The position numbers and the translations under genes are program-made. The notes beneath the pieces are model-generated. The model saw only the letters and a list, made by a program, of their open reading frames with translations. It was not told the DNA's origin and ran no database searches. From Symmachiella macrocystis (GTDB taxonomy: Bacteria > Planctomycetota > Planctomycetia > Planctomycetales > Planctomycetaceae): 64,000 nt of DNA. Location: contig NZ_SJPP01000003.1 in the NCBI RefSeq assembly GCF_007860075.1, forward strand, positions 248,001 to 312,000, in the 5' to 3' direction. Position 1 is the stretch's first letter, and each line of letters begins with the position of its first letter. Positions 1 to 64,000 of the stretch are shown here, piece by piece.

Positions 1-537
1 CGCCTGTTCGGCGCTAATAATCCCAGCATTCAGATCGGCATCGATGGCCATCTGCTTGCCCGGCATCCCATCCAATGCAAAACGAGCCGCCACTTCACTA
101 ATCCGCGTCGCTCCCTTGGTGATCACCAAGAATTGAATCACGACAATGATAATAAAGATGATCAGCCCCACAGCCACGCTGTCACCGGCGACAAACCGCT
201 GAAACGAGGCAATCACCTCTCCGGCGGCAAACTCGCCGTCGCTGGCACCACGCGTTAAAATCAACCGTGTCGACGCCACATTGAGCACCAACCGCGCCAA
301 CGTCGTACCCAACAGCAATGCCGGGAAAACACTAAAATCAAGCGGTTTACGGGCATAAATCGTCGTCAGCAAGACCACGGCACCGACGGTCAAGTTGCAA
401 GCCAGCAGCACGTCCATCGTCCACGCCGGCAGCGGAACCACGAACACAAGGATCGAGGCAAATATGACCAGCGGGAAGATGAGTTCCCGATACTTAGCCC
501 ACATGACTTCCAAACGATGAGACGCCGCAGTTGGCAT
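1..537 (-). CDS. flhA: Flagellar export protein FlhA, N-terminal part (cut by window edge)
   Basis: Translating the minus strand from the ATG at 537 gives 179 residues that stay open to the window edge. FlhA is the large membrane subunit of the flagellar type III export gate; its N-terminal half forms membrane helices and its C-terminal half, missing here, is a cytosolic ring. Several hydrophobic helices are visible (about residues 18-36, 40-60 and 110-135). The family signature is present near residues 148-172 as RISEVAARF followed by [14 protein letters not shown]. The homologous SctV proteins of virulence secretion systems share this signature, so only the flagellar assignment carries doubt. 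The neighbouring WD40 gene is divergent. Confidence 0.85.
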
Positions 538-799
538 CCATGCCTCCCGGGAAAGTCGAATTGGAAGAATTTGTCCAATTCGTAGAAAATCTAAAGATTT
601 GATTAAAGTTGGCGAAAAAGAGAGCCGGGGGTTGATACTGAAAACTGAGATTACTGTCCAGATGGATTTACTGAGGAAGCGGCGTCTCGGCACGGTTTTG
701 AGATACCCGGAAAGAGTTGACAGGCCGCCCCGACACCGCGACATTCAAGGGAAATCACCCAGTTCCCCTTCACTCCATGTTCAAGAGTTCACATCCACC

Positions 800-1726
800 A
801 TGCCCGATTCCCCCGCCACCAAAAAACTCACAGGCCACACCGCTCCGGTGTATGTCGTCGAATATCTCAAAACCAAACCACAACTCCTCAGCGGCAGTTT
901 TGACAATACGCTCCGACTGTGGGACACAGACACGCTGAAACCGCTGGCGACCCTCGGCGGGCATACTGACTTGGTACTGACCGTCGCCATCGCACCCGAC
1001 GACAAAACGATTGCCTCCGGCTCGCAGGATAAAACGATCCAACTCTGGGCGCTGCCCGATGCTCCACCCGAAGATCCCAACGCACCGCTCAAGCCGACCG
1101 GCGAACTGAAAGGGCACGCGTCGCAGATCTACAGCGTCGCCTTCAGCCCCGACGGCAAAACGCTCGCTTCCGCCTCCGCCGACAAGACCGTGCGTCTGTG
1201 GGACATCGCTACACTCAAGGAAATCCGCGCCTTGCCCGAACAAGGCGGCCCGGTCTATAGCGTCGCTTTCAGCCCGGACGGCCAAACCCTGCTCACCGGC
1301 GGCGGCGATAAAACGGTCCGCCTCTATAATGTCGCCGACGGCAAGGAACTGCGGCAATTCCCCGGCGCCGAGGATGCGGTCTACACCGTCGCGTATCACC
1401 CCGACGGAAAAACTATCGCTGCCGCCGGGCTAGACAAAGTCGTCCGCACCTGGAATGTCGATTCAGGCGAACCGGCAACAGTCTACAGCGGCGCGCGGGG
1501 CGACATCTATCGCGTGCAATACAACAGCAACGGCAGCCAACTCCTGGCTGTCACCTACGCCGCCAACCTCGCCATTTGGAACACGGCTGACGGCAAGCTG
1601 CACTATCAAACCGACCTCCCCGGCCGCACCACCTACGGCGCCGCCTGGTCCCCCAACGCCCAACAAATCGCCATCGCCGCCGAAGACGGCAACGTTTATC
1701 TGCTCGACTTGCCAAAACCTGCGTAG
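800..1726 (+). CDS. WD40 repeat protein, single seven-bladed propeller
   Basis: The product has 308 residues if it starts at the ATG at 800. The frame is open upstream to 599, but repeat homology begins only a few residues after this ATG. Seven WD40-type units can be counted, with typical endings such as TLRLWD, TIQLWA, TVRLWD and TVRLYN, and SPDG or HPDG turns between strands. That is enough for one closed beta-propeller and nothing else: there is no signal peptide, membrane helix or enzymatic domain. WD40 propellers are protein-interaction scaffolds, so a cytosolic scaffold role is inferred. The last two blades are more divergent. No partner is evident from the neighbours. Confidence 0.85.
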
Positions 1727-1891
1727 CGGCACAGCCGCTTGGTGCGAGCTTCCGTTCGAATTATGAGATGCCGCTCCCGTTGGTCGCTGTGCAATGTACA
1801 CACTGCGTCCACGGGAGGGCGAAGCTCCTGCTGGGCCGCATCGGTTCGCGAGAGACGGTTTGCAAATCAATTGGCCATCCTACGATAGGCG

Positions 1892-2530
1892 CTACCAACT
1901 CTGCGCGGGCATTTCGCCGGCTAGAGATTCGATGCGGCCGGTCATTTCGTCCATGAAGGAACTCCGCTCGCCCGTCCAGCGAAACGAATCCCCCACAAAC
2001 ACATCGCAGAAGAACGGCACAAGCAGCGCTTCGCCGCGCGGCAGGGCCTTGCCAAAACCGTGCATAAAAATCGGCACCACATCCACATCCGGATGCCGTT
2101 TGGCAATGTGGGCGACGCCTGTTTTGAAGGTCTCGATCTGCTCCGGTTCGCCGCGGGTCCCTTCGGGAAATAGAATCACGATTTGATTCTTCTCAATCGC
2201 CTCGTTAATCGGCGCCAACGGATCGCGCCGCGCGTTTTTGACCTGCCGCTGTAGCGGAATGATGCCGATGATCTGGGTCGCGAACCATTTCAGCAAGCGG
2301 TTACGAAAAAAGTAATCCGCCGCCGCCACCGGCTGCACGTGCCGCAACTCCCGCGTGCTATACAACGTCATCAATGCCAATGCGTCGAGATGGCTATTGT
2401 GATTCGCCACAATCACCGCCGGCCCCGACCGCGGCAACCGCTCCGCATGCCGCACGTTCATGCCCAAAATAATCAGCATGATCGGCCGGACCACGATCAA
2501 GAAAAACAACGCGCGCAAGAAATGATTCAT
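1892..2530 (-). CDS. plsC: Lysophospholipid (1-acylglycerol-3-phosphate) acyltransferase
   Basis: This 212-residue PlsC-family protein would transfer an acyl chain to lysophosphatidic acid to give phosphatidic acid at the inner face of the membrane. The catalytic HX4D motif is at His44-Asp49 (NHNSHLD), and the second conserved block, FPEGTRG, is at residues 121-127. An N-terminal hydrophobic stretch (about 5-22) anchors it. The length is usual for short PlsC-type enzymes. It lies just downstream of the cdsA-like gene on the same strand, separated by about 150 bp that contain a large inverted repeat. The setting suggests it supplies phosphatidate to the neighbouring lipid enzymes rather than serving as the only housekeeping copy; that is inference. 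Confidence 0.88.
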   Translation of the reverse strand: MNHFLRALFFLIVVRPIMLIILGMNVRHAERLPRSGPAVIVANHNSHLDALALMTLYSTRELRHVQPVAAADYFFRNRLLKWFATQIIGIIPLQRQVKNARRDPLAPINEAIEKNQIVILFPEGTRGEPEQIETFKTGVAHIAKRHPDVDVVPIFMHGFGKALPRGEALLVPFFCDVFVGDSFRWTGERSSFMDEMTGRIESLAGEMPAQSW

Positions 2531-2577
2531 AGGCTTTCGCTGCCGAAAAAATTCACCACGGGGGGAATTAGACTGTA

Positions 2578-2650
2578 GGCTGTAGACTCTAGACTGTAGG
2601 GTTGCACGATCTCATCATTTCCTAAGGCCTACGGTCTAAAGCCTAAAGCC
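2578..2650. repeat. Imperfect inverted repeat between plsC and cdsA
   Basis: Positions 2578-2600 and the reverse complement of 2628-2650 match at about 18 of 23 bases, giving a possible long hairpin with a 27-base loop. A related phrase (a TAGACTGTA-type core) recurs near 11,786-11,850 beside the oxidoreductase gene. There is no clear U-tract, so it is not called a terminator. It may be a member of a small intergenic repeat family. Confidence 0.5.
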
Positions 2651-2679
2651 TTTTTTGCCTCCGTGGTAAATTGTCGTCT

Positions 2680-3660
2680 TCAAAAATAAAGATGATACAC
2701 GAAGTGAAAAAACAACGGAGCGGTATACGTCAAACTGTCTGCTCGATCCAAAATACCGCCGTGGCCGGGAAGAATGCTGCCGGAATCCTTCACGCCCAAA
2801 TCGCGTTTGATTGCCGAAATGGAAAGGTCTCCAAGAAACCCGGCGACGCCGATCAACAGACCGGCCAGCAACGACCACTTGGCATCCATCAATGTTAACC
2901 GCGGGCCGATCAACCAAGCCAACACGACCGTCGTCGCTACGCCTCCTAAAAAGCCCTCGACCGTTTTGCCGGGACTGACATTGGGAGCGATCTTGTGCCG
3001 GCCCAATGACTTGCCCCAAACGAACTGTGCGACATCGCCTAGCTGAGTCAGCACCACCAAAAAGATCAACAATCCCGGCCCCGGTTGCAGCGCCGATTCC
3101 ACCGTTGGCCAATCCGGCACTGCACGCCCCGTATCCACTGGTTTGAGCACCAACAAATAGGCCGCGTGCGACAGGCTGAAGACGGTCGTCATCAACCCCC
3201 AATGCACGACTCCCGCCGACCGCAAAAATCCCTCGGTGCGGCCGGCGAAGACCATGCGGGTGGGAATCAACAAAAATAGGTACACCGGAATGAAGATGAT
3301 AAACATCCCGTACCACGACAGATGTACCCAATAGAATTGCAGCGGGATACTCAAGTAGGCCCAAAACAGCACGCGGCGATCGGCGCGGCGAGTCGGAATC
3401 AGCGACAGATATTCCTTGAGTGCCAGAAAACTGACAAAGCCCAGGAAACACAGAAACCCCCATTCGGGCAGCGCCAGCGAAATGCCGAACAGCCCGGCAA
3501 TGATCCACCACGTCCGCGTCCGCTTGACCAATTCGCTGTGATCGCGCTGCGGCCGGAATTTGCAAACGGCAAAGACCAACACCGAAGAGGCAACCAAGAT
3601 CCCCAAAATTCCACCGAGCGCGACACGAACTTCGGGCGTAAGATGATCGAACAGGTGCAT
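2680..3660 (-). CDS. Phosphatidate cytidylyltransferase (CdsA/YnbB-like)
   Basis: The product is a 326-residue polytopic membrane protein that would convert phosphatidate and CTP to CDP-diacylglycerol. The C-terminal part carries the CdsA family signature, read here as SAIKRDLGVKDSG followed by LPGHGGILDRAD, which holds the conserved Lys, Asp and metal-binding Asp residues. About eight hydrophobic helices precede it. The ATG at 3660 is used. In this neighbourhood (CDP-alcohol phosphotransferase, hydrolase-methyltransferase and PAP2/phosphatase genes) it corresponds to YnbB of E. coli, a second CdsA-type protein, more than to the housekeeping CdsA that often lies beside uppS and dxr. Whether the cell has another cdsA cannot be judged here. 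Confidence 0.87.
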   Translation of the reverse strand: MHLFDHLTPEVRVALGGILGILVASSVLVFAVCKFRPQRDHSELVKRTRTWWIIAGLFGISLALPEWGFLCFLGFVSFLALKEYLSLIPTRRADRRVLFWAYLSIPLQFYWVHLSWYGMFIIFIPVYLFLLIPTRMVFAGRTEGFLRSAGVVHWGLMTTVFSLSHAAYLLVLKPVDTGRAVPDWPTVESALQPGPGLLIFLVVLTQLGDVAQFVWGKSLGRHKIAPNVSPGKTVEGFLGGVATTVVLAWLIGPRLTLMDAKWSLLAGLLIGVAGFLGDLSISAIKRDLGVKDSGSILPGHGGILDRADSLTYTAPLFFHFVYHLYF

Positions 3661-3866
3661 CCTGAAAATCCTTTACCATTTCGCCGGCATAAGATGTGCG
3701 GCATGGACGTCCGGGTTGTTTCAAGGCGTGCATGGTAACGATTTCCTGTTTTGCCTGCATGTCTTAAGGGACAGCATAATCAGATTGTTTGCGAAGATTG
3801 ATTGGGATAGGCTGAGAAGTATCGGCAACCTGCTTATTGCCCAATGTCTAATCTAGGACGCTCGCC

Positions 3867-4796
3867 ATGACGGATGAATCCTCAAAACGTCGACGCATGC
3901 GAATTCGTTTGTTGTTGCTATTTGCCATTTTATTGTTTGTCGTTTGCGCGCCGTGCTTTATGGGTTGTCCGTGGATTGGACGACATATTTATTGCAACCC
4001 GCTGACCGTCGCCATAATTGAGCAGTTGGGGGGATCCGTCGAAGGAATCCAAATCAGTGACCGTCCCTGCCAAGAAGTAGTAACAATCAAGCTCGACAAT
4101 ACGGCGTTTAATAATGCGGAAATGCATCGACTTCGAAATTTAACGTACCTTGAGAGACTATCGCTCAATAACACTCCGGTAACGGATGATGGCTTAGCAA
4201 ATCTCCAACAACTCACAGAGCTAAAGTCACTCGCACTTTCCGACACGCAAGTTACCAGTGCAGGATTGGACCACATCAAGGGTTTGAACAATTTGATATC
4301 TCTTCATCTGAGCCAGACGCTCCTTGATGATGGCGGATTGCAAAACCTTCGTGAATTGAAAAAACTGCGAATTTTATCGCTCAGTAATACTCAGGTAGGT
4401 GATGCGGGGCTGGAGAACCTTGAATCGTTGACAGACCTCCATCAGTTGTGGCTCGACGATACTAAAGTTGGCGACACAAGACTGGTCCACCTCCGAGGGC
4501 TAACGAAGCTCGTTTTTCTTCAGTTGAATAATACGGGTGTCGGTGATGCAGGTTTAGAACGACTGAGAGGACTGACAAATATGTGGTCATTGCTCCTTCA
4601 CAATAATCAAATCACCGACAAAGGTTTGGACGCTCTTACGCAGATGAACGAGCTTCGATATCTTCGACTCGATGGCAATCAAGTCACCGAAGTTGGAATT
4701 GAGAATTTGCAGCGAGCTCTTCCTGGTTGTCAAATTTATTGGAAGTCGCCACCTCGTTTTCCAATCACCCCTCCCGCACCGCCATCGACACACTAA
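3867..4796 (+). CDS. Leucine-rich repeat protein with N-terminal membrane anchor
   Basis: This 309-residue protein begins with an Arg-rich cytosolic stub and one hydrophobic helix (about residues 13-31, ending near a Cys), then carries roughly eight repeats of about 24 residues of the form L..L..L.L..T.V.D.GL. These form a leucine-rich-repeat solenoid of the kind abundant in planctomycetes. A weak AGGA-type site precedes the ATG at 3867. The gene is visibly richer in A+T than its neighbours, with more codons such as AAT, TTT and GAT, which may mark separate ancestry. It points the opposite way to the flanking lipid genes, and its last 32 bases overlap the 3' end of the hydrolase-methyltransferase gene tail to tail. 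Binding partner unknown. Confidence 0.8.
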   Translation: MTDESSKRRRMRIRLLLLFAILLFVVCAPCFMGCPWIGRHIYCNPLTVAIIEQLGGSVEGIQISDRPCQEVVTIKLDNTAFNNAEMHRLRNLTYLERLSLNNTPVTDDGLANLQQLTELKSLALSDTQVTSAGLDHIKGLNNLISLHLSQTLLDDGGLQNLRELKKLRILSLSNTQVGDAGLENLESLTDLHQLWLDDTKVGDTRLVHLRGLTKLVFLQLNNTGVGDAGLERLRGLTNMWSLLLHNNQITDKGLDALTQMNELRYLRLDGNQVTEVGIENLQRALPGCQIYWKSPPRFPITPPAPPSTH

Positions 4797-6555
4797 ATAT
4801 CCCTTCGTCATCCACCAGCGTCTCCAACTTGCGAAATCCCGCCGCCGCCACCAACTGATCCATCTCCACCTGCGTGCGGCAGCGCATCACCCAGGGGTCG
4901 CCGTCGCGGTTGGGTAACACGCGGGCGATCATTTCCTGCTGGGGATGCCACGGCTGATTGGTGTACAGCAACAATCCGCCAGCGGGGACCGCAGCTGCCA
5001 GACCGCGGAGTGACTCGCGAATTGGACCGTTATCGGGAAACAATTCGTACAGCCCGCTGACCACAGCGATATTCGGCTGCGGCGTGTGTGCGGCGATTGC
5101 TTCCGCATCAAACGCGTCGCTTTGGCGATAATCGACCGACGTGATGCCCATCGATTTCGCCAATGCACGGCCCCAATCCAAACCGCCGGTGTCGCGATCG
5201 CACAATACGGCAGACATTTCGACGTCCGCATGCCGCTGGATCGCTTCCAAGACATACCGTCCCGGTCCAGCGGCGATATCGAGCAACCGCACCGCTTCAC
5301 CGCGTTGGGCCGTTCGCGCGATGGCGCGATTCAACAGCTCAAGCATATGCACCTTGCGCTGCCGAATTCCCCGCCAACCGGGAGAATCCAGATAAGCCCG
5401 GTCAATCATCCGGCCAACAAACGTCGTCCCTTCCGCCCGATTGCGATAAACATGGTCCAACGATTCCCCGGAATCAAAACCAGTCCGCCAACCAATACGC
5501 ACCCCGCGACTCAATCGTCCACCGGTATTCATGCCCAATTTTTGCAGTGCATACGCCCACCGTTTGGGGGACAGCAGCGAAAGCGGTTGCTCCAAGTCGT
5601 CGCAGATCGACTTCGAATAACCCGACTTGTCCGCCTCCAATAATGACGCTGCCGGTGCCGGATCTTCGAATTGTCGCTCAATAAATTCCCGCGTCCGTGC
5701 GATCGGCAGGGCGCGTTCTTTTTCCCAAAATGTGGAGTGGTAAAACGACGGATTCACCTCCCTCTCTTTGACGGCGGACCCGAGCCGATCGAAAAACTGC
5801 TGTTGTGGTTTGGATTCCACCACATAGTCGGCACCGGACGACAGTAACAACGTCGGCGCCACAATCGCGCCGGCGTCTTCGATCAACCGCGTGGACGTAT
5901 CATGCACATCCAACAGAATATTCGTGGCGATCTGTGGCGTGACCAACGCGTCGTCGGCATACAATTGTGCTTGTTCTTGATCGTGCGTCAGCATTCGCGG
6001 TTTGACGTAACTGCTAACGAACGACTTGGGCTTTAACTTCTGCCACAACCGCAAGCCAGTGATGGCACCAGGGACATAAAGTTTAATCCGCAGCGCCGGC
6101 GTCGCGAGTACCATGGCACGAATGGGTGGCGCGTAATCATGCACCCAAGCGGCAGCCAACACGGCGCCCACGCTTTGTCCGACAACGGCCATGTCGGCGA
6201 TGGCGATCCCATGCGTTGCGGAAAGATGCCGAACAAATTCATCGGCATCGCGAACCATGCGTCCGAAACTTTCGGCATCACCTCGTTCGCCGGGCGAACG
6301 CCCATGACCGCGCGCATCGAAGGCAAAAAACCAGGTCTCCTCCATCCCTATGCGGTCGACAACATCCTGCCAACGGCCCGAATGTTCATGCCCCCGATGA
6401 AACAGCAGCACCGCTTGTGAGGATCGCCCTTGCGGCGCCCATGCACGATAAAACAACTCAGTGCCGTCACTGGTCGTGAAACAATGTTCCGACGCAATGC
6501 GGGTTGCCGGAAGTTGCGTGGATGAGTTTTCGATTTCAGCAAGCAGAGTCGCCAT
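4765..6555 (-). CDS. Alpha/beta hydrolase fused to SAM methyltransferase (YnbC-like)
   Basis: The product has 596 residues and two domains. Residues about 25-295 form a lysophospholipase-like alpha/beta hydrolase with nucleophile motif GQSVG (Ser128), the block FDARGHGRSPG, Asp243 as probable acid and His273 as probable base. Residues about 365-595 form a class I S-adenosylmethionine methyltransferase with motif I LLDIAAGPGRY (424-434). This architecture matches E. coli YnbC, found with a CDP-alcohol phosphotransferase, a CdsA paralogue and a PAP2/tyrosine phosphatase, the same partners as here. A plausible but unproven role is deacylating and methylating a lipid or its headgroup. No signal peptide is seen. 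A 68-base gap separates it from the upstream phosphotransferase gene, so co-transcription is likely. Confidence 0.85.
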   Translation of the reverse strand: MATLLAEIENSSTQLPATRIASEHCFTTSDGTELFYRAWAPQGRSSQAVLLFHRGHEHSGRWQDVVDRIGMEETWFFAFDARGHGRSPGERGDAESFGRMVRDADEFVRHLSATHGIAIADMAVVGQSVGAVLAAAWVHDYAPPIRAMVLATPALRIKLYVPGAITGLRLWQKLKPKSFVSSYVKPRMLTHDQEQAQLYADDALVTPQIATNILLDVHDTSTRLIEDAGAIVAPTLLLSSGADYVVESKPQQQFFDRLGSAVKEREVNPSFYHSTFWEKERALPIARTREFIERQFEDPAPAASLLEADKSGYSKSICDDLEQPLSLLSPKRWAYALQKLGMNTGGRLSRGVRIGWRTGFDSGESLDHVYRNRAEGTTFVGRMIDRAYLDSPGWRGIRQRKVHMLELLNRAIARTAQRGEAVRLLDIAAGPGRYVLEAIQRHADVEMSAVLCDRDTGGLDWGRALAKSMGITSVDYRQSDAFDAEAIAAHTPQPNIAVVSGLYELFPDNGPIRESLRGLAAAVPAGGLLLYTNQPWHPQQEMIARVLPNRDGDPWVMRCRTQVEMDQLVAAAGFRKLETLVDDEGIFSVSMAVREG

Positions 6556-6623
6556 TGTCTTTGTCCCCTCAATACTTGGTCAAGTGGCCTGTTAAGAGAG
6601 GGGCGCAAACAGGTAGCCGTATA

Positions 6624-7271
6624 TCACGCGGAATTTGGAGAATTCACTACATTTTCAGACGATGCCGCCCGTACTTCCGCTAAACCACGCCGGGCGCGGT
6701 TCACGATCGTTAGCATTAACAGAACAATTGCGACGACGAGCAAGCCGTCCAACCACCGCCCGGTCTCGACCCCACAACCGAGCAATAAGCCAATGAAGCC
6801 AAACAAAAACGCACGATCACTCTTCCCCAAGGGACCGTCATAGCGCCGCTCGCTCCCGATTTGCACCGCAACCACGCCGGTCATCTCGCTGATAATGCCT
6901 TCAATCACCACCAACACCACCAACACCGGGTGCACACCTGGTACCAGCGCAAATGGCAGATACAGCGCAGCATCGGCAATCACATCCCCCAATTCATTCA
7001 GGATCGCCCCCAGCGGCGATTTCATGCCGTGTTCGCGAGCCAACATGCCGTCAACCGCATTGAGCGCCATCCGCACGAATAAAAACGGCGGAACCAGCAG
7101 CAGCGGCCACCGTCGTTCTGGGTAGAGCGCAATACAAGCCCCAACCGCAATCGACAACACGGCCGCAGCCACGGTGACCTGATTGGCCGTCACGCCCGCC
7201 GCCGCTAATCCGCGTGTGATCGGTCGCAACAGCGCTTGGAACCGCGGCTTCAAATCGTAAATGCTCGGCAT
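6624..7271 (-). CDS. CDP-alcohol phosphatidyltransferase family protein (YnbA-like)
   Basis: This 215-residue membrane protein has about six hydrophobic helices and a CDP-alcohol phosphotransferase motif at residues 71-96. Enzymes of this family replace CMP in CDP-diacylglycerol by an alcohol. The canonical motif is D-x2-DG-x2-AR-x8-G-x3-D-x3-D; here the first and third acidic positions are Asn (Asn71 and Asn92), while Asp74, Gly75, Ala78, Arg79, Gly88 and Asp96 are kept. From memory, E. coli YnbA shows the same exchange, so it may be a subfamily trait rather than damage; this needs an alignment. The accepted alcohol is unknown. The gene starts at ATG 7271 and is divergent from the PAP2/phosphatase gene. 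Confidence 0.83.
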   Translation of the reverse strand: MPSIYDLKPRFQALLRPITRGLAAAGVTANQVTVAAAVLSIAVGACIALYPERRWPLLLVPPFLFVRMALNAVDGMLAREHGMKSPLGAILNELGDVIADAALYLPFALVPGVHPVLVVLVVIEGIISEMTGVVAVQIGSERRYDGPLGKSDRAFLFGFIGLLLGCGVETGRWLDGLLVVAIVLLMLTIVNRARRGLAEVRAASSENVVNSPNSA

Positions 7272-7400
7272 AGTTTTTCCATGATATTTGTCAAATCAAG
7301 TCGCCATAAACAACAGGCGGCTCTGCTACTCACTATAGCATTTCCAAACCACGGCGCAGCTAACACAAACCTTGCCATACCGAATTTCATCAAGGCAATC

Positions 7401-8732
7401 ATGAGCAACCAATACCCCAAGCATCAACGATCCGATGCCATGTCATGGAAACAACCAGCGCTCACCTCCGCAGGGTTGTCACTATTATTCATGTTGGTTT
7501 ACTCAGCAACAAACTACATCTCATCGCTCCGCAGTGACGTGGGAACGTGGTACTACGACTGGGAACAGATCATTCCATTCGTCCCGGCGATGATCATTCC
7601 CTATATGTCGATCGACCTGTTTTTCGTCGCTGCTCCATTTCTCTGCCGTGATCGTGTGGAACTGCGAATCTTGTCACGGCGAATCTTGCTGGCCATTCTC
7701 TTAGCAGGTGGTTGTTTTTTGCTGTTTCCTCTGCAATTGGCCGTCGAACGTCCGCCGGTATCGGGGATGCTGGGAGAGTTATTCAATCAATTTCGCCAAT
7801 TCGACCTCCCGTACAACCTCTGCCCGTCGCTGCACATCGCGCTGCGGACGATTCTAGCCGTGCATTACGCACGGCACACCCACGGAGCAGTCCGCTGGGC
7901 ATCCAACTTTTGGTTTAGTTTGATTGGCCTATCGACGTTGCTGACCTATCAACACCATATCGTCGACGTTGCCGGCGGTTTCGTATTAGCCGCAGTCTGC
8001 TTCTACCTCGTCCGTTCGACGCCGTTCCGATTACCGGTCGAGCAGAACATGGCTGTCGGACGACGGTATGCCTGCGGCGCAATCGCTTTGGCCGTTGTCG
8101 GGATCGGCATCGGTTCCTGGGGGCTCTGGTTATTGTGGCCGGCCGTTTCGGCGGGATTGGTCGCTGCGGGGTATTTCGGCATCGGACCAGGAATTTTCGA
8201 CAAACGCGACGGGCAACTGCCATTCTGTTCGCAGCTCATCCTGGCTCCGGTGTTTTTCGGGCAGTACTTATCGTGGTTACATTACCGCCAAGAATGCCGC
8301 CCGTGGGATACCGTAACCGAACAGCTTCGGATTGGCAGACGTTTGGCGGACCATGAAGCCGCAGAGGCGATTCGCGCTGGCGTCACCGCTGTTGTCGACC
8401 TGACCGTTGCATTCTCCGAACCAAGTGAATTTCAACGGCTGGATTACTTGGCCCTGCCAGTCTTAGATTTGACCGCTCCTACGCCGGAGCAACTCGATAC
8501 GGCGGTTCAATTCATCGAATTGCATTCACAGCGCGGAGTGGTTTACGTGCATTGCAATATCGGCTATTCCCGCAGCGCCGCCGTGGTGGGTGCTTACCTG
8601 CTACACACCGGCATGGCCCGTCACGCAGATGAGGCAATGGCGCAGTTACGTGCGGCGCGACCGACAATCGTAATCCGCCCTGAAGCAGAGGCGGCAATTC
8701 GTCGCTATCACAGGGAAAGGTGCGGGCGATAG
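7401..8732 (+). CDS. PAP2-like membrane domain fused to dual-specificity phosphatase (YnbD-like)
   Basis: The ATG at 7401 is chosen because an AAGG site lies just upstream and because the longer reading would run back across the start of the divergent gene. The 443-residue product has an N-terminal polytopic part with PAP2-type motifs (CPSLHIA and YQHHIVDVAGG) and a C-terminal cysteine phosphatase domain with signature HCNIGYSRS (Cys385, Arg391). PAP2 domains remove or transfer lipid phosphates, and dual-specificity phosphatases can act on proteins or on lipid phosphates, as PTPMT1 does on phosphatidylglycerophosphate. The same fusion is seen in E. coli YnbD. Removal of a headgroup phosphate from the YnbA product is a reasonable guess. 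Confidence 0.82.
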   Translation: MSNQYPKHQRSDAMSWKQPALTSAGLSLLFMLVYSATNYISSLRSDVGTWYYDWEQIIPFVPAMIIPYMSIDLFFVAAPFLCRDRVELRILSRRILLAILLAGGCFLLFPLQLAVERPPVSGMLGELFNQFRQFDLPYNLCPSLHIALRTILAVHYARHTHGAVRWASNFWFSLIGLSTLLTYQHHIVDVAGGFVLAAVCFYLVRSTPFRLPVEQNMAVGRRYACGAIALAVVGIGIGSWGLWLLWPAVSAGLVAAGYFGIGPGIFDKRDGQLPFCSQLILAPVFFGQYLSWLHYRQECRPWDTVTEQLRIGRRLADHEAAEAIRAGVTAVVDLTVAFSEPSEFQRLDYLALPVLDLTAPTPEQLDTAVQFIELHSQRGVVYVHCNIGYSRSAAVVGAYLLHTGMARHADEAMAQLRAARPTIVIRPEAEAAIRRYHRERCGR

Positions 8733-8748
8733 AAACAATGGACAAATT

Positions 8749-8790
8749 AAAAAAAGGAACTCCCCTCTCTTTGCAGAGAAGCGAGTTCCT
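8749..8790 (-). terminator. Intrinsic terminator of the Gly-rich protein gene
   Basis: On the minus strand a 15-position stem (AGGAACTC pairing with GAGTTCCT and continuing with one mismatch and one G-U pair) is followed by seven T residues. It lies about 40 bases past the stop codon of the gene at 8830-9693. Confidence 0.85.
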
Positions 8791-8829
8791 CGTGTTCCGT
8801 GAATTCTGTGCTGTGCAAATCGCGTGCAA

Positions 8830-9693
8830 CTACTTTTCTTCGTTGTAGGTACGCACGCTGTCGCCGCCTTCTTTAGCTTTTTCTTCTTCACGTTCCTTGG
8901 ACTTGGTCACAGCAATGGTCACCATACCTTGGGCTGCTTGAAGTTGACGACCGCTGAAGTACGCTTCGTCCGGACGTCCGACGCGATCGAATTTCTTCTG
9001 CGCCAATTCACGCCAGCTCATGTCATTGGCAAGATGCCACGCGGCCGCTTGAACGGCGCCGAAATCGCTGTTGCTACGGCTCGAGCCATAGCTTTCGACC
9101 AATTCCAACAATGGTCCGTTGCTGGTGAATTCTTCCAACGGTTTGATTTCGTATTCCATTTTGGGACGCGGCTCGGCTTTACCATGCTCGAGGCAAACCG
9201 TCTTGATTTTGATCTTCGCGGTTTTTTCAGCAGGTACGGAAAATAATCCGCCGCCACCACCGCCACCACCAAATCCGCCACCACCACCACCGAACCCGCC
9301 GCCGCCGCCAACCGCTTGGCCGCCACCGCCGCCGCCTTGTCCGCCAAAGCCACCGCCACCGCCACCGACATTCCCGCCGGCACCGCCAATTTGTTTCATC
9401 ACGTGCACAGCCGCGAATGCCTTCGGCATTTGGATCGTCAACGGCTTGTCACCCGTATTGGTGATGAACAGGTTTCCGCCTTTGGAATCCTTGGCAATGT
9501 ACGAAACGTCCAACGACTTTTGCTCAATCCCATCGAACAGCGGCACGACATCCGCAGTCGGATCGAGGGTCAATTTGGTAATGGCTCGGGATTTCGACGC
9601 CCCTGTGAGCGTGACAACACCGGCGATTGATAAACAAGTCATCAATAACGCGGTTCGTCCTCGAAACGGCTTGCTAAGGAATCGCGGCAACAT
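8830..9693 (-). CDS. Secreted protein with Gly-rich linker, function unknown
   Basis: The start at ATG 9693 is preceded by AAAGGAAA at good distance; an upstream in-frame ATG lacks such a site. The 287-residue product has a signal peptide (basic start, hydrophobic core about residues 17-34, likely cleavage after SRA). A compact region around residues 40-110 resembles an immunoglobulin-like or adhesion fold by strand pattern only. It is followed by a run of almost pure Gly with a few Phe, Ala and Gln (about 120-160) and a hydrophilic tail ending in charged residues. I do not recognise a family. It is transcribed alone and ends at a strong terminator. The long GGC/GGT run is prone to slippage, so its length may vary between strains. 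Confidence 0.7.
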   Translation of the reverse strand: MLPRFLSKPFRGRTALLMTCLSIAGVVTLTGASKSRAITKLTLDPTADVVPLFDGIEQKSLDVSYIAKDSKGGNLFITNTGDKPLTIQMPKAFAAVHVMKQIGGAGGNVGGGGGGFGGQGGGGGGQAVGGGGGFGGGGGGFGGGGGGGGLFSVPAEKTAKIKIKTVCLEHGKAEPRPKMEYEIKPLEEFTSNGPLLELVESYGSSRSNSDFGAVQAAAWHLANDMSWRELAQKKFDRVGRPDEAYFSGRQLQAAQGMVTIAVTKSKEREEEKAKEGGDSVRTYNEEK

Positions 9694-10453
9694 GGAACAT
9701 TTCCTTTCACGGAACGACGGCAATTTTGTTATTCGCCGGAAACTAAGGCACGGAAATCTGCACAGAACTTTTGCTAAAGAAATCGCAGGAATTCAACCAT
9801 TCCCTCTATTTACCCTAGACTTACATAAAATTGTATCGCGCCGTCGCCGGCTCGATCAACAATAAGTTTAATGAACTTGGGATATTTTCCCAGATTCATC
9901 CCACCTCAAAGCCAAAAAACGGGATTCGCGGGCTGTCATACTGCTAGTTTCGACTGCAAACCTTGCGTCAACACATCACAGCCGAGAATCAGGCCATCGC
10001 GAGCATTGCCCAACACAGCTGCGTTTTCCGCACTGTCACCCGACGACTTCGCTAAACGCTAACGAAACAACGGAAAAAAAGAGGCTTCCCGCGATATCGA
10101 CGACAAACAAGCGAACCTATGATATTCCTGCCAGCCGTAAACAACTCAACGTAGACAGAGTGTTCGCTTCGCTCGTGCTATTCCGGTTCATAGGTCATAA
10201 CGTAGAAACCCCGAACATTTCACACCGATTTTAGCGATTTCCAAGAGAATCTTTTCCCAACCGCACCGTACGCCAGAAAAGAGACGTTACAGTCGGCAAA
10301 ACCGTTAGGACTGTGCTGGCCCCGTGCAATGAACACCAAGTAGCAAACAGCGAGACACTTGAAGCCACGTTCCCTGCCGGTATCATGACCAAATTGCCCG
10401 GCGACCACCGGGCGGTACGCTAAGAATTCGACACGGACATTGAGGAATCCAGC
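9694..10453. other. Intergenic region, no gene recognised
   Basis: This stretch of about 760 bases separates the start of the Gly-rich gene from the small Lys-rich gene. A 63-codon frame at 9871-10062 has no ribosome site and no sequence character of a protein. An imperfect hairpin lies at about 9868-9898. Promoters for both flanking genes should be here, but I cannot point to a reliable -35/-10 pair. Confidence 0.5.
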
Positions 10454-10615
10454 ATGACGGGCTACACAGTACACACCGGATCGACGGACGCATTTGCCAA
10501 TAATTACGACCAGATTTTTGGCGCGAAGAAGGCGGCAAAGAAAAAGACCTCTCCGAAAAAGAAGTCCCCCAAAGTCGCCGCGAAGAAGAAAAAACGCGCA
10601 CAACCAAAAAAGTAA
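10454..10615 (+). CDS. Small Lys-rich protein with VHTGS N-terminal motif
   Basis: A GAGGA site lies 8 bases before the ATG at 10454, and the frame encodes 53 residues. The first 25 residues (MTGYTVHTGSTDAFANNYDQ, then IFGA) look like a short folded or binding motif, and the remainder is a histone-H1-like tail with 15 Lys among Ala, Pro and Ser. I recall similar small proteins, VHTGS plus a ...W/Y-D-x-IFG segment plus a Lys tail, from several planctomycete genomes, usually as hypothetical proteins; I cannot verify that here. The charge pattern suggests nucleic-acid binding. It is single, flanked by non-coding DNA on the left and a convergent oxidoreductase gene on the right. Confidence 0.75.
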   Translation: MTGYTVHTGSTDAFANNYDQIFGAKKAAKKKTSPKKKSPKVAAKKKKRAQPKK

Positions 10616-10668
10616 ACCGCGTTTCTCAATGGGGGCAATCCTCAGCACCAGCCAGTCAAGCGGTCTGC

Positions 10669-11778
10669 TTACGTCTCCAATCCACTTGGCAATGTCACCC
10701 AACTTCGGTTGTCGAATGATTCCAACACCGCATCTGCGATCCGCTGCGCACTGGCTCCATCATCGAATCCCGGGACGGCATCGCGCTGTTCGATGATCGC
10801 CGAGACGAGTTCGTAGACCAGATCGTACCGGAAGACCGTGGCGGGTACGCCCTGGCTGGGATCACGGGGGCTGCCGTCCGGCGTGAGGAACTCCGCAGGC
10901 ACATCGACTTTTTCTAGCGACTCGCCCCCCTTGCCCAGCAAAATCGTATTCGGCTCAGTGAGTTGGTACACGGCCGAGCCTTCACTGCCATTCACCTCGG
11001 CCCATTCCCGCCCGAAGCCTCCGAAGTGATAGCCCTTCATCACCGTGCTTCCCTCGAACACACCGACTGCACCTCCAGAGAATTGACCGATCAATGCCGA
11101 CCAATCGTCGACATCCGATGGCGGACACGCTTGACCATCGGCCGTCTTTTCGCGCGTTGCGTATTGCGCAATGGCACCGCAGACAGCCGTCATCGGCCCC
11201 ATCAAGTCCTGTGCGAAATCGATGCGATGGATTGTCATATCGAACAGATCCCCCGCTCCGGCCAATTTTTTAGATTGTCGCCAGCCCCAACTCGTTTCCG
11301 GTAAATCCAGAAAACGCTGGCTACGAAAATGCCGCGGCACACCCAGCGCGCCCGTCGCAACCAGATGCTTCAAATACCGCATCGACGGCGCAAACCGATA
11401 CGTAAAAGCGGTCATATGCCGGACCCCTTGGTCGCGGGCGGCCTGATACATCTCCAGCGATTCGGCGAAATTCAGCCCCAACGGTTTTTCGCACATCACA
11501 TGTTTGCCCCCGGCAATACAGGCCAGCGCAATCTCCTTGTGCGTGAAATTGGGGGTGGCAATGATCACCGCATCGACATCGGGATCAGCCGCCAATTCTT
11601 TGTAGTCGGTCGTACACCGCGTTGGTCCCCAATCGGTTTGACGCTGCTGCATCAAGTCGGCATTGGGGTCGCAAATCGCCACGAGTTCGGCGCGAGGATC
11701 GATCTTGATGCCGGGAACATGGTGGTAGTCGGAAACAGCGCCGGCACCGATAATGCCGAAACGAATGGGAGCGGGCAT
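10669..11778 (-). CDS. Gfo/Idh/MocA family oxidoreductase
   Basis: This 369-residue protein has an N-terminal Rossmann fold with GIIGAGAVSDYHH (residues 8-20) for NAD(P) binding, the family's CEKPLG motif near residue 95 where the Lys takes part in catalysis, and a C-terminal alpha/beta substrate domain from about residue 125. Members oxidise or reduce hydroxyl groups of sugars, inositols or related compounds. There is no Tat signal, unlike many planctomycete members, so it is predicted cytosolic. It starts at ATG 11778 and appears monocistronic. Neighbours do not identify a substrate, so no gene name is given. Confidence 0.85.
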   Translation of the reverse strand: MPAPIRFGIIGAGAVSDYHHVPGIKIDPRAELVAICDPNADLMQQRQTDWGPTRCTTDYKELAADPDVDAVIIATPNFTHKEIALACIAGGKHVMCEKPLGLNFAESLEMYQAARDQGVRHMTAFTYRFAPSMRYLKHLVATGALGVPRHFRSQRFLDLPETSWGWRQSKKLAGAGDLFDMTIHRIDFAQDLMGPMTAVCGAIAQYATREKTADGQACPPSDVDDWSALIGQFSGGAVGVFEGSTVMKGYHFGGFGREWAEVNGSEGSAVYQLTEPNTILLGKGGESLEKVDVPAEFLTPDGSPRDPSQGVPATVFRYDLVYELVSAIIEQRDAVPGFDDGASAQRIADAVLESFDNRSWVTLPSGLET

Positions 11779-11891
11779 GGGAGGAACTAGGCCTTCGACT
11801 GTAGTCTTTAGGAATGCTCAATGCGGGCGTTTGGTTTTAGACTGTAAGGACGTTCGCCCGCTTTCGCAAGGATTGGCCCGGCAGCAGTCCG

Positions 11892-13214
11892 TTAGGAATT
11901 CTCTTCGATGCTCTTGCCAGTTATCAATTGATTCACAACCGTAAGCGCCGCTTCGCGGGTGGTGATTTCAACGTCCAATTGGCGGTCACGGATCGAATCG
12001 AGAATTTCCTTGAATCCCGGTCCCGGCGACAAACCGGCCGCAATCAAATCGCCGCCGTTAATCAATTCGGGAGGATTGAGTTCATCAGCGGGCGTTTCCT
12101 CATAGAAGCGTTCGGTGAATTCGACAGCGGTCAAATCCACCTCGGCCGCGACGGCGGCAACCCGGTTCAGCATGAGCAATTCCTTCGCGCCCGGCTTTAC
12201 CAATAACCGTTTGAGCGCGTGCAGCGGAAGTTGCGGAGCATCGCGAAGAACGTGTTGCTGCTGGACCAGCCAACAGATCCGTTCAGTTTGCTGGTTCGAT
12301 AATTTCAAGCGGCGGCAAATTTGCTCGACCACCTCCGCACGCGCTGCGTCGCGGGCAGCGGGAGAATCGTTTTCTCGACCCTGCTGAGTGGGGACTTCTC
12401 GCAGCAAGATGGCAAAGGCCAACTCAAACGACATCTCCGAATGTCCAGCTAACATCCGCAAGGTTCTGCCCCAGTGCTCGGCCGAATCGACTTCGTTCAA
12501 GTTGGGGATGATCTCCGGCAATATCATCCGCAGCAGCCCCAATTCGCGCAACGATTCCAACGCCCGCACCCGCCGAGGGCAAACCAGCATACGTGCTAAT
12601 TCATGGAAGATGCGTTCAACGCTGACCACTGCGATTTCCGTAGCCATCTCCGCAATCGCCGCCGCAGTGGCTGGATCGAGTGTGAATTCTAAAGTCGCTG
12701 CGATCCGTACCGCGCGGAGCATCCGCAATTTGTCTTCCGTGATGCGATGATGCGCGTCGCCAATCGCCCGCACGATACCTAACCGCAGATCCTCCTGCCC
12801 GCCCACAAAATCTAGAACCTCATTTTTGAGCGGATCATAGAACATGCCGTTGATGGTAAAATCGCGCCGCCGGGCGTCTTCTTCGGGCGTGCAGTATTGT
12901 ACGGAATCGGGGCGACGGCCATCGAGATACGGGCCTTCCTTGCGAAACGTGGCGACCTCGACGTTGTCTTCGCTACGCGGCGCCGTCACCAGCATCACAC
13001 CAAAACTGGCCCCCACGGGCACCGTGCGATGCCTTCCAAAAACTTTACGGACTTCGTCCGGACGCGCATTGGTAGCGACGTCATAATCCGAAGGTTCGCG
13101 TCCCAACAACGCATCGCGCACACACCCGCCCGCCCACAATGCTTGGTACCCCGCTTCATGCAATTCCCGCGCAACGTAGAGGGCAAACTCGCGGCGGGTA
13201 TTGCTGGTGGTCAT
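11892..13214 (-). CDS. CCA-adding enzyme / poly(A) polymerase family nucleotidyltransferase
   Basis: The chosen ATG at 13214 gives 440 residues starting directly before the conserved head; the frame is open further upstream to 13328 but that part is unlike the family. The class II nucleotidyltransferase signature GGCVRDALLGREPSDYD is at residues 29-45, with metal-binding Asp43 and Asp45. It is followed by the RRDFTINGM block and a helical neck/body that recognises RNA. Such proteins add or repair the tRNA 3'-CCA end, or add poly(A) tails; the two activities cannot be separated by eye. No HD domain is evident. A repeat element with inverted ends sits upstream at 13335-13410. Confidence 0.85.
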   Translation of the reverse strand: MTTSNTRREFALYVARELHEAGYQALWAGGCVRDALLGREPSDYDVATNARPDEVRKVFGRHRTVPVGASFGVMLVTAPRSEDNVEVATFRKEGPYLDGRRPDSVQYCTPEEDARRRDFTINGMFYDPLKNEVLDFVGGQEDLRLGIVRAIGDAHHRITEDKLRMLRAVRIAATLEFTLDPATAAAIAEMATEIAVVSVERIFHELARMLVCPRRVRALESLRELGLLRMILPEIIPNLNEVDSAEHWGRTLRMLAGHSEMSFELAFAILLREVPTQQGRENDSPAARDAARAEVVEQICRRLKLSNQQTERICWLVQQQHVLRDAPQLPLHALKRLLVKPGAKELLMLNRVAAVAAEVDLTAVEFTERFYEETPADELNPPELINGGDLIAAGLSPGPGFKEILDSIRDRQLDVEITTREAALTVVNQLITGKSIEENS

Positions 13215-13334
13215 ATTCTCAACTCTCTGGGTGGCTGCTTTGCATTTTAGGCCGAAGCCGCGACCGGGCAAAGCCACAGCCGACAAGACACGCCCCACAG
13301 CCACTAGGTTCCAGGTTGCCATCGCCAAGAACCT

Positions 13335-13410
13335 GTTTCAAAACCCGGTTGCGCTTGTTCCGGAAACTTACATTCTAGTATCAGCGAGATGCGTCAGAGG
13401 GTTTTGAAAC
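13335..13410. repeat. Dispersed 76-bp element with inverted ends, copy 1
   Basis: The element starts GTTTCAAAACCC and ends GGGTTTTGAAAC, a perfect 12-bp terminal inverted repeat. Its interior shares GCGCTTGTTC, a CAG and GCGTCAGA-type segment with a second copy at 48318-48394. It lies between the nucleotidyltransferase start and the phosphofructokinase terminator. It has no coding capacity, so it resembles a miniature mobile element or an RNA-forming repeat. Confidence 0.75.
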
Positions 13411-13421
13411 TACTTCAAGAC

Positions 13422-13462
13422 AAAAAAACGGCGAGCGGAAACGTGATGGTTCCCACTCGCCG
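13422..13462 (-). terminator. Intrinsic terminator of the phosphofructokinase gene
   Basis: On the minus strand a 13-position stem (CGGCGAG with CTCGCCG, extended by further pairs) is followed by seven T residues. It lies about 60 bases past the phosphofructokinase stop codon. Confidence 0.88.
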
Positions 13463-13523
13463 AATACCATTGACTACTAAGCCGGTCGCCGCCGTTGGGT
13501 GACCGAACCATACGACGCAACGC

Positions 13524-14588
13524 TTACGGAGTGTGGTTGGGATCGGCGTCGTATTTGAAGAATTCTCCCGCTTCGCGCATGAATTCCAGGTCCAAGGTGC
13601 GGAGCGTACCCACCGCTTCGGATAATGGGGCGTCGACAATACCCATGCCTCGCAAGGCGACCATGCGGCCATATTGACGGTTGAGCACTAACCGAGCGGC
13701 ATTGATTCCCAAACGGGTCCCCAACACGCGGTCGTAGGCGCTGGGCGGACCACCGCGCTGCAAGTGACCCAATGTGACGGCCCGCGTTTCGATTCCGGTC
13801 CGTTCTTCAATGACTTCAGCCAAGGTATCGCCAATCCCGCCAAGTTTCACATGACCAAAGTCATCCACTTCGGCGTCCTGTGTGACCATACCGCTTTGCG
13901 GCAACTTGGCCCCTTCGCTGGCGATGATCAGGCCGTACGACTTGCCTTCCGCACGACGCGCTTTGAGAATATTGCACATCTCGTCGATGTCGACTTCGAC
14001 TTCCGGCACGAGAATAAAGTCGGCGGCGGTCGCAATTCCGGCGAAACAGGCGATCCACCCGGCGTGGCGTCCCATGGTTTCGATGACCATCACACGACGA
14101 TGCGACTCGGCTGTCGTCCGCAAACGGTCCACCGATTCCATCACGATATTGATCGACGTATCAAAGCCAAACGTAAAGTCGGTGCAACTCAAGTCGTTGT
14201 CGATTGTCTTAGGTACACCAACCACGGGAAACTTGCGTTCCGAATACAACCGGCTGGCAACACCCAATGTGTCGTCACCCCCAATGGCGATGAGCGCATC
14301 CACATCGAGTTCATCAAACGTCTTGATCAAACGATCCGCCAGTTCGGGGTCATCTGGATCTTTATAAGGATTCGTTCGCGAAGACCCCAGAATCGTGCCG
14401 CCACGGGCAATGATTTCATCGGTGTCCTGAACGCAGAGATCTGTAAAATTTCCCTCAATCGCGCCGCGCCAACCTTCAAGCATGCCGATCGATTTTCCGC
14501 CGGCATTGTGAATCGTGCGAACCACTGCGCGAATCACCGGGTTCAGACCGGGACAATCGCCGCCACCGGTCAATAATGCAACTTTCAT
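13524..14588 (-). CDS. 6-phosphofructokinase, probably pyrophosphate-dependent
   Basis: This 354-residue PfkA-family enzyme phosphorylates fructose-6-phosphate in glycolysis, or works reversibly if it uses pyrophosphate. Visible motifs are [11 protein letters not shown] near the start, GGDDTLG at residues 103-109 and PKTIDND at 126-132. ATP enzymes normally have Gly where Asp106 lies; Asp there together with Lys127 is the known signature of pyrophosphate-dependent members, so PPi is the expected phosphoryl donor. The length fits the medium-size group III enzymes found in actinomycetes and relatives. It starts at ATG 14588, ends at a strong terminator and appears to be its own transcription unit. 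Confidence 0.87.
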
Positions 14589-14709
14589 TTTCTCACGTCT
14601 CTCTTGTTTGACAAAAACTAACGGTCCGTCGCTTTGGACTGATCCATTTCGCCACTCAATGTGGCCTATCTACTTGTGCAGTGGTGCTGATCACGACAGG
14701 ACCCGCACG

Positions 14710-16047
14710 TTACCATGTTCGCTCAATAAATGTGGTATCGACTTTGCTCTCGGCGAAGGCGTTGTGATCAAAAATCTTGCGTGCCAGGGGAATTGTCGTA
14801 GCGATCCCTTCCACTTCAAATTCCGCCAACGCCCGCTTCATCGTCGCAATCGCCTCGTCGCGCGTGGGGCGGTGCACAATCAGTTTTCCGATCAAGGAAT
14901 CATAATACGGTCCGACTGTGTAGCCTTCATGAACATGCGAATCCCAACGCACGCCGATCCCACCGGGAACGCGCAATTTCGTGATTTTTCCGGGTGAGCC
15001 GCGAAAATCGTTGTCGGGATCCTCTGCATTCACGCGGACTTCAATAGCGGACCCTTCGCAAGGAATCCCCTTCTGTTTCCAGGGCAACGCCTCCCCCGAA
15101 GCAATGCGAATCTGCTGTTGGATCAAGTCGATGCCGGTCACCATCTCGGTTACCGGATGCTCCACTTGAATCCGCGCGTTCACTTCGATGAAGTAAAACT
15201 GATTGTCCTTGTCGACAATAAATTCGACGGTACCCGCGTTCTGGTAACCCGCCGCTTTAACCAACCGGACAGCCGCCTTACAGATGTCCTGCCGCACGGC
15301 AGTGGGTAAACTCGAAGCGGGGCTTTCTTCGACGACTTTTTGGTGCCGTCGCTGCAAACTGCAATCCCGTTCCCACAGGTGCACCACGTTGCCGTGACTG
15401 TCGGCCAAGATCTGGACTTCGACGTGCCGCGGATGCTCAATGTATTTTTCGAGATACACGCCGCCATCACTAAAGGCACTCTCCGCCTCGGCTGAAGCCG
15501 CCTTGAGGCCCGACTTCAGCGTGATGTCGTTCATCGCCACCCGCATCCCTTTGCCACCCCCACCGGCGGTGGCTTTGATCAGCACCGGATAACCAATGCG
15601 ATTCGCGACCTCCAAGGCCTCCGATTCACTGGCAACCAGTCCGTCACTGCCGGGGACCACGCTGACTTTGGCTTGCTCCGCAATCCCGCGGGCCGTCACC
15701 TTGTCCCCCAACTGTGCCATGGCTTCGTGCGGGGGACCGATAAACTCGATATTGCAACTACGGCAGACTTCGGCGAAATGTGAGTTCTCCGCCAAGAAGC
15801 CGTATCCAGGATGGATAGCTTGGACATTGCCCAGTTCCGCGACGCTGATGATACGGTTGATCATCAGATAGCTGTCGGTCGCGGCAGCCGGGCCGATGCA
15901 ATACGCCTCATCAGCCAATTTCAGATAATGTGCACCGCGGTCCGCCTCGCTGAAGACAGCGACGGACTCAATTCCCAAATCGCGACACGCACGGAGGACC
16001 CGCAAGGCGATTTCACCACGATTGGCGACTAGAATTCGTTGAAACAT
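14710..16047 (-). CDS. accC: Acetyl-CoA carboxylase, biotin carboxylase subunit
   Basis: The ATG at 16047 has AAAGG 5-6 bases upstream and gives the standard [17 protein letters not shown] start; eight further in-frame upstream residues are unlikely. The 445-residue enzyme carboxylates the biotin of AccB using ATP and bicarbonate, the first step of fatty-acid synthesis. It has the preATP-grasp domain, the ATP-grasp glycine loop GGGGKGM near residue 165, the catalytic stretch [14 protein letters not shown] near 285 and the C-terminal biotin-carboxylase domain. It follows accB on the same strand after an unusually long 400-base gap, so it may have its own promoter or a structured leader. Confidence 0.95.
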
Positions 16048-16447
16048 GGCACCTTTGTGGGTCGCGCCCACCTCGCGCTCATTTCGTCTCGCTCAACGGC
16101 ACCAGGACCGTTTCACTCGACGTGCGATAGTTCTGTTTTCGACAACTGGTTCCGTAATAACTGCTCGACCTCAAATTCCCTTGGCCGCTGCGGATTGATG
16201 CGTGATGTCACACATCAACACAAATCCGGCGACTTTACTTTCATGCGCAGGCTGTGAGCCGTACCACTGCGGCCCTCACCACAGCGACCCGTCCTCAAAT
16301 CCTCTTGCGCACCCATTCCTCTTGCGGCGACTGACACCTCAGAGAAATCGCGCCACCATACGCAATTCTCGTTCCCGTCGGTCGTGGCGAGTGGCATCCG
16401 GTCAACTCTTCGTTTTACCGGTTTCGCGTTCTGGCCGAAATCGCGAA
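16048..16447. other. Long accB-accC intergenic gap
   Basis: About 400 bases separate accB from accC, whereas these genes are usually adjacent. No frame here looks protein-like. I see no strong hairpin with a U-tract, so nothing shows that transcription stops between the genes. Confidence 0.5.
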
Positions 16448-16921
<474 letters not shown>

Positions 16922-17058
16922 GTGTTTCGTTCCTATTATTCATTTTGACGACTCACAAGTGCTGCCTCGGACTGCGCTGGGATGCGCCGTTCCGCCAGAC
17001 ACCGAAAGCCGCTGGAGTTCTAATGAGTTTCGCGTTATCTGAAGTTACGCGTTATCGG

Positions 17059-18159
17059 TCAGCTCAAGACAATGTCGTCGAATTTCTTAGGTGAGGAGGT
17101 CAACACATCGTGCCCATCCTTTGTCACCAACACATCATCTTCGATTCGCACTCCTCCCCATCCGGGAAGGTAAATCCCTGGCTCAACCGTCACCACCATG
17201 CCCGGTTTCAATTCCATTTCCGTCATGGAATTCAATCGCGGGCCTTCGTGGATATCCAAGCCCAGACCGTGGCCCAGACCATGATTGAATTTCTTGCCGT
17301 ATCCGGCGTCCTCAATCACTTTTCGAGCAGCCGCATCCACATCGCAGCACCGCGCTCCGGGACGGACATTTCGAATCCCCGCGAGTTGGGCATTTAACAC
17401 AACTCTATATATTTTCTCTAGTTTCGCCGAAATTTTACCGGTCACCAAAACTCGCGTCAAGTCGCTTTTGTACCCCGTTGGCCCATCAGCCCCCCAGTCG
17501 ACCAGCACAAAATCCGCGTCGGAAATCAAGACCCGCCTAGGAGTTGCGTGCGGCAGCGCCGCGTGAGCTCCCACCGCCACAATCGGAGCAAAGCTCGAAC
17601 CAGTTGCTCCGAAGCTCCGCATCGAATGTTCGAGATCATGCGCCACCTGAAGTTCCGTCTGCTCGCCACGGAGGGTTGCTTTGAGAACCTCAAACCCTCT
17701 CTCCGCCTGCGTCACCGCCTCGCGCAGCGCCGCAACTTCCGAGGCATCCTTGCACAGCCGCAATTCTTCCACAAGCCCTGAAACGGGAACGAGTTCCGCA
17801 CTCTTAAGCGCCGTGCGCAGCCCCTCAGACTCATCGACCGTCGTCGAGTTGCTTTCGAAGCCCAGGTTCGCGATTTTTGCCCGCGCGGTAATTTTGGCCG
17901 CAGCGGCGACGATCCCAATCTTTTGCGGACGAATATGAACGTCCAATCCGGGACACTCGTCCGCAATCTGTGTCTCATACCGCCCGTCGCTAATCAAGAC
18001 CGTGGCGTCCTGACTAACCAACAGGAAACTGTCGTCCCCACTAAAACCGGTCAGGTAGGTCACGTTCGTAAAGTTCGTCACTAACAGCGCATCCGCACCG
18101 ACTGCCTTCAACTTGCGCACTACGCCCTTACGACGTTTGACGAAACGGTCCGTAGCCAT
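17059..18159 (-). CDS. M24 family Xaa-Pro aminopeptidase-like metallopeptidase
   Basis: The ATG at 18159 has a strong AGGAG site upstream, so the 18 extra in-frame residues before it are left out. The 366-residue product has an N-terminal creatinase-like domain (about 1-130) and a C-terminal pita-bread domain. The metal ligands of the M24 family are visible: Asp in VLVDWGADG, Asp in GYKSDLTRV, His in HGLGHGLGLDIHEGP, Glu in VTVEPGIYLPG and Glu in GVRIEDD. It should remove N-terminal residues before proline in the cytosol. Peptidases of this type often precede accB-accC in bacteria, as here. Confidence 0.9.
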   Translation of the reverse strand: MATDRFVKRRKGVVRKLKAVGADALLVTNFTNVTYLTGFSGDDSFLLVSQDATVLISDGRYETQIADECPGLDVHIRPQKIGIVAAAAKITARAKIANLGFESNSTTVDESEGLRTALKSAELVPVSGLVEELRLCKDASEVAALREAVTQAERGFEVLKATLRGEQTELQVAHDLEHSMRSFGATGSSFAPIVAVGAHAALPHATPRRVLISDADFVLVDWGADGPTGYKSDLTRVLVTGKISAKLEKIYRVVLNAQLAGIRNVRPGARCCDVDAAARKVIEDAGYGKKFNHGLGHGLGLDIHEGPRLNSMTEMELKPGMVVTVEPGIYLPGWGGVRIEDDVLVTKDGHDVLTSSPKKFDDIVLS

Positions 18160-18224
18160 GGGGGATCTCCTATCCAAGTATTTGCGGCTCACCAGTTGCC
18201 GCCATTTGAGCAATTACGGCCGAA

Positions 18225-18244
18225 TTATTCAACAACCTTGCCGG
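18225..18244 (-). repeat. Copy of the 3' end of the ABC ATPase gene, fossil 1
   Basis: These 20 bases are identical to positions 21710-21729, the last codons and stop of the ABC transporter ATPase gene. Downstream similarity to the region after 20415 continues through the terminator into the PEP-CTERM coding end. It marks a border of an old duplication. Confidence 0.75.
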
Positions 18245-18363
18245 TATCGCGAAATAACAGCAACTATATGGTCGTATCGCTACAGCTAGTTGGTGCGGCC
18301 CCACGTTGTTCGTCTTCCCCCAATCCTCCCACTGTATTTGGGGATGGATGGCTTCAGCGCACG

Positions 18364-18395
18364 AAAAAACCGCCGACGCGCGGGCGCCGACGGTT
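18364..18395 (-). terminator. Intrinsic terminator of PEP-CTERM gene 1
   Basis: On the minus strand an 11-bp stem (AACCGTCGGCG with CGTCGGCGGTT, two G-U pairs) is followed by six T residues. Near-identical structures end the two other PEP-CTERM genes. Confidence 0.85.
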
Positions 18396-18417
18396 GGAAG
18401 TTCTTTGACAATTTGTT

Positions 18418-19059
18418 TCACGCAGCTTGTTGCCGTTTACGTCGCCAGCCGTAGCCGACCAGGGCGATGCCGCCGATGCCGAGGAGGGCGAAGGTGCTCG
18501 GTTCGGGGACGGCTGCGGCCATCTCAATGCTGAAACTAGGACCGTACACGCCGGGGTTGCCTGCCGTAGCCGAGGTCGGCCGAACGAAACCTGAACCAAT
18601 CGAAGAAAATCTACCACCTGCAAAGGTGATGTTTGGGTCGACGCTTTGGGTCACACCGAAAGCTAAGCGGTCAGTGTTCGTGGAGAAATTCTCGCCGCCT
18701 ACGATATACCCATTTCCAGCCACAAGATTCAGCGGGCTGATTGCAACCGTCCGCCAAATTCCGTCAAGAGTCGCAGCGGTTCCTGACGGTATCGCCACGG
18801 AGTCAAGTAACGTTCCATCGGGCGCCCAAATACCGACCGTGTGCCCGACGGACAGGCCGTCTTGATTCTCGTCAAACCACGACAGGCCTGTAACGGTGAT
18901 GGGATTGATGACATCGAATTGCCAACCAACACTTTGGTTCAGGTTGACCCCGTTGTTACCCGTTGATGTATCAAAATCTAGAATAGGTCCAGCATTCGCC
19001 GCCTGAATGGGGACGGTGAGACAACAAATGACAGCGGCAGAAAGAAATCTACGGTTCAT
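18418..19059 (-). CDS. PEP-CTERM sorting domain protein 1
   Basis: ATG 19059 has a GAGG site 6-7 bases upstream and opens a signal peptide (MNRRFLSAAVICCLTVPIQAANA); the frame continues further upstream but without reason to be used. The 213-residue product ends with the PEP-CTERM signal: VPEPSTFALLGIGG, a hydrophobic helix and the basic tail WRRKRQQAA. This signal is recognised by exosortase, which cleaves at PEP and probably hands the protein to the cell surface or matrix; no exosortase gene is in the window. The middle (about 30-180) is a beta-rich domain with the phrase VTGLSWFDENQDGLS, reminiscent of DUF4082-like secreted domains, stated with low confidence. It is unrelated to the next two PEP-CTERM genes except at its C-terminus. 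Confidence 0.85.
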   Translation of the reverse strand: MNRRFLSAAVICCLTVPIQAANAGPILDFDTSTGNNGVNLNQSVGWQFDVINPITVTGLSWFDENQDGLSVGHTVGIWAPDGTLLDSVAIPSGTAATLDGIWRTVAISPLNLVAGNGYIVGGENFSTNTDRLAFGVTQSVDPNITFAGGRFSSIGSGFVRPTSATAGNPGVYGPSFSIEMAAAVPEPSTFALLGIGGIALVGYGWRRKRQQAA

Positions 19060-19252
19060 ACGGACCTCACGAAAAAAGGAAGACAAATCTGTTGTTGGCT
19101 CCCCATCATGCAATGTCACAACCGGGATATCAAGCAAAAACACCCCAGATGCCACAAACTGCCAAATGGCGGTTTGTAGACCGCAATGTCTAGATTGCAG
19201 AGGAGGCGGCCAGTGCACAAAATAGCCCGCGAATCGGCAGGCATACGACACG

Positions 19253-19283
19253 AAAAAACCGCCGACGCATAACGCCAACGGTT
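19253..19283 (-). terminator. Intrinsic terminator of PEP-CTERM gene 2
   Basis: On the minus strand an AACCGTTGGCG/CGTCGGCGGTT-type stem is followed by six T residues, 35 bases past the stop codon. It is homologous to those at 18364 and 20553. Confidence 0.85.
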
Positions 19284-19317
19284 GGTCCTGCCACACCATG
19301 TTCTTTGACAATTTGTT

Positions 19318-20007
19318 TCACGCAGCCTGTTGCCGTTTGCGTCGGTAGCCGTAACCGACCAGGGCCAGGCCGCCGATGCCGAGCAGGGCGAAGGTGCTGG
19401 GTTCGGGGACGGCTGAATCTAGCGGTGTAATCCGGCTGGCGGTAGCATATACAAAACCATTGCCATCGAGTTGAAGCACGATTTCACCTGAGCCGCTGGC
19501 GACCACTGAGTTCCAAGTAATGAAGTCACCGTTCGTGAAGCCATCCGAAATTGCATTGTATTGGTTACCGTTGGGAGTTGAATCCCCGAAGCTTCCATTG
19601 ATCGCGTAGTCGCCAACAGGACCACTGGAAGCTCTCCGTACTCCTATATGGTCTATCTGATAAGCAGCACCTGCAATTAGCCCGCTAAAAGTGATCGAGA
19701 GGGAACTTCTTCCACCTAAAAAAGTGTCTGCGGCAGCATCGCCATCAATCCAGGCAGTGTCCCCATTCGACCAAGGCGAATTAAAAATGTCATCATTCCA
19801 GCCGCTGGAAAAACTTACACTGACGCCAGTGACCACATTGTTTGAATCGACGAGTGCAGTTGTGCCAGATGGTGCAGCAATCGTATTCCAGGTTCCACCG
19901 AAAGTTGGTGCATTCGCCGAATCGTTGTAGTCAATCAAAATCATCCCCGCCTGAGCAGAGGAAACCAAACCAAGACTGACCAAACCGGCAAGAAGAACGT
20001 GTTTCAT
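19318..20007 (-). CDS. PEP-CTERM sorting domain protein 2
   Basis: This 229-residue protein has a signal peptide ending near SSAQA and a C-terminal PEP-CTERM signal (VPEPSTFALLGIGG, helix, YRRKRQQAA). The mature part begins MILIDYNDSANAPTFGGTWN and is a beta-rich secreted domain of unknown function. It is a close paralogue of the gene at 20607-21302, differing at scattered positions and by a few codon-sized indels (for example near residues 95-100 and 126-132). Both coding and flanking DNA are duplicated, so the pair arose by tandem duplication. It should be exported and processed by an exosortase encoded elsewhere. Confidence 0.87.
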   Translation of the reverse strand: MKHVLLAGLVSLGLVSSAQAGMILIDYNDSANAPTFGGTWNTIAAPSGTTALVDSNNVVTGVSVSFSSGWNDDIFNSPWSNGDTAWIDGDAAADTFLGGRSSLSITFSGLIAGAAYQIDHIGVRRASSGPVGDYAINGSFGDSTPNGNQYNAISDGFTNGDFITWNSVVASGSGEIVLQLDGNGFVYATASRITPLDSAVPEPSTFALLGIGGLALVGYGYRRKRQQAA

Positions 20008-20267
20008 GGGGAAGAATCTCTGAATCGAACGTGGTGCTGAAAATGAGTCGCTTGCCTATTTCGAGTCACCATTGTGCCCCAGGACAACCCGCATAGCAAG
20101 CAAAAACGGCACAATTCCTACAAACTGCCCAGACTGAGATATGCGGACCGGCATGTCGGGATATGCGGTGTGGCGTACACGGCGGAAAACAGCCAGCGAA
20201 TCGGCGAGCGTGAAGCAGACAAACCCGCCGACCTTGCAAAGCGGCGGCGTCTAAGCGTTGCTCAAAC

Positions 20268-20284
20268 GGGTGTAGCCTACACCC
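20268..20284. promoter_or_regulatory. Perfect palindrome upstream of PEP-CTERM gene 2
   Basis: GGGTGTAGCCTACACCC reads the same on both strands except the central base. A decayed form (AGGTGCAGCCTACACCC) is at the matching place before gene 3, near 21565. It may be an operator, but lies about 260 bases upstream of the start codon. Confidence 0.4.
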
Positions 20285-20414
20285 GCAAGCAAATTCTATC
20301 CGTAAAAAACGCGAGAAAACGGGGTGTAGCGGGCGTTGATGGCGAGCGATACCGAGGAGCGTTTGAGCCTATAAAGTAAGCGGTTTGAGCGACTTTTCGC
20401 AATCCCCGAATCCG

Positions 20415-20430
20415 TTATTCAACAACCTTG
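20415..20430 (-). repeat. Copy of the 3' end of the ABC ATPase gene, fossil 2
   Basis: These 16 bases equal positions 21710-21725, and the eight bases before them also match the intergenic bases at 21702-21709. The copy marks the junction between the two duplication units. Confidence 0.75.
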
Positions 20431-20552
20431 GTGGGATCACGACATAACAGCAGGTATATGGTCGTATCGCTACAGCTAGTTGGTGCGGTCCCACATTGGT
20501 CGTCTTTCCCCAATTCTCCCACTATGTTTGGGGATGGATGGCTTCAGCGCAC

Positions 20553-20584
20553 AAAAAACCGCCGACGCTTGGGCGCCGACGGTT
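20553..20584 (-). terminator. Intrinsic terminator of PEP-CTERM gene 3
   Basis: It has the same 11-bp stem as the terminator at 18364 and six T residues on the minus strand, 23 bases after the stop codon. Confidence 0.85.
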
Positions 20585-20606
20585 GGAAGTTCTTTGACAA
20601 TCTGTT

Positions 20607-21302
20607 TCACGCAGCTTGTTGCCGTTTGCGTCGCCAGCCGTAACCGACCAGGGCCAAACCACCGATGCCGAGCAGGGCGAACGTGGAAGGCTCGGGGACG
20701 GCTGAATCCAGCGGAGTAATCCGGCTGGCGGAAGCATATGCAAAACCATTGCCATCGAGTTGAAGCACGATTTCACCTGAGCCGCTGGCGACCACTGAGT
20801 TCCAAGTAATGAAGTCACCGTTCGTGAAGCCATCCGAAGTCGCATCGTATTGATTACCGCTTGGAGTAGAATCCCCGAAGCTTCCATTGATCGTGTAGTT
20901 GCCAACGGGATTACTGGAAGATGCCCGTACTCCTATATGGTCTATCTGATATGCAGCACCTGCGATTAGCCCGCTAAAAGTGATCGAGACGGAACTTCCA
21001 CTGCTAGAGTTTAAAAAAGTGTCTGCGGCAGCATCGCCATCAATCCAGGCAGTGTCCCCATTCGACCAAGGCGAATTGCTATTGGTATTAAACCAGACGC
21101 TGGAAAAACTTACACTGACGCCAGTGGCCACATTGTTTGAGTCGACGAGTGCAGTCGTGCCCGATGGTGCAGCAATCGTATTCCAGGTCCCACCGAAAGT
21201 TGGTGCAATCGCCGAGTCATTGTAGTCAATTAAAATCATCCCCGCCTGAGTAGAGGAAACCAAACCAAGACTGACCAAACCGGCAAGAAGAATGTGTTTC
21301 AT
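20607..21302 (-). CDS. PEP-CTERM sorting domain protein 3
   Basis: The ATG at 21302 is taken because it aligns with the start of the paralogue (MKHILLAGLVSLGLVSSTQA against MKHVLLAGLVSLGLVSSAQA); no strong ribosome site is visible. The 231-residue product has the same layout as protein 2: signal peptide, beta-rich domain starting GMILIDYNDSA, and the VPEPSTFALLGIGG signal with helix and WRRKRQQAA tail. Differences lie mainly in a Ser/Asn-rich loop around residues 95-105. Its basic tail and terminator match protein 1 more closely than protein 2, suggesting exchange among the three C-terminal segments. Confidence 0.87.
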   Translation of the reverse strand: MKHILLAGLVSLGLVSSTQAGMILIDYNDSAIAPTFGGTWNTIAAPSGTTALVDSNNVATGVSVSFSSVWFNTNSNSPWSNGDTAWIDGDAAADTFLNSSSGSSVSITFSGLIAGAAYQIDHIGVRASSSNPVGNYTINGSFGDSTPSGNQYDATSDGFTNGDFITWNSVVASGSGEIVLQLDGNGFAYASASRITPLDSAVPEPSTFALLGIGGLALVGYGWRRKRQQAA

Positions 21303-21709
21303 GATGAATCTTTGAATCCAATGCGATGCTAAAGGTGAGTTGCTTGCCTTTTTCTGAGTCACTATTGTGGCCCAAGACAACCCGGAAATCAAGCGGAAGT
21401 GGCACAATCCCTAAAATCTGCCCAGAGTGAGATATGCGGACTGGCATGTCGGGATATGCGGTTGGCGTTCGCGGCGGGAAACAGCCAGCGAATCTGCAGG
21501 CGTGAAACAGACGACTAACCTCGCCGAACTTGCCACTCGGCGGCGTCTAAGTGGCGTTCAAACAGGTGCAGCCTACACCCTGCCACAAAATCCCCCCCAA
21601 TAAACGCGGGAAAACCGGGTGTAGCGGGCGTTGTTTACGAGCGATGCCGAGGAGTGTTTGAGCCTATAAAATAGGCGAATCGAGCGATTTTTGGTAATTC
21701 TCGAATCCG

Positions 21710-22369
21710 TTATTCAACAACCTTGCCGGCGGCCATGTGAATCGTCCTCTTTGCCCGCGATGCCGCTTCGTCATCGTGTGTCACCAGCAGCACGGCTCCA
21801 CCATCATTCGCAAATTCCGTGAGGTGCCCCAGCACTGCTTCCGCATTTTCGCGATCCAGGTTACCGGTCGGTTCGTCCGCCAAGATCAACTTCGGCTGAT
21901 TCAAAAGCGCCCGCGCCAGCGCGGTTCGCTGACGTTCGCCGACGCTCAATTGTCCCGGCACGTGATGCAGACGATGCTCCAACCCAAACTTGGCCAGCAA
22001 CTGGGCGGCCCGCTGCTTCGCATCGGCGGGATGCGTGGGGATCGAAGCGGCGAGCACGTTGTCCAGCACGCTGAGGTAGGGAATCAAGTGGAACTGCTGA
22101 AACACAAAGCCGATTTCTGTCGAGCGGAAGTGCGCGCGGGCGTCGGAAGCCATTTTGTAGGGGTCCTGCTCGTTGATCAGGACTGTCCCCCCATCGGGTG
22201 CCAACAAGCCGCCGGCTAGCAACAAGAGCGTCGTTTTTCCCGACCCACTCTGGCCCCGCACGGCGGTAAATTCTCCTGCCGCCAACTCGAGACTGACACC
22301 ATCCAACGCGCGGACGGTACCGCTGGCTGAGGGGTAGAATTTTTGCACGTCCGTGACTGATAACAGCAT
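21710..22369 (-). CDS. ABC transporter ATP-binding protein (LolD/MacB type)
   Basis: The ATG at 22369 opens MLLSVTDVQKFYPSASG; an in-frame TTG nine bases earlier is less likely. The 219-residue ATPase has Walker A GQSGSGKTTLL, the ABC signature as LSVGERQ, Walker B LILADEPTGNLD and the switch His in LVTHD. Spacing and the ADEPTGNLD sequence place it in the LolD/FtsE/MacB group, which powers export or release at the membrane without moving substrate through a classical pore. It is the last gene of a three-gene operon after the permease (82-base gap) and a membrane-anchored partner. Its final codons were copied into the neighbouring PEP-CTERM region. Confidence 0.9.
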   Translation of the reverse strand: MLLSVTDVQKFYPSASGTVRALDGVSLELAAGEFTAVRGQSGSGKTTLLLLAGGLLAPDGGTVLINEQDPYKMASDARAHFRSTEIGFVFQQFHLIPYLSVLDNVLAASIPTHPADAKQRAAQLLAKFGLEHRLHHVPGQLSVGERQRTALARALLNQPKLILADEPTGNLDRENAEAVLGHLTEFANDGGAVLLVTHDDEAASRAKRTIHMAAGKVVE

Positions 22370-22451
22370 AAGTTGCAAATCGATGTGCTTGAATGTTCAA
22401 GAAAATCGCCCCGCTGAATAGGGACGGTATGAATGCAGCGGTCGCGGGAGG

Positions 22452-23798
22452 TTAATCGCCCTGCAAAACAATCGCCGGATCCTGCCGGGCCGCCAACATG
22501 GCCGGCAACCAACTGGCCAGCCCCGAAAGCAACGGCGCGATAATGACCGCCAGCAACAACAGCTGTGGTTCAAACAGCCGCGCGGACTTCACCGACGTGG
22601 TCGCAAAATCGCTCCAGGAAACGCCAACCAAGTACCCGGCGGCATAACCCAGCAACGCGCCGGCGAGTCCAATCAAGATAGCCTTGCCCAGAAAAATCAA
22701 CAGAATCTGCGTCGACTTCAAACCAATCGCCCGCAAAATGCCGATTTCGTTGCTCCGCTGGCGGACGTTCATCAACGCCAAAAAACCGATCCAAACCCCG
22801 CAACCGATCATCACCACCGGCACCAGCACGGCGGCGAACTCCTCGGTCTGTTTTTCCACGAGTTGCCGCCCCGCGGTCTCGCGCTCAAGCGTTTCCCGAC
22901 CCGCTTCTTGTTCATGTTTTAGGGCCGCTGCGGCAGTCGATTGTGCTTTGTTGCGTGCTTCGGCGCGAGCCAACGCCGGAGGGCCACGTTCGATAACTTG
23001 CGTGCCGGGCAAGATGGCAGCGATGTCCTTGCGGATTTCAGCAAGGCGATCTTGAGTTGCGCAGTTGCATTCCAACGCCAAAATCGCGTTGACGAGATTT
23101 TGCATGCCGAGCATTTCTTGCGCTTCGGTCAAATTCACCCACACAGTACTATCGTCCGCTGTCCCGCGTTCGGGATAGGTCTCGGTGATTTTGAATTCAC
23201 GATCCATCAACGTCACCGTATCGCCGACCTTCAGCCCCGCCTGCTTGTGCAATTGATAGCCCAAAACCATCGTGCCGGCCGGAACATGGTCCAGCAACGG
23301 TTTTTTAGGATCCCGATGCGCCTGCGGAACTTCGCCACGGGTCCCGGTCAGCAAGATCGTGCGATCGTACTCCTCCCACCGCAGCTTTTTGGAGACGATC
23401 GGCAGCAAGTGATTGATGGTCACTATCCGTGATTCGGCCAGGGTGGTGACAAACTTTTCCGGCATCGACTTCGACGCAGTCCCCTCAACATGCAACTCGT
23501 TGAGGTCCTGGTCCTGCGGAAGAATGAGAATATTGAAACCCAGCCCTTTGGTGATCTTCCGCATGGCGTCGTTCAATTTGGCACCGGCGGCGGCGACCTC
23601 TTTTTCTTTTTCGACAATAGCCTGTTCGACGTCCGCCTGTTTAGCCGCCAGCAACTCGCCCGTGCGGAGTTCGTTGCCCCGCACCAACGTCATTGCCCCC
23701 ACAAGCGAACCAACGGCAACCGCCACCGACAGCAATCCCAACAGAAAATTGAGTTTGCGATGAGCGATTTCTCGAACGACCAAACGCCAAACATTCAT
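22452..23798 (-). CDS. ABC transporter permease (LolE/MacB/FtsX type)
   Basis: The 448-residue protein has the layout of this superfamily: one N-terminal helix (about 18-38), a large periplasmic part (about 40-310) that includes Ala/Glu/Lys-rich coiled-coil stretches, and three C-terminal helices. The cytosolic coupling region is visible as MNVRQRSNEIGILRAIGLKSTQI. It pairs with the ATPase encoded just downstream. Substrates in this class include lipoproteins, peptides and cell-wall regulators. The upstream gene for a TM-anchored exported protein suggests a dedicated partner. Start is ATG 23798. Confidence 0.88.
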   Translation of the reverse strand: MNVWRLVVREIAHRKLNFLLGLLSVAVAVGSLVGAMTLVRGNELRTGELLAAKQADVEQAIVEKEKEVAAAGAKLNDAMRKITKGLGFNILILPQDQDLNELHVEGTASKSMPEKFVTTLAESRIVTINHLLPIVSKKLRWEEYDRTILLTGTRGEVPQAHRDPKKPLLDHVPAGTMVLGYQLHKQAGLKVGDTVTLMDREFKITETYPERGTADDSTVWVNLTEAQEMLGMQNLVNAILALECNCATQDRLAEIRKDIAAILPGTQVIERGPPALARAEARNKAQSTAAAALKHEQEAGRETLERETAGRQLVEKQTEEFAAVLVPVVMIGCGVWIGFLALMNVRQRSNEIGILRAIGLKSTQILLIFLGKAILIGLAGALLGYAAGYLVGVSWSDFATTSVKSARLFEPQLLLLAVIIAPLLSGLASWLPAMLAARQDPAIVLQGD

Positions 23799-23870
23799 GG
23801 AATTGATTCTTTAGAGCGAAAACTCGGAGACTGCCAGGAGGTAACTTTGTACCGCGATTCGAGCGATACG

Positions 23871-25091
23871 TTAAGTCTTCTTGCGAAACAGGAAAATGCT
23901 GGCACCAATGATGACAACCACGGCAAAGCCACCGAACATCAACAAGTTGGTCCACAAAGGACTCAGTTTGGGAAAATAGTAGACTCTCGTATCGAGGTGA
24001 TTAAGGCTTTCCTCAGCAGGTTCTGTCGATTCACTTGCAACCGATTCGCTTGCAAGGATGGCCACGCTCGTAGTGGGATTTTCCGTAGTGGTTGGATCTG
24101 TGGTCGTTGTTTCATCCGTCGTAGCTGATGGTTGAATGTCTTCCGTAAAACCGCCTAACCCGGCCAACGGGGGCAATGCTTTGTCGATCTCGACTTCTTG
24201 CTCAACAAGTCCATCCCAGTCGACCGCCATGACCAAATCGACGCCCGGGTTTTGGTCTTTGACAGTACAGGTGCACGGGCCGGTGAGATCGACGCCCGCC
24301 TGCTGCACGTTCTCGGTTGTGATTCCGCCGCCGATGAGGGCATACAACACACGGCCGCGACCAAAGACTGGAAACGCCATTGGCTCGTTGAGATCATGCA
24401 AATCTTCTTCGGAGCCAAGCAACATCTCGACGAACATTTTTTCCGCTGGATCATCCCGAGCCACACGAATCGTCGAAAAGTCGAGCTTTAAGGCCAGCGG
24501 ATCGATGGAGACTTCGTCCAGATCCTCGGGAGCAATTTCCGGCAACTTCAAGGTCTGGGCCATTTGCTCCGCATGTGTTTCAACAAGCTTAAAAGCAGCT
24601 TCATCCTTTTCCTGGTCCCCACTTTCCAGCAACACCAACACAGCCGTGTCGCCGGTAAGCAAACGGCGGGCGATTTCCCGGCGCGTGGGTGAATCCAGCA
24701 ATCGTTGCACGTTCTCCTCCAATAGCGGCCCGGCAAAAGCGTCGACCGGAATGCGTGTGGGGAGCGGGTATCGGGCCACCAGCCAAGGGAGCGTCTCGGT
24801 TTCTTGAGACTCCCAAATCTTGATCAGTTGCGGATCAGGATCAGCGTCCAAATCGACAAGCGTTAGATTCACATTGGCATGGACCTTGCCCGCATGGCCG
24901 TCGCTGGAGAGCAAATCGGCAACCGCCTGTTGATCCTCGGATAAAGGACCGCGATGGTACACAAGCACTTCATACGGATCGGACACCCAACGCTCTAGGG
25001 CATAACGAAACACTGGCACCGAACAGGCCAAGGCAGGAACGGCGAATGCTAAACAGAGCGTCGCAACGATCACAACAGTCGACTTTTTCAC
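23871..25091 (-). CDS. Exported, C-terminally anchored protein of the ABC operon, function unknown
   Basis: A GTG at 25091 with a GGAG site about 8 bases upstream opens a good signal peptide (MKKSTVVIVATLCLAFAVPALA). The mature 406-codon product starts CSVPVFRYALERW and has a large extracytoplasmic domain (about 22-320), a low-complexity Thr/Ser/Glu stretch (about 320-365) and one C-terminal helix (about 380-400) before RKKT. Cys22 directly after the signal peptide makes a lipoprotein possible, although the residues before it (ALAC) fit both types of cleavage. Repeated acidic segments and a CTC pair near residue 278 are seen. I do not recognise the domain. Gene order implies it works with the ABC transporter. 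Confidence 0.75.
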   Translation of the reverse strand: MKKSTVVIVATLCLAFAVPALACSVPVFRYALERWVSDPYEVLVYHRGPLSEDQQAVADLLSSDGHAGKVHANVNLTLVDLDADPDPQLIKIWESQETETLPWLVARYPLPTRIPVDAFAGPLLEENVQRLLDSPTRREIARRLLTGDTAVLVLLESGDQEKDEAAFKLVETHAEQMAQTLKLPEIAPEDLDEVSIDPLALKLDFSTIRVARDDPAEKMFVEMLLGSEEDLHDLNEPMAFPVFGRGRVLYALIGGGITTENVQQAGVDLTGPCTCTVKDQNPGVDLVMAVDWDGLVEQEVEIDKALPPLAGLGGFTEDIQPSATTDETTTTDPTTTENPTTSVAILASESVASESTEPAEESLNHLDTRVYYFPKLSPLWTNLLMFGGFAVVVIIGASIFLFRKKT

Positions 25092-25251
25092 AACAGGCTC
25101 TCCGGGAGATGCGTGAAGGAATGAACGAGCGGGAGATTACAAAACACCCCGCCCGACATTGTACGGTCCCCACGCCTCCGCGTCGATGTTCCCGGTCCCC
25201 TCTGCTGCTGATATCGGGGCGCTTCATACTTTATTCGTCCAATCATATCCC

Positions 25252-25638
25252 TCATTTCGCCGATACGGTCGCCAATGCATGTTCCACCATCGAGACCAAC
25301 GCATCGACGGTGAGCATGTTTTTAATTCCCTCGACCGAAGGATCGGCCCGGAGCTGATCGATATCCAGAAACGGAAAAGCGGACTGAAACCGCTGGGCGG
25401 ATGCCTCCGTGAGATTTCCAGCATCGTTGGTTTCCAAAAACCCGGCGGTGGTCAAATTTTGAAATTTCAGGTCGATACCGAATATCTTCTGGCACTGAAA
25501 CGACAGATCCAACAAATCGATCGATTCCCCCTGTAAGTCATGAAAGAATCGGGAAGAGGGTTCCACCTCATCCGCATCAAGCCCCAGCACGTCCATCAGT
25601 GATTGCTGCATTTCCACATAAATTTCGTCGCGTGTCAT
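25252..25638 (-). CDS. Acyl carrier protein-like protein
   Basis: ATG 25638 follows a GGGGGA site and gives 128 residues; the longer frame adds a hydrophobic stretch unlike a carrier protein. Residues about 1-80 match the acyl carrier fold with the 4'-phosphopantetheine attachment Ser39 in LQGESIDLLDL (usual form GxDSL). Such proteins carry acyl or aminoacyl groups as thioesters. The 45-residue C-terminal extension, beyond the normal 80 or so, includes a helical segment and is unusual. No ketosynthase or synthetase gene is adjacent; the neighbour is a divergent membrane glycosyltransferase. A role in a specialised lipid or in surface glycan acylation is possible but unproven. Confidence 0.75.
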   Translation of the reverse strand: MTRDEIYVEMQQSLMDVLGLDADEVEPSSRFFHDLQGESIDLLDLSFQCQKIFGIDLKFQNLTTAGFLETNDAGNLTEASAQRFQSAFPFLDIDQLRADPSVEGIKNMLTVDALVSMVEHALATVSAK

Positions 25639-25975
25639 CAAATTTCCCCCGAACAAAAAACACTCATAACAGATCGTATTTGATGCACACAATAACGCAT
25701 CACTACTCATCCGTAAAGACGTTTTCGTGGGGAGATTCAGGCCTTCCCCAGTTACCGAAACGCTTTGCGGTCAGAAATCCGCCAGAAACGCTACCTCAGT
25801 CAACAGCAAACGGCTATTCCAGCCGCTCACGTTTGAATGGGGCAACCTATTCTCCCTAACATTCGGAGATTCGCGTTGCTGGCGTTAATTCCGCCGAGTG
25901 TCGATAATCCAGACCAGTAGCCACATCCTTGCAGTTCCTCAAATCAAACACCCGCCCAGCGCTGCGGATTAATTT

Positions 25976-27847
25976 ATGTCGAATGTTCCCCCACCAACAT
26001 CCAGCCGACGACGTCTGCTGATTGCTCAAGTCGTCGCTTATCTTGCGGCCTGGTGCATTTTGCTGCCGGTGGCGATCTGTCGTTGGGGCGAGACGGGGTT
26101 GGACAATGAGGATATCCTTGGCTGGCCATCCAGTTCCTATTGGGACACGCCGTTGTATCTACCGCTGTTGCTCATTGCGCCATTGGCGTGGTGGTCTCGC
26201 GGCCAGTTGACCAACCGCCGTCGTCGTCGCGATGACAACAAACCGCGCCCACTGATGTGGACGACCGATATTTCACAGAACGGACCCGCCGGGGTACGGG
26301 CTTGGATGATGGCGATCGGCTGCGGCCTTGTCGCTCTTACCGTCAGCGCGCTCATCGCACGCCACTTTGAGGGGTTGCCGCCGACTTATCACGATGAATA
26401 CAGCTATCTGTTTCAGGCCAAAACATTTCTCGCCGGCAAGGTCTCGTTTCCCAGCCACGAAGCCCCGCGTCTGTTTGATCAGATGCACGTGTTGAATGAA
26501 GGTCGATTTGCCAGCCGCTACTTTCCGGGAACGGGGTTATGGATGGCGCCGTTTGTGTCCATCGGACAGCCCTATTGGGGGCATTGGTTTGCCGGAGCAG
26601 TCACGGCGTTTTTCGTTTTCTGGACTGCACGCGAATTGGGCGGCGACGGAACCGGATTTGTCGCGGGCATGCTCATAGCCGTTTCACCCGGCATGGCTTG
26701 GTTCAGCAATATGTTGCTGGCCCATCACCCCACACTCGTCGGTCTTTCACTCTTCTTGTTTGCCTTCGTACGTTGGCGAACGCGGAAACGGATCGGTTAT
26801 GCCCTGTGTGCGGGAATCGGACTGACGTTTGCCATGTACTGCCGGCCCATGACAGCAGCGGGCGTGGGATTGCCGTTTGGAATTGCGTTCGCCTATTGGC
26901 TGGTGACCGCAGGGCGGTCAGCGGAGGTGCCACTGAAAACACGTTTTCTACATGCTGTTGTGCTGGGAGGGCCGATTGTCGTGGGCATGGCGGCCATGAT
27001 GGCCTACAACCATGCGATTACCGGAAGCGCCCTGGATAGCCCCTACCAACTCTACACCGACATTTACACTCCGCGGCATGTGTATGGATTCAATAACGTC
27101 GTGCGGGGTGAGCAACGGCTCGGCCCGCGCGTCTTGAATGGCTATGACCGTTGGGCCCTAAACCTGACGCCGCGACTGGCGACAAAAAATGTTGTGACGC
27201 GATCGATTGCCAGTTGGCGTTGGACGTTGGGATTTGTGCCGCTGTGTATGGCAGCCATTGTATTCGTCTTGGTGGTTCCCCTCCGTGACGGCAACGCTTG
27301 GTTGATGTTCTGGGCGATCGTTTCTTTGCATGCTGCGCATATTCCCTACTGGTTTGACGGCATCATGCATTGGCATTACGTGTTTGAGTCCGGACCGCTG
27401 TGGTGCATTGTCTTCGCGGTGGCGACCGCGCGGCTGGTCCAGTTTTGGCGCGAGGAGGACCGTCCTTGGATGCCCCGTTGGTGGGCAGCTGTTGTATTGT
27501 CGGCAGTCTGGATGAGCTACGGTTCTTTTGATCCGTATTGGGAACCGCGGATCACGCATGAGATCGTCAAAGTCCGCTTCGGCCGGCAAAAGCACGCCTT
27601 GTTTCAACAGTTGATCGCGCAGCAGGCGCTGCCCAAACCGGCGGTCGTTTTTGTCGAGCCCGATCCAGGGGTATTACACATCGATTACGTGGTGAACGAC
27701 CCCGATTTGCAGGCGGATGTTTTAGTCGCCCACTATCTTCCGGACGAATATTCTATAGCCGAGTTACAACGACAGTTCCCTGACCACAGTTTGTTTCTCT
27801 ACCGCGCACGCACAGGAGAATTCGGACCGTTGCCGTTGGACCGCTAA
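25976..27847 (+). CDS. Polytopic membrane glycosyltransferase-like protein (GT39/PMT_2 type)
   Basis: The 623-residue protein has about 11-12 hydrophobic helices. After the second helix comes YHDEYSYLFQAKTFLAGK (about residues 134-151), where the Asp-Glu pair matches the first-loop acidic motif of protein O-mannosyl-, ArnT- and PMT_2-type glycosyltransferases that use polyprenyl-linked sugars. The helix-rich centre and a soluble C-terminal 110 residues fit that family. The acceptor is unknown. Its stop codon overlaps that of the convergent cinA gene by four bases, so the two transcripts collide at the 3' ends. Start is ATG 25976, with no strong ribosome site. Confidence 0.75.
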   Translation: MSNVPPPTSSRRRLLIAQVVAYLAAWCILLPVAICRWGETGLDNEDILGWPSSSYWDTPLYLPLLLIAPLAWWSRGQLTNRRRRRDDNKPRPLMWTTDISQNGPAGVRAWMMAIGCGLVALTVSALIARHFEGLPPTYHDEYSYLFQAKTFLAGKVSFPSHEAPRLFDQMHVLNEGRFASRYFPGTGLWMAPFVSIGQPYWGHWFAGAVTAFFVFWTARELGGDGTGFVAGMLIAVSPGMAWFSNMLLAHHPTLVGLSLFLFAFVRWRTRKRIGYALCAGIGLTFAMYCRPMTAAGVGLPFGIAFAYWLVTAGRSAEVPLKTRFLHAVVLGGPIVVGMAAMMAYNHAITGSALDSPYQLYTDIYTPRHVYGFNNVVRGEQRLGPRVLNGYDRWALNLTPRLATKNVVTRSIASWRWTLGFVPLCMAAIVFVLVVPLRDGNAWLMFWAIVSLHAAHIPYWFDGIMHWHYVFESGPLWCIVFAVATARLVQFWREEDRPWMPRWWAAVVLSAVWMSYGSFDPYWEPRITHEIVKVRFGRQKHALFQQLIAQQALPKPAVVFVEPDPGVLHIDYVVNDPDLQADVLVAHYLPDEYSIAELQRQFPDHSLFLYRARTGEFGPLPLDR

Positions 27848-29115
27848 TCAGCGGACAATCCGCCCGTCATGGAAAGACGCAGCAGATTGAGCGCAGCCTT
27901 GGCTACACGGGCCTTTGTGATTCCTGGATCACCGCCCAGAGTGATCCGTCGCGAAATTGCCTCAGAGTCGCTGGCCAATGCAATATACGCACAGGGAACC
28001 GTTTCGGGCGCGATGTCCCCCGCGCTGGCGGGGCATTCGGTGACGGCCAGCGCATAGTCCGCACTCAATCGCGTTCGGCACCCAACCGCCATCGCTTCGG
28101 CCACCTCACCGCTAATTGGGCCGTGTGCTGCTAGGACCTCGGCGGGTACGGCCAACAAATCGGTTTTTGCTGAATCCGTGGGAGCAACGATACCCCCCAA
28201 ATAAGCTAGGCCGAGCGCGTCGATTTCGGTGAGATGATGCGCCAACAGACCTCCCGTACCCGACTCAGCCGTTGCCAACGTCTGGTTTTGCTGAGCCAGC
28301 AAGTCAATGACCACGTGTTGCAGCTCTTGGTCTTCTTCGCCGAAGACCGATTGGCCCATGCGTTCGTAAATCAGTGTTTTGGATTCCTGAATTTTACATT
28401 CGCACTCTTCGCTGCTAGCGCCGTGCGCAGTGATTCGCAGCGTGATGGTGGCCTTGGAGACGGTAATGCCGATTTCCGGATCGCGGCCGCGGGCGGTCAG
28501 CCCGGCAAGCCATTGCTCGGCCTGCGATTCACCGGGGCCGAAACAGTTGATGCGTGCGGAACGGATATATCGCGCAGGCCCTACCTCGTTCTGCAATTTC
28601 GGCACGACCTGCTGCTGAAACATTTTGTACATTTCGCTGGGAACACCCGGCATCGCAGCGAGTTTGCAATCAGAACGGCCTTGGTCGCGAGGGATTTCCG
28701 CCCAGATCCCCGGCGCTGTTCCGCGATGATTCGGAATGGGCTGCGTGCCGCGGGGAAACATCGCCTGTACTGAGTTGCGCTCTGGCATCTCACGATTTCG
28801 ACTGGCGAATAATCCCTGAATAAACTCCAACGACGGCTCATCCAATTCCAACGGCACGGCCAACATTTCGGCGAGTGCCTCACGGGTCAGATCATCTTGG
28901 GTGGGCCCCAACCCGCCGGTAATCAACACCACGTCCGCGCGGCTGACCGCGGTTGCCAGTACGTCGGCGTTGGCGGCCAAGTCATCGGCGACCGTGGTGT
29001 GATAGTACACAGGAATCCCAATGCCGGCGAGTTCTCGACTGAGCCATTGGCTATTGGTATCCAGTTTGGCGCCTGTGGTCAGTTCTGAACCGATGGAGAT
29101 AATTTCAGCATGCAT
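27844..29115 (-). CDS. cinA: CinA-like protein with altered NMN deamidase domain
   Basis: ATG 29115 opens MHAEIISIGSELTTG, the standard CinA start; a GTG seven codons earlier is possible. The 423-residue product has an N-terminal MoCF-type domain (about 1-170; GGLGPTQDDLTREAL), associated with ADP-ribose pyrophosphatase activity in other CinA proteins, a linker, and a C-terminal PncC-type domain (about 255-420), which deamidates nicotinamide mononucleotide. The usual TAESCTGG reads TAESGTGG here, and the conserved GIAGPGGG-like loop is replaced by TECPASAGDIAPE. The second activity may therefore be lost or changed. It may belong to one operon with the upstream glycosyltransferase and nfeD-floA genes. 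Confidence 0.87.
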   Translation of the reverse strand: MHAEIISIGSELTTGAKLDTNSQWLSRELAGIGIPVYYHTTVADDLAANADVLATAVSRADVVLITGGLGPTQDDLTREALAEMLAVPLELDEPSLEFIQGLFASRNREMPERNSVQAMFPRGTQPIPNHRGTAPGIWAEIPRDQGRSDCKLAAMPGVPSEMYKMFQQQVVPKLQNEVGPARYIRSARINCFGPGESQAEQWLAGLTARGRDPEIGITVSKATITLRITAHGASSEECECKIQESKTLIYERMGQSVFGEEDQELQHVVIDLLAQQNQTLATAESGTGGLLAHHLTEIDALGLAYLGGIVAPTDSAKTDLLAVPAEVLAAHGPISGEVAEAMAVGCRTRLSADYALAVTECPASAGDIAPETVPCAYIALASDSEAISRRITLGGDPGITKARVAKAALNLLRLSMTGGLSAD

Positions 29116-29183
29116 AGCAGGGCGATACTCAGGCACTAGCGAAGGGCAGTCCGGCCGCGGACCGGAATGCGGAGGGCAAGTCG

Positions 29184-30302
29184 TTATTTGGTGGTCGTGG
29201 CGGCGACAGGCGTGGCGGGTTTTTCTGCTTCCAGAATATCACGGTACAAGCCCGCGGTTTGATGAATCATCTTTTCAATATTGAAATCGGAAAGCACACG
29301 CGTCCGTGCGGCCTCGCCGATCGCGCGGGCGCGATCGGGATGATTCAACAGATCCAGAATTTTTTCGGCCAACGCCTGACTATTCGACGGCGGAACCATC
29401 AAGCCGGTCCGACCATCCTCGACCACACTATAGACTCCCCCCACGCAGGTCGCAATCACGGGTTTGGCCATCGCCATCGGCTCAAGCATGATCGTGCCCA
29501 ATCCTTGCTGCAGCGAAGGAAGGCAAAAGATGTCCATGGCGGCCAACGATTCATTGAGTTCCGAAAAGTTCGGAACAAAGGTCACTTTTTGGGTGATCCC
29601 CAATTCGCGGGTCAACCGCCGTAGGTTGGCCTCTTCCGGACCGGCGCCTGCGATGAGGAATTCCACGTCGCGTCCACTCGCCAGCACTTGCTGTGCGGCG
29701 CTCAGAAAAAACGGAAACCCTTTGACTGCTTCCAATGGACCTGCTGTGCCAACGACCGGGACGTGCCCGGGTTGCAGCGGCGGCCGCGTTTGGCTGGCGT
29801 CCGGCATGCCCACGCCAGTATGGATGACGGCAATTTGGTCCTCAGCAAATGAGGTGCGTTCCAACAAGTTGGCTTTAACTGATTCACTGACGGCAATAAT
29901 CTTACGGCACCATTTGAAATCGACACCGAACGTTTCTTTGTCATACAAGTGGTCGTGTACCGTGACGACGTATGGACGTTGCAACCGCCGCGCCAGCCAC
30001 CGCCCATCCTGCCACATCTGCCGCGATTGGATATGCAACAAGTCAGGCGGCTTCGACTCCACATCTTTAAACATCATATGCCGCACCGCGCGTCCCCATA
30101 TCGGGGTCGTTAGACGGCGATATTCTCGCAGGGGGACATCGCCCGGCATCTGTCGGCGAATTAGGTCCGCATCCGTACAATTCACCGAGACCCCGAATCC
30201 GTTTTTTGGCAGATGCTCAATTAGCCGCATCGTATACGAACAGGTTCCCCGCAATTGGAACGGTCCGGCAAAGAGCATGATGTGCGGTGGAGATGGTGGC
30301 AT
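29184..30302 (-). CDS. Glycosyltransferase family 4
   Basis: The frame opens at a TTG at 30350, but the first ATG at 30302 is preferred; it gives 372 residues starting MPPSPPHIMLFAGPFQLRG. The GT-B fold is evident: an N-terminal acceptor domain, then VVGTAGPLEAVKGFPFF in the linker and the C-terminal donor site with the Glu-rich signature EPMAMAKPVIATCVGG. It should transfer a sugar from a nucleotide donor to a lipid, polysaccharide or protein in the cytosol. It lies 60-100 bases downstream of the floA-associated gene on the same strand and before cinA. Specificity cannot be told. Confidence 0.87.
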   Translation of the reverse strand: MPPSPPHIMLFAGPFQLRGTCSYTMRLIEHLPKNGFGVSVNCTDADLIRRQMPGDVPLREYRRLTTPIWGRAVRHMMFKDVESKPPDLLHIQSRQMWQDGRWLARRLQRPYVVTVHDHLYDKETFGVDFKWCRKIIAVSESVKANLLERTSFAEDQIAVIHTGVGMPDASQTRPPLQPGHVPVVGTAGPLEAVKGFPFFLSAAQQVLASGRDVEFLIAGAGPEEANLRRLTRELGITQKVTFVPNFSELNESLAAMDIFCLPSLQQGLGTIMLEPMAMAKPVIATCVGGVYSVVEDGRTGLMVPPSNSQALAEKILDLLNHPDRARAIGEAARTRVLSDFNIEKMIHQTAGLYRDILEAEKPATPVAATTTK

Positions 30303-30409
30303 CGTCAATCGACGTTTCAGCACGGGCTGCGCGAACCACGTGGGCGGCAATACATGACGCCGGAGGAAAAATCGTCTTTAAAAAGGAAAAACGGAGGTGC
30401 TCTGCAGCA

Positions 30410-31096
30410 TCAGGATCGCTTAGATCGCGGCGGCGAGAGAATTTCGTTGAGCAGAATCGCTTGCGCAGCGGATTCAGGATTGGACAGCATCTTTTGCACC
30501 TGAGTGATAATCGTCGAGCTTTGAGGAACTACTGTATCAGACGACTTCGCAGATGATGAAATTCCGAGATGAGCCGCCACACTGGCGTCCACATCGTGGC
30601 CCAACCGTTTTTCGGTTGCATCACGAACTGTGTGCGACTTCATCCGTTCTTCAATATGCCGCGTCAGATTTCCTCCAAGGTCGCGGTTGCCCGGACCTTT
30701 TCGCGTGGAGATATCGTCGCCCGGGCGTACATGTTTCTCAGGTTTGGGCGGCGGCACAGCCGGCGGAGCTTGCGTTTGACGCGGTCGGCGGTCACGGGGC
30801 TGGGGCGTCGCCGGTCGCTGCCTGTTTGCTGCGGGGCGTGTTTGTTGCGGTTTTCGTTGCCGTTGATCGCCGCGCTGGTCGGTCACTTCTTGAATGAAGA
30901 TATCAATCTCGCTTTGCAGCGAATCGTCCCGTTTTTTTTGCGGCGGCCGCACGGGACGCGCTGCACGCTCGTTGACCTGTGACTTTTCTTTCAGCGCATT
31001 GATGATCCACGACACAATCCCGATCAGCACAAAGATCACTGGGAGTATATCTTCGACGCCCAACGCAAAAACGGCATGTGGCATCATATCACTCAT
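30410..31096 (-). CDS. Membrane-anchored Pro/Arg/Gln-rich protein linked to floA
   Basis: ATG 31096 has GAGG seven bases upstream. The 228-residue product begins with one helix (about residues 12-32: VEDILPVIFVLIGIVSWIINAL), then a long hydrophilic tail rich in Arg, Pro, Gln and Lys (about 40-150) that is probably disordered, and a more regular end ending near EILSPPRSKRS. I do not recognise a family. It follows floA by about 36 bases in an nfeD-floA-this-gene order, so a role with membrane microdomains or with the FloA/NfeD pair is suggested by position alone. Confidence 0.7.
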   Translation of the reverse strand: MSDMMPHAVFALGVEDILPVIFVLIGIVSWIINALKEKSQVNERAARPVRPPQKKRDDSLQSEIDIFIQEVTDQRGDQRQRKPQQTRPAANRQRPATPQPRDRRPRQTQAPPAVPPPKPEKHVRPGDDISTRKGPGNRDLGGNLTRHIEERMKSHTVRDATEKRLGHDVDASVAAHLGISSSAKSSDTVVPQSSTIITQVQKMLSNPESAAQAILLNEILSPPRSKRS

Positions 31097-31132
31097 TCCC
31101 AAGCCTCATCTCCGATCTAATTACAAACGGTT

Positions 31133-32173
31133 TCACGCCGGATTGCTGCCGACACTACCGCCGGTTCCGCTCCCGGCAATCGCCATACGCATTTTGGTAT
31201 CGGCTTGAACGTTATGTAGATCATAATAGTCCATCAAGGCCAACTGCCCCGACTGGAACGCGTCAGCAATGGCTTTGGGGACTTCTGCTTCGGCCAACAC
31301 GACTTCCGCACGGTTTTGTTGGACTTTTGCAACCATTTCTTGTTCGCGAGCAGCGAATTCAGCCCGTTTTTGTTCTGCCTTGGCTTGAGCAACCCGTGTA
31401 TCGGCTTCCGCCTGATCAGCCTGCAACCGTGCACCGACATTTTCCGAAACGTCGATGTCGGCAATATCAATCGAGACAATTGCAAACGCCGTTTGCGCTT
31501 CCAGTCCCATGTCCAACACCTTGCGGGAAATCATGTCCGGATTTTCCAGCACCACCTTATAACTATTCGTCGAACCGATGGCCGAAACAATCCCCTGCCC
31601 GACACGAGCGATGATTGTTTCTTCGGTGGCTCCCCCGATCAGTTGTTTTAAGTTGGTACGCACCGTCACGCGAGCGCGTGCACGCAATTGAATTCCGTCG
31701 CCGGCGACTGCGTCCAAAGTCGATTGCCCCTTTTTCACGTCGGGACAGTCGATGACTTTGGGATACACGCTGGTTTGCACCGCTTCCAACACATTCCGGC
31801 CTGCTAGGTCGATCGCCTGAGCGGTTTCCCAGTCGAGTTCGATGTTCGCACGATGGGCTGCAATCAATGCTTGAATCACACGAGGCACGTTGCCGCGTGC
31901 CAAGTAATGCGCCTCCAGCGCCCGCGAACTGATTACGTAGGGCAACTGTGCTTGGACGGCCATGATCTTACTGCGGACGATCACCGTAGGGTTGATCTTC
32001 TGCAGACTCATCTTCACCAAGCTAAACAGGCCGATCCCGGCCCGCGTCATTTTGCACTGGATCCATAAACTGGCGTAGCGTGCAAATACGGCCATCAGCA
32101 AAATGGCGCCGAAGAAAACCGCCAGGCCGATGATAATGGTCCATTGAGATGATAATTCGGCGAACAGTTCCAT
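31133..32173 (-). CDS. floA: Flotillin-like protein FloA (UPF0365)
   Basis: ATG 32173 with a GAGAGA site eight bases upstream is preferred; in-frame starts at 32182 and 32212 are alternatives. The 346-residue product has an N-terminal membrane hairpin/helix (about 15-38), an SPFH-like domain, and an Ala/Glu/Gln-rich coiled coil (about 225-300: [20 protein letters not shown]). FloA organises lipid microdomains in bacteria, with NfeD as partner. The sequence ends with a Gly/Ser-rich tail. It lies 66 bases downstream of nfeD and 36 bases before a membrane-anchored gene, matching the known nfeD-floA pairing. Confidence 0.9.
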
Positions 32174-32239
32174 GTCGGTCATTCTCTCGGCGAAAACGGT
32201 CGAATTGTCCAATACGCAGTAACCTTGTCTCTCTGCTGT

Positions 32240-32836
32240 TTACCCCTCTGACACATTAAAGTCAAGCGGCTCATCGCTGTCCGCATCCTCAAGCCCCGTC
32301 TTGAGATCGGCATCGCGGATTTCTTCGGCGTCGACCACGCGGACGATTAACCGATTCGATCTTACGTCGACAACACGGATTGGTTCATCACGTTCAACAA
32401 TCATTCCTTCACTGGAAGCATGAATGCGCTCGCCATCGACCACCACAATGCCGGCGGGCATCAGCGGAGAAACCGTGCGGCCCTGTTTTCCGATGAGCAT
32501 CTTCAATTCTCCGGCGGGTGACGTCTTAGTCAATTGTCGTTCCGCATCATCGGCGCGAAATAAGATGCGTTCCCACAACTTCAACATCCAATACCCCGCC
32601 ATCGGGAGGGTGATCGCCAGTCCTGCGACGAACCCCCAAAAATAACCCGGGTTGGTCGTCCACCACGCCTGCCAGGCGCAAAACACTGAAGCTGCCAAAC
32701 AGGCGATGGCGGTCACAAAGATCGCCCCGGCCGACGGAATCAAGACTTCACCGAACAACAGCAGCATTCCGATGATCGCGAGCAAGAACGCGAAATGTTG
32801 CGGTCCCCAAGCCGACATGTCCTCAAGCCCCCACAT
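32240..32836 (-). CDS. NfeD-like membrane protein
   Basis: The 198-residue product has four hydrophobic segments (about 15-110) and a C-terminal OB-fold-like NfeD domain with GKQGRTVSPLMPAGIVVVDGERIHA (starting near residue 113), the typical (L/I)GxxGxaxtxLrPxGxvxvdGxr pattern. It lacks the N-terminal ClpP-like protease domain of long NfeD proteins, so it is the short class found with FloA. NfeD proteins partner flotillin-like proteins in the membrane. An acidic tail (DADSDEPLDF) ends the protein. It is the first gene of the floA operon. Confidence 0.88.
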   Translation of the reverse strand: MWGLEDMSAWGPQHFAFLLAIIGMLLLFGEVLIPSAGAIFVTAIACLAASVFCAWQAWWTTNPGYFWGFVAGLAITLPMAGYWMLKLWERILFRADDAERQLTKTSPAGELKMLIGKQGRTVSPLMPAGIVVVDGERIHASSEGMIVERDEPIRVVDVRSNRLIVRVVDAEEIRDADLKTGLEDADSDEPLDFNVSEG

Positions 32837-33643
32837 TTTCCTCTTTGATCACGGACGCACTGACTGCCTGTCAAGCGGACGTCCACATACCTCAGTTTAT
32901 CCGTTACAGCCAGACTGGCAAGGGGCAGTCGAGCGATGTATCGCCGATCCGACGTCCCTCCCCGGCTCCGAAACCGACGCAACAGCTCTATGAATTTGGA
33001 GACAATCGTGGAGTCACAACCTCTTTCGTAGCCCCGATCACTTGCTCGATGCGGCCACCCGTTTCTTACTGAGAGGCGGTAGAAACCCCCACGAATCGCG
33101 ACGGAATGCACGCAACTCTTTTGTTGGTTTTGACTTCCTGGCTCTCAAAATTGCGTTCCGCCCCGACTGGCGGTCTGTTTTGAGTTAGGGCTAGTCATGA
33201 ACCTACCCAAATCTGCCGAAATAATCGGAAAAATTTGTCCAATCGAACCGAGACAGCCGATCTATACAGTGAGTCCCGAACCAGCCTTGCGCCGGTTCTT
33301 GATCAGTGGCTTGTGACGTAGACGGTGCCAACGAACCTCCGGCAAGGCCCGGTGGACGTGGAAACAACCACGAATGCACTGTCATTCGAACCAAGTCCTG
33401 GACATGACGAACTCGAAAGGAATGGCGTTAAACCGACGGCACGGGACTGCCGCGAACCAAACGCTGAAGCAGACTTTGCGATGATTACCGTCGCGTTTTT
33501 GAAGAGACACGAACGTGTCACCAGAGAAAAAGTAGACGAGGCGGCAGAGCATCACAAGGATTTCGCCGACGAGTCGTGTTCAACCGAACTGGCTGGCCCC
33601 AATGCCAAGCTGAACGTAAAGAAACTATCAAGGAGAGCATTTC
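32837..33643. other. Intergenic region, no gene recognised
   Basis: About 800 bases separate the divergent nfeD and BON-domain genes. Open frames at 32845-33072 and 33325-33735 lack ribosome sites and protein-like composition. Promoters for both sides should lie here. I see no strong hairpin or repeat. Confidence 0.5.
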
Positions 33644-34492
33644 ATGCGACGTTACCACTTTTGGTTGCTGGCGCTGGGACTCATGGCGATGACTCCCGCG
33701 GTCACGGAAGCCGGTTGGTTCAGCAAAAAGTCTGACAAGCCGACGGCCGACAGCAAAGCAGTCAAATCGAATCAACAAGTTGCCGAGCAAATCGGCAAGG
33801 CTTTGCGGACTCAGGACTTGAAAGGGCATGACATCTCCGTCGAGTACAAAGGCGGTGTGGCACGTTTGACCGGACACGCCCCGAGCCTGCGTCACAAAGC
33901 GGCCATCACCAAGGTGGTCACCGGCGTTTCGGATGTCAAACGGGTTGATAACCAACTGCGGATCTCAGCACCGCGTCCGGCCGCAACGGCCCGCACGGCT
34001 GCTCAGCGTCCGACTGGACAGCGTCCGACGGCACCGCGTAGTGCGGCCCGGCCTGCGAATCCGTCTGGTATCCAACTCGCCTCAGCTGAGGAAATGCCGC
34101 ATCACGGCCGCGTAACCCGCGTCCCGACATCGGTTCCTCGCCAAGCTGTCCAACAAGTCCAACACGTTCAGGGAATGCAACCGCCGGCCGGAGCACCGAT
34201 CCCGTCGTATGGTGCCATGGCCACGCCCGCGTCGCACGCGGTCCAGGACATGCCCAACCTACCGACACACGCCTGGCCTGCCTATGCCTCCCACCCCAAC
34301 TACTCCCAAGTCACGTATCCCAAAGAGTACAGTGCCGCAGCATGGCCTTACATTGGGCCGTTCTACCCCTATCCCCAAGTACCGTTGGGATGGCGGAAAG
34401 CACAGCTGGAATGGGATGACGGTTACTGGAAGCTGAACTTCAGCCCCCGGACCGAAAAATGGTGGTGGTTCTTGGCTCCCAAGAACTGGTAA
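33644..34492 (+). CDS. Secreted BON-domain protein
   Basis: A strong AAGGAGAG site precedes ATG 33644. The 282-residue product has a signal peptide (MRRYHFWLLALGLMAMTPAVTEA), then a BON domain (about residues 40-106: VAEQIGKALRTQDLKGHDI, then a GGVARLTG core and VKRVDNQL), a fold that binds membranes or phospholipids. A Pro/Ala/Gln-rich linker follows (about 110-225). The last 60 residues are rich in aromatic residues (WPYIGPFYPYPQVP, EKWWWFLAPKNW), unlike the rest, and may bind surfaces or polymers. It ends at a strong terminator and appears monocistronic. Its place is likely the periplasm or outer layer. Confidence 0.85.
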   Translation: MRRYHFWLLALGLMAMTPAVTEAGWFSKKSDKPTADSKAVKSNQQVAEQIGKALRTQDLKGHDISVEYKGGVARLTGHAPSLRHKAAITKVVTGVSDVKRVDNQLRISAPRPAATARTAAQRPTGQRPTAPRSAARPANPSGIQLASAEEMPHHGRVTRVPTSVPRQAVQQVQHVQGMQPPAGAPIPSYGAMATPASHAVQDMPNLPTHAWPAYASHPNYSQVTYPKEYSAAAWPYIGPFYPYPQVPLGWRKAQLEWDDGYWKLNFSPRTEKWWWFLAPKNW

Positions 34493-34542
34493 CCCCCGAC
34501 GGGTTAACAGCCACACTGCAACAAATCAGTACGTGATCGACC

Positions 34543-34577
34543 AGATCTCCGGGAGCACCTCTCCCGGAGATCTTTTT
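34543..34577 (+). terminator. Intrinsic terminator of the BON-domain gene
   Basis: A perfect 13-bp stem, AGATCTCCGGGAG with CTCCCGGAGATCT, and a 5-base loop are followed by a T-tract. Confidence 0.93.
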
Positions 34578-34807
34578 GTTACCACGACTTGGATTCATCA
34601 CACGCCGGCAAGCCAAACAACTTGACCGCGCGCCCAACGAGATGATCGTGTTGCAAGATGGACGGGACCTCGAGAATCGACAAAATCGGCATAATTGGAA
34701 GATTTTCACAAGTTGTGCACTGTCGATTCACGATAACAGTAGCAGGGAAATTTAGTATCACCCAACCAACCGGATCGCCTGATCGGAATCTTTCGGAGAA
34801 CATTTCC

Positions 34808-35419
34808 ATGAATAGGCTCAATAAGCTGACGCAAAGGCTAACACTGCTGACCGCGGTGTGCCTCGTCACCTTCACGAGTAGCGGCTGTACATTGGCACGA
34901 GGATTCCTCTGGGACCACGCGCTTGTGGCTTCCAAGTTCTGGAAGGCAACGCCGATCATCCCGGTTAGTCCTTACTTCAGCCAATTGATTGAAGATTCAT
35001 ACTGGGAAGAAGAACGGTACAATCGCGTGCCGATTCTGGATCCAGTCGAAGGAGAGAATGCTCCTTTGTTCTGTCAAGATCCACCGTCTGAGGACGAAGT
35101 CATGCGGGCTCTGCCGGATGACGTGGGTGGAGGCCTGCCCTTCGTTGCCGAGACGGTTCGCAACAACGTCCGCATCGTCGTAGAACCTTGTGTCGACCAC
35201 GTCGGCGAATGCCGGTTCTACCCGATGGCTGGCCCGGCAAAATTGCACAAATGCCACTACAAGTGCACCGTCTACTATGACAAAATCAAACGTTCGGATT
35301 GGCCGATTCCGTTCACGACCGAAGATGCAACCGTGCAAGTGGTCTACATCGACCATGACCACCTGATTCGCTGTGCCGGCGGACCTTCCGACATCTGCGG
35401 CGAAGGTTGCGTAGAGTAA
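34808..35419 (+). CDS. Predicted lipoprotein, function unknown
   Basis: A GGAGAA site precedes ATG 34808. The 203-residue product has a lipoprotein signal peptide with lipobox TSSGC near residue 25. The mature part contains several Cys residues (for example PCVDHVGECRFYP, KCHYKCTVYYD, CAGGPSDICGEGC), probably in disulfides, so it works outside the cytoplasm. Other visible phrases are WEEERYNRVPILDPVEGENAP and FTTEDATVQVVYIDHDH. I do not recognise a domain. It stands between the BON-domain gene and the TPR operon and has its own terminator. Confidence 0.78.
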   Translation: MNRLNKLTQRLTLLTAVCLVTFTSSGCTLARGFLWDHALVASKFWKATPIIPVSPYFSQLIEDSYWEEERYNRVPILDPVEGENAPLFCQDPPSEDEVMRALPDDVGGGLPFVAETVRNNVRIVVEPCVDHVGECRFYPMAGPAKLHKCHYKCTVYYDKIKRSDWPIPFTTEDATVQVVYIDHDHLIRCAGGPSDICGEGCVE

Positions 35420-35547
35420 GTTCACTAGTAGTTTCGTATACCTTAAAAGTAGGGAATGGCAATCACGATGAAACACTTTCGCGATCGAGCCTTCAACCAA
35501 ACTTTCGGGGCGATTGGATAACGACGGACGACACGACTATGGACTCA

Positions 35548-35583
35548 AAAGCCGCGTCGGCGACATTGCCGACGCGGCTTTTT
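35548..35583 (+). terminator. Intrinsic terminator after the lipoprotein gene
   Basis: A perfect stem AAAGCCGCGTCGGC / GCCGACGCGGCTTT with a 6-base loop runs into a T-tract, about 130 bases past the stop codon. Confidence 0.92.
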
Positions 35584-35943
35584 GTCTTGAGTTCACCAGC
35601 GACTCCCCGGCCAGAGAATGCAAACCATCGTCTTGAAACCGTTATTGCACAAATTGCCGTTCGGGAAATGACGTGGCTGTATTATGTTGCCTGGGGATCT
35701 GCATTTTGAATTCTGCAGAACAGACCGTTCTCACCAACCAGCACCCTTCACATACGATCCCGCTTGCCGAGCCAGCCTCGATACAGGTAACATAACCAGC
35801 CTGGAAGCGGTATTTCTTGCAGAAATTCAACATTACCGTGGAAGGGGCGGTCGTCGCCCGACTCCGGCGACGAAGCGAGTCTAGACTTCGCGACGAAAAC
35901 GTTTTCACGTTTTAAACGGTCAGAGACAGTTAAGGTGAAGGGA

Positions 35944-38900
35944 ATGGCACAAGTCGCATCGAAACGATTCCACACCCTGTTAAACAAGTCGGTTTTAGTG
36001 CTCGCCTGCGCGACCACCGCTTGCTTGGCATTGGCTGATGCTGCATCTGCTGAGGGTCTGGAAAGCTACCGGCTTGCGACGGGTTATTATCAACGCGCCA
36101 AGTGGGCCCTCTCGGTCGACGAATTCCGTACGTTCCTCAAAGATCTGCCGGACCACCCCAAGGCCGAAAAGGCCGAGGTTTTTCTGGGGATGGCGCTGGT
36201 CAATCTCAAGGAATTCAAACAAGCCCGCGAAGTCTTTCGGTCTTTCATCGCCAAGCACCAAGATAGCCGCTACCTCAGCCACGCCATGTACCGTGTGGGC
36301 GAATGTAGCTTCTTACTGGATGATTATCAGTCCGCCGATGGCGAGCTCGAGCAGTTTCTGCAAAAGTTCCCCAACGATCCCCTGGCCACCCGCGCGACCT
36401 ACAACCGCGCCGAAGCACAATTGGCGCTTGCCAAACCGGCCGAAGCTATCGAGCTCTACAATACGGTCGCCGCAAACAAAGTCGACAAAGCGTTGGCGAA
36501 CCAAGCCAAATTCGGTTTGGCCAAGGCGTACGGCCAACTTCAAAAAATGGACGAAGCCGAAGCGATCTACGCGGAATTGTCGCGAGACCTAACCGGCGAA
36601 GCAGCTGCGGAAGCGCGAATGCTGTTGGCCGACCTCTATTTCGATCAGAACAATCACGCCAAAGCAGCGACGGCTTATGCAGCTGTGGTGGAGGAATTTC
36701 CCGACAGCCCGCTGGTTGCCGATGCTCAACTGAAACTCGGCAAATCGCTTTTCGGAACGGGCGACTATCGGCAGGCCGCTGATGTTTTAAGCCACTTGGC
36801 CGACAACGAGAAGCTCTCCGCTGATGCGAGTTTTTGGCAGGGTGCCAGTTTGAAATCGGCAGGCCAGTACGCAAAAGCGGCGGAAGTCTTTGCCGTGAAC
36901 TATGCACAATTGAGTGACGCCCCCGAAGCCGCCCGCACGTTGTATCACTGGGCCGATACAGAGCAGCGACTCAATCAGACCGACAAGTCGGTGGCGCACT
37001 ATTTGGAATTAATCCGACGTTGGCCCGAGCATGCGTTGTCCGACGATGCCTTGCATGCTGCGGCGCTGGCGGCACTCAAGGGCAACAAACATTCCCAAGC
37101 CGAAGAACTCATTGCACGATTCACACAAGAATTTCCCACCAGCGGATTGAGGTATCGCCAACGCTTGGTTCAGGGACGCATCAATCTGGCGCTGGCCAAG
37201 ACGGGAGATCCCAAGCAGACCGCTGAGCGATTCGCCGCCGCGGAACAAGAATTCCGCACCGTGATGCAAGAAAGCGAAATTGAGACGACGCAATTGCGGG
37301 CGCGTTATTTTCTCGCGTATACGATGTATGAGTTGGGCAAATACCAGCAAGCTCTGGAGGTGATCGCTCCACTGACCGCACAGCTGAATAAAAACCCGAC
37401 CGACACCGCATACGTCGATGCCTATGTGCTAGATGCCCTGTGTCATCTGAAATTGAAGGAATACGGACCGGCGGGCACGTCGGTTTCCGCTTATCTGAAA
37501 ATGCTTCCAGAGGGCGAATTCGTCTCACAAGCCTTGGGGATCCGCGCACGGGCCGCCGCCCACTTGGGGGATAAAGCGACCGCTGTTGCCGACCATACGC
37601 AACTCAAGTCCCGCTGGCCCCACAGCGTAGATTTTGCACGGACGACCGAAGAGTTGGCCAACATTGCTTACGACAATAGCGACTTCCCATGGGCTGCAGA
37701 GCTGTTTGAGCTTCTGTCCGTGATGGACAAGGATTCGAAATACCGGCCCATCGGTCTTTCCGGCCTGGGATGGTCGCAGTACCAACAAAAACAGTACGAC
37801 CTGTCGGCCGACTCATTCGCCACCTTTGTCACTGACTATCCCGAACACAGCCTCGCGGCAGAGTCAGGGTTCAAGCACGGCGCTAGCCTGCGTGAATTGG
37901 GCAAGATCGAAGAAGCCGCCCAAGTCTTCAAGAACGTTTTCCAGGCATATGCTCCTTCCGACAAGGCGTTCGTAGCTGGTTTGGCAGCAGCGCGGCAGTT
38001 GCGCGCCTCGCAGCGTATCGACGACGCCGATGCAATGTACGCCGCTCTGACTAAAAAATACCCCCAGCGCGACGACATGGACAAGCTGCTCAACGAATGG
38101 ACTGTCATGCTCCATGCGGCGAAACACTATGAACGCAGCGATGCTATCTGTCGCCGTATTGTAGCGGAGCACCTTGACAGTCCGCTGGCCAACGATGCCC
38201 GGTTGCAATTGGCCATCAGCGATCTTATCGCCGGAAAGCTGGCCGAGGCGCGGCCGGCGTTTCAGCAACTCGAATCGAATCCAAAACTCACCGATAAAAT
38301 TCGCGAAGAGGCGCTCTTTCGTTTGATTGCCATCAATGTCATTGAGGAACACTGGAAAGCGGCCCAGGAGTTGAGCGAACGGTCGCTGACCGATTTCCCC
38401 CAAGGCAAACATCAATGGGACGCGCGGTTTCGCGCTGCCCAGGCCTACTATGAGTTGCGGCAATTCGACAAGGCCCGCACTGCTCTGGATGAATTACGAA
38501 AAGCCCGCACCGAGCCGGCGTTGGCCGACGGTGAATCAACCGAAGGCGAGACCGTGGAAAAGCTGGATTGGTTTCCTTCGGTTTGGCTGCTCCTGGCCGA
38601 GATTCACCTACAAGAAAAACGTTACGACGATGTCGCGGCAACAGTTGCCGAATTTCGCGCCGCCTCTCCCAAGTCACCCTACCTGTATCAGGCCGACGAA
38701 GTGCTCGGGCGGAGCTTGAATAACCAAGCCAAATTTGATGAAGCCCGCGAGGCGTTTCGCCGGGTCACGGAAAGCGAATCGGGGCAAAAAACAGAAACGG
38801 CTGCCAAGAGTCAATTTATCTTGGCGAATACCTATTTTCATCAAAAGGACTACGAGCAGGCGATTGCCGAGTTGTTGAAGGTGGATATTCTCTATGATTT

Positions 38901-39075
38901 TCCTGAATACCAATCCGCCTCGCTGCTGAGCGTTGGCATGTGCGAAGAAAAGCTAAATCGCTGGGACAAGGCCGCCGAAGCGTATGAGGATTTGTTAAAA
39001 CGATTTCCCGAGAGTAAACATGCCGAGAGTGCGAAAGCTCGACTCGCTGATGCCCGCTTGAAGGCATCCCGTTAA
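35944..39075 (+). CDS. Large exported tetratricopeptide-repeat protein
   Basis: ATG 35944 has AAGG eight bases upstream; a GTG three codons earlier is the alternative. The 1043-residue product has a signal peptide (hydrophobic core about 18-33, cleavage near ASA) and is otherwise built of helical repeats of about 34-37 residues. Typical phrases are AQLALAKPAEAIELYNTV, AVVEEFPDSPLVADAQLKLG and AAEAYEDLLKRFPESKHAESA. Many repeats resemble the outer-membrane assembly/YbgF type, with FP.S or YP.S between helices. At least 20 repeats are likely, making an extended periplasmic scaffold. It is followed at 180 bases by exbB, exbD and a toroid-domain gene, suggesting a joint envelope machine. Confidence 0.88.
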   Translation: MAQVASKRFHTLLNKSVLVLACATTACLALADAASAEGLESYRLATGYYQRAKWALSVDEFRTFLKDLPDHPKAEKAEVFLGMALVNLKEFKQAREVFRSFIAKHQDSRYLSHAMYRVGECSFLLDDYQSADGELEQFLQKFPNDPLATRATYNRAEAQLALAKPAEAIELYNTVAANKVDKALANQAKFGLAKAYGQLQKMDEAEAIYAELSRDLTGEAAAEARMLLADLYFDQNNHAKAATAYAAVVEEFPDSPLVADAQLKLGKSLFGTGDYRQAADVLSHLADNEKLSADASFWQGASLKSAGQYAKAAEVFAVNYAQLSDAPEAARTLYHWADTEQRLNQTDKSVAHYLELIRRWPEHALSDDALHAAALAALKGNKHSQAEELIARFTQEFPTSGLRYRQRLVQGRINLALAKTGDPKQTAERFAAAEQEFRTVMQESEIETTQLRARYFLAYTMYELGKYQQALEVIAPLTAQLNKNPTDTAYVDAYVLDALCHLKLKEYGPAGTSVSAYLKMLPEGEFVSQALGIRARAAAHLGDKATAVADHTQLKSRWPHSVDFARTTEELANIAYDNSDFPWAAELFELLSVMDKDSKYRPIGLSGLGWSQYQQKQYDLSADSFATFVTDYPEHSLAAESGFKHGASLRELGKIEEAAQVFKNVFQAYAPSDKAFVAGLAAARQLRASQRIDDADAMYAALTKKYPQRDDMDKLLNEWTVMLHAAKHYERSDAICRRIVAEHLDSPLANDARLQLAISDLIAGKLAEARPAFQQLESNPKLTDKIREEALFRLIAINVIEEHWKAAQELSERSLTDFPQGKHQWDARFRAAQAYYELRQFDKARTALDELRKARTEPALADGESTEGETVEKLDWFPSVWLLLAEIHLQEKRYDDVAATVAEFRAASPKSPYLYQADEVLGRSLNNQAKFDEAREAFRRVTESESGQKTETAAKSQFILANTYFHQKDYEQAIAELLKVDILYDFPEYQSASLLSVGMCEEKLNRWDKAAEAYEDLLKRFPESKHAESAKARLADARLKASR

Positions 39076-39258
39076 ACCACCATCCATTCAGGAACCAGTC
39101 GCTCGAGACGGATCTCGCCGCTCGTGCCTTGAAACAGACCTTTGAACGACGCAATGCGCGCTCCGGCGAACATTGCCCGACTCCGTCGCCGGTGCAGAAT
39201 TACACCGCGTGGCATTTCCGCGAGCTTCTCGCAAAACGTGATATCGATGGAATCGATC

Positions 39259-40173
39259 ATGTCTTGGAAATACATTGCACCTCTTCGTCTGCCCAGAGGT
39301 CATTTTGTCGCCATTATCGTCGGTTGCTGGCTATTGGCGGTCGTCCCCGCGGTGACTTTCGCTCAAGGGACCACCGAGCCTGCCGCCGAAACTGAACCGG
39401 AATCGGCCGCAGAACCGGCGCCAGTTGAGGATGCAGCCAACGATGCGAATCGTGCCAATGCGGCAGCGCGTCCCGCGACGTTGTTTGAAAAACTAACCGC
39501 CGGGAACATGACCTGGTTCATGCTACCGATTGTGATTGCCTCGATCATTGCAACCTGGTTTTCGATCGAACGCTTGATGGTATTGCGTCGTCGCACCGTG
39601 ATTCCCTATGCCTTTGTGACACGATTTTTAGAACACCTTGAACAAGATCGACTCGACCCGCAATTGGCGGTCAAATTGTGCGAAGAAAACGGCAGCCCGA
39701 TAGCACAGGTATTCGCCCACGGCGTCCGCAAGTGGGGCAAACCGAGCGTAGAGATCGAACAGGCCATTATCGATGGCGGTGAGCGGCAGGTCTCTAATTT
39801 GCGACGGCATTTGCGGGTCCTCAACGGTGTCGCCACGGTGGCACCTTTATTGGGTCTGTTGGGAACAGTCGTGGGGATGATCATGGCCTTTGATCAAATC
39901 GCCGGCGGCACGGCAATGGGCAAGGCCGAACAACTCGCCGGTGGCATTGGCGTGGCGTTGCTGACGACAGCCGGCGGACTGACCGTCGCGATTCCGTCGT
40001 TGATTCTCTACATGTACCTCTCCGGCCGCGTCGACATTCTGGTAATGGAAATGGACGGCCTCGCACAAAAGGTGGTCGGATTGATCTCCGCGGAATCTCT
40101 CGCCGAACGCCGCGAAAATGATCGATCATCACGAAAAAACGCCAAAGACAAAGTCAGGGCCGAATCCGCGTAA
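39259..40173 (+). CDS. exbB: MotA/TolQ/ExbB proton channel family protein
   Basis: The start at 39259 gives a signal-like helix ([28 protein letters not shown], cleavage near TFA) before an Ala/Glu-rich linker; an in-frame ATG four codons upstream is also possible. The 304-residue protein has three main helices after that (about 85-105, 210-232, 250-275). The TolQ/ExbB signature [10 protein letters not shown] followed by [19 protein letters not shown] is clear. With ExbD it forms a proton-driven motor in the inner membrane that moves a periplasmic partner. The extra N-terminal exported part is common in the larger ExbB proteins. Confidence 0.9.
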
Positions 40174-40230
40174 GCGTTCGCTAATGTCCAACTACCGCAC
40201 TCGCCGGGCATTGACGCCGGGGGATGAGTT

Positions 40231-40653
40231 ATGCCACTGAAAGTTCGAGAACACGAAGAACCGACGTTGAACCTGACGCCGATGATCGACGTCGTGTTTC
40301 TGTTGATCATCTTCTTTATGGTGGGCGCTCGGTTTACGGAGTTGGAACGGGAATTCGATATCAACCTGCCCACCGTCAGCGAAGCGCGGCCGTTGACCAA
40401 TCCGCCCGACCGGATCGAAGTCAATGTGTTTCGCAACGGCCGCATCAAAGTGGCTGGTCAGTTTCTAACGATCGACGAACTCAACGTACGGCTGCAACAA
40501 GCCCAACAGCGTTACGCCGATCAAGCGGTGATGATTCGCGCGGATGGCAACAACGCCTATCAACAGGTGATCGACGTTCTGAGCATCTGCGAACAGGCCC
40601 AAATCAAACATTTCACATTGGCCGCTCGTGTCGAAGGTGAGGATCCGCAATGA
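40231..40653 (+). CDS. exbD: Biopolymer transport protein ExbD/TolR
   Basis: A GGGGGA site precedes ATG 40231. The 140-residue product has one helix (about 18-37) carrying the proton-relay residue Asp20 (NLTPMIDVVFLLIIFFM) and a periplasmic domain with VMIRADGNNAYQQVIDVL typical of the family. It partners the ExbB-like channel just upstream (57-base gap). Its stop overlaps the start of the next gene by four bases (ATGA), so translation is coupled. Confidence 0.93.
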   Translation: MPLKVREHEEPTLNLTPMIDVVFLLIIFFMVGARFTELEREFDINLPTVSEARPLTNPPDRIEVNVFRNGRIKVAGQFLTIDELNVRLQQAQQRYADQAVMIRADGNNAYQQVIDVLSICEQAQIKHFTLAARVEGEDPQ

Positions 40654-42884
40654 GTGCGACAATTTTCACCGGACTCGAAAACTGGTTACCCTCGCTGTCG
40701 TCCAACAATTGGCTGTTGAACCTGGCCTGGGTAGCGCTGGGGTTGGCCACGGTGGTTTTGGCATTTATGTTCATCACCGGCCACGGCAATGCGCGGCAAG
40801 TGCGGATCTCGTTAATGATTTCGATCATTGCCCACTGCGCGCTGGCATTGGGCACGGATAAAATCCCCATGGCCGGCGCCGACATCCGTGTCAAACCCAA
40901 AGAGCCAACCTTTGAGATCGAGCAATTGGTGTTCACCGCGATCGACGATCAGCAACAAGTCGCCGACCCCAATGCCCCAGCTTGGGATGCCCTAACCCCG
41001 ACGCCACTGCCCGCCACGCAGCGTCAAAGTTACGAAGACGCGACCGAGGAACTCCCGGAGATCGCCCGTGAAGAGCAGTCGCCGCAAGACCCCGAACCAG
41101 TGGCGCTTGCCGATGTTCCCGACGAAATGCCAGAGGACCAACTTGAAATCCCAAGCGCCGAAAGCAGTGTCCCGGCGACCGAACGGACAGCGGACGGAAC
41201 CCAACTCGACAATTACGAAGAGACAGTCGAATCGCGTCCCGACTTGGACATCCCGGCACCACGCACCGGAGAGCGGCAACCGGAGGACCAAGGGGTGGCG
41301 AAATCTGAAATAGAACGCGAAAGTCGTCGTGGCCGCACAGAAGACCCCACTGCCAACTTGCGGGAAAGCCAGCGAATGGAAGTGGCCGACGCTACCACCG
41401 ACCCGTCGTCACAATTGCAACGCGGGCCGAATTCCGAGGCGGCCAATCGCCGCACTGCAGATGCCGCCGAGACCTTATCGGCGGATGACCCCGGAGCGGA
41501 GACGGCCCAACGTCGCGAAGAGGTCGGCAAAGGGCGCCCCAAATCGAAGGCCTTTACCCGTCGTGACAATCCCGGCACCACGCCCAGCACACCTGGTTTG
41601 GATGACGATGTCGAACGGAATCCCCGACCGGAAAGCGACGACGATCCCGACTCGCTCTTGTTGACGCGTGAGGGAGGGCCACAACCGATCTCCGAAGACG
41701 CAAAATTGCGTCTGACGCGCACGAAAACGACGCGATCCGGCGACCAACGACGTGTGGCCCGCTTGCCTGCTACGTATCAACTTCGCAATGTCGACAACCG
41801 CGAGCGAGTCGCCATCCGCCACGGAGCGACCACCGCTTCTGAAGAGGCGGTGGAAGACAGCCTGCAATGGTTGGCCGCGCATCAAAGCGCCGCCGGATTT
41901 TGGGATGCCAATGGCTTTACAGAAAATTGCCCCAAAGGAGCCGACGTTTGTTGGGGACTGGCCGGACTCAAAGGACACCAAGGTTCCGAAAAAGACAACG
42001 TCCCCAAATCGGGCGTCCAGGCGGACTCGGGGCTGACCGGGCTTGCTGTTTTGGCATTTCTCGGCGCAGGCTATACCCACGAAGAAGGAATCTACGCCGA
42101 CCAAGTCGACCATGCTTTGCGGTGGTTGATTCGCCAACAAGACGGTGACGGCTTCCTCGGCGGCAACGCCACGCATTACGCCAAGATGTATTGTCACGGG
42201 ATGGCGACAATCGCGCTGGGTGAGGCCTATGGCATGACACAGGACCCTACGCTCCGCGAGCCATTGGAAAAGGCGATTGCATTCATCGTAGCACGGCAGA
42301 ATCCCAAGGATGGCGGTTGGCGGTATACACCCGGCAAACTGGGCGACGTCAGCATGTTTGGTTGGCAATTGATGGCGCTCAAAAGCGCCGAAACGGCGGG
42401 ACTCACCTTTCCCGCTGAAACACGCAGCCTGACGATCAATTTTCTTGTCTCGCACTCACGCGGTAAAAAACGAGGATTATCCGCATATCGCCTCGACGAT
42501 AAGGTCACCCCCGCCATGACCGCCGAAGCTCTGTTTTGCAAACAGGTATTGGGCATCAAACGCGAAAACTCGCAAAGCGCTGCCGCCGTCGACTATCTGA
42601 TGCAACATCTGCCGAAACAGTCGGAACAAAATTTGTATTACTGGTATTACGGAACGTTGGCCATGTTTCAATACGGCGGGCAGCCGTGGGAGCAATGGAA
42701 TGAACGCGTCCGCGAAACGTTGGTGGAAACGCAACGCAAAGACGGACACGCAACCGGCAGTTGGGATCCGCGACCTCCCTGGGGCGACTATGGAGGACGC
42801 ATCTATTCCACCGTGCTGAGCACGCTCTGCTTGGAAGTCTATTACCGCTTCCTCCCCATGTACCGCGCCGGCGAAACTGAGTAA
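40650..42884 (+). CDS. Membrane protein with terpene cyclase-like alpha/alpha toroid domain
   Basis: The 744-residue protein has two N-terminal helices (about 17-40 and 50-68), then some 320 residues of acidic, Glu/Pro/Arg-rich, probably disordered sequence. A C-terminal domain (about 390-740) has squalene-cyclase/prenyltransferase-type repeats such as DSLQWLAAHQSAAGFWDANG, ALRWLIRQQDGDGFLGG and FIVARQNPKDGGWRY. No DXDD acid motif of squalene-hopene cyclase is evident, so a non-catalytic binding role is as likely as an enzyme. Its start overlaps exbD by four bases. In a TonB or Tol system this place holds the protein driven by ExbB/ExbD; here the layout of anchor, long linker and terminal domain is similar but the terminal domain differs. 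Confidence 0.85.
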   Translation: MSATIFTGLENWLPSLSSNNWLLNLAWVALGLATVVLAFMFITGHGNARQVRISLMISIIAHCALALGTDKIPMAGADIRVKPKEPTFEIEQLVFTAIDDQQQVADPNAPAWDALTPTPLPATQRQSYEDATEELPEIAREEQSPQDPEPVALADVPDEMPEDQLEIPSAESSVPATERTADGTQLDNYEETVESRPDLDIPAPRTGERQPEDQGVAKSEIERESRRGRTEDPTANLRESQRMEVADATTDPSSQLQRGPNSEAANRRTADAAETLSADDPGAETAQRREEVGKGRPKSKAFTRRDNPGTTPSTPGLDDDVERNPRPESDDDPDSLLLTREGGPQPISEDAKLRLTRTKTTRSGDQRRVARLPATYQLRNVDNRERVAIRHGATTASEEAVEDSLQWLAAHQSAAGFWDANGFTENCPKGADVCWGLAGLKGHQGSEKDNVPKSGVQADSGLTGLAVLAFLGAGYTHEEGIYADQVDHALRWLIRQQDGDGFLGGNATHYAKMYCHGMATIALGEAYGMTQDPTLREPLEKAIAFIVARQNPKDGGWRYTPGKLGDVSMFGWQLMALKSAETAGLTFPAETRSLTINFLVSHSRGKKRGLSAYRLDDKVTPAMTAEALFCKQVLGIKRENSQSAAAVDYLMQHLPKQSEQNLYYWYYGTLAMFQYGGQPWEQWNERVRETLVETQRKDGHATGSWDPRPPWGDYGGRIYSTVLSTLCLEVYYRFLPMYRAGETE

Positions 42885-42944
42885 TGCACACACTATAGTA
42901 TGACAGCGCTACTTAAAATTTCAGGCCATCCCGATTTGGGGTAC

Positions 42945-42967
42945 CACTGGCGGCTCGTCCGCCAGTG
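42945..42967. repeat. Hairpin with CACTGGCGG stem, copy 1
   Basis: CACTGGCGG, a 5-base loop, and CCGCCAGTG form a perfect 9-bp stem. A second hairpin with the same stem lies 48 bases further on. There is no T-tract. Confidence 0.75.
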
Positions 42968-43015
42968 TGAACAATGACCAACGCAACTGAACAGGCACAC
43001 CCCATCCTAACACGG

Positions 43016-43038
43016 CACTGGCGGGCAAGCCGCCAGTG
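43016..43038. repeat. Hairpin with CACTGGCGG stem, copy 2
   Basis: The same CACTGGCGG/CCGCCAGTG arms as at 42945 flank a different 5-base loop (GCAAG). The pair resembles a REP-like doublet. Confidence 0.75.
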
Positions 43039-43162
43039 GCACCCAACACAGTATTTTTATAAGCGACAAGTTGTGATCCGCATTTCGACGATTTAACTTT
43101 GCACTTTCAGATTAACTCGCTAACGCTTGAATTCCCGCCCTTCCCTTTTGATACGCGTGCCC

Positions 43163-44668
43163 ATGACCTCCTACGATTCACTACTCACAGAACTCCGCTC
43201 AATCGCCTTATTAGAATCTTGTGGCCACGTCCTCGGTTGGGACGAACAGACTTACATGCCTCCCGGCGGGGCGGAACATCGCGCCAATCAACTCTCACTG
43301 CTCGCCGGAATGGTGCACGAACGAGCCACGTCGCCGCAATTGGGCGACCTGCTCGCCTCAGCCGAACAAAACGAGAAATCGGACGATCCCGATTTGCCCT
43401 CGGCAGCCAATCTCCGTGAAGCACGGCGGAAGTACGATCGTTCGACGAAACTGCCGCGCAGATTGGTCGAGGAACTCTCACGTGTCTGTACCTTGTCGCA
43501 ACAAGCCTGGGTGCAGGCTCGCAAGGATTCCAAATTTGCCGACTTCCTTCCCTGGTTGGAACAGGTCGTCGCACTTCGCCGCGAGGAAGCTGACGTGGTG
43601 GGCTACGGCGATGGTGTTCCCTACGACGCATTGTTGGATGAATACGAACCGGGCATGACCGCAGCTGAGGTGACCACGCTGTTCGCCGGGCTGCGCGACG
43701 AACTGGTGCCGTTGATCGCCGAAATCGTCGATAGCGGGCGGCAACCGGACATTTCTATTTTGCAACGCAGTTACCCGGTCGCTGAGCAACGAGACTTCGG
43801 CACAGCCGCCGCGACGGCAATTGGTTTTGACTTTCACAAAGGCCGATTGGACGAAGCAGCCCATCCCTTTTGCAGCGGCTTTGGCCCAGGCGATACACGG
43901 TTAACCACGCGTTATGATGAACATCACTTCCCCGGCGCATTTTTCGGCACACTGCACGAAGCGGGGCATGGGATCTATGAGCAGGGACTTAATCCCGCCG
44001 AATTCGGCACGCCGATGGGGACCTACGCCTCGCTAGGCATCCATGAATCGCAATCGCGGTTGTGGGAAAACTTCGTCGGCCGCAGTCGCGCGTTTTGGAA
44101 TCACTATTATTCCTCCGCAAAGCAAACCTTTTCCACCGCCCTGGCCGATGTCGCTGAAGACACGTTTCTATGGTGCGTGAACGATGTGCGGCCGACATTC
44201 ATTCGTGTCGAAGCCGACGAAGCCACCTATAACCTGCACATCTTGTTGCGGTTTGAATTGGAACAGCCACTCGTTTCGGGCGATCTCAAACCGGCGGACG
44301 TTCCGGCCGCTTGGAATGAAAAGTTCACACAATACTTCGGCATTACGCCCCCCACCGATGCCATGGGCTGCCTGCAAGACATCCATTGGAGTGGCGGCGG
44401 TATTGGGTATTTCCCCACGTATTCATTGGGGAACATGTACGCCGCTCAATTCTTCGAAGCGGCCCGCCGCGATCTGGGTGATCTGGACGAACAATTCGCC
44501 GCCGGGGATTTCGCACCACTAAAAACGTGGCTAAACCAAAACATCCACCAACGCGGCCAACAGTACCGGGCCAACCGACTGGTGGAAGTCGTCACGGGGG
44601 AACGGTTAGCGTATCAACCATTGGTGAATCATCTCCGCGAGAAATTCTCTGCGTTGTACGGCCTTTAG
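43163..44668 (+). CDS. M32 family carboxypeptidase
   Basis: ATG 43163 opens MTSYDSLLTELRSIALLESC and gives 501 residues, the usual length; the frame is open to a TTG at 43127. The zinc-binding motif HEAGH lies near residue 257-261 (TLHEAGHGIYEQG), with further family blocks HESQSRLWEN, LHILLRFELE and YFPTYSLGNMYAAQ. M32 enzymes such as Taq carboxypeptidase remove C-terminal residues of peptides in the cytosol. It stands alone, after the paired hairpins and before a convergent kinase gene. Confidence 0.94.
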   Translation: MTSYDSLLTELRSIALLESCGHVLGWDEQTYMPPGGAEHRANQLSLLAGMVHERATSPQLGDLLASAEQNEKSDDPDLPSAANLREARRKYDRSTKLPRRLVEELSRVCTLSQQAWVQARKDSKFADFLPWLEQVVALRREEADVVGYGDGVPYDALLDEYEPGMTAAEVTTLFAGLRDELVPLIAEIVDSGRQPDISILQRSYPVAEQRDFGTAAATAIGFDFHKGRLDEAAHPFCSGFGPGDTRLTTRYDEHHFPGAFFGTLHEAGHGIYEQGLNPAEFGTPMGTYASLGIHESQSRLWENFVGRSRAFWNHYYSSAKQTFSTALADVAEDTFLWCVNDVRPTFIRVEADEATYNLHILLRFELEQPLVSGDLKPADVPAAWNEKFTQYFGITPPTDAMGCLQDIHWSGGGIGYFPTYSLGNMYAAQFFEAARRDLGDLDEQFAAGDFAPLKTWLNQNIHQRGQQYRANRLVEVVTGERLAYQPLVNHLREKFSALYGL

Positions 44669-44715
44669 CAGCGACCGATGGCTGGGGACGGAGCGACACC
44701 AACTGAAAGACATGG

Positions 44716-46419
44716 CTACTGCATCTGCACTTCCAGTATGGTCGCTTCGGGTAGGTCCTCCGTGACCGATTCGCTGTTGGGAGCGGATTCCGGGGGGAGT
44801 TTGGCCCACCACGTTCGCGCTGCTGCCGTTGTCCACGCACCGGCGTTGTCACACGCGTCCAAGGCTTCTTCCAATTCCACAGCGGACTGAAACCGGTCCT
44901 GCGGCGTCTTGGCTAAACAACGCATGACGACAGATTCCAAATCGGCGGGTATGTCGTCGCAGAAGTTCGAAGGAGGCACGACATCCTGATGCACGTGTGC
45001 AAACAGGGCTTTGATCGGTTTGCTCTCCACAAAGACCGGCTGGGCGGTTAGCAGATAGTAGGCCACCGCACCCAACGAATAGATATCGCTACGGGCATCG
45101 GCCGCCTGATCACCGGTAACGGTTTCAGGAGGAGCGTACAATGGTGATCCCACCAACGCGCCGTCTAATGTCAAATCCGGCGACCCTTTGGTCGGCAGCG
45201 CTGTTTTCACCAAACCGAAGTCTAGAAGTTTGGCGACGTCATACACACCGCCCCGCTGCGCCGCGAAAATATTGCCCGGCTTAATATCACGGTGCACCAA
45301 CCCACTCGCGTGCGCCTCCTCCAGAGCCGAAGCCACTTGTTGCAGCAGGTGAATCACCCGAGATGCCGGCAAGCGGCCGTAGCGTTCAACCAACTCCTGC
45401 AGGCTCAAGCCGGGAAGGTACTCCATGGCGTAATAAAAGGTGCCGCTATCCGTGTGCCCGTAGTCATAGATTTCAATCGTGTTCTGATGGGTCAGTTGGG
45501 CGGCCGCTTGGACTTCGCTTTCGAAACGCGCGATGGCTTCGGGATCCTGTTCGCGGTCACGGCGAATCAACTTCACCGCGCACGGCCGTTTGAGCAATCG
45601 ATGCTCGGCCAGATAGACTTCACCCATGCCCCCTTCGCCCAGCTTTTTGCGCAATGCATACGAACCAATTTGGCGGGCGTTGACGAAGCTGCGCCGCAGG
45701 TCGCCGATCTTGTGCGACCCATAAACCGATGCGACCGCCGCCATGATTAGCCACAACAGCATCCACAAAAATTCGCCATGACTGAGCAAGTCGACTGGAT
45801 GCCCTCGCGTTGCTGCCGCCGCGACGGTGACGGCAACTGGTGCTGCCACCATCAGTCCGGTGGCGACCGCCGCGCGCTTCCAAGTGTTGGGAATGAACAG
45901 CCCATACAGGTAGATCAACGTCACCCACTCAACAGCGGCGTCGGCAGCGAAGAGTGTCAAGAAGACTTTCATTGCCCCGGCATGCTGGATGCACAGACAG
46001 GCTTCGTCGAATTGTTCCCAAGCAAAATAGGCGCCGGCCAGGCCAAACACGCCGACTTCCACTTTTCGCAGTTGGCACAGCGTGGGGCACCATCGGCTCC
46101 ACAGCAAGAGACAAAACGCTCCCATGCCGACCGTAGTCAGCACGTGCGAAGTGAGCATCGTGTCGCCCTCAATATCGTCGGCGGGCGAGTAGGCGAGGTC
46201 CAGGGCCAAAAAAGCGAGGAAGCCGAGAAACATCAGCAACGTGGCCGCTTTGAGCCGCACTTTCAAAAGCGTCAGATTTTCGGCCGACAGTTGGGTGGAT
46301 GCGGCGTTACCTGCGCCCAGCATGGGGCAAAACTGTCCCGATGCGGAGAGCGGTGCTGAGTGACGGTTGCTGACTCTGTCACCCAAGTCGCCGGGAGTTG
46401 CCCCAGTATCGCTAACCAT
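44716..46419 (-). CDS. Membrane-linked serine/threonine protein kinase
   Basis: The ATG at 46419 has AAGGA six bases upstream; an ATG two codons earlier is also possible. The 567-residue product has an N-terminal region with about six hydrophobic helices (55-225) and a C-terminal Hanks-type kinase (about 240-515). Catalytic elements are all visible: LGEGGMGEVYLA loop, Lys in CAVKLI, HRDIKPGN loop and DFGLVK. It should phosphorylate Ser or Thr in cytosolic targets, with the membrane part as possible sensor. Unlike the PknB class, the membrane part precedes the kinase. The C-terminal tail of about 40 residues is hydrophilic and ends in ATILEVQMQ. No target is suggested by neighbours. Confidence 0.9.
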   Translation of the reverse strand: MVSDTGATPGDLGDRVSNRHSAPLSASGQFCPMLGAGNAASTQLSAENLTLLKVRLKAATLLMFLGFLAFLALDLAYSPADDIEGDTMLTSHVLTTVGMGAFCLLLWSRWCPTLCQLRKVEVGVFGLAGAYFAWEQFDEACLCIQHAGAMKVFLTLFAADAAVEWVTLIYLYGLFIPNTWKRAAVATGLMVAAPVAVTVAAAATRGHPVDLLSHGEFLWMLLWLIMAAVASVYGSHKIGDLRRSFVNARQIGSYALRKKLGEGGMGEVYLAEHRLLKRPCAVKLIRRDREQDPEAIARFESEVQAAAQLTHQNTIEIYDYGHTDSGTFYYAMEYLPGLSLQELVERYGRLPASRVIHLLQQVASALEEAHASGLVHRDIKPGNIFAAQRGGVYDVAKLLDFGLVKTALPTKGSPDLTLDGALVGSPLYAPPETVTGDQAADARSDIYSLGAVAYYLLTAQPVFVESKPIKALFAHVHQDVVPPSNFCDDIPADLESVVMRCLAKTPQDRFQSAVELEEALDACDNAGAWTTAAARTWWAKLPPESAPNSESVTEDLPEATILEVQMQ

Positions 46420-46989
46420 CGTCATTCCTTTTCCAACTCACGCAGGCAGCAGAGGTGCGGTCCCGCGCATTGCTTCATCCAGATGCGTCAGCCCGGCCTT
46501 GGCAAGCGATCCCTAAAAAACGCCCCAAGCGATGAGCTATTCGACAGGTATTCCAACACCTTAGCTTGAAAGCCATTATAGGCAAAATAAATTCCCCAGG
46601 CGAGCGAAACGAGCACGCGTGCCCGTGTGGGGCGTCGTTTGACCAGTCACCGTAGCCCCCATTTTATCTCTGTACGACTAAAACGATGAAAACGATTGAT
46701 TCATCCTTGTCGATTTTGCCGATAACATAAAACAGGCAATTTGGTGTTTTTTGCGTGCCGGTAATCCGCCGACCGTTTTGAGACATCGATGACCTATTGT
46801 CAACGGGATTCCCCGTTGAGGCTGTGCGATAAAGCACACAATGAGGATTTACTGAGCGACGCGACGTTCTGCGAAATCATCCATCTACGGATGGTTTCAG
46901 GCCGCAAGATTTGTTCTTGATGGTTCGGTCGAAGACTTACGCAGGTCGCGCAAAAATTGTTAGTTCGTAGCATGAGAAGGAACGGCAAC
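46420..46989. other. Intergenic region with hairpins before the Cys-rich lipoprotein gene
   Basis: No gene is seen. A perfect 8-bp hairpin (TCAACGGG, 4-base loop, CCCGTTGA) is at 46800-46819, with weaker ones after it (GTGC/GCAC near 46823-46836, CCATC/GATGG near 46881-46893). They may fold in the leader of the gene at 46990. Confidence 0.45.
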
Positions 46990-47583
46990 ATGCGATACCG
47001 GCTCAATTTGATTCTGTTCGGCAGCCTGATCTGGGTCGCCACCGGCTGTTGCTGCTGTTATGACCAGTGTTGCAACTACGGTGGATATGGTTATACCCCA
47101 ACGGCCTATAACTATGGCGGCGGATACAATACGGTCGCCACAACAGGCAACGCCAAGACGCAGGCCACTGGCAACTCGTCGTACGTTGCCAGCAATCAAT
47201 CGAACTACAACGCAACCACCGGCGCTGTGAATAACTACGCACCGGTCAATGGCACGTACACTGCTGCCAACAACCAAACCATCATGCCGCAACAGCAAAG
47301 CTCCACGAGCGGCAATCTCTGCCCCTGCGAAACGTCGGACTTTAGCAGCACGATTATGCAGGACGTCAACGGGACGCCGATGCCCATGGAGGGTATGGTG
47401 TATGACGCTTCGGACATGTACATGCCGATGATGACGGCACCGCCGACCACTGCGGCGGAATTGAAAACCGAAACCACCAAACCGGGCGAACTCATTCCGG
47501 TTCCGCAACCGGAAATCGGCATCCCAACCAGCACGGATGGTCGCCCGCTCGTCCCGCCCGCCCCTGCTCCGCTGGACAAATAG
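46990..47583 (+). CDS. Cys-rich lipoprotein with Asn/Tyr/Gly-rich region
   Basis: AGAAGGA about eight bases before ATG 46990 supports this start over in-frame ATG 46972. The 197-residue product has a lipoprotein signal (LNLILFGSLIWVATGC) with the lipidated Cys followed by three more (CCCC) and soon a CC pair. A Tyr/Gly/Asn-rich stretch (YGGYGYTPTAYNYGGGYN) and a Gln/Asn-rich segment follow. The end is Pro-rich with GELIPVPQPEIGIP. It is probably a surface-exposed, low-complexity lipoprotein. I do not recognise a family. Confidence 0.78.
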   Translation: MRYRLNLILFGSLIWVATGCCCCYDQCCNYGGYGYTPTAYNYGGGYNTVATTGNAKTQATGNSSYVASNQSNYNATTGAVNNYAPVNGTYTAANNQTIMPQQQSSTSGNLCPCETSDFSSTIMQDVNGTPMPMEGMVYDASDMYMPMMTAPPTTAAELKTETTKPGELIPVPQPEIGIPTSTDGRPLVPPAPAPLDK

Positions 47584-47628
47584 CTGACCGTAATTGAAAT
47601 CGCGTTTCACGTGCAGGAACCACACCGC

Positions 47629-48102
47629 TTAAGGCACCGGGTCGGCTTTGACGAACAATGCATTGGGCGGCGCCGTGTAATACTGAAACAAGGCCGGGCA
47701 GATCCAGCCTTCCATCGGCGGATCATCAAGACGATAGTAGTTGCCGGTCCCGTCGCTGCGCGTCCAAGTGAGTTTCTTTTGATACCCGGGGAACTCGGCG
47801 GCGGAAAACGTCAGTCGAAAGCCCTGCTCTGCGTCGGGAATGTCAGCGACGAGCGCGTCGATCATCTCCGGCACACCGGCAACGAACGGCTCGCGCACCA
47901 GCCCCACCGATGTGTCATCGAACACCCAGGTGCCCGCGTAGCGGTACGGCTGAATGATCATCACGGAGTTGGAACTCGGTGCGGCGCGCGCGTCGCCCTT
48001 TATCCCGTAATACCACGTCAGTCCGCCCGCGATGGCGATCGCCAAGAAGGAATAAACGATCACACGTCGTGAATTGACAACGGGACGTTTTGACTCGTTC
48101 AT
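47629..48102 (-). CDS. Membrane-anchored protein, possibly DUF6717 family
   Basis: The ATG at 48102 gives 157 residues; the longer frame to 48177 has no membrane logic. One N-terminal helix (about 14-32, VIVYSFLAIAIAGGLTWYYG) anchors a soluble domain with YAGTWVFDDTSVGLVREPFV, IDALVADIPDAEQGFRLTFS and EGWICPALFQYY. I associate that pattern from memory with DUF6717, a domain of unknown function; not verified. It is convergent with the lipoprotein gene (45-base gap). Confidence 0.65.
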   Translation of the reverse strand: MNESKRPVVNSRRVIVYSFLAIAIAGGLTWYYGIKGDARAAPSSNSVMIIQPYRYAGTWVFDDTSVGLVREPFVAGVPEMIDALVADIPDAEQGFRLTFSAAEFPGYQKKLTWTRSDGTGNYYRLDDPPMEGWICPALFQYYTAPPNALFVKADPVP

Positions 48103-48317
48103 AGCGGGACTCCGCTGCGGTGAGATGCACATGGAAACTGTTTCGTACAGTGTCTCACTTGCTGCGCTGCCAGTCAAATCGAGTCAGGCGAAACTGGGGT
48201 GCTTCCCATTGCCGCAGCAGGGCCAACTTGCCGTGACCGCTGCCGACCTTTAGGATGCACGGATCGCATTTCACCGGCAGCGCGTTTCCCCATCGCTGTC
48301 GTGTCTCACTAGAACCA

Positions 48318-48394
48318 GTTTCAAAATCCGGGCTGCGCTTGTTCTCGAAACGTGCAGATCAGTGTCAGTAAAACGCGTCAGAGGGTTTTGAAAC
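48318..48394. repeat. Dispersed 77-bp element with inverted ends, copy 2
   Basis: It starts GTTTCAAAATCC and ends GGGTTTTGAAAC, and shares most interior bases with copy 1 at 13335-13410. It ends 25 bases before the start of the MFS transporter gene, so it forms part of that gene's leader or promoter region. Confidence 0.75.
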
Positions 48395-48419
48395 TATTCG
48401 TATTGAAATCGGACCGTGT

Positions 48420-49760
48420 ATGGAAGATGGAAAACCCACCAACGTCCGTTGGACGGTGCTGGCCTTGGCCTGTTTCACGTCTTGGTTTTTATACTTGCAC
48501 CGCTACACGTGGAATTTCATCGGCCCGGCATTGGAAACGGAATACGGCTTCAACAAAGCTGAGACCGGGAGTTTGGCGGCGTTTTTTAATATCACCTACG
48601 GAATCGGGCAAGTGCCGTCGGGCATCTTGAGCGACTTCATGGGACCGCATTTTTTCCTGGGGCTGATCATCGTTCTCTGGTCGTTGGTGTTGCCTTGTCA
48701 GGGTTGGGTGACGAGCTTCTCAGGACTGGCGACCACACGCTTGGCGTTTGGGGCCGCACAAGCCGGCGCCTATCCCAGCTTGGCCAACGTCACACAAGCT
48801 TGGTTTCCGCTCTCCAGCCGAACGATCATGCAATCGATCATCGCCACCCTGTTTGGCCGAGGGGGTGGAGCGATGTCTTCCATCATTTTGGCGACCGTCT
48901 TGATGTCCTGGTGTGGTTTGACTTGGCGAACCGGATTGCTGGTCATGGGGGGCGTCGGCGCGCTCTTTGGCATTAGCTTTTTAATACTGTTTCGCAACTC
49001 GCCACATCAGGATCCCCGTGTTAACGATGCGGAACGCGAGCTCATCGACGAAGGCCGACTTCCCCCAGCGGCCGGCGCGCCGCGTGTCTTGCCTTGGCAT
49101 TTCGTACTTAAAAACCGCAGTATGTATTTTTTCGTGATCCAACAATTCACCAGCGCTGGCGCCGACATGGTCTACAGCCTGTTCATGGGAGATTACTTTT
49201 TAAACACCAAAGGCTTCTCGATCGGTCAAACGGGTTTGTTGGTTAGCCTGCCGCTGTGGGGAGGAGCCATCGGCGGCGTGCTGGGCGGCTTTTGCAATGA
49301 CTTGCTGATTCGCGTAACGGGCAGCCGGCGTTGGTCGCGCAGCACTGTGGGATTTCTGGGTAAGTTTTTGGCCTGCATGTTGATGTTTGTGGTCATCTCC
49401 CGCGAGAGCGGAGTCGCCGCCGGTTGGGCACTGTTTGCGGTCAAATTCTTCAGCGACTGGAGCCAACCGACAGTCTGGGGGGCATGCACCGATCTAGGGG
49501 GACGGTATTCGGCAACGGTGTTTAGCATCATCAACACGTCCGGCACGGTCGGAGGTGTCGTCGCACCGGCGATTTTTGGAGCGATTCTGGACTTCAACTC
49601 GGTGGCGACCATGGTCGAGGGGAAGGAAAAGATGATTGCGAACTACGACCCGCTCTTTTACCTGGTAGCTGCTCTTTACCTAGTCAGCGCCACCTGTTGG
49701 CTTTTCATCAATTGCACCGATTCCTTGGAGCGTCACGGAGCCGACGTCAAGGAAGATTAA
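48420..49760 (+). CDS. Major facilitator superfamily transporter (anion:cation symporter-like)
   Basis: The 446-residue protein has about 12 helices. Phrases such as RYTWNFIGPALETEYGFNKAETG, FNITYGIGQVPSGILSDFMGPH and AGAYPSLANVTQAWFP match the ACS-type MFS family that imports organic anions such as hexuronates, glucarate or tartrate with protons. The substrate cannot be decided. ATG 48420 has only a weak upstream site. The repeat element at 48318-48394 lies directly upstream. It is a single gene between a divergent membrane-anchored gene and non-coding DNA. Confidence 0.87.
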   Translation: MEDGKPTNVRWTVLALACFTSWFLYLHRYTWNFIGPALETEYGFNKAETGSLAAFFNITYGIGQVPSGILSDFMGPHFFLGLIIVLWSLVLPCQGWVTSFSGLATTRLAFGAAQAGAYPSLANVTQAWFPLSSRTIMQSIIATLFGRGGGAMSSIILATVLMSWCGLTWRTGLLVMGGVGALFGISFLILFRNSPHQDPRVNDAERELIDEGRLPPAAGAPRVLPWHFVLKNRSMYFFVIQQFTSAGADMVYSLFMGDYFLNTKGFSIGQTGLLVSLPLWGGAIGGVLGGFCNDLLIRVTGSRRWSRSTVGFLGKFLACMLMFVVISRESGVAAGWALFAVKFFSDWSQPTVWGACTDLGGRYSATVFSIINTSGTVGGVVAPAIFGAILDFNSVATMVEGKEKMIANYDPLFYLVAALYLVSATCWLFINCTDSLERHGADVKED

Positions 49761-49965
49761 TCGCGTAACCTACTCATTAATAAACACTTGCGACTCCCGG
49801 CACGCTGACCATCGATTCGCAAATAAAAACGCCAATTCCCTGAAATTCCTCCCACGCATCGCCCGGCTATGGCGTATTAAATGTGGGAAACTGAAGAACG
49901 AAAGCAGAAGTTTCTTCGCATTTAGCTCGCATTAGTCAGCCAAATCGAGGAAGAATACGACGTGT

Positions 49966-49989
49966 AAAAGCCGCCTCAGGGCGGCTTTT
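49966..49989. terminator. Bidirectional-type intrinsic terminator
   Basis: AAAAGCCGCC, TCAG, GGCGGCTTTT forms a perfect 10-bp stem with A/T tracts on both sides. It lies between the convergent MFS gene (206 bases upstream) and the GspE-domain gene, and could serve both. Confidence 0.85.
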
Positions 49990-50084
49990 GCATGCGCGGA
50001 TCACTTTTGGGGCATGCAGCCTGACGGGAGTAGTTTACGAGCGGAGCGTTAAAATGGATCGTCAGGAACGTCAACCCAATCGCT

Positions 50085-50630
50085 CTAGCAGCCATCGGGT
50101 TCGTCGGAGTCGATGCCGTCGCCGTAGTCCGTTTCGGTGAAATCGATCGCCGTTTCGGTGAATTCCGCGAGCATGGAGTCGACCGACTCTGTTTCGCTTT
50201 GACCATAGTGACGGTTAATGGCGGCCTGGATCGCCTCTTTCGAGGCCAGGACCACGTCGACATCCCGGTCGAGGATGAAGCGCAGTTTGTCCAACACCTC
50301 ATAGGCCATCGGGTCGTGGATGGCGACAATCAGCGCTTCTGATTCCAGTGCGAGGGGAATCACGGTGTTTTCTCGCGCGATCGATTCCGGAATCATCTCA
50401 ATGATCTGCATCGAAATCGGATGTTCCTGGAGAATCGATGCGACTTCTTGCTCAGACAGATCTTCGCTTGAATCGCCCAGCAGGCTCGAATTCGCTCCAA
50501 ACCACAGCAAGCATCCGCAGTGCGGACAAGGCGCATCGCCTGGCGGCTGTGAAGGTTCGATGACAACTGGTTTCCCGCAAATCGCGCACTGGTTGTCGTC
50601 CCCTTCCGGTGTTCGCGACGAGATTTCCAT
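50085..50630 (-). CDS. Stand-alone GspE N-terminal-domain protein with zinc ribbon
   Basis: ATG 50630 after a GGGGG site gives 181 residues. Residues about 14-45 hold a zinc ribbon with two Cys pairs (CAICG and CPHCGC). Residues about 60-150 match the GspE/PilB N-terminal (MshEN-like) domain: EHPISMQIIEMIPESIARENTVIPLALESEALIVAIHDP and AIQAAINRHYG. In type II secretion and pilus ATPases this domain couples the ATPase to the membrane platform and can bind cyclic di-GMP; here no ATPase domain follows. The tail is very acidic (DFTETDYGDGIDSDEPDGC). A regulatory or adaptor role is inferred. Confidence 0.75.
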   Translation of the reverse strand: MEISSRTPEGDDNQCAICGKPVVIEPSQPPGDAPCPHCGCLLWFGANSSLLGDSSEDLSEQEVASILQEHPISMQIIEMIPESIARENTVIPLALESEALIVAIHDPMAYEVLDKLRFILDRDVDVVLASKEAIQAAINRHYGQSETESVDSMLAEFTETAIDFTETDYGDGIDSDEPDGC

Positions 50631-50895
50631 AACGCCCCCTGAGAGAATGTTTGGCTGCCTCAATTCTACGGGCATTTTCAATCGGCGGGCAAGTTTTTTT
50701 CGGGAGTCTGCCGAATTTTTTCGCTTCCCACGACTGGCCCGCGGGTAGGGTTTCCACTTGCGTCGTTCCCGACGTCTATGGTACACGAACCGGTACGTGA
50801 CAAGCAGACAATCGCTAAGTTACACTTGCTGCAGCGGTGAATTTCCGTTCATTTCTCAGCCGCGCCGCAATTCTTAACGTGAAGGTGCAGGAAAG

Positions 50896-52125
50896 ATGAG
50901 TTCATTTGATGCTGCCCGGTTATATTTTGAGCAGGCCGCGGAGCACATGGGCCTATCTCAAAACATGCGAACGTTGTTGTTAACTCCCGAGCGGGAACTC
51001 AAAGTCCAAGTCGCCATTGAACGCGACAACGGCGAGATCGGAACGTTTATTGGTTATCGGATTCAGCACAACAGCGCGCGCGGCCCGATGAAGGGCGGCT
51101 TGCGGTTTCACCATGAGGTCAACGCCGATGAGGTGCTGACGTTGGCATCGTTGATGACGTGGAAAACTGCGCTGGTGAATATTCCTTACGGCGGTGCCAA
51201 GGGCGGGGTCTCGGTTAATGTCCGCAATTTGAGTCCCGGCGAATTAGAACGACTCACGCGCAAGTTTGTGGATGAAATCCATGACTTCATTGGCCCCGAC
51301 AAGGATATTCCTGCGCCCGACATGGGAACCGATGCCCAGGTCATGGCCTGGATCATGAACCAGTACTCAAAATATCATGGCTTCAACCCCGCCTGCGTCA
51401 CCGGCAAGCCGCTAGAATTGCATGGAGCGGACGGACGTATGGAAGCCACCGGTCGTGGGGTCGGATTGTGCACGGCGGAAGTCTTGCGACGCAAAAAAAT
51501 GGACATCAACGGCACAACGATCGCGATTCAAGGCTTCGGGAACGTCGGTACATTCACAGCCAAGTTCCTGCACGACCAAGGCGCCAAGATTGTGGGAGTC
51601 ACCGATGTTTCCGGCGGTGTCTGGAATGCAGAGGGTCTGGATGTCCCGGAGTTAATCCGTTACGCCCAAGAACATCGCGGCATTGCCGGGTTTGAAGGGA
51701 CCGAGCCAATCAGTAACGACGATTTGCTCACCAGCGAGGTCGATGTGTTGATTCCCGCAGCTGTGGGGGGCGTGTTGAATGTAGAAAACGCCCCGCACGT
51801 GCGGGCAAAAATCATTATTGAAGCGGCCAACAACCCGACCGTTCCCGAAGCGGACGAAAGCTTCAATGATCGCGAAATATTAATTCTCCCGGACATTTTG
51901 GCCAACGCCGGGGGTGTGATCGTCAGTTATTTTGAATGGGTGCAAAACCGCCAACACTTCCGCTGGGACTTGGAACGGGTGCGTAAAGAACTGGATCGCA
52001 TCATGTTGGAAAGTCTCAACAAGGTTTGGAAAATCGCGGAAGAAAAAGGAGTGTCGCTCAGGACTGCTTCGTACATTATTGGATTGGGGCGTGTGGGCCG
52101 CGCTACCGTGTTGGGAGGAATGTAA
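50896..52125 (+). CDS. gdhA: Glutamate dehydrogenase
   Basis: An AGGAAAG site precedes ATG 50896. The 409-residue enzyme interconverts glutamate with 2-oxoglutarate and ammonia using NAD(P). Visible are PMKGGLRFH, the catalytic Lys region [22 protein letters not shown] and the Rossmann motif IQGFGNVG in the C-terminal half. The length fits the short hexameric class that includes archaeal and Bacillus-type enzymes. Cofactor choice is not settled by eye. A cyclic-nucleotide-binding-fold gene follows after two bases with a GTG start, so the two are translationally linked. Confidence 0.95.
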
Positions 52126-52127
52126 AC

Positions 52128-52655
52128 GTGTCGAAATACACTGCGGCAGATTTTATCGACTGTCCGATGTTCGTGAACATGTCGACCGAGGAATTGCAAA
52201 AAGTCGTCAACCTGATGTCGATCGAAGACTACAGCGCCGGAGAGACGATTTTTTCCGAAGGAGACTCGCACGCAGTCATTTGGATCATCATCGATGGACG
52301 CTGCAAAGTGACCAAAAAAACCCGCGATGGCGGGCAGCGCGATCTGGCAGTGCTGGCACGGATGCGGACGTTCGGCGAGATGTCGTTTTTCCACCCCGCC
52401 CCGCATTCGGCCACCGTAACCGCCGAAACCGATGTGACCGTCGCACGTCTAGATCGAGCGCGGTTCCACAGCTTGGTTGACTTGGGTTCCCAAGCGGCGC
52501 TGAAAATTGCCTATAACACGATCGCCGTTGTCTCGGAACGTTTGCGAGCGATGGATGAATACGTCGGGCAGATCATCAAATCGGGCGAAACACCACGCAG
52601 CGGCCAAGAATGGGGCGAGTTTCGCGCCAAGCTCTACAGCGAATGGCAGTTTTGA
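52128..52655 (+). CDS. Cyclic nucleotide-binding-fold protein coupled to gdhA
   Basis: GTG 52128 has GGAGG about nine bases upstream, inside the end of gdhA. The 175-residue product is mostly one cNMP-binding fold (about 10-125): DYSAGETIFSEGDSH, WIIIDGRCKVTKK, then the phosphate-binding cassette FGEMSFFHPAPHSATVTAE. The usual Arg of that cassette (R-S-A) is His here, so cyclic nucleotide binding is uncertain. No helix-turn-helix follows; only a helical tail of about 45 residues does. It may bind and adjust glutamate dehydrogenase or another enzyme directly; that is inference from coupling. Confidence 0.85.
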   Translation: MSKYTAADFIDCPMFVNMSTEELQKVVNLMSIEDYSAGETIFSEGDSHAVIWIIIDGRCKVTKKTRDGGQRDLAVLARMRTFGEMSFFHPAPHSATVTAETDVTVARLDRARFHSLVDLGSQAALKIAYNTIAVVSERLRAMDEYVGQIIKSGETPRSGQEWGEFRAKLYSEWQF

Positions 52656-52673
52656 ACTACGGTAAGAACGGCG

Positions 52674-53663
52674 TCATTCGACAACATCCGCATCAGTTCC
52701 GGCAACCTGCTTGATGGGCTGTGCGGTCTCGTCGGACCGCTGACTCCGCTGCGGCGTAATGAAGATCCCCTTAACGCGCTGCTGCGTACGGCACAGTGTG
52801 AGGCCGTATTTGCGCAAGCTTCTGTCGATGTCTTCCAATCGCCGACGGCGAAGCTCGATCAGCGTTTCAGCGGTGTAGTAATCGTAGTCGGAATCATCGA
52901 CATCCGGGACGGTTTCGTGATCGAACTTCAGCGTAACTTGTCCACTCAGCTCGATCACATTGACCACAGCCTCGCCGATTTCATCCTCAAGGTACTCGAC
53001 AAAACTGGCGAGAGTCCCCTGGTATTCAACCTCCGTCACGCCGTCGCCGTCTGAACTGGTACTCACGCTTTGCGAATGATCGTCATCTTTGCGGTTTTCA
53101 AGCTTCTTACCAATGTTCCCTGCGGCTTCCTTGAGCGGCATCAGCGTGAGAACGGGAATTTCGCGGACTTCGCGGACAATCTTGATGTCGAACGAGGTCT
53201 CCAAAGCGCGGGACAATTGGTCGGCCGCATAGGCGCGGGAACCGGTCTTGGGTAGCCCCTTGATGACGACATTGTACCGCCCCTCGGGAAGGCGATTTCC
53301 GCCAAAGACGCGCAACGGCGAAATGCGGCATTCGCCACAGAGCAACTGCAACAGCGATTCGTCTTTCACACGCAGGCGACCGAATCGGTGATCGCGTTGT
53401 TCGTGCTTCCAGTAACCATGGTGGTTGTCCCAAATGTCATCGTCCTCGTCGCTCTCTTCGATCCGGATGATGCTCACATCTTTGGTGCGCGACAACTCCG
53501 TATCAATTGGCGGCGGCGGTCGGAAGCGCTGTTCGTCGGCGGGATCCTCCGCACGTCCGACAGTGGAAACAATGCACAAAACCAGCAGTGCCGCAACCAC
53601 GTGAAGAGACTGTCGGCGGCATTGTGGCTCTGCCGTTTGAAGCGCTAGGCGTGAGACAGACAT
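52674..53663 (-). CDS. Exported protein of unknown function
   Basis: ATG 53663 follows a perfect GAGGAGG site and opens a signal peptide (hydrophobic core LHVVAALLVLCIVSTVGRA), giving 329 residues. After an acidic segment with DESDEDDDIWDNHHGYWKHEQ there are two related beta/alpha parts (about 130-190 and 220-270) that look like secretin- or STN-like short domains, for example VVIKGLPKTGSRAYAADQLSRAL, similar to patterns where small peptides and enzymes are compared; low confidence. The end is basic and Gln-rich. It is convergent with the cNMP-fold gene (18-base gap). Confidence 0.7.
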   Translation of the reverse strand: MSVSRLALQTAEPQCRRQSLHVVAALLVLCIVSTVGRAEDPADEQRFRPPPPIDTELSRTKDVSIIRIEESDEDDDIWDNHHGYWKHEQRDHRFGRLRVKDESLLQLLCGECRISPLRVFGGNRLPEGRYNVVIKGLPKTGSRAYAADQLSRALETSFDIKIVREVREIPVLTLMPLKEAAGNIGKKLENRKDDDHSQSVSTSSDGDGVTEVEYQGTLASFVEYLEDEIGEAVVNVIELSGQVTLKFDHETVPDVDDSDYDYYTAETLIELRRRRLEDIDRSLRKYGLTLCRTQQRVKGIFITPQRSQRSDETAQPIKQVAGTDADVVE

Positions 53664-53840
53664 GCGCCTCCTCGGTTCTGGTTGGAACGTGTTGCCCATG
53701 TCTTGACTGCCTCCTGCTCCACTCATGCCTCGTATTTCAAGCGTCAGCACCTTCGCTCGCATTCTACCCAGGCAGACTGAATGAATGCAAAGAGATTCCG
53801 GTGATGTCGAGCGAAAGCAGGCCAAGAATCGGCGGCCAAG

Positions 53841-55160
53841 TCATTCCGCCAGATCGACCCGAATAATCTCCTTGTCATTGCGGATAAATGCTGATTTCTC
53901 CGCGAAGGCGGGATGCGCCCAGACCACCGGGCGGCCGAACGCTTCATTCGTCGGTTCAATGGCGTGGAACCGACTGATTTCGTCGTACCCTTCGGGCGAC
54001 AATTTGGCGATGATCAAGTCACCGGTTTCACTGAAGAGGAAATACCGGTCCTCCTGTTTGACCAAAAACGCGGTGCCGTGATCGGCGCGGCGTTTACCGC
54101 CACTGGTCGGCACGCGAGTTTGCCACAGTCGTTCCCCATCCTCGATGCGGGCACCGACAAGAGCTCCGTCGTGGCAATCGACGCCGTAGATCATCCCATC
54201 CTCAAGAATCGGCGTCGCTTCGGCGGAATAAACGGCCTTCTTGGCTTTTCCCCGCCACAATTCACTTACGCCTGGTTTCTCGTCATCCAGTTTCAGCATG
54301 ACTCCCACGCGGCCAATGCCACTGGCAAACAGCAAATCGCCCGACTGTCGTGGCGCGATGATCGACATTTCATAGGCGGGTTGCAGCGGCACACTCCACA
54401 ACACTTTTCCAGTCTTGGGCTCCAAGCTGTTGAGGTTGTACGGATCCCAGATCAAGAGTTGTTTGATGCCAGCCGCTTCGATCATTGTCGGGGGACAGTA
54501 GCCTTGCGGGTCGGCAGAAAGCGCCCGCCAGACTTCTTTGCCGGAATCCTTGTTAAACGCGACCGCCACGCTCCCTTTGCCTCCCACGAGGCAATACAGC
54601 AAATCCCCGTCCACCAACGGATGCCCGGAGAAACCCCAGATCGGGGCGGTCGTGTTGTATTCTTTGGTCAGGTCCTTCCGCCAAACAAGTTCCCCCGTGT
54701 CAGCGGTCAGACAGACCAAATCGCCCTCGGCGCCCAGCGTGTAAACCTTGCCTCCCGCAACGGTCGGTGTGCAGCGGGGACCGGCGGCGTAGGAGAGGTT
54801 GTAGGTCCGGTCGTATTCGTACTTCCAAAGCTCTTCACCCGTTTCAGCCGAGAAACAGAGCACGCGTTCTTTTCCATTCAGTTTGTTCCGACCGCCCGGG
54901 CTGTTAATGATGTCGCCCGACTCTTTTACATAGTCGGTCACAAACACGCGTCCGTCGGCGACCGCCGGTCCGGAATAACCCAAGTCGACCGGCATCCGCC
55001 ATTTCACGGGAGGCCCTTCGTCTGGAAACTTTTCGATGATGCCCGTTTCCCGCCAAATGCTATCCCGCTCCGGCCCCAACCATTGCGGCCAGTCGTCGGC
55101 ATATCCAAACCGAGACAAACTGAGCACCACAATAAAAGCCAACAATTTCGTCTGTCGCAT
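53841..55160 (-). CDS. PQQ-like beta-propeller repeat protein, exported
   Basis: ATG 55160 opens a signal peptide (LLAFIVVLSLSRFGYA) and a 439-residue product. The mature part begins DDWPQWLGPERDSIWRETGI and is made of quinoprotein-like repeats such as AETGEELWKYEYDR, TADTGELVWRKDL and PKTGKVLWSVPL, which form an eight-bladed propeller. In planctomycetes such proteins are frequent and usually lack quinone-binding residues, so an enzymatic role is doubtful. Expected location is the periplasm. It is monocistronic by spacing. Confidence 0.9.
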   Translation of the reverse strand: MRQTKLLAFIVVLSLSRFGYADDWPQWLGPERDSIWRETGIIEKFPDEGPPVKWRMPVDLGYSGPAVADGRVFVTDYVKESGDIINSPGGRNKLNGKERVLCFSAETGEELWKYEYDRTYNLSYAAGPRCTPTVAGGKVYTLGAEGDLVCLTADTGELVWRKDLTKEYNTTAPIWGFSGHPLVDGDLLYCLVGGKGSVAVAFNKDSGKEVWRALSADPQGYCPPTMIEAAGIKQLLIWDPYNLNSLEPKTGKVLWSVPLQPAYEMSIIAPRQSGDLLFASGIGRVGVMLKLDDEKPGVSELWRGKAKKAVYSAEATPILEDGMIYGVDCHDGALVGARIEDGERLWQTRVPTSGGKRRADHGTAFLVKQEDRYFLFSETGDLIIAKLSPEGYDEISRFHAIEPTNEAFGRPVVWAHPAFAEKSAFIRNDKEIIRVDLAE

Positions 55161-55280
55161 CGCGGATCATCTCCGGGGATTTTTAGGAATGCAAGAACAT
55201 CAGAGCACTGCGCTCACATTGTGCCAACCCCCGTCCAGCCTGTCAAAGCGAATAGCATGTTGAGTGGGGTTTGCGGCGAG

Positions 55281-56174
55281 CTATGCCCCCAGCGCGGCGA
55301 CGCGGGTCGTGATTTCGTTGTATAGCTCTGCGGGTAGTGCCCCTTTTTCGATGGCGGCGACGTTTTCCGCCAGATGATCCGCGTTGCAGGTGCCGACGAT
55401 CGTGGTATCGCAGTGTGGGTGCGAAATCGTGTAACGCAGAATGAGCTCGGCGCGGTTCATGCCCTCCGTAAGCAGTTCATCCAGCTCAGCACCGCTCCAT
55501 ACTTGGTTGAGTGCATCGCGTTGGATCTCCGCATCGGGACCGCCGTGCGCAATTCCCCCGCGAATGATAATTCCCGCGCCGGTCTCAGCGGCTTTCGTTA
55601 TCCAATCGTGATGCCCCGGTGCGATGCAGGAATAGGGAATTTGAAATGTGTCGAACACACCCAATTCGATCAGTCCGGGAAGCCGCGGCAACGAACTGGA
55701 GGACCCGATGAAGCGGATCACGCCTTGATCGCGATAGTCCATCAGCAACTCGATCAACCCCGCGCTCTGCAGTCCCTGTGCGTCGCCTCCGTGAAACTGA
55801 AGCAGATCAATATGATCGGTTTGCAGTCGCTCAAGACTCGTTTCAATATTCCGCTGCACGACCTCTTTGGTCCAAACGTGATCGATATCGATGTGATCGA
55901 AATGTTGCGTATAGGCACAACCGCACTTGGTCGCTAGATAATACTCGTTGCGGCGGGAACCGATGTATTGGCCGATGCGCTGTTCACTGATTCCATAATC
56001 CGGGGCGGTGTCGATGAAATTGATTCCCGCATCCAGCACCGCATTCAGGAATAACTCGGCCGCTGCGTCATTGACCGTGCGGACGCCCCAGGTGTTCGGT
56101 CCCCGCAGCCCCATGCTGCCGTAGCCTAGCTGCGTGACTTCCAGTCCGGTACGGCCTAATGTTTTTTTAATCAT
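55281..56174 (-). CDS. Aldo/keto reductase
   Basis: This 297-residue protein has the (beta/alpha)8 family pattern: GRTGLEVTQLGYGSMG at the start, FIDTAPDYGISE with catalytic Asp and Tyr, ATKCG with Lys and LLQFHGG with His, the standard tetrad. It should reduce an aldehyde or ketone with NADPH. A C-terminal basic patch for NADPH phosphate is not obvious. The start is ATG 56174. Substrate is unknown, and the neighbours give no link. Confidence 0.9.
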   Translation of the reverse strand: MIKKTLGRTGLEVTQLGYGSMGLRGPNTWGVRTVNDAAAELFLNAVLDAGINFIDTAPDYGISEQRIGQYIGSRRNEYYLATKCGCAYTQHFDHIDIDHVWTKEVVQRNIETSLERLQTDHIDLLQFHGGDAQGLQSAGLIELLMDYRDQGVIRFIGSSSSLPRLPGLIELGVFDTFQIPYSCIAPGHHDWITKAAETGAGIIIRGGIAHGGPDAEIQRDALNQVWSGAELDELLTEGMNRAELILRYTISHPHCDTTIVGTCNADHLAENVAAIEKGALPAELYNEITTRVAALGA

Positions 56175-56495
56175 GGTTGATTTCGCGGTTGGTGAAACAA
56201 CTTACCTAAGAATTTCCGCACAGAACCCCGAAGGGGTTGAACATTACAGCCCAGGGGAAACGGCGAAGCCGTGCCACGCTGGGAAAGCCATCGCCATCGA
56301 ACAAACCGTGAAGGGGTTTGTCAACGATTGTCAAAGATTGCTCGGCGGGTTAATGATTGAACTCCCCCTTCAGGGGAGGCATTTGACATCGCACTTGTTC
56401 CTAGGGTGCGCTCACTTCGTTCGCGACCCTAGGCTATGATGAGTTACGCCTTCGGCGTAAGTGGCTTCGTACGCGGAATGTGGAGCAATGGGTCT
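56175..56495. other. Intergenic region rich in short palindromes
   Basis: There is no gene. Short hairpins include AACCCCGAAGGGGTT (about 56224-56238) and TTACGCCTTCGGCGTAA (about 56444-56460). Phrases such as CAGCCCAGGGGAAACGG and GTGAAGGGGTTTG are of a kind I associate with dispersed intergenic sequences in planctomycetes (from memory). Confidence 0.5.
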
Positions 56496-59141
56496 TCACG
56501 AGGTCTGGCTGATGACGACTTGGTTGGGATGTAGCGTGATGTTTTGGTTGTCGGACTGCGGGAGTTTTGCGGACGATAAGAGCACAGTGCCCTCCATCGG
56601 AATCGAGACGGCTTTGTCGGGACTTTCAGCGGGGCCTATGAGCCGTGTTTGCACGATGACCTCTGTTCCGGAATCTTTTCGAAAGCGCAGGAAAAAGATT
56701 TCAGTCTGCGGATCATAACCGGCCGCCATGCTGTCGGCGGACAACCAAGCTTCGGCGAGGCCTTGTTTTCGCAGTGCGATCAAATCGCGGTACCAGGCGA
56801 ACATCTCCTCGTCGCGGCGGTCGGGGACATCGTGTTTGGCTTGATAAAACGTGTCGGATTGGGACGGCAGCAGAAAATCGCCCCAGACGTGTTGTGGAAA
56901 TTCACGAGCCCGGCCCGAATCGACAGCTTGTTTCAGTGACGCATTTTCAAAGTCGACGAAGAACGGAAACGGCGCATCGATCGCGAATTCTTCGCCCATA
57001 AAAATGATCGGGATGCCGGGATACAATAGCGTTAATGCCGCCGCCGCTTTTTGAAACGCCTTGGATGTCAATTGATGAATCCTCTGGCCTTGTGGGTGAT
57101 TGCCAACGGAGTCGTGTGTTTGCAAGCCGATGATGAACGACTCGATGTAGGACTTCCCTGCGGCGTTGCGTGACAGATCTCGGCGTTGCGATGCCTCGAT
57201 GCGTTTTTCGTCGCGACCGAAATAGACAAACCCGTATTGCAGCGCGTCGGCCAAATCGCCACCGAGGTATTCTCGATGGGCGATCCGTAGATCGGGTAAT
57301 GCATGTGCATAGATCGCATGCATTATACAGTCGCACCAGACGCCGTCGAATGCCAACCGATCGACTTGGTCGTTCAGCGATTCCTGATCAAACATGTTTG
57401 TCTCGGCGATCAAATGAATCGTGCGGTCGATCGATTCAGCGTAGCGGGACACGTCGCGGCGCAATTCATCCACAATTGCCGGACGGCTGTCGTCTTTTAT
57501 AAAGTGCGCCGCATCTAGCCGCAGTCCATCGAGATGATAATCCTCCAGCCAGAACAGGGCATTGTCGATGACAAACTGCCGCACCTCTGTGGAGCCCGGT
57601 TCATCATAGTTAAAGGCGTCGCCCCAGGGGGTGTGATGTTTCGTGGATGCATAGGGACCGAACTCGGTCAGATAATTTCCTTCCGGTCCAACGTGGTTGT
57701 AGACCACGTCGAGGATCACCGCCATACCCGCCGCATGGCAAGCATCGACGAAACGTTTAAAGTCGTCCGGCTCGCCGTAGGTGTTGCGGACGGCGAAGAG
57801 GTTCACACCATCATAACCCCAGTTCCACTGCCCGGGCGTTTGCGCCACCGGCATCACTTCGACAGCGGTGATACCCAGTGCGGACAACTCGGGCAGTTGC
57901 GCCGTCGCCGCTTGAAAGTCCCCCGCCTGCGTAAATGCGCCGATGTGCAATTCATAGATGACGAGATCGCGCTTGGCGATGCCGGGCCAGTTCTTATCGG
58001 TCCAGGGAAATGCGAGGGGGTTGATAATTTGTGACGGCCCATGCACACCGTCGGGTTGATACCGTGAGGCTGGATCGGGGCGGACTGTTCCGTCGTCCAG
58101 CCGATACTGATAGCGGGCCTTTGCAGCGGCCTCTGGCACAACGCCGGTGAAGTACCCCGACTCGCCTTTTTGCAACGCGTGCGTGACCGTCGTTTGACCG
58201 TTGTCAATTTCCACTTCGACACGACGCCGATCGGGCGCCCAGACACGAAAATACGTGGCCTGATCGCCGATTGGCGTGGCTCCCAATTTTTGGGGCAAGG
58301 ATTTCTCGCGATCAACCAATCCAAACCAACGACACCCTTCCCAGACCCCGGTGGTGGCTGGCTGGGTCGCCAGATACAGTCGGTTTTCCCAACCGGCAGT
58401 GCGATGCGCCGCATACGCCTGTTGCGCGACTGCACGGTTCGCATTCCCCACAACAATCGCCCGATAACCAGCTGTCAGTGCTGCCAGATCGTTGCCCGAA
58501 TCGCCCGCGAAGACAATTGCATCCTGATGCAGATCATTCTGTTCGACCCACCAAGCTAATGCGTGCGCCTTAGAGCCCCCACTGGGGAGTAGATCGATTA
58601 AGCCATCGCCGTTGAAAGGATCGACGCTGTGGATAATTGAATAGGGTGCGGCGGTTTGCGAGAGTTTCTGTTTGATTTGCTCGACCAAGCAATCCAGCTG
58701 CGCGGCATCGGCGTAGTAACTGAGCTTGAACGGCCCCTGTTTCTCTGATTCTTGTAGTCGCAACCCGTCGATAGCGGATAGATGCTGCTTCAATTCATCG
58801 ACAGGCATTTTAGCGACGATCTCGCCAAGATGTTCCGCATAAGCATGGACCGTCTTGAGAGTGCCGTCGGACTGCCGATGAAAGATTGACGTTCCTACAT
58901 CGCAAATCAGCCAGTCAGGTTGTGGTAGTTGGTGCTGCTCGATTGCCGTTTGAGCGGATGCGAAATGCCGGCCCGTGATAAAAATCAACGTGACGTGATG
59001 ACTCTGCAATTGCGCTGCTAACAGGGACAAGTCGGCGGTATTTGCAGGATTGTCAGCGAGTGGAATCAGCGTGCCGTCGAGATCGGTCGCCAAGATTTGA
59101 TTTGTCAAAACGGGGCGGTCGTGCTGCGAGGGGGTGTTCAT
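56496..59141 (-). CDS. treZ: Sucrose-phosphatase-like HAD domain fused to maltooligosyl trehalose trehalohydrolase
   Basis: The 881-residue product has two parts. Residues about 14-260 are a HAD-IIB phosphatase of the sucrose-6-phosphatase type: LATDLDGTLIPL (motif I), FITGR, Lys in GGSKAHAL and GDSGNDLAAL. Residues about 270-881 are TreZ: an N-terminal beta domain (FRVWAPDRRRVEVEI), then a GH13 barrel with NWGYDGV, DVVYNHVGPEGNY, nucleophile in DGLRLDAAH, acid/base in LIAETNM and the third Asp in THDSVGN. TreZ releases trehalose from maltooligosyl trehalose. The usual DDFHHAL block reads CDCIMHAIY. TreY is not in the window. The fusion sits downstream of amylosucrase and sucrose-phosphate synthase on one strand. 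Confidence 0.87.
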   Translation of the reverse strand: MNTPSQHDRPVLTNQILATDLDGTLIPLADNPANTADLSLLAAQLQSHHVTLIFITGRHFASAQTAIEQHQLPQPDWLICDVGTSIFHRQSDGTLKTVHAYAEHLGEIVAKMPVDELKQHLSAIDGLRLQESEKQGPFKLSYYADAAQLDCLVEQIKQKLSQTAAPYSIIHSVDPFNGDGLIDLLPSGGSKAHALAWWVEQNDLHQDAIVFAGDSGNDLAALTAGYRAIVVGNANRAVAQQAYAAHRTAGWENRLYLATQPATTGVWEGCRWFGLVDREKSLPQKLGATPIGDQATYFRVWAPDRRRVEVEIDNGQTTVTHALQKGESGYFTGVVPEAAAKARYQYRLDDGTVRPDPASRYQPDGVHGPSQIINPLAFPWTDKNWPGIAKRDLVIYELHIGAFTQAGDFQAATAQLPELSALGITAVEVMPVAQTPGQWNWGYDGVNLFAVRNTYGEPDDFKRFVDACHAAGMAVILDVVYNHVGPEGNYLTEFGPYASTKHHTPWGDAFNYDEPGSTEVRQFVIDNALFWLEDYHLDGLRLDAAHFIKDDSRPAIVDELRRDVSRYAESIDRTIHLIAETNMFDQESLNDQVDRLAFDGVWCDCIMHAIYAHALPDLRIAHREYLGGDLADALQYGFVYFGRDEKRIEASQRRDLSRNAAGKSYIESFIIGLQTHDSVGNHPQGQRIHQLTSKAFQKAAAALTLLYPGIPIIFMGEEFAIDAPFPFFVDFENASLKQAVDSGRAREFPQHVWGDFLLPSQSDTFYQAKHDVPDRRDEEMFAWYRDLIALRKQGLAEAWLSADSMAAGYDPQTEIFFLRFRKDSGTEVIVQTRLIGPAESPDKAVSIPMEGTVLLSSAKLPQSDNQNITLHPNQVVISQTS

Positions 59142-59159
59142 TGATTTTCGTTAAGCTGC

Positions 59160-61142
59160 TCAAACGCGTTTCAACCACAGGATCTGGTACGGTTCCAACT
59201 CGACGGGAGCGGAGGTCTCGAACGTCTTCTTTTCAATCACGTCTTCAAAGAACCGCCCGATCCCGGCTGTGCGGAGTTTGTTTCCTTGGACGCTCTGAAC
59301 TTCTTCAGAAAAATTTGCCAGCACGATCAGACGATGCCCCTCGAAGATCCGCAAATAGCCCAAGACATGCGAATTGTACGTGTTGATCAACTCCATATTC
59401 TGGCCGGCCAAGGCTGGTAAGGCTTTGCGAAGGGCAATGAGCTGTTGTGTCGATTTGAAAATGCGGTTGCGGATCGATCCGTTGCCCGATTCGATATGGT
59501 CGTTCAATTCTTCCAGATAGTCCCATTGCATTTTCGGCCGATGAATCCAGCGAGAATCGCCCGCCTTGGCAGGATCGGTCACGAACTCGTAATCGTTGAG
59601 CATGCCCCATTCTTCGCCCAGATAGAGCAAAGGGATGCCGCCGATGCTGAGCGTGACGCCATGCAGCAGAATCATGCGACGAATCGCCAATTCCTTTTTC
59701 TCTTCATCATCCTCTTCGATCGCCTGTTCCAAACCAGCCAACGAAGCCATGGTCCCCGAAATCCGCATGTCGCCAGTTTTGATGTTCTCCTGGAACGGAA
59801 TCCCGCGGGCAAACGAACCGGGGAATTGTCCCGTGTAAAACTGATTGAGAAATTGCCGATGATCGTATGCCGAGATCCCGATCATGGCCGCATCGTCGTC
59901 GTCGAATGTCCAGCCAATGTCGTCGTGGCAGCGCAAGTAATTGACCCAAGCGGTGTGTTCCGGCAGGCGATGCCGGTGCCGCAACGTTTGCATGATCAGA
60001 CTCACCTGCCGGGTGGCCAACGACTCCCACAGCAACGCCATCAATGTGGGGTTGTAAGAGAGTTGGCATTCCTGCGGGCTGATGTATTTGACGACTTCAT
60101 CCGGATGCACGATCGCTTCGGATTTGAACAACAAACTCGGCGTCGAAATGCGGGCCAAATGATTGAAGGCTTGGATCAACAGATGCGCTTCCGGCAGATT
60201 TTCACAGCCGGTCCCCATCTGTTTCCAGATAAAGGCCACCGCATCCAGTCTGAGTACGTCGACGCCGACATTGGCCAGGAAAAACATTTCTTCCAACATT
60301 GCCCGGAACACGGCGGGGTTGCCGTAATTCAAGTCCCATTGAAAGCTGTTGAAGGTGGTCCAGACCCATTGCTGCATACCGTCGTGCCAGGTGAAGTTTC
60401 CCCGCCGTACGGTCGGAAAAATCTCACGGAGCGTCGCTTCGTACTGCTCAGGCACGGTCCGGTCGGGGAATAAGTAATAAAACTCCTGGTATTCTCGATC
60501 GCCCGCTTGGGCTTTTTGCGCCCAACCATGATCGTCGGCGGTATGGTTGAAAACGAAGTCCAGGACTAGGCAAATCCCCGCGCGTCTGAGTTCGGCGGCC
60601 AACATTCGCAGGTCGTCAATCGTTCCGAGTCGGGGATCGACGGAGCGATAATTGCTGATGGCATAACCGCCATCATTGTTGCCCGGTCGCACGGCAAACA
60701 GCGGCATCAAGTGCAGATACGAGAGTCCCAACTGCTGAAAATAGTCGACATGCTCACGGGCCTTGACGAGATTGTCACTGAACAGATCGACATACAGCGC
60801 GCCGCCGACAATCTTCTCGGATTGAAACCAATCCGGTTCATTGATGCGATGGCGGTCCAAGTCGCGTAGTTCCGCCGGACGGTCGGACCAAGCCTCGGCC
60901 GCCGTCTGCAAGATACGCTCGATATGAAAAAAGAAGTCGTACCGCGAACCGTACAAACGAAACAAAATCTCAAACAGCGGACGCCAGTGCGCGTTTAAGC
61001 GGCGCTCGAATTCACTGCGCTGTGCCTCATCAATTTCGTTGTTCCGCCAGACATCCTCCAACCGCGGCTTGAGTCGTTCCAATGTCAGATCGGCTTTGAA
61101 CTCAATCCCTTCGGGAGCGCCGTTATCATTCAATCCGATCAT
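59160..61142 (-). CDS. Amylosucrase (GH13)
   Basis: ATG 61142 gives 660 residues and overlaps the preceding gene by 17 bases; an upstream ATG at 61205 is possible. The protein matches amylosucrase rather than other alpha-amylases: [56 protein letters not shown] with the nucleophile Asp, then [14 protein letters not shown] with the acid/base Glu, and [14 protein letters not shown]. Length is close to the known enzyme of about 636. Amylosucrase transfers glucose from sucrose to alpha-1,4-glucan and releases fructose. No signal peptide is seen, so it works inside the cell. It lies between sucrose-phosphate synthase and the TreZ fusion. Confidence 0.9.
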
Positions 61143-63339
61143 TGGGAATGACGATTTTGTCCAAAAAGTTGTAGTATTGTATACCCTCGAGAATTCCGGC
61201 CGCATTTTCGGCTTCAGCGAAATAAATCCGAGGAAGATTTTTTAGTCGATTCAATTCGCTGCTGTGATTCCCCACGACAACGCCCAGCGTTCGCCCCAAC
61301 AACATACCGGCGTCGTTGCCGGAATCGCCGGCCACCAACACATGCTCCGGAGCGAAGCCCCACTTCCACAGCACGTGCCGCATCGAGAGGTCGCTGCCGC
61401 CGCGGACCGGGATGACATCGAGGTACATCCCCAACGACATGACTATTTTAGCACGCAAGCCCGCTTCGCGCAGACTTTTTTTAATGGCCGCCAAAGTCGG
61501 CGATTTCGTGAAATCAACTTCATAACTGATTTTGAATTCCGACTGGTGGCTTTCGTCCTGGATAAACATTCCGGGGAGATTGTCCAATACTTCGCGTATT
61601 TCGCGAGGTTTCCAAGCGTATCCAATGGACTTTTGCCAACTTTTATCCGGGGTGAGGCTTTCGCCGTAATGTAATTGTGTGCCGCAATCAGTATCCATCA
61701 GGTCGGGACGCGGCAATCCCAGTTTTTCCACCAACTCGTGAGCGCTGTCCAGACGCCGCCCTGTAGCGATACCAAAACCGACATGATCGTTTTCGCGAAT
61801 CAAGTCGACAAATTCCGACAACGAGTCCTCATGGCCGGTCAGTGTATTGTCCAAATCGGTAATGATCAACCGGTCAAATTCCGGTAACCGGCGCGTGATC
61901 GGCCGGTTCATGAGCGTCGGGGAGGAGGAGTGCTTATGAATATCGTTAAGATCCCGCAAATAACGCTTCGCATGGTTGCTCCAGGCATAATTCTTACGCG
62001 TGCCCTCAACCCCATTGGACGACCATTCCGACCACTCTTCCGGCTCGGTCAACGTCCGCAACAAAGCATGCTCGATCTCTTCACGATTCAACGGATCAAC
62101 CAACAGTCCGTTACAACAATTCGCAATAATATCGCGCGGGCCGCCGTCATTTGTAGCGACAATCGGCAAACCGGTGGCCCCCGCCTCCAGCAGTGTCAAA
62201 CCAAACGGCTCGGTCAGTGCGGGATTGATGAACACGCCCCGCGTCGATTCAGCCAAACGATACAAATCGGGTACATCTTCCGGCGCATGTGTTTTGGGAT
62301 AGGCGACTTTACCATAAAGGTTGTACAGGTCGATGAGGTACAGCACATTGTCGATGACCGCCTGCTGCGCTTTGGGCAGGGAGCGAACGTCGTCGCGGGT
62401 CCCCAGCACCAACACCAAATTCGCAATTTCCTGCAATTGCGGGCTTTCACCATAGACCTTGACCAGCATCTCCAAGTTTTTCCGCTCGTCCGGTCGGGCC
62501 ACCGTGAGAATCATTGGCTTATCAGGCTCGCGGAGGAAGTGGCTTAACTCCTCGGCAATCGGACCGGGGCTCCACTTTTCATCGCGGGGATAAAACTGGG
62601 CAAGATCAACGCCGGGAGGAATCACCTCCATCCGATCCGGCACGTAGTGGTCATAGAGTTCGTACTGTTGATGCACCTCTTGGTTGGTACTGGTGACTAC
62701 CATCGAGGCAGTCTCGAGCGCCATTTCTTCGGCTTCGATTCGCGTGGTGAATTTGTACCGCTTTTCCAGAGTCTCCTCATCAATGCTGCCCAGCGAAAAC
62801 CGTTGGCGTTTGACACGCCCCAGCGAGTGGCCAGTGAATACAAAGGGAATATGCAGCAATCGAGCCAATTGCGCGCCCACCAAGCCAGCATCGGCATAAT
62901 GTCCATGAATGATGTCCGGCAATCCGGTCCGCTTAAAGTGCGGCAGCGTCTGGTCGATGAACATTTCTAGATAAGGCCACAACGACTCTTTGCGAAGATA
63001 GCGTTTGGGGCCGCACGGGATTCTGACGATTTTCGCGTTCTGTGAAATCGGCTCTTCTAATTGGGCGTAGTCGTCGTCGAGTTTGGGATCCAAGATCTGC
63101 CGCGTGAGCAACTCGACTTCACGAACGTGGGGGTGTTCCGCCAGTTCGCGTGCCAGTTCCAGCACGTATTTGACCTGCCCCCCCGTATCGGCGTCGCGCC
63201 CCAATTCCGGATTGCGTGCTCGAATCAAGCCATGAATGCTGATCAACGTGATCTTCAAATCTTCCGTTCGCGTGGAAGTCGCCAAGGAAATGCTGTCAGA
63301 TATCGATGCCTCAGCGCCGTTTGTCAATTCCGTGGACAT
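61126..63339 (-). CDS. Sucrose-phosphate synthase with C-terminal sucrose-phosphatase domain
   Basis: ATG 63339 has a strong GAGGTGA site five bases upstream; an in-frame ATG ten codons earlier lacks one. The 737-residue protein has a GT-B glycosyltransferase (about 28-480) with [22 protein letters not shown] and the donor-site Glu in [26 protein letters not shown] domain follows (about 497-730) with [16 protein letters not shown] and [12 protein letters not shown], so its catalytic motifs are complete. It should make sucrose-6-phosphate from a nucleotide-glucose and fructose-6-phosphate, and perhaps dephosphorylate it. It is the first gene of a three-gene sugar operon. Confidence 0.9.
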
Positions 63340-63458
63340 GTTCACCTCAATTGAATTCAGGATCGTCATGCGAGCAGTGTGAATTATTTATAATACCGTT
63401 TTCACAAAGCGTACGCATCTATCGTGTTGAATTGCCGCGTCCATGCAGGTTGAGCCGT

Positions 63459-64000
63459 TTACAAATTTGCTGATCCTCCGTCATCGCCGGGCGGCTGATG
63501 TTCCTTTCTCATCAAGTCGAACACAGTTTTGACCGGCGAAAATACGTCGATGGGAACTTCGACGAAAACGGTATTCCAACCCGACATCGTCCCGTTCCAC
63601 AACCCCGGTCGTTCCAAGACCGTGGCGAATTCCCCCCCCACCCGCTTGCGCGTGATGATCGCTCGGTCATGATCTACAAAGTTCCGCAGATCAAATAATT
63701 CGCCGTTTTCGTCCCGTACTGCTGCGGCAATGAACACCGGATTGAAATGGGTGGCTTTACCAAAAATCGCCTGTTGAGCGGAGTCGTCCGCATTCACTTC
63801 AGCCGACTCGACGATCTCCGCTGAAATGGTGCCATCCGGTTTCTGCACCCAAAACGGACCTCCGCCCGGCTCCCCCACATTTTCGACCATACCACACACA
63901 CGGAGCGGGCGTCGCAATTGCGCGATGAGCGATGCACGCAAGACTTGTTGGTCAGTGGTTTCTGATTGCGTGGAATCTGGAAATGTGACCTTCACAAAAT
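63459..64000 (-). CDS. DUF4301-like protein, C-terminal part (cut by window edge)
   Basis: The frame is open to the right edge; a GTG at 63995 exists but the protein probably begins beyond. The visible 180 residues include HFNPVFIAAAVRDENGELFDL, GLWNGTMSGWNTVFVEVP and FSPVKTVFDLMRKEHQP. I recognise this pattern from DUF4301 proteins, by memory only. They have no firm function. The gene reads in the same direction as the sugar operon, about 120 bases upstream of it. Confidence 0.72.
   Translation of the reverse strand, partial: FVKVTFPDSTQSETTDQQVLRASLIAQLRRPLRVCGMVENVGEPGGGPFWVQKPDGTISAEIVESAEVNADDSAQQAIFGKATHFNPVFIAAAVRDENGELFDLRNFVDHDRAIITRKRVGGEFATVLERPGLWNGTMSGWNTVFVEVPIDVFSPVKTVFDLMRKEHQPPGDDGGSANL

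Follow-up and report, generated by a model that had tools for sequence, protein, structure and literature searches.

A planctomycete counterpart of the ynbABCD and arc1 lipid gene sets carries a YnbA enzyme with a non-canonical active-site motif

Gene content and layout of the locus

The stretch of Symmachiella macrocystis DNA analysed here (the window) is 64,000 nucleotides long. A first-pass annotation had placed five lipid genes at positions 1892–8732, and all five open reading frames were confirmed there, with the expected Pfam domains above cut-off in each protein (Table 1). The PAP2_3 domain of YnbD is barely so, at 28.2 bits against a cut-off of 27, and YnbD scores below the cut-off of the sister Pfam model PF01569 (PAP2). 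The set lies as two adjoining pairs, the PlsC-like gene with ynbB and ynbC with ynbA, followed by a divergent ynbD on the strand opposite to the rest of the lipid genes. The ynbD open reading frame opens with TTG at 7236 (7236–8732, + strand), and ATG codons at 7401 or 7440 are likelier starts. Between the two pairs, with the CdsA paralogue on one side and the hydrolase/methyltransferase gene on the other, sits a gene for a leucine-rich-repeat (LRR) protein, which is on the opposite strand to ynbC and overlaps it at the 3′ ends. We judge the LRR protein to be inserted in the set and outside the pathway.

Table 1. Features of the lipid gene set, in window coordinates
Feature	Position	Strand	Evidence
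PlsC-like lysophospholipid/1-acylglycerol-3-phosphate acyltransferase; arc1E counterpart	1892..2530	-	PF01553, E 3.6e-25
YnbB, CDP-diacylglycerol synthase paralogue; arc1F counterpart	2680..3660	-	PF01148, E 8e-63; E. coli YnbB 46%
Leucine-rich-repeat protein	3867..4796	+	PF12799 and other LRR models
YnbC, monoglyceride-lipase-like alpha/beta hydrolase fused to PF12147 methyltransferase; arc1B counterpart	4765..6555	-	PF12146, E 4e-61; PF12147, E 1e-119
YnbA, CDP-alcohol-phosphotransferase-fold enzyme; arc1A counterpart	6624..7271	-	PF01066, E 8e-9
Intergenic region separating the starts of ynbA and ynbD, which diverge; candidate shared promoter	7272..7400	.	Gene starts
YnbD, PAP2 domain and dual-specificity phosphatase domain; arc1C counterpart	7401..8732	+	PF14378, PF00782

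Kinship with ynbABCD and arc1

Four of the genes had been likened to E. coli ynbABCD, and BLAST bears this out: identities to K-12 YnbA, YnbB, YnbC and YnbD are 46, 46, 49 and 34%, respectively, over nearly full length, a likeness beyond chance. That the proteins might instead group with the housekeeping PgsA and CdsA families, as the annotation had considered, was not what we found, for they are far from those paralogues. YnbB of the window scores 243 bits against E. coli YnbB, compared with 109 against E. coli CdsA and 89 against the CdsA of its own genome; it aligns over 290 residues with E. coli YnbB and over only the C-terminal part (121–126 residues) with CdsA, and does not group, at full length, with the housekeeping CdsA enzymes. 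YnbA is likewise far in sequence from E. coli PgsA (24.6 bits). Of 5426 complete E. coli genomes, 4579 have a match to the ynbABCD operon, and in 4242 at least 80% of it is covered in one place.

The cluster is also the counterpart of antagonism resistance cluster 1, arc1A–F (PA2541–36), of P. aeruginosa. The published PA2541 and PA2536 primer sites map to the starts of the ynbA and ynbB homologues in a P. aeruginosa-like genome (G420), where the gene order is A-C-D-small-P-B, and the window proteins are 58 (A), 41 (B), 51 (C), 40 (D) and 30% (acyltransferase) identical to those of G420. A profile of five proteins from the Arc1D position found no match at E ≤ 1 within the window; at E ≤ 1e-3 it matches 44 of 86 loci, including four that contributed to the profile, but leaves the E. 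coli locus L004 unmatched. The Arc1D-position protein is thus an accessory part of the cluster.

Conservation of the neighbourhood

The annotation had proposed conservation across phyla as a check, and the neighbourhood is indeed conserved: YnbA, YnbB, YnbD and the acyltransferase all lie near ynbC in 43 of the 59 loci with enough flank, in Pseudomonadota, Verrucomicrobiota, Planctomycetota and others. The view that the acyltransferase belongs with the set holds for the majority of non-E. coli relatives (45 of the 59 flanked loci have the gene near ynbC); it is absent beside the set in E. coli and in locus L093. All 22 loci examined for ynbA–ynbB in other planctomycetes carry this pair without C and D, 21 of them together with the acyltransferase, so that A-B-PlsC looks like the core of the module; we found no description of such loci in the literature searched.

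Full-length ynbC is rare in Planctomycetota, being found in five of 294 genomes including this one, with one further methyltransferase-only match (E ≤ 1e-40). A recent transfer from Pseudomonadota is unsupported, because the window falls with Planctomycetota rows (a set of 6, support 99) in a YnbC tree of 83 rows, from which loci L013, L017, L054, L080 and L089 were left out. The row nearest to the window, L019, comes from a contig of 3.6 kb that bears the label Deltaproteobacteria and may be misbinned.

The YnbA active site and fold

The CDP-alcohol phosphotransferase signature (PF01066), D1xxD2GxxAR...GxxxD3xxxD4, has been described as 'absolutely conserved', and two of its Asp residues as metal ligands in phosphatidylinositol-phosphate (PIP) synthase. 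YnbA lacks the full signature and reads N-x2-D-G...G-x3-N-x3-D, with Asn at D1 and D3 and with D2, D4, G, A and R kept, and still scores above the PF01066 cut-off. Asn occupies both positions in 79 of 79 YnbA-type enzymes and in 30 of 30 further ones, an Arg stands one helical turn upstream (−4) in 101 of 102, and an acidic residue follows the second Asn. This altered active site is common to several phyla, whereas E. coli PgsA and the genome's two other CDP-alcohol phosphotransferases keep both Asp. As the two metal-ligand Asp are Asn, CDP-alcohol phosphotransferase activity of YnbA is uncertain. Among the paper titles listed in a literature search, none concerned an Asn-type motif in this family, and the searches gave no prior report of Asn at D1 and D3 with the upstream Arg in YnbA-type enzymes.

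The YnbA model (pLDDT 90.9) has the CDP-alcohol phosphotransferase fold. Its nearest solved structure is PIP synthase 5d91 (Z 19.9, rmsd 2.9, 193 residues), compared with Z 11.8 (rmsd 4.0, 168 residues) for phosphatidylglycerol-phosphate (PGP) synthase 7drj. Of the two Arg that bind phosphate in MtPIPS, R195 aligns exactly with R192 of YnbA, and R155 is one residue off R153. The best named models, archaetidylinositol-phosphate synthase (69 bits) and PIP synthase (45 bits), are both far under cut-off. PIP synthases are reported to use a phosphorylated acceptor.

Catalytic residues of the other enzymes

In the acyltransferase, the His and the Asp of HX4D are each kept in 62 of 65 homologues, and the protein scores 77.6 bits with an Aas-type and 69 bits with a PlsC-type model, both under cut-off. 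The Ser, Asp and His of YnbC, whose hydrolase half is nearest to monoglyceride lipases, are kept in 86, 87 and 85 of 87 homologues, respectively. In YnbD, the PAP2 His/His/Asp is present in 72 of 72 homologues, the phosphatase Cys and Arg in 71 and the Asp acid in 70. Fold searches with whole YnbD gave phosphatase-domain matches; this domain is nearest to PTPMT1 (Z 19.8, rmsd 1.7, 143 residues), tied with DUSP23 (Z 19.4) and others, so that the PTPMT1 likeness is one of residues and fold rather than of substrate. The motif PSLH...HxxxD in the PAP2 half prompted the idea of an AUR1/IPC-synthase nature; a profile of 14 PAP2 halves found no AUR1 match among PDB sequences, and its six matches at E ≤ 10 (best E 0.0022) were all lipid phosphate phosphatases, so we do not adopt it.

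The reaction order that had been proposed, from phosphatidate through CDP-diacylglycerol and transfer to dephosphorylation, is possible, because catalytic residues are kept in four of the five enzymes, though the altered motif of YnbA calls for reserve at the transfer step.

A proposed lipid side branch and its alternatives

On balance, we think it somewhat more likely than not that the Arc1/Ynb-type module is a dedicated glycerophospholipid side branch, and that its product protects the envelope when rival bacteria attack, phospholipase-type toxins being among the weapons. In its favour are the kinship with all four Ynb proteins and with arc1, the conserved neighbourhood, and the nearness of YnbA to PIP synthases and of the YnbD phosphatase domain, within a tie, to PTPMT1. 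The PlsC-like enzyme would make or remake phosphatidate, and YnbB would convert this local pool to CDP-diacylglycerol. YnbA, with its PIP-synthase fold and altered active site, would transfer the phosphatidyl group to an acceptor, a small and probably phosphorylated polyol, from which the dual-specificity phosphatase half of YnbD could strip the leftover phosphate, while its PAP2 half and the lipase/methyltransferase YnbC may process the lipid or a by-product further. We infer each of these reactions, the headgroup and any defence role outside P. aeruginosa, the one species in which that role has been measured.

In published work, five of the six arc1 genes are predicted to act in phospholipid metabolism, in-frame deletion in arc1 lowers the survival of P. 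aeruginosa under B. thailandensis type VI secretion (T6SS) attack, and loss of arc1A sensitises cells to T6SS attack. According to Ting et al., removal of no single tested B. thailandensis effector, the Tle1 and Tle3 lipases included, relieved the arc1 mutant defect, and Arc1 was read as a broader factor. A 2025 paper reports that arc1A contributes to withstanding the lipase effectors TseL and Tle1; it also makes arc1A auxiliary to arc3A, which counts against the side-branch reading, as does the normal growth of E. coli ynbB knock-outs. E. coli YnbB makes CDP-diacylglycerol in vitro yet does not substitute for CdsA in bulk phospholipid synthesis, in keeping with a dedicated pool. The literature searched assigns no lipid product to the ynb/arc1 cluster. 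This too weighs against the side branch, together with the effector result of Ting et al., the Asn at two metal-ligand positions of YnbA, the inexact match of one of the two phosphate-binding Arg, and the absence from this genome of matches to inositol-1-phosphate synthase and to a T6SS sheath gene.

Going further, YnbA might form a separate class of its fold, in which Asn stands for the two metal-binding Asp and Arg replaces a metal ion, catalysing a different transfer (e.g. with a phosphate or sugar-phosphate nucleophile). The product would be an undescribed phospholipid serving as an inducible shield against membrane-attacking toxins in E. coli, P. aeruginosa, rhizobia, verrucomicrobia and planctomycetes, with the A-B-PlsC operon as the minimal synthesis unit. 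We regard this extended proposal as possible but rather doubtful.

Alternatively, the set could serve the pyrophosphate glycolipid MPIase or a similar X-PP-diacylglycerol lipid, with YnbB supplying CDP-diacylglycerol, YnbA joining it to a sugar phosphate and pyrophosphate lipids being recycled by the PAP2 half of YnbD. A phosphate nucleophile might be well accommodated by the Asn/Arg active site, and YnbB overproduction has been published to raise MPIase in E. coli, YnbB being proposed as a backup for its synthesis. However, ynbB deletion did not significantly change MPIase levels, CdsA and YnbB are reported to make the precursor themselves with YnbA unmentioned, and the methyltransferase, lipase and phosphatase are left unexplained, which makes this reading improbable.

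We give a similarly small chance to a repair module, in which the acyltransferase would re-acylate lysophospholipids arising from phospholipase attack, the lipase-like half of YnbC would clear monoacyl products and the rest would rebuild phospholipid from phosphatidate. The contribution of Arc1A to surviving lipase effectors, the equally good Aas-type and PlsC-type scores (both under cut-off) and the monoglyceride-lipase likeness of YnbC all suit repair. Nevertheless, the supposed repair steps are inconstant while the unusual YnbA is constant, since in E. coli and L093 the set lacks a neighbouring acyltransferase gene and neither YnbC nor YnbD was found in the 22 A-B loci; nor is an effect of Arc1 on lysophospholipid levels reported in the passages of the arc1 literature examined.

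Redundant phosphatidylglycerol synthesis, with YnbA as a second PGP synthase and YnbD as a second PGP phosphatase, is less probable still. The phosphatase domain of YnbD is nearest, within the tie, to PTPMT1, which is a PGP phosphatase. Four arc1 products are homologous to phosphatidylglycerol-synthesis enzymes, according to Ting et al. Against this stand the distance of YnbA from PgsA, the much lower fold score with PGP synthase than with PIP synthase, and the loss in YnbA of the two motif Asp that PgsA keeps.

Finally, inositol phospholipid synthesis as in Bacteroides, where a published cluster unites a CDP-alcohol phosphotransferase, a lipid-phosphate phosphatase and an inositol-phosphate transferase, would have YnbA as PIP synthase and YnbD as PIP phosphatase and transferase, and is very improbable despite the fold and best named models of YnbA, as the canonical Asp motif is intact in the PIP synthase BT_1523, the PAP2-half search gave lipid phosphate phosphatases only, and weakly, and neither this genome nor the E. 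coli control has a match to inositol-1-phosphate synthase (PF01658), so that inositol phosphate from that route would not be the YnbA acceptor.

The link made here ties the uncharacterised ynb operon of E. coli to a published P. aeruginosa defence cluster, so the question of which lipid Arc1 makes becomes askable in the most tractable bacterium. The non-canonical YnbA motif yields a precise hypothesis at the level of residues, and its sequence tag, N-x2-D-G...N-x3-D plus Arg at −4, can be used to find the module in other genomes.

Comparison with known systems

Counterparts of arc1 A, B, C, D and the acyltransferase are present in the window, in contrast to the sixth P. aeruginosa protein (a small membrane protein of about 150 aa at the Arc1D position), and the genome also differs in giving no match to the T6SS sheath gene (PF05943). 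The B. thetaiotaomicron cluster BT_1522–1526 similarly brings together a CDP-alcohol phosphotransferase, a lipid-phosphate phosphatase and a transferase, the last presumably of the PAP2 type; it differs in the canonical Asp motif of BT_1523, in having its own inositol-phosphate synthase and in a PgpA-type phosphatase in place of the dual-specificity one. The PIP synthases of R. salmoninarum and Mycobacterium share the YnbA fold (Z 17.7–19.9, rmsd 2.9–3.8, 182–199 residues) and are the closest solved sequences (E 2e-11), whereas YnbA has Asn at D1 and D3, Arg at −4 and the acidic residue after the second Asn. E. coli K-12 ynbABCD has the same domain fusions and the same altered YnbA motif, in one tight A-B-C-D operon without an acyltransferase, whereas the window set is split, with ynbD divergent.

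Gene set and its kinship with E. coli ynbABCD

The first-pass annotation had proposed an ynbABCD-like lipid set with an acyltransferase at 1892-8732. All five lipid-type genes are present, together with one leucine-rich-repeat (LRR) gene absent from that annotation, and their domains are backed by Pfam matches to acyltransferase, CTP_transf_1, Hydrolase_4 with Methyltransf_20, CDP-OH_P_transf, and PAP2_3 with DSPc. Identity to the E. coli K-12 proteins is 46% for YnbA, 46% for YnbB, 49% for YnbC and 34% for YnbD. The window YnbB scored 243 bits against E. coli YnbB versus 109 against E. coli CdsA and 89 against the CdsA of its own genome (G000, 7.57 Mb), while YnbA scored 151 bits against E. 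coli YnbA versus 25 against E. coli PgsA and 33 and 25 against the two other CDP-alcohol phosphotransferases of the host. As these scores are far higher to YnbA and YnbB than to PgsA and CdsA, the two enzymes do not group with the housekeeping families, and the proposed kinship is upheld. In the YnbC tree, the window's protein sits among Planctomycetota rows, one of the grounds for assigning the genome to that phylum.

In E. coli itself, each of the five top-scoring hits listed for K-12 ynbABCD (H16-H20) has an insertion sequence within the cluster, and 337 of 4579 E. coli genomes matching ynbABCD do not reach 80% coverage in any single place; some strains, at least, carry a disrupted operon.

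Genes of the set and other features of the window
Feature	Position	Strand	Remark
PlsC-YnbB pair		-	
LRR gene	3867-4796	+	Inserted in cluster between plsC-ynbB and ynbC-ynbA; convergent with ynbC
YnbC-YnbA pair		-	
YnbD		+	Divergent
Predicted protein	8830-9723	-	Long Gly-rich GGGFGG-type stretch; unmatched in both Pfam and NCBIfam at E<=0.01
744-aa ORF	40650-42884	+	No Pfam match at E<=1e-5
Sucrose-type cluster	56496-63369	-	Glycosyltransferase domains fused to sucrose-phosphate phosphatase; an alpha-amylase; and a protein that joins CBM48/alpha-amylase to a sucrose-phosphate-phosphatase domain at its N-terminus

Conservation of the neighbourhood across phyla

Scanning a six-sequence YnbC alignment against the genome_contigs collection gave at least 573 relatives, the best 80 of which were used; these come from Pseudomonadota, Verrucomicrobiota, Planctomycetota, Acidobacteriota and others. 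Neighbours within 6.5 kb of YnbC were counted in the 59 loci with at least 5.5 kb on either side of ynbC, leaving out the other 21. YnbA was found in 57 of these loci, YnbD in 55, YnbB in 46 and the acyltransferase in 45, the 80 loci being the closest matches rather than a random sample and the neighbour profiles being derived from the same loci. All four genes lie near YnbC in 43 of the 59, so the neighbourhood is conserved across phyla, as the annotation had expected if its reading was to hold. Partial sets comprise YnbA and YnbD only (11 Rhizobium loci), YnbA, YnbB and acyltransferase (two) and YnbA, YnbB and YnbD (one), and L042 and L068 have none of the four.

The Rhizobium loci (L052, L053, L055, L070, L071, L076, L080, L082, L084, L086 and L098) retain ynbA, ynbC and ynbD and also match the small Arc1D-type protein, with ynbB and the acyltransferase unmatched within 6.5 kb of ynbC. 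L019 (JAJFLM010000448.1), a contig 3.6 kb long from a genome with the label Deltaproteobacteria, encodes a YnbC that is 76% identical to that of the window and falls inside a Planctomycetota clade of the tree; the contig may therefore be misbinned.

An Asn-substituted motif in YnbA

According to Clarke et al. (2015, PMC4634129), CDP-alcohol phosphotransferases have eight absolutely conserved residues, D1xxD2GxxAR...GxxxD3xxxD4, of which D1-D3 bind metal and D4 is the likely base. All four Asp are present in E. coli PgsA and in the two other such enzymes of the host. Asn stands at both D1 and D3 in every one of the 79 YnbA-type proteins (77 distinct) encoded in the cluster loci; 57 carry the strict form N..DG..AR.{8}G...N...D, and both Asn were located by alignment in the other 22. 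Both Asn also occur in 30/30 best loci from a YnbA profile search of 294 Planctomycetota genomes, the profile being made from Asn-type proteins, hence favouring Asn, and some of these loci belonging to genomes already counted. Of 102 distinct core regions, chosen by requiring both Asn, 101 have Arg at position -4 relative to the first Asn and all have an acidic residue after the second; neither feature is present in E. coli PgsA or MtPgsA1. The residue after Ala is Arg or Lys in type 1 (69/102) and Leu, Val, Ile or Met in type 2 (33/102).

The best fold match of the YnbA AlphaFold model (pLDDT 90.9) is to PIP synthases (5d91, Z 19.9, rmsd 2.9, 193 residues), compared to Z 11.8 for the PGP synthase 7drj (rmsd 4.0, 168 residues) and Z 11.3 for the PS synthase 7b1k (rmsd 3.3, 147 residues). 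In a profile alignment, one Arg of the phosphate-binding pair of PIP synthase coincides exactly with the invariant R192 of YnbA, and the other falls one residue away from R153 of YnbA.

A probable YnbA-YnbB-PlsC core in planctomycetes

The YnbA profile matched 66 of the 294 Planctomycetota genomes at E<=1e-6. Fourteen scored at least 260 bits (type 1), the next score being 83, and only the host and G017 among these 14 have a ynbC match. We took 22 further loci of 8-14 kb each, from 10 of the 12 type-1 genomes without ynbC plus 12 of type 2. YnbB lies beside YnbA in all 22 and the acyltransferase in 21 (the exception is L156), and none has YnbC or YnbD at profile E<=1e-8. YnbA and YnbB are adjacent or overlapping in these loci of other planctomycetes; in the window, the LRR gene splits the two pairs. 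Since YnbA and YnbB, with PlsC in 21 cases, recur without YnbC and YnbD in these 22 loci, YnbA-YnbB-PlsC looks like the synthesis unit, with YnbC and YnbD as additions.

Catalytic residues and a proposed pathway

The Ser, Asp and His of YnbC, whose hydrolase domain is closest to monoglyceride lipases, are conserved in 86, 87 and 85 of 87 homologues. In YnbD, the PAP2 His/His/Asp residues are present in 72/72, with Val, Thr, Pro or Ala at the motif site where PAP2-family phosphatases presumably carry Arg, as the solved PAP2-type phosphatases do. The phosphatase domain, for which PTPMT1 is the nearest fold within a tie, keeps Cys and Arg in 71/72 each and Asp in 70/72 (one truncated row, L054, left out). 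The acyltransferase His and Asp are each found in 62/65, and the SPGKT and KDSG...DR.DS residues of YnbB in 66-69 of 69.

The most economical reading is a route from phosphatidate through CDP-diacylglycerol to a polyol lipid. YnbB would convert phosphatidate to CDP-diacylglycerol, YnbA would form a phosphatidyl-polyol-phosphate from it, the YnbD phosphatase would release the phosphatidyl-polyol, and YnbC and the PAP2 domain may act in later steps. E. coli YnbB is described as forming CDP-diacylglycerol in vitro but not substituting for CdsA (PMC6362211, PMC7018664), which fits this pathway; a role of YnbB in MPIase synthesis, a published proposal, stands as a rival. For the polyol-lipid route, inositol phosphate from the usual synthase is an unlikely acceptor, because PF01658 (inositol-1-phosphate synthase) had no match in the host genome or the E. 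coli control; PMC9246714 is the source for comparing the set with the inositol lipid cluster of Bacteroides. The interpretation in the first-pass annotation is right in outline, its chemistry still putative.

Relation to arc1 and E. coli ynb

Proteobacterial loci have the order A-C-D-small protein-PlsC-B, which we take to be that of P. aeruginosa PA2541-PA2536. These genes are named arc1A-F (antagonism resistance cluster 1), are under Gac/Rsm control, and five of the six are predicted for phospholipid metabolism (Ting et al. 2022, PMC8926400). Their PA2541 start primer, searched with one mismatch allowed, matched exactly in one of 398 genomes (G420) of the family of Pseudomonas segetis. Eight of ten gene-specific PA2541/PA2536 primer parts match G420 with 0-1 mismatches, and two are unmatched within 2. 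There, the PA2541 and PA2536 starts are those of the YnbA and YnbB homologues, and the genes that separate these two encode C, D, the small protein and the acyltransferase; G420 belongs to P. aeruginosa or to one of its close relatives.

A later study (2025, PMC12663445) describes arc1A as aiding resistance to the lipase effectors TseL and Tle1, auxiliary to arc3A. Removing single B. thailandensis effectors, lipases included, left the arc1 defect unrelieved according to Ting et al. (PMC8926400), which speaks against a lipase-only role. The host has one match (L158, G000:C1:2802733-2804829; 297 bits) to PF10101 (DUF2339), the family by which Ting et al. identified homologues of Arc3A, another antagonism resistance factor (PMC8926400), and none to the T6SS sheath family PF05943; a defence context is suggestive only.

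The term 'ynb' is absent from the main text of PMC8926400 and PMC12663445. Among the open-access papers listed, Ting et al. (eLife) is the only one for the arc1 locus tags, and no title under ynb names concerns the function of the cluster; judged against this open-access literature, the new content is the tie to defence and the altered motif of YnbA. Finally, E. coli ynb keeps A-B-C-D and lacks the acyltransferase, the opposite trimming to that of the planctomycete A-B-PlsC loci.
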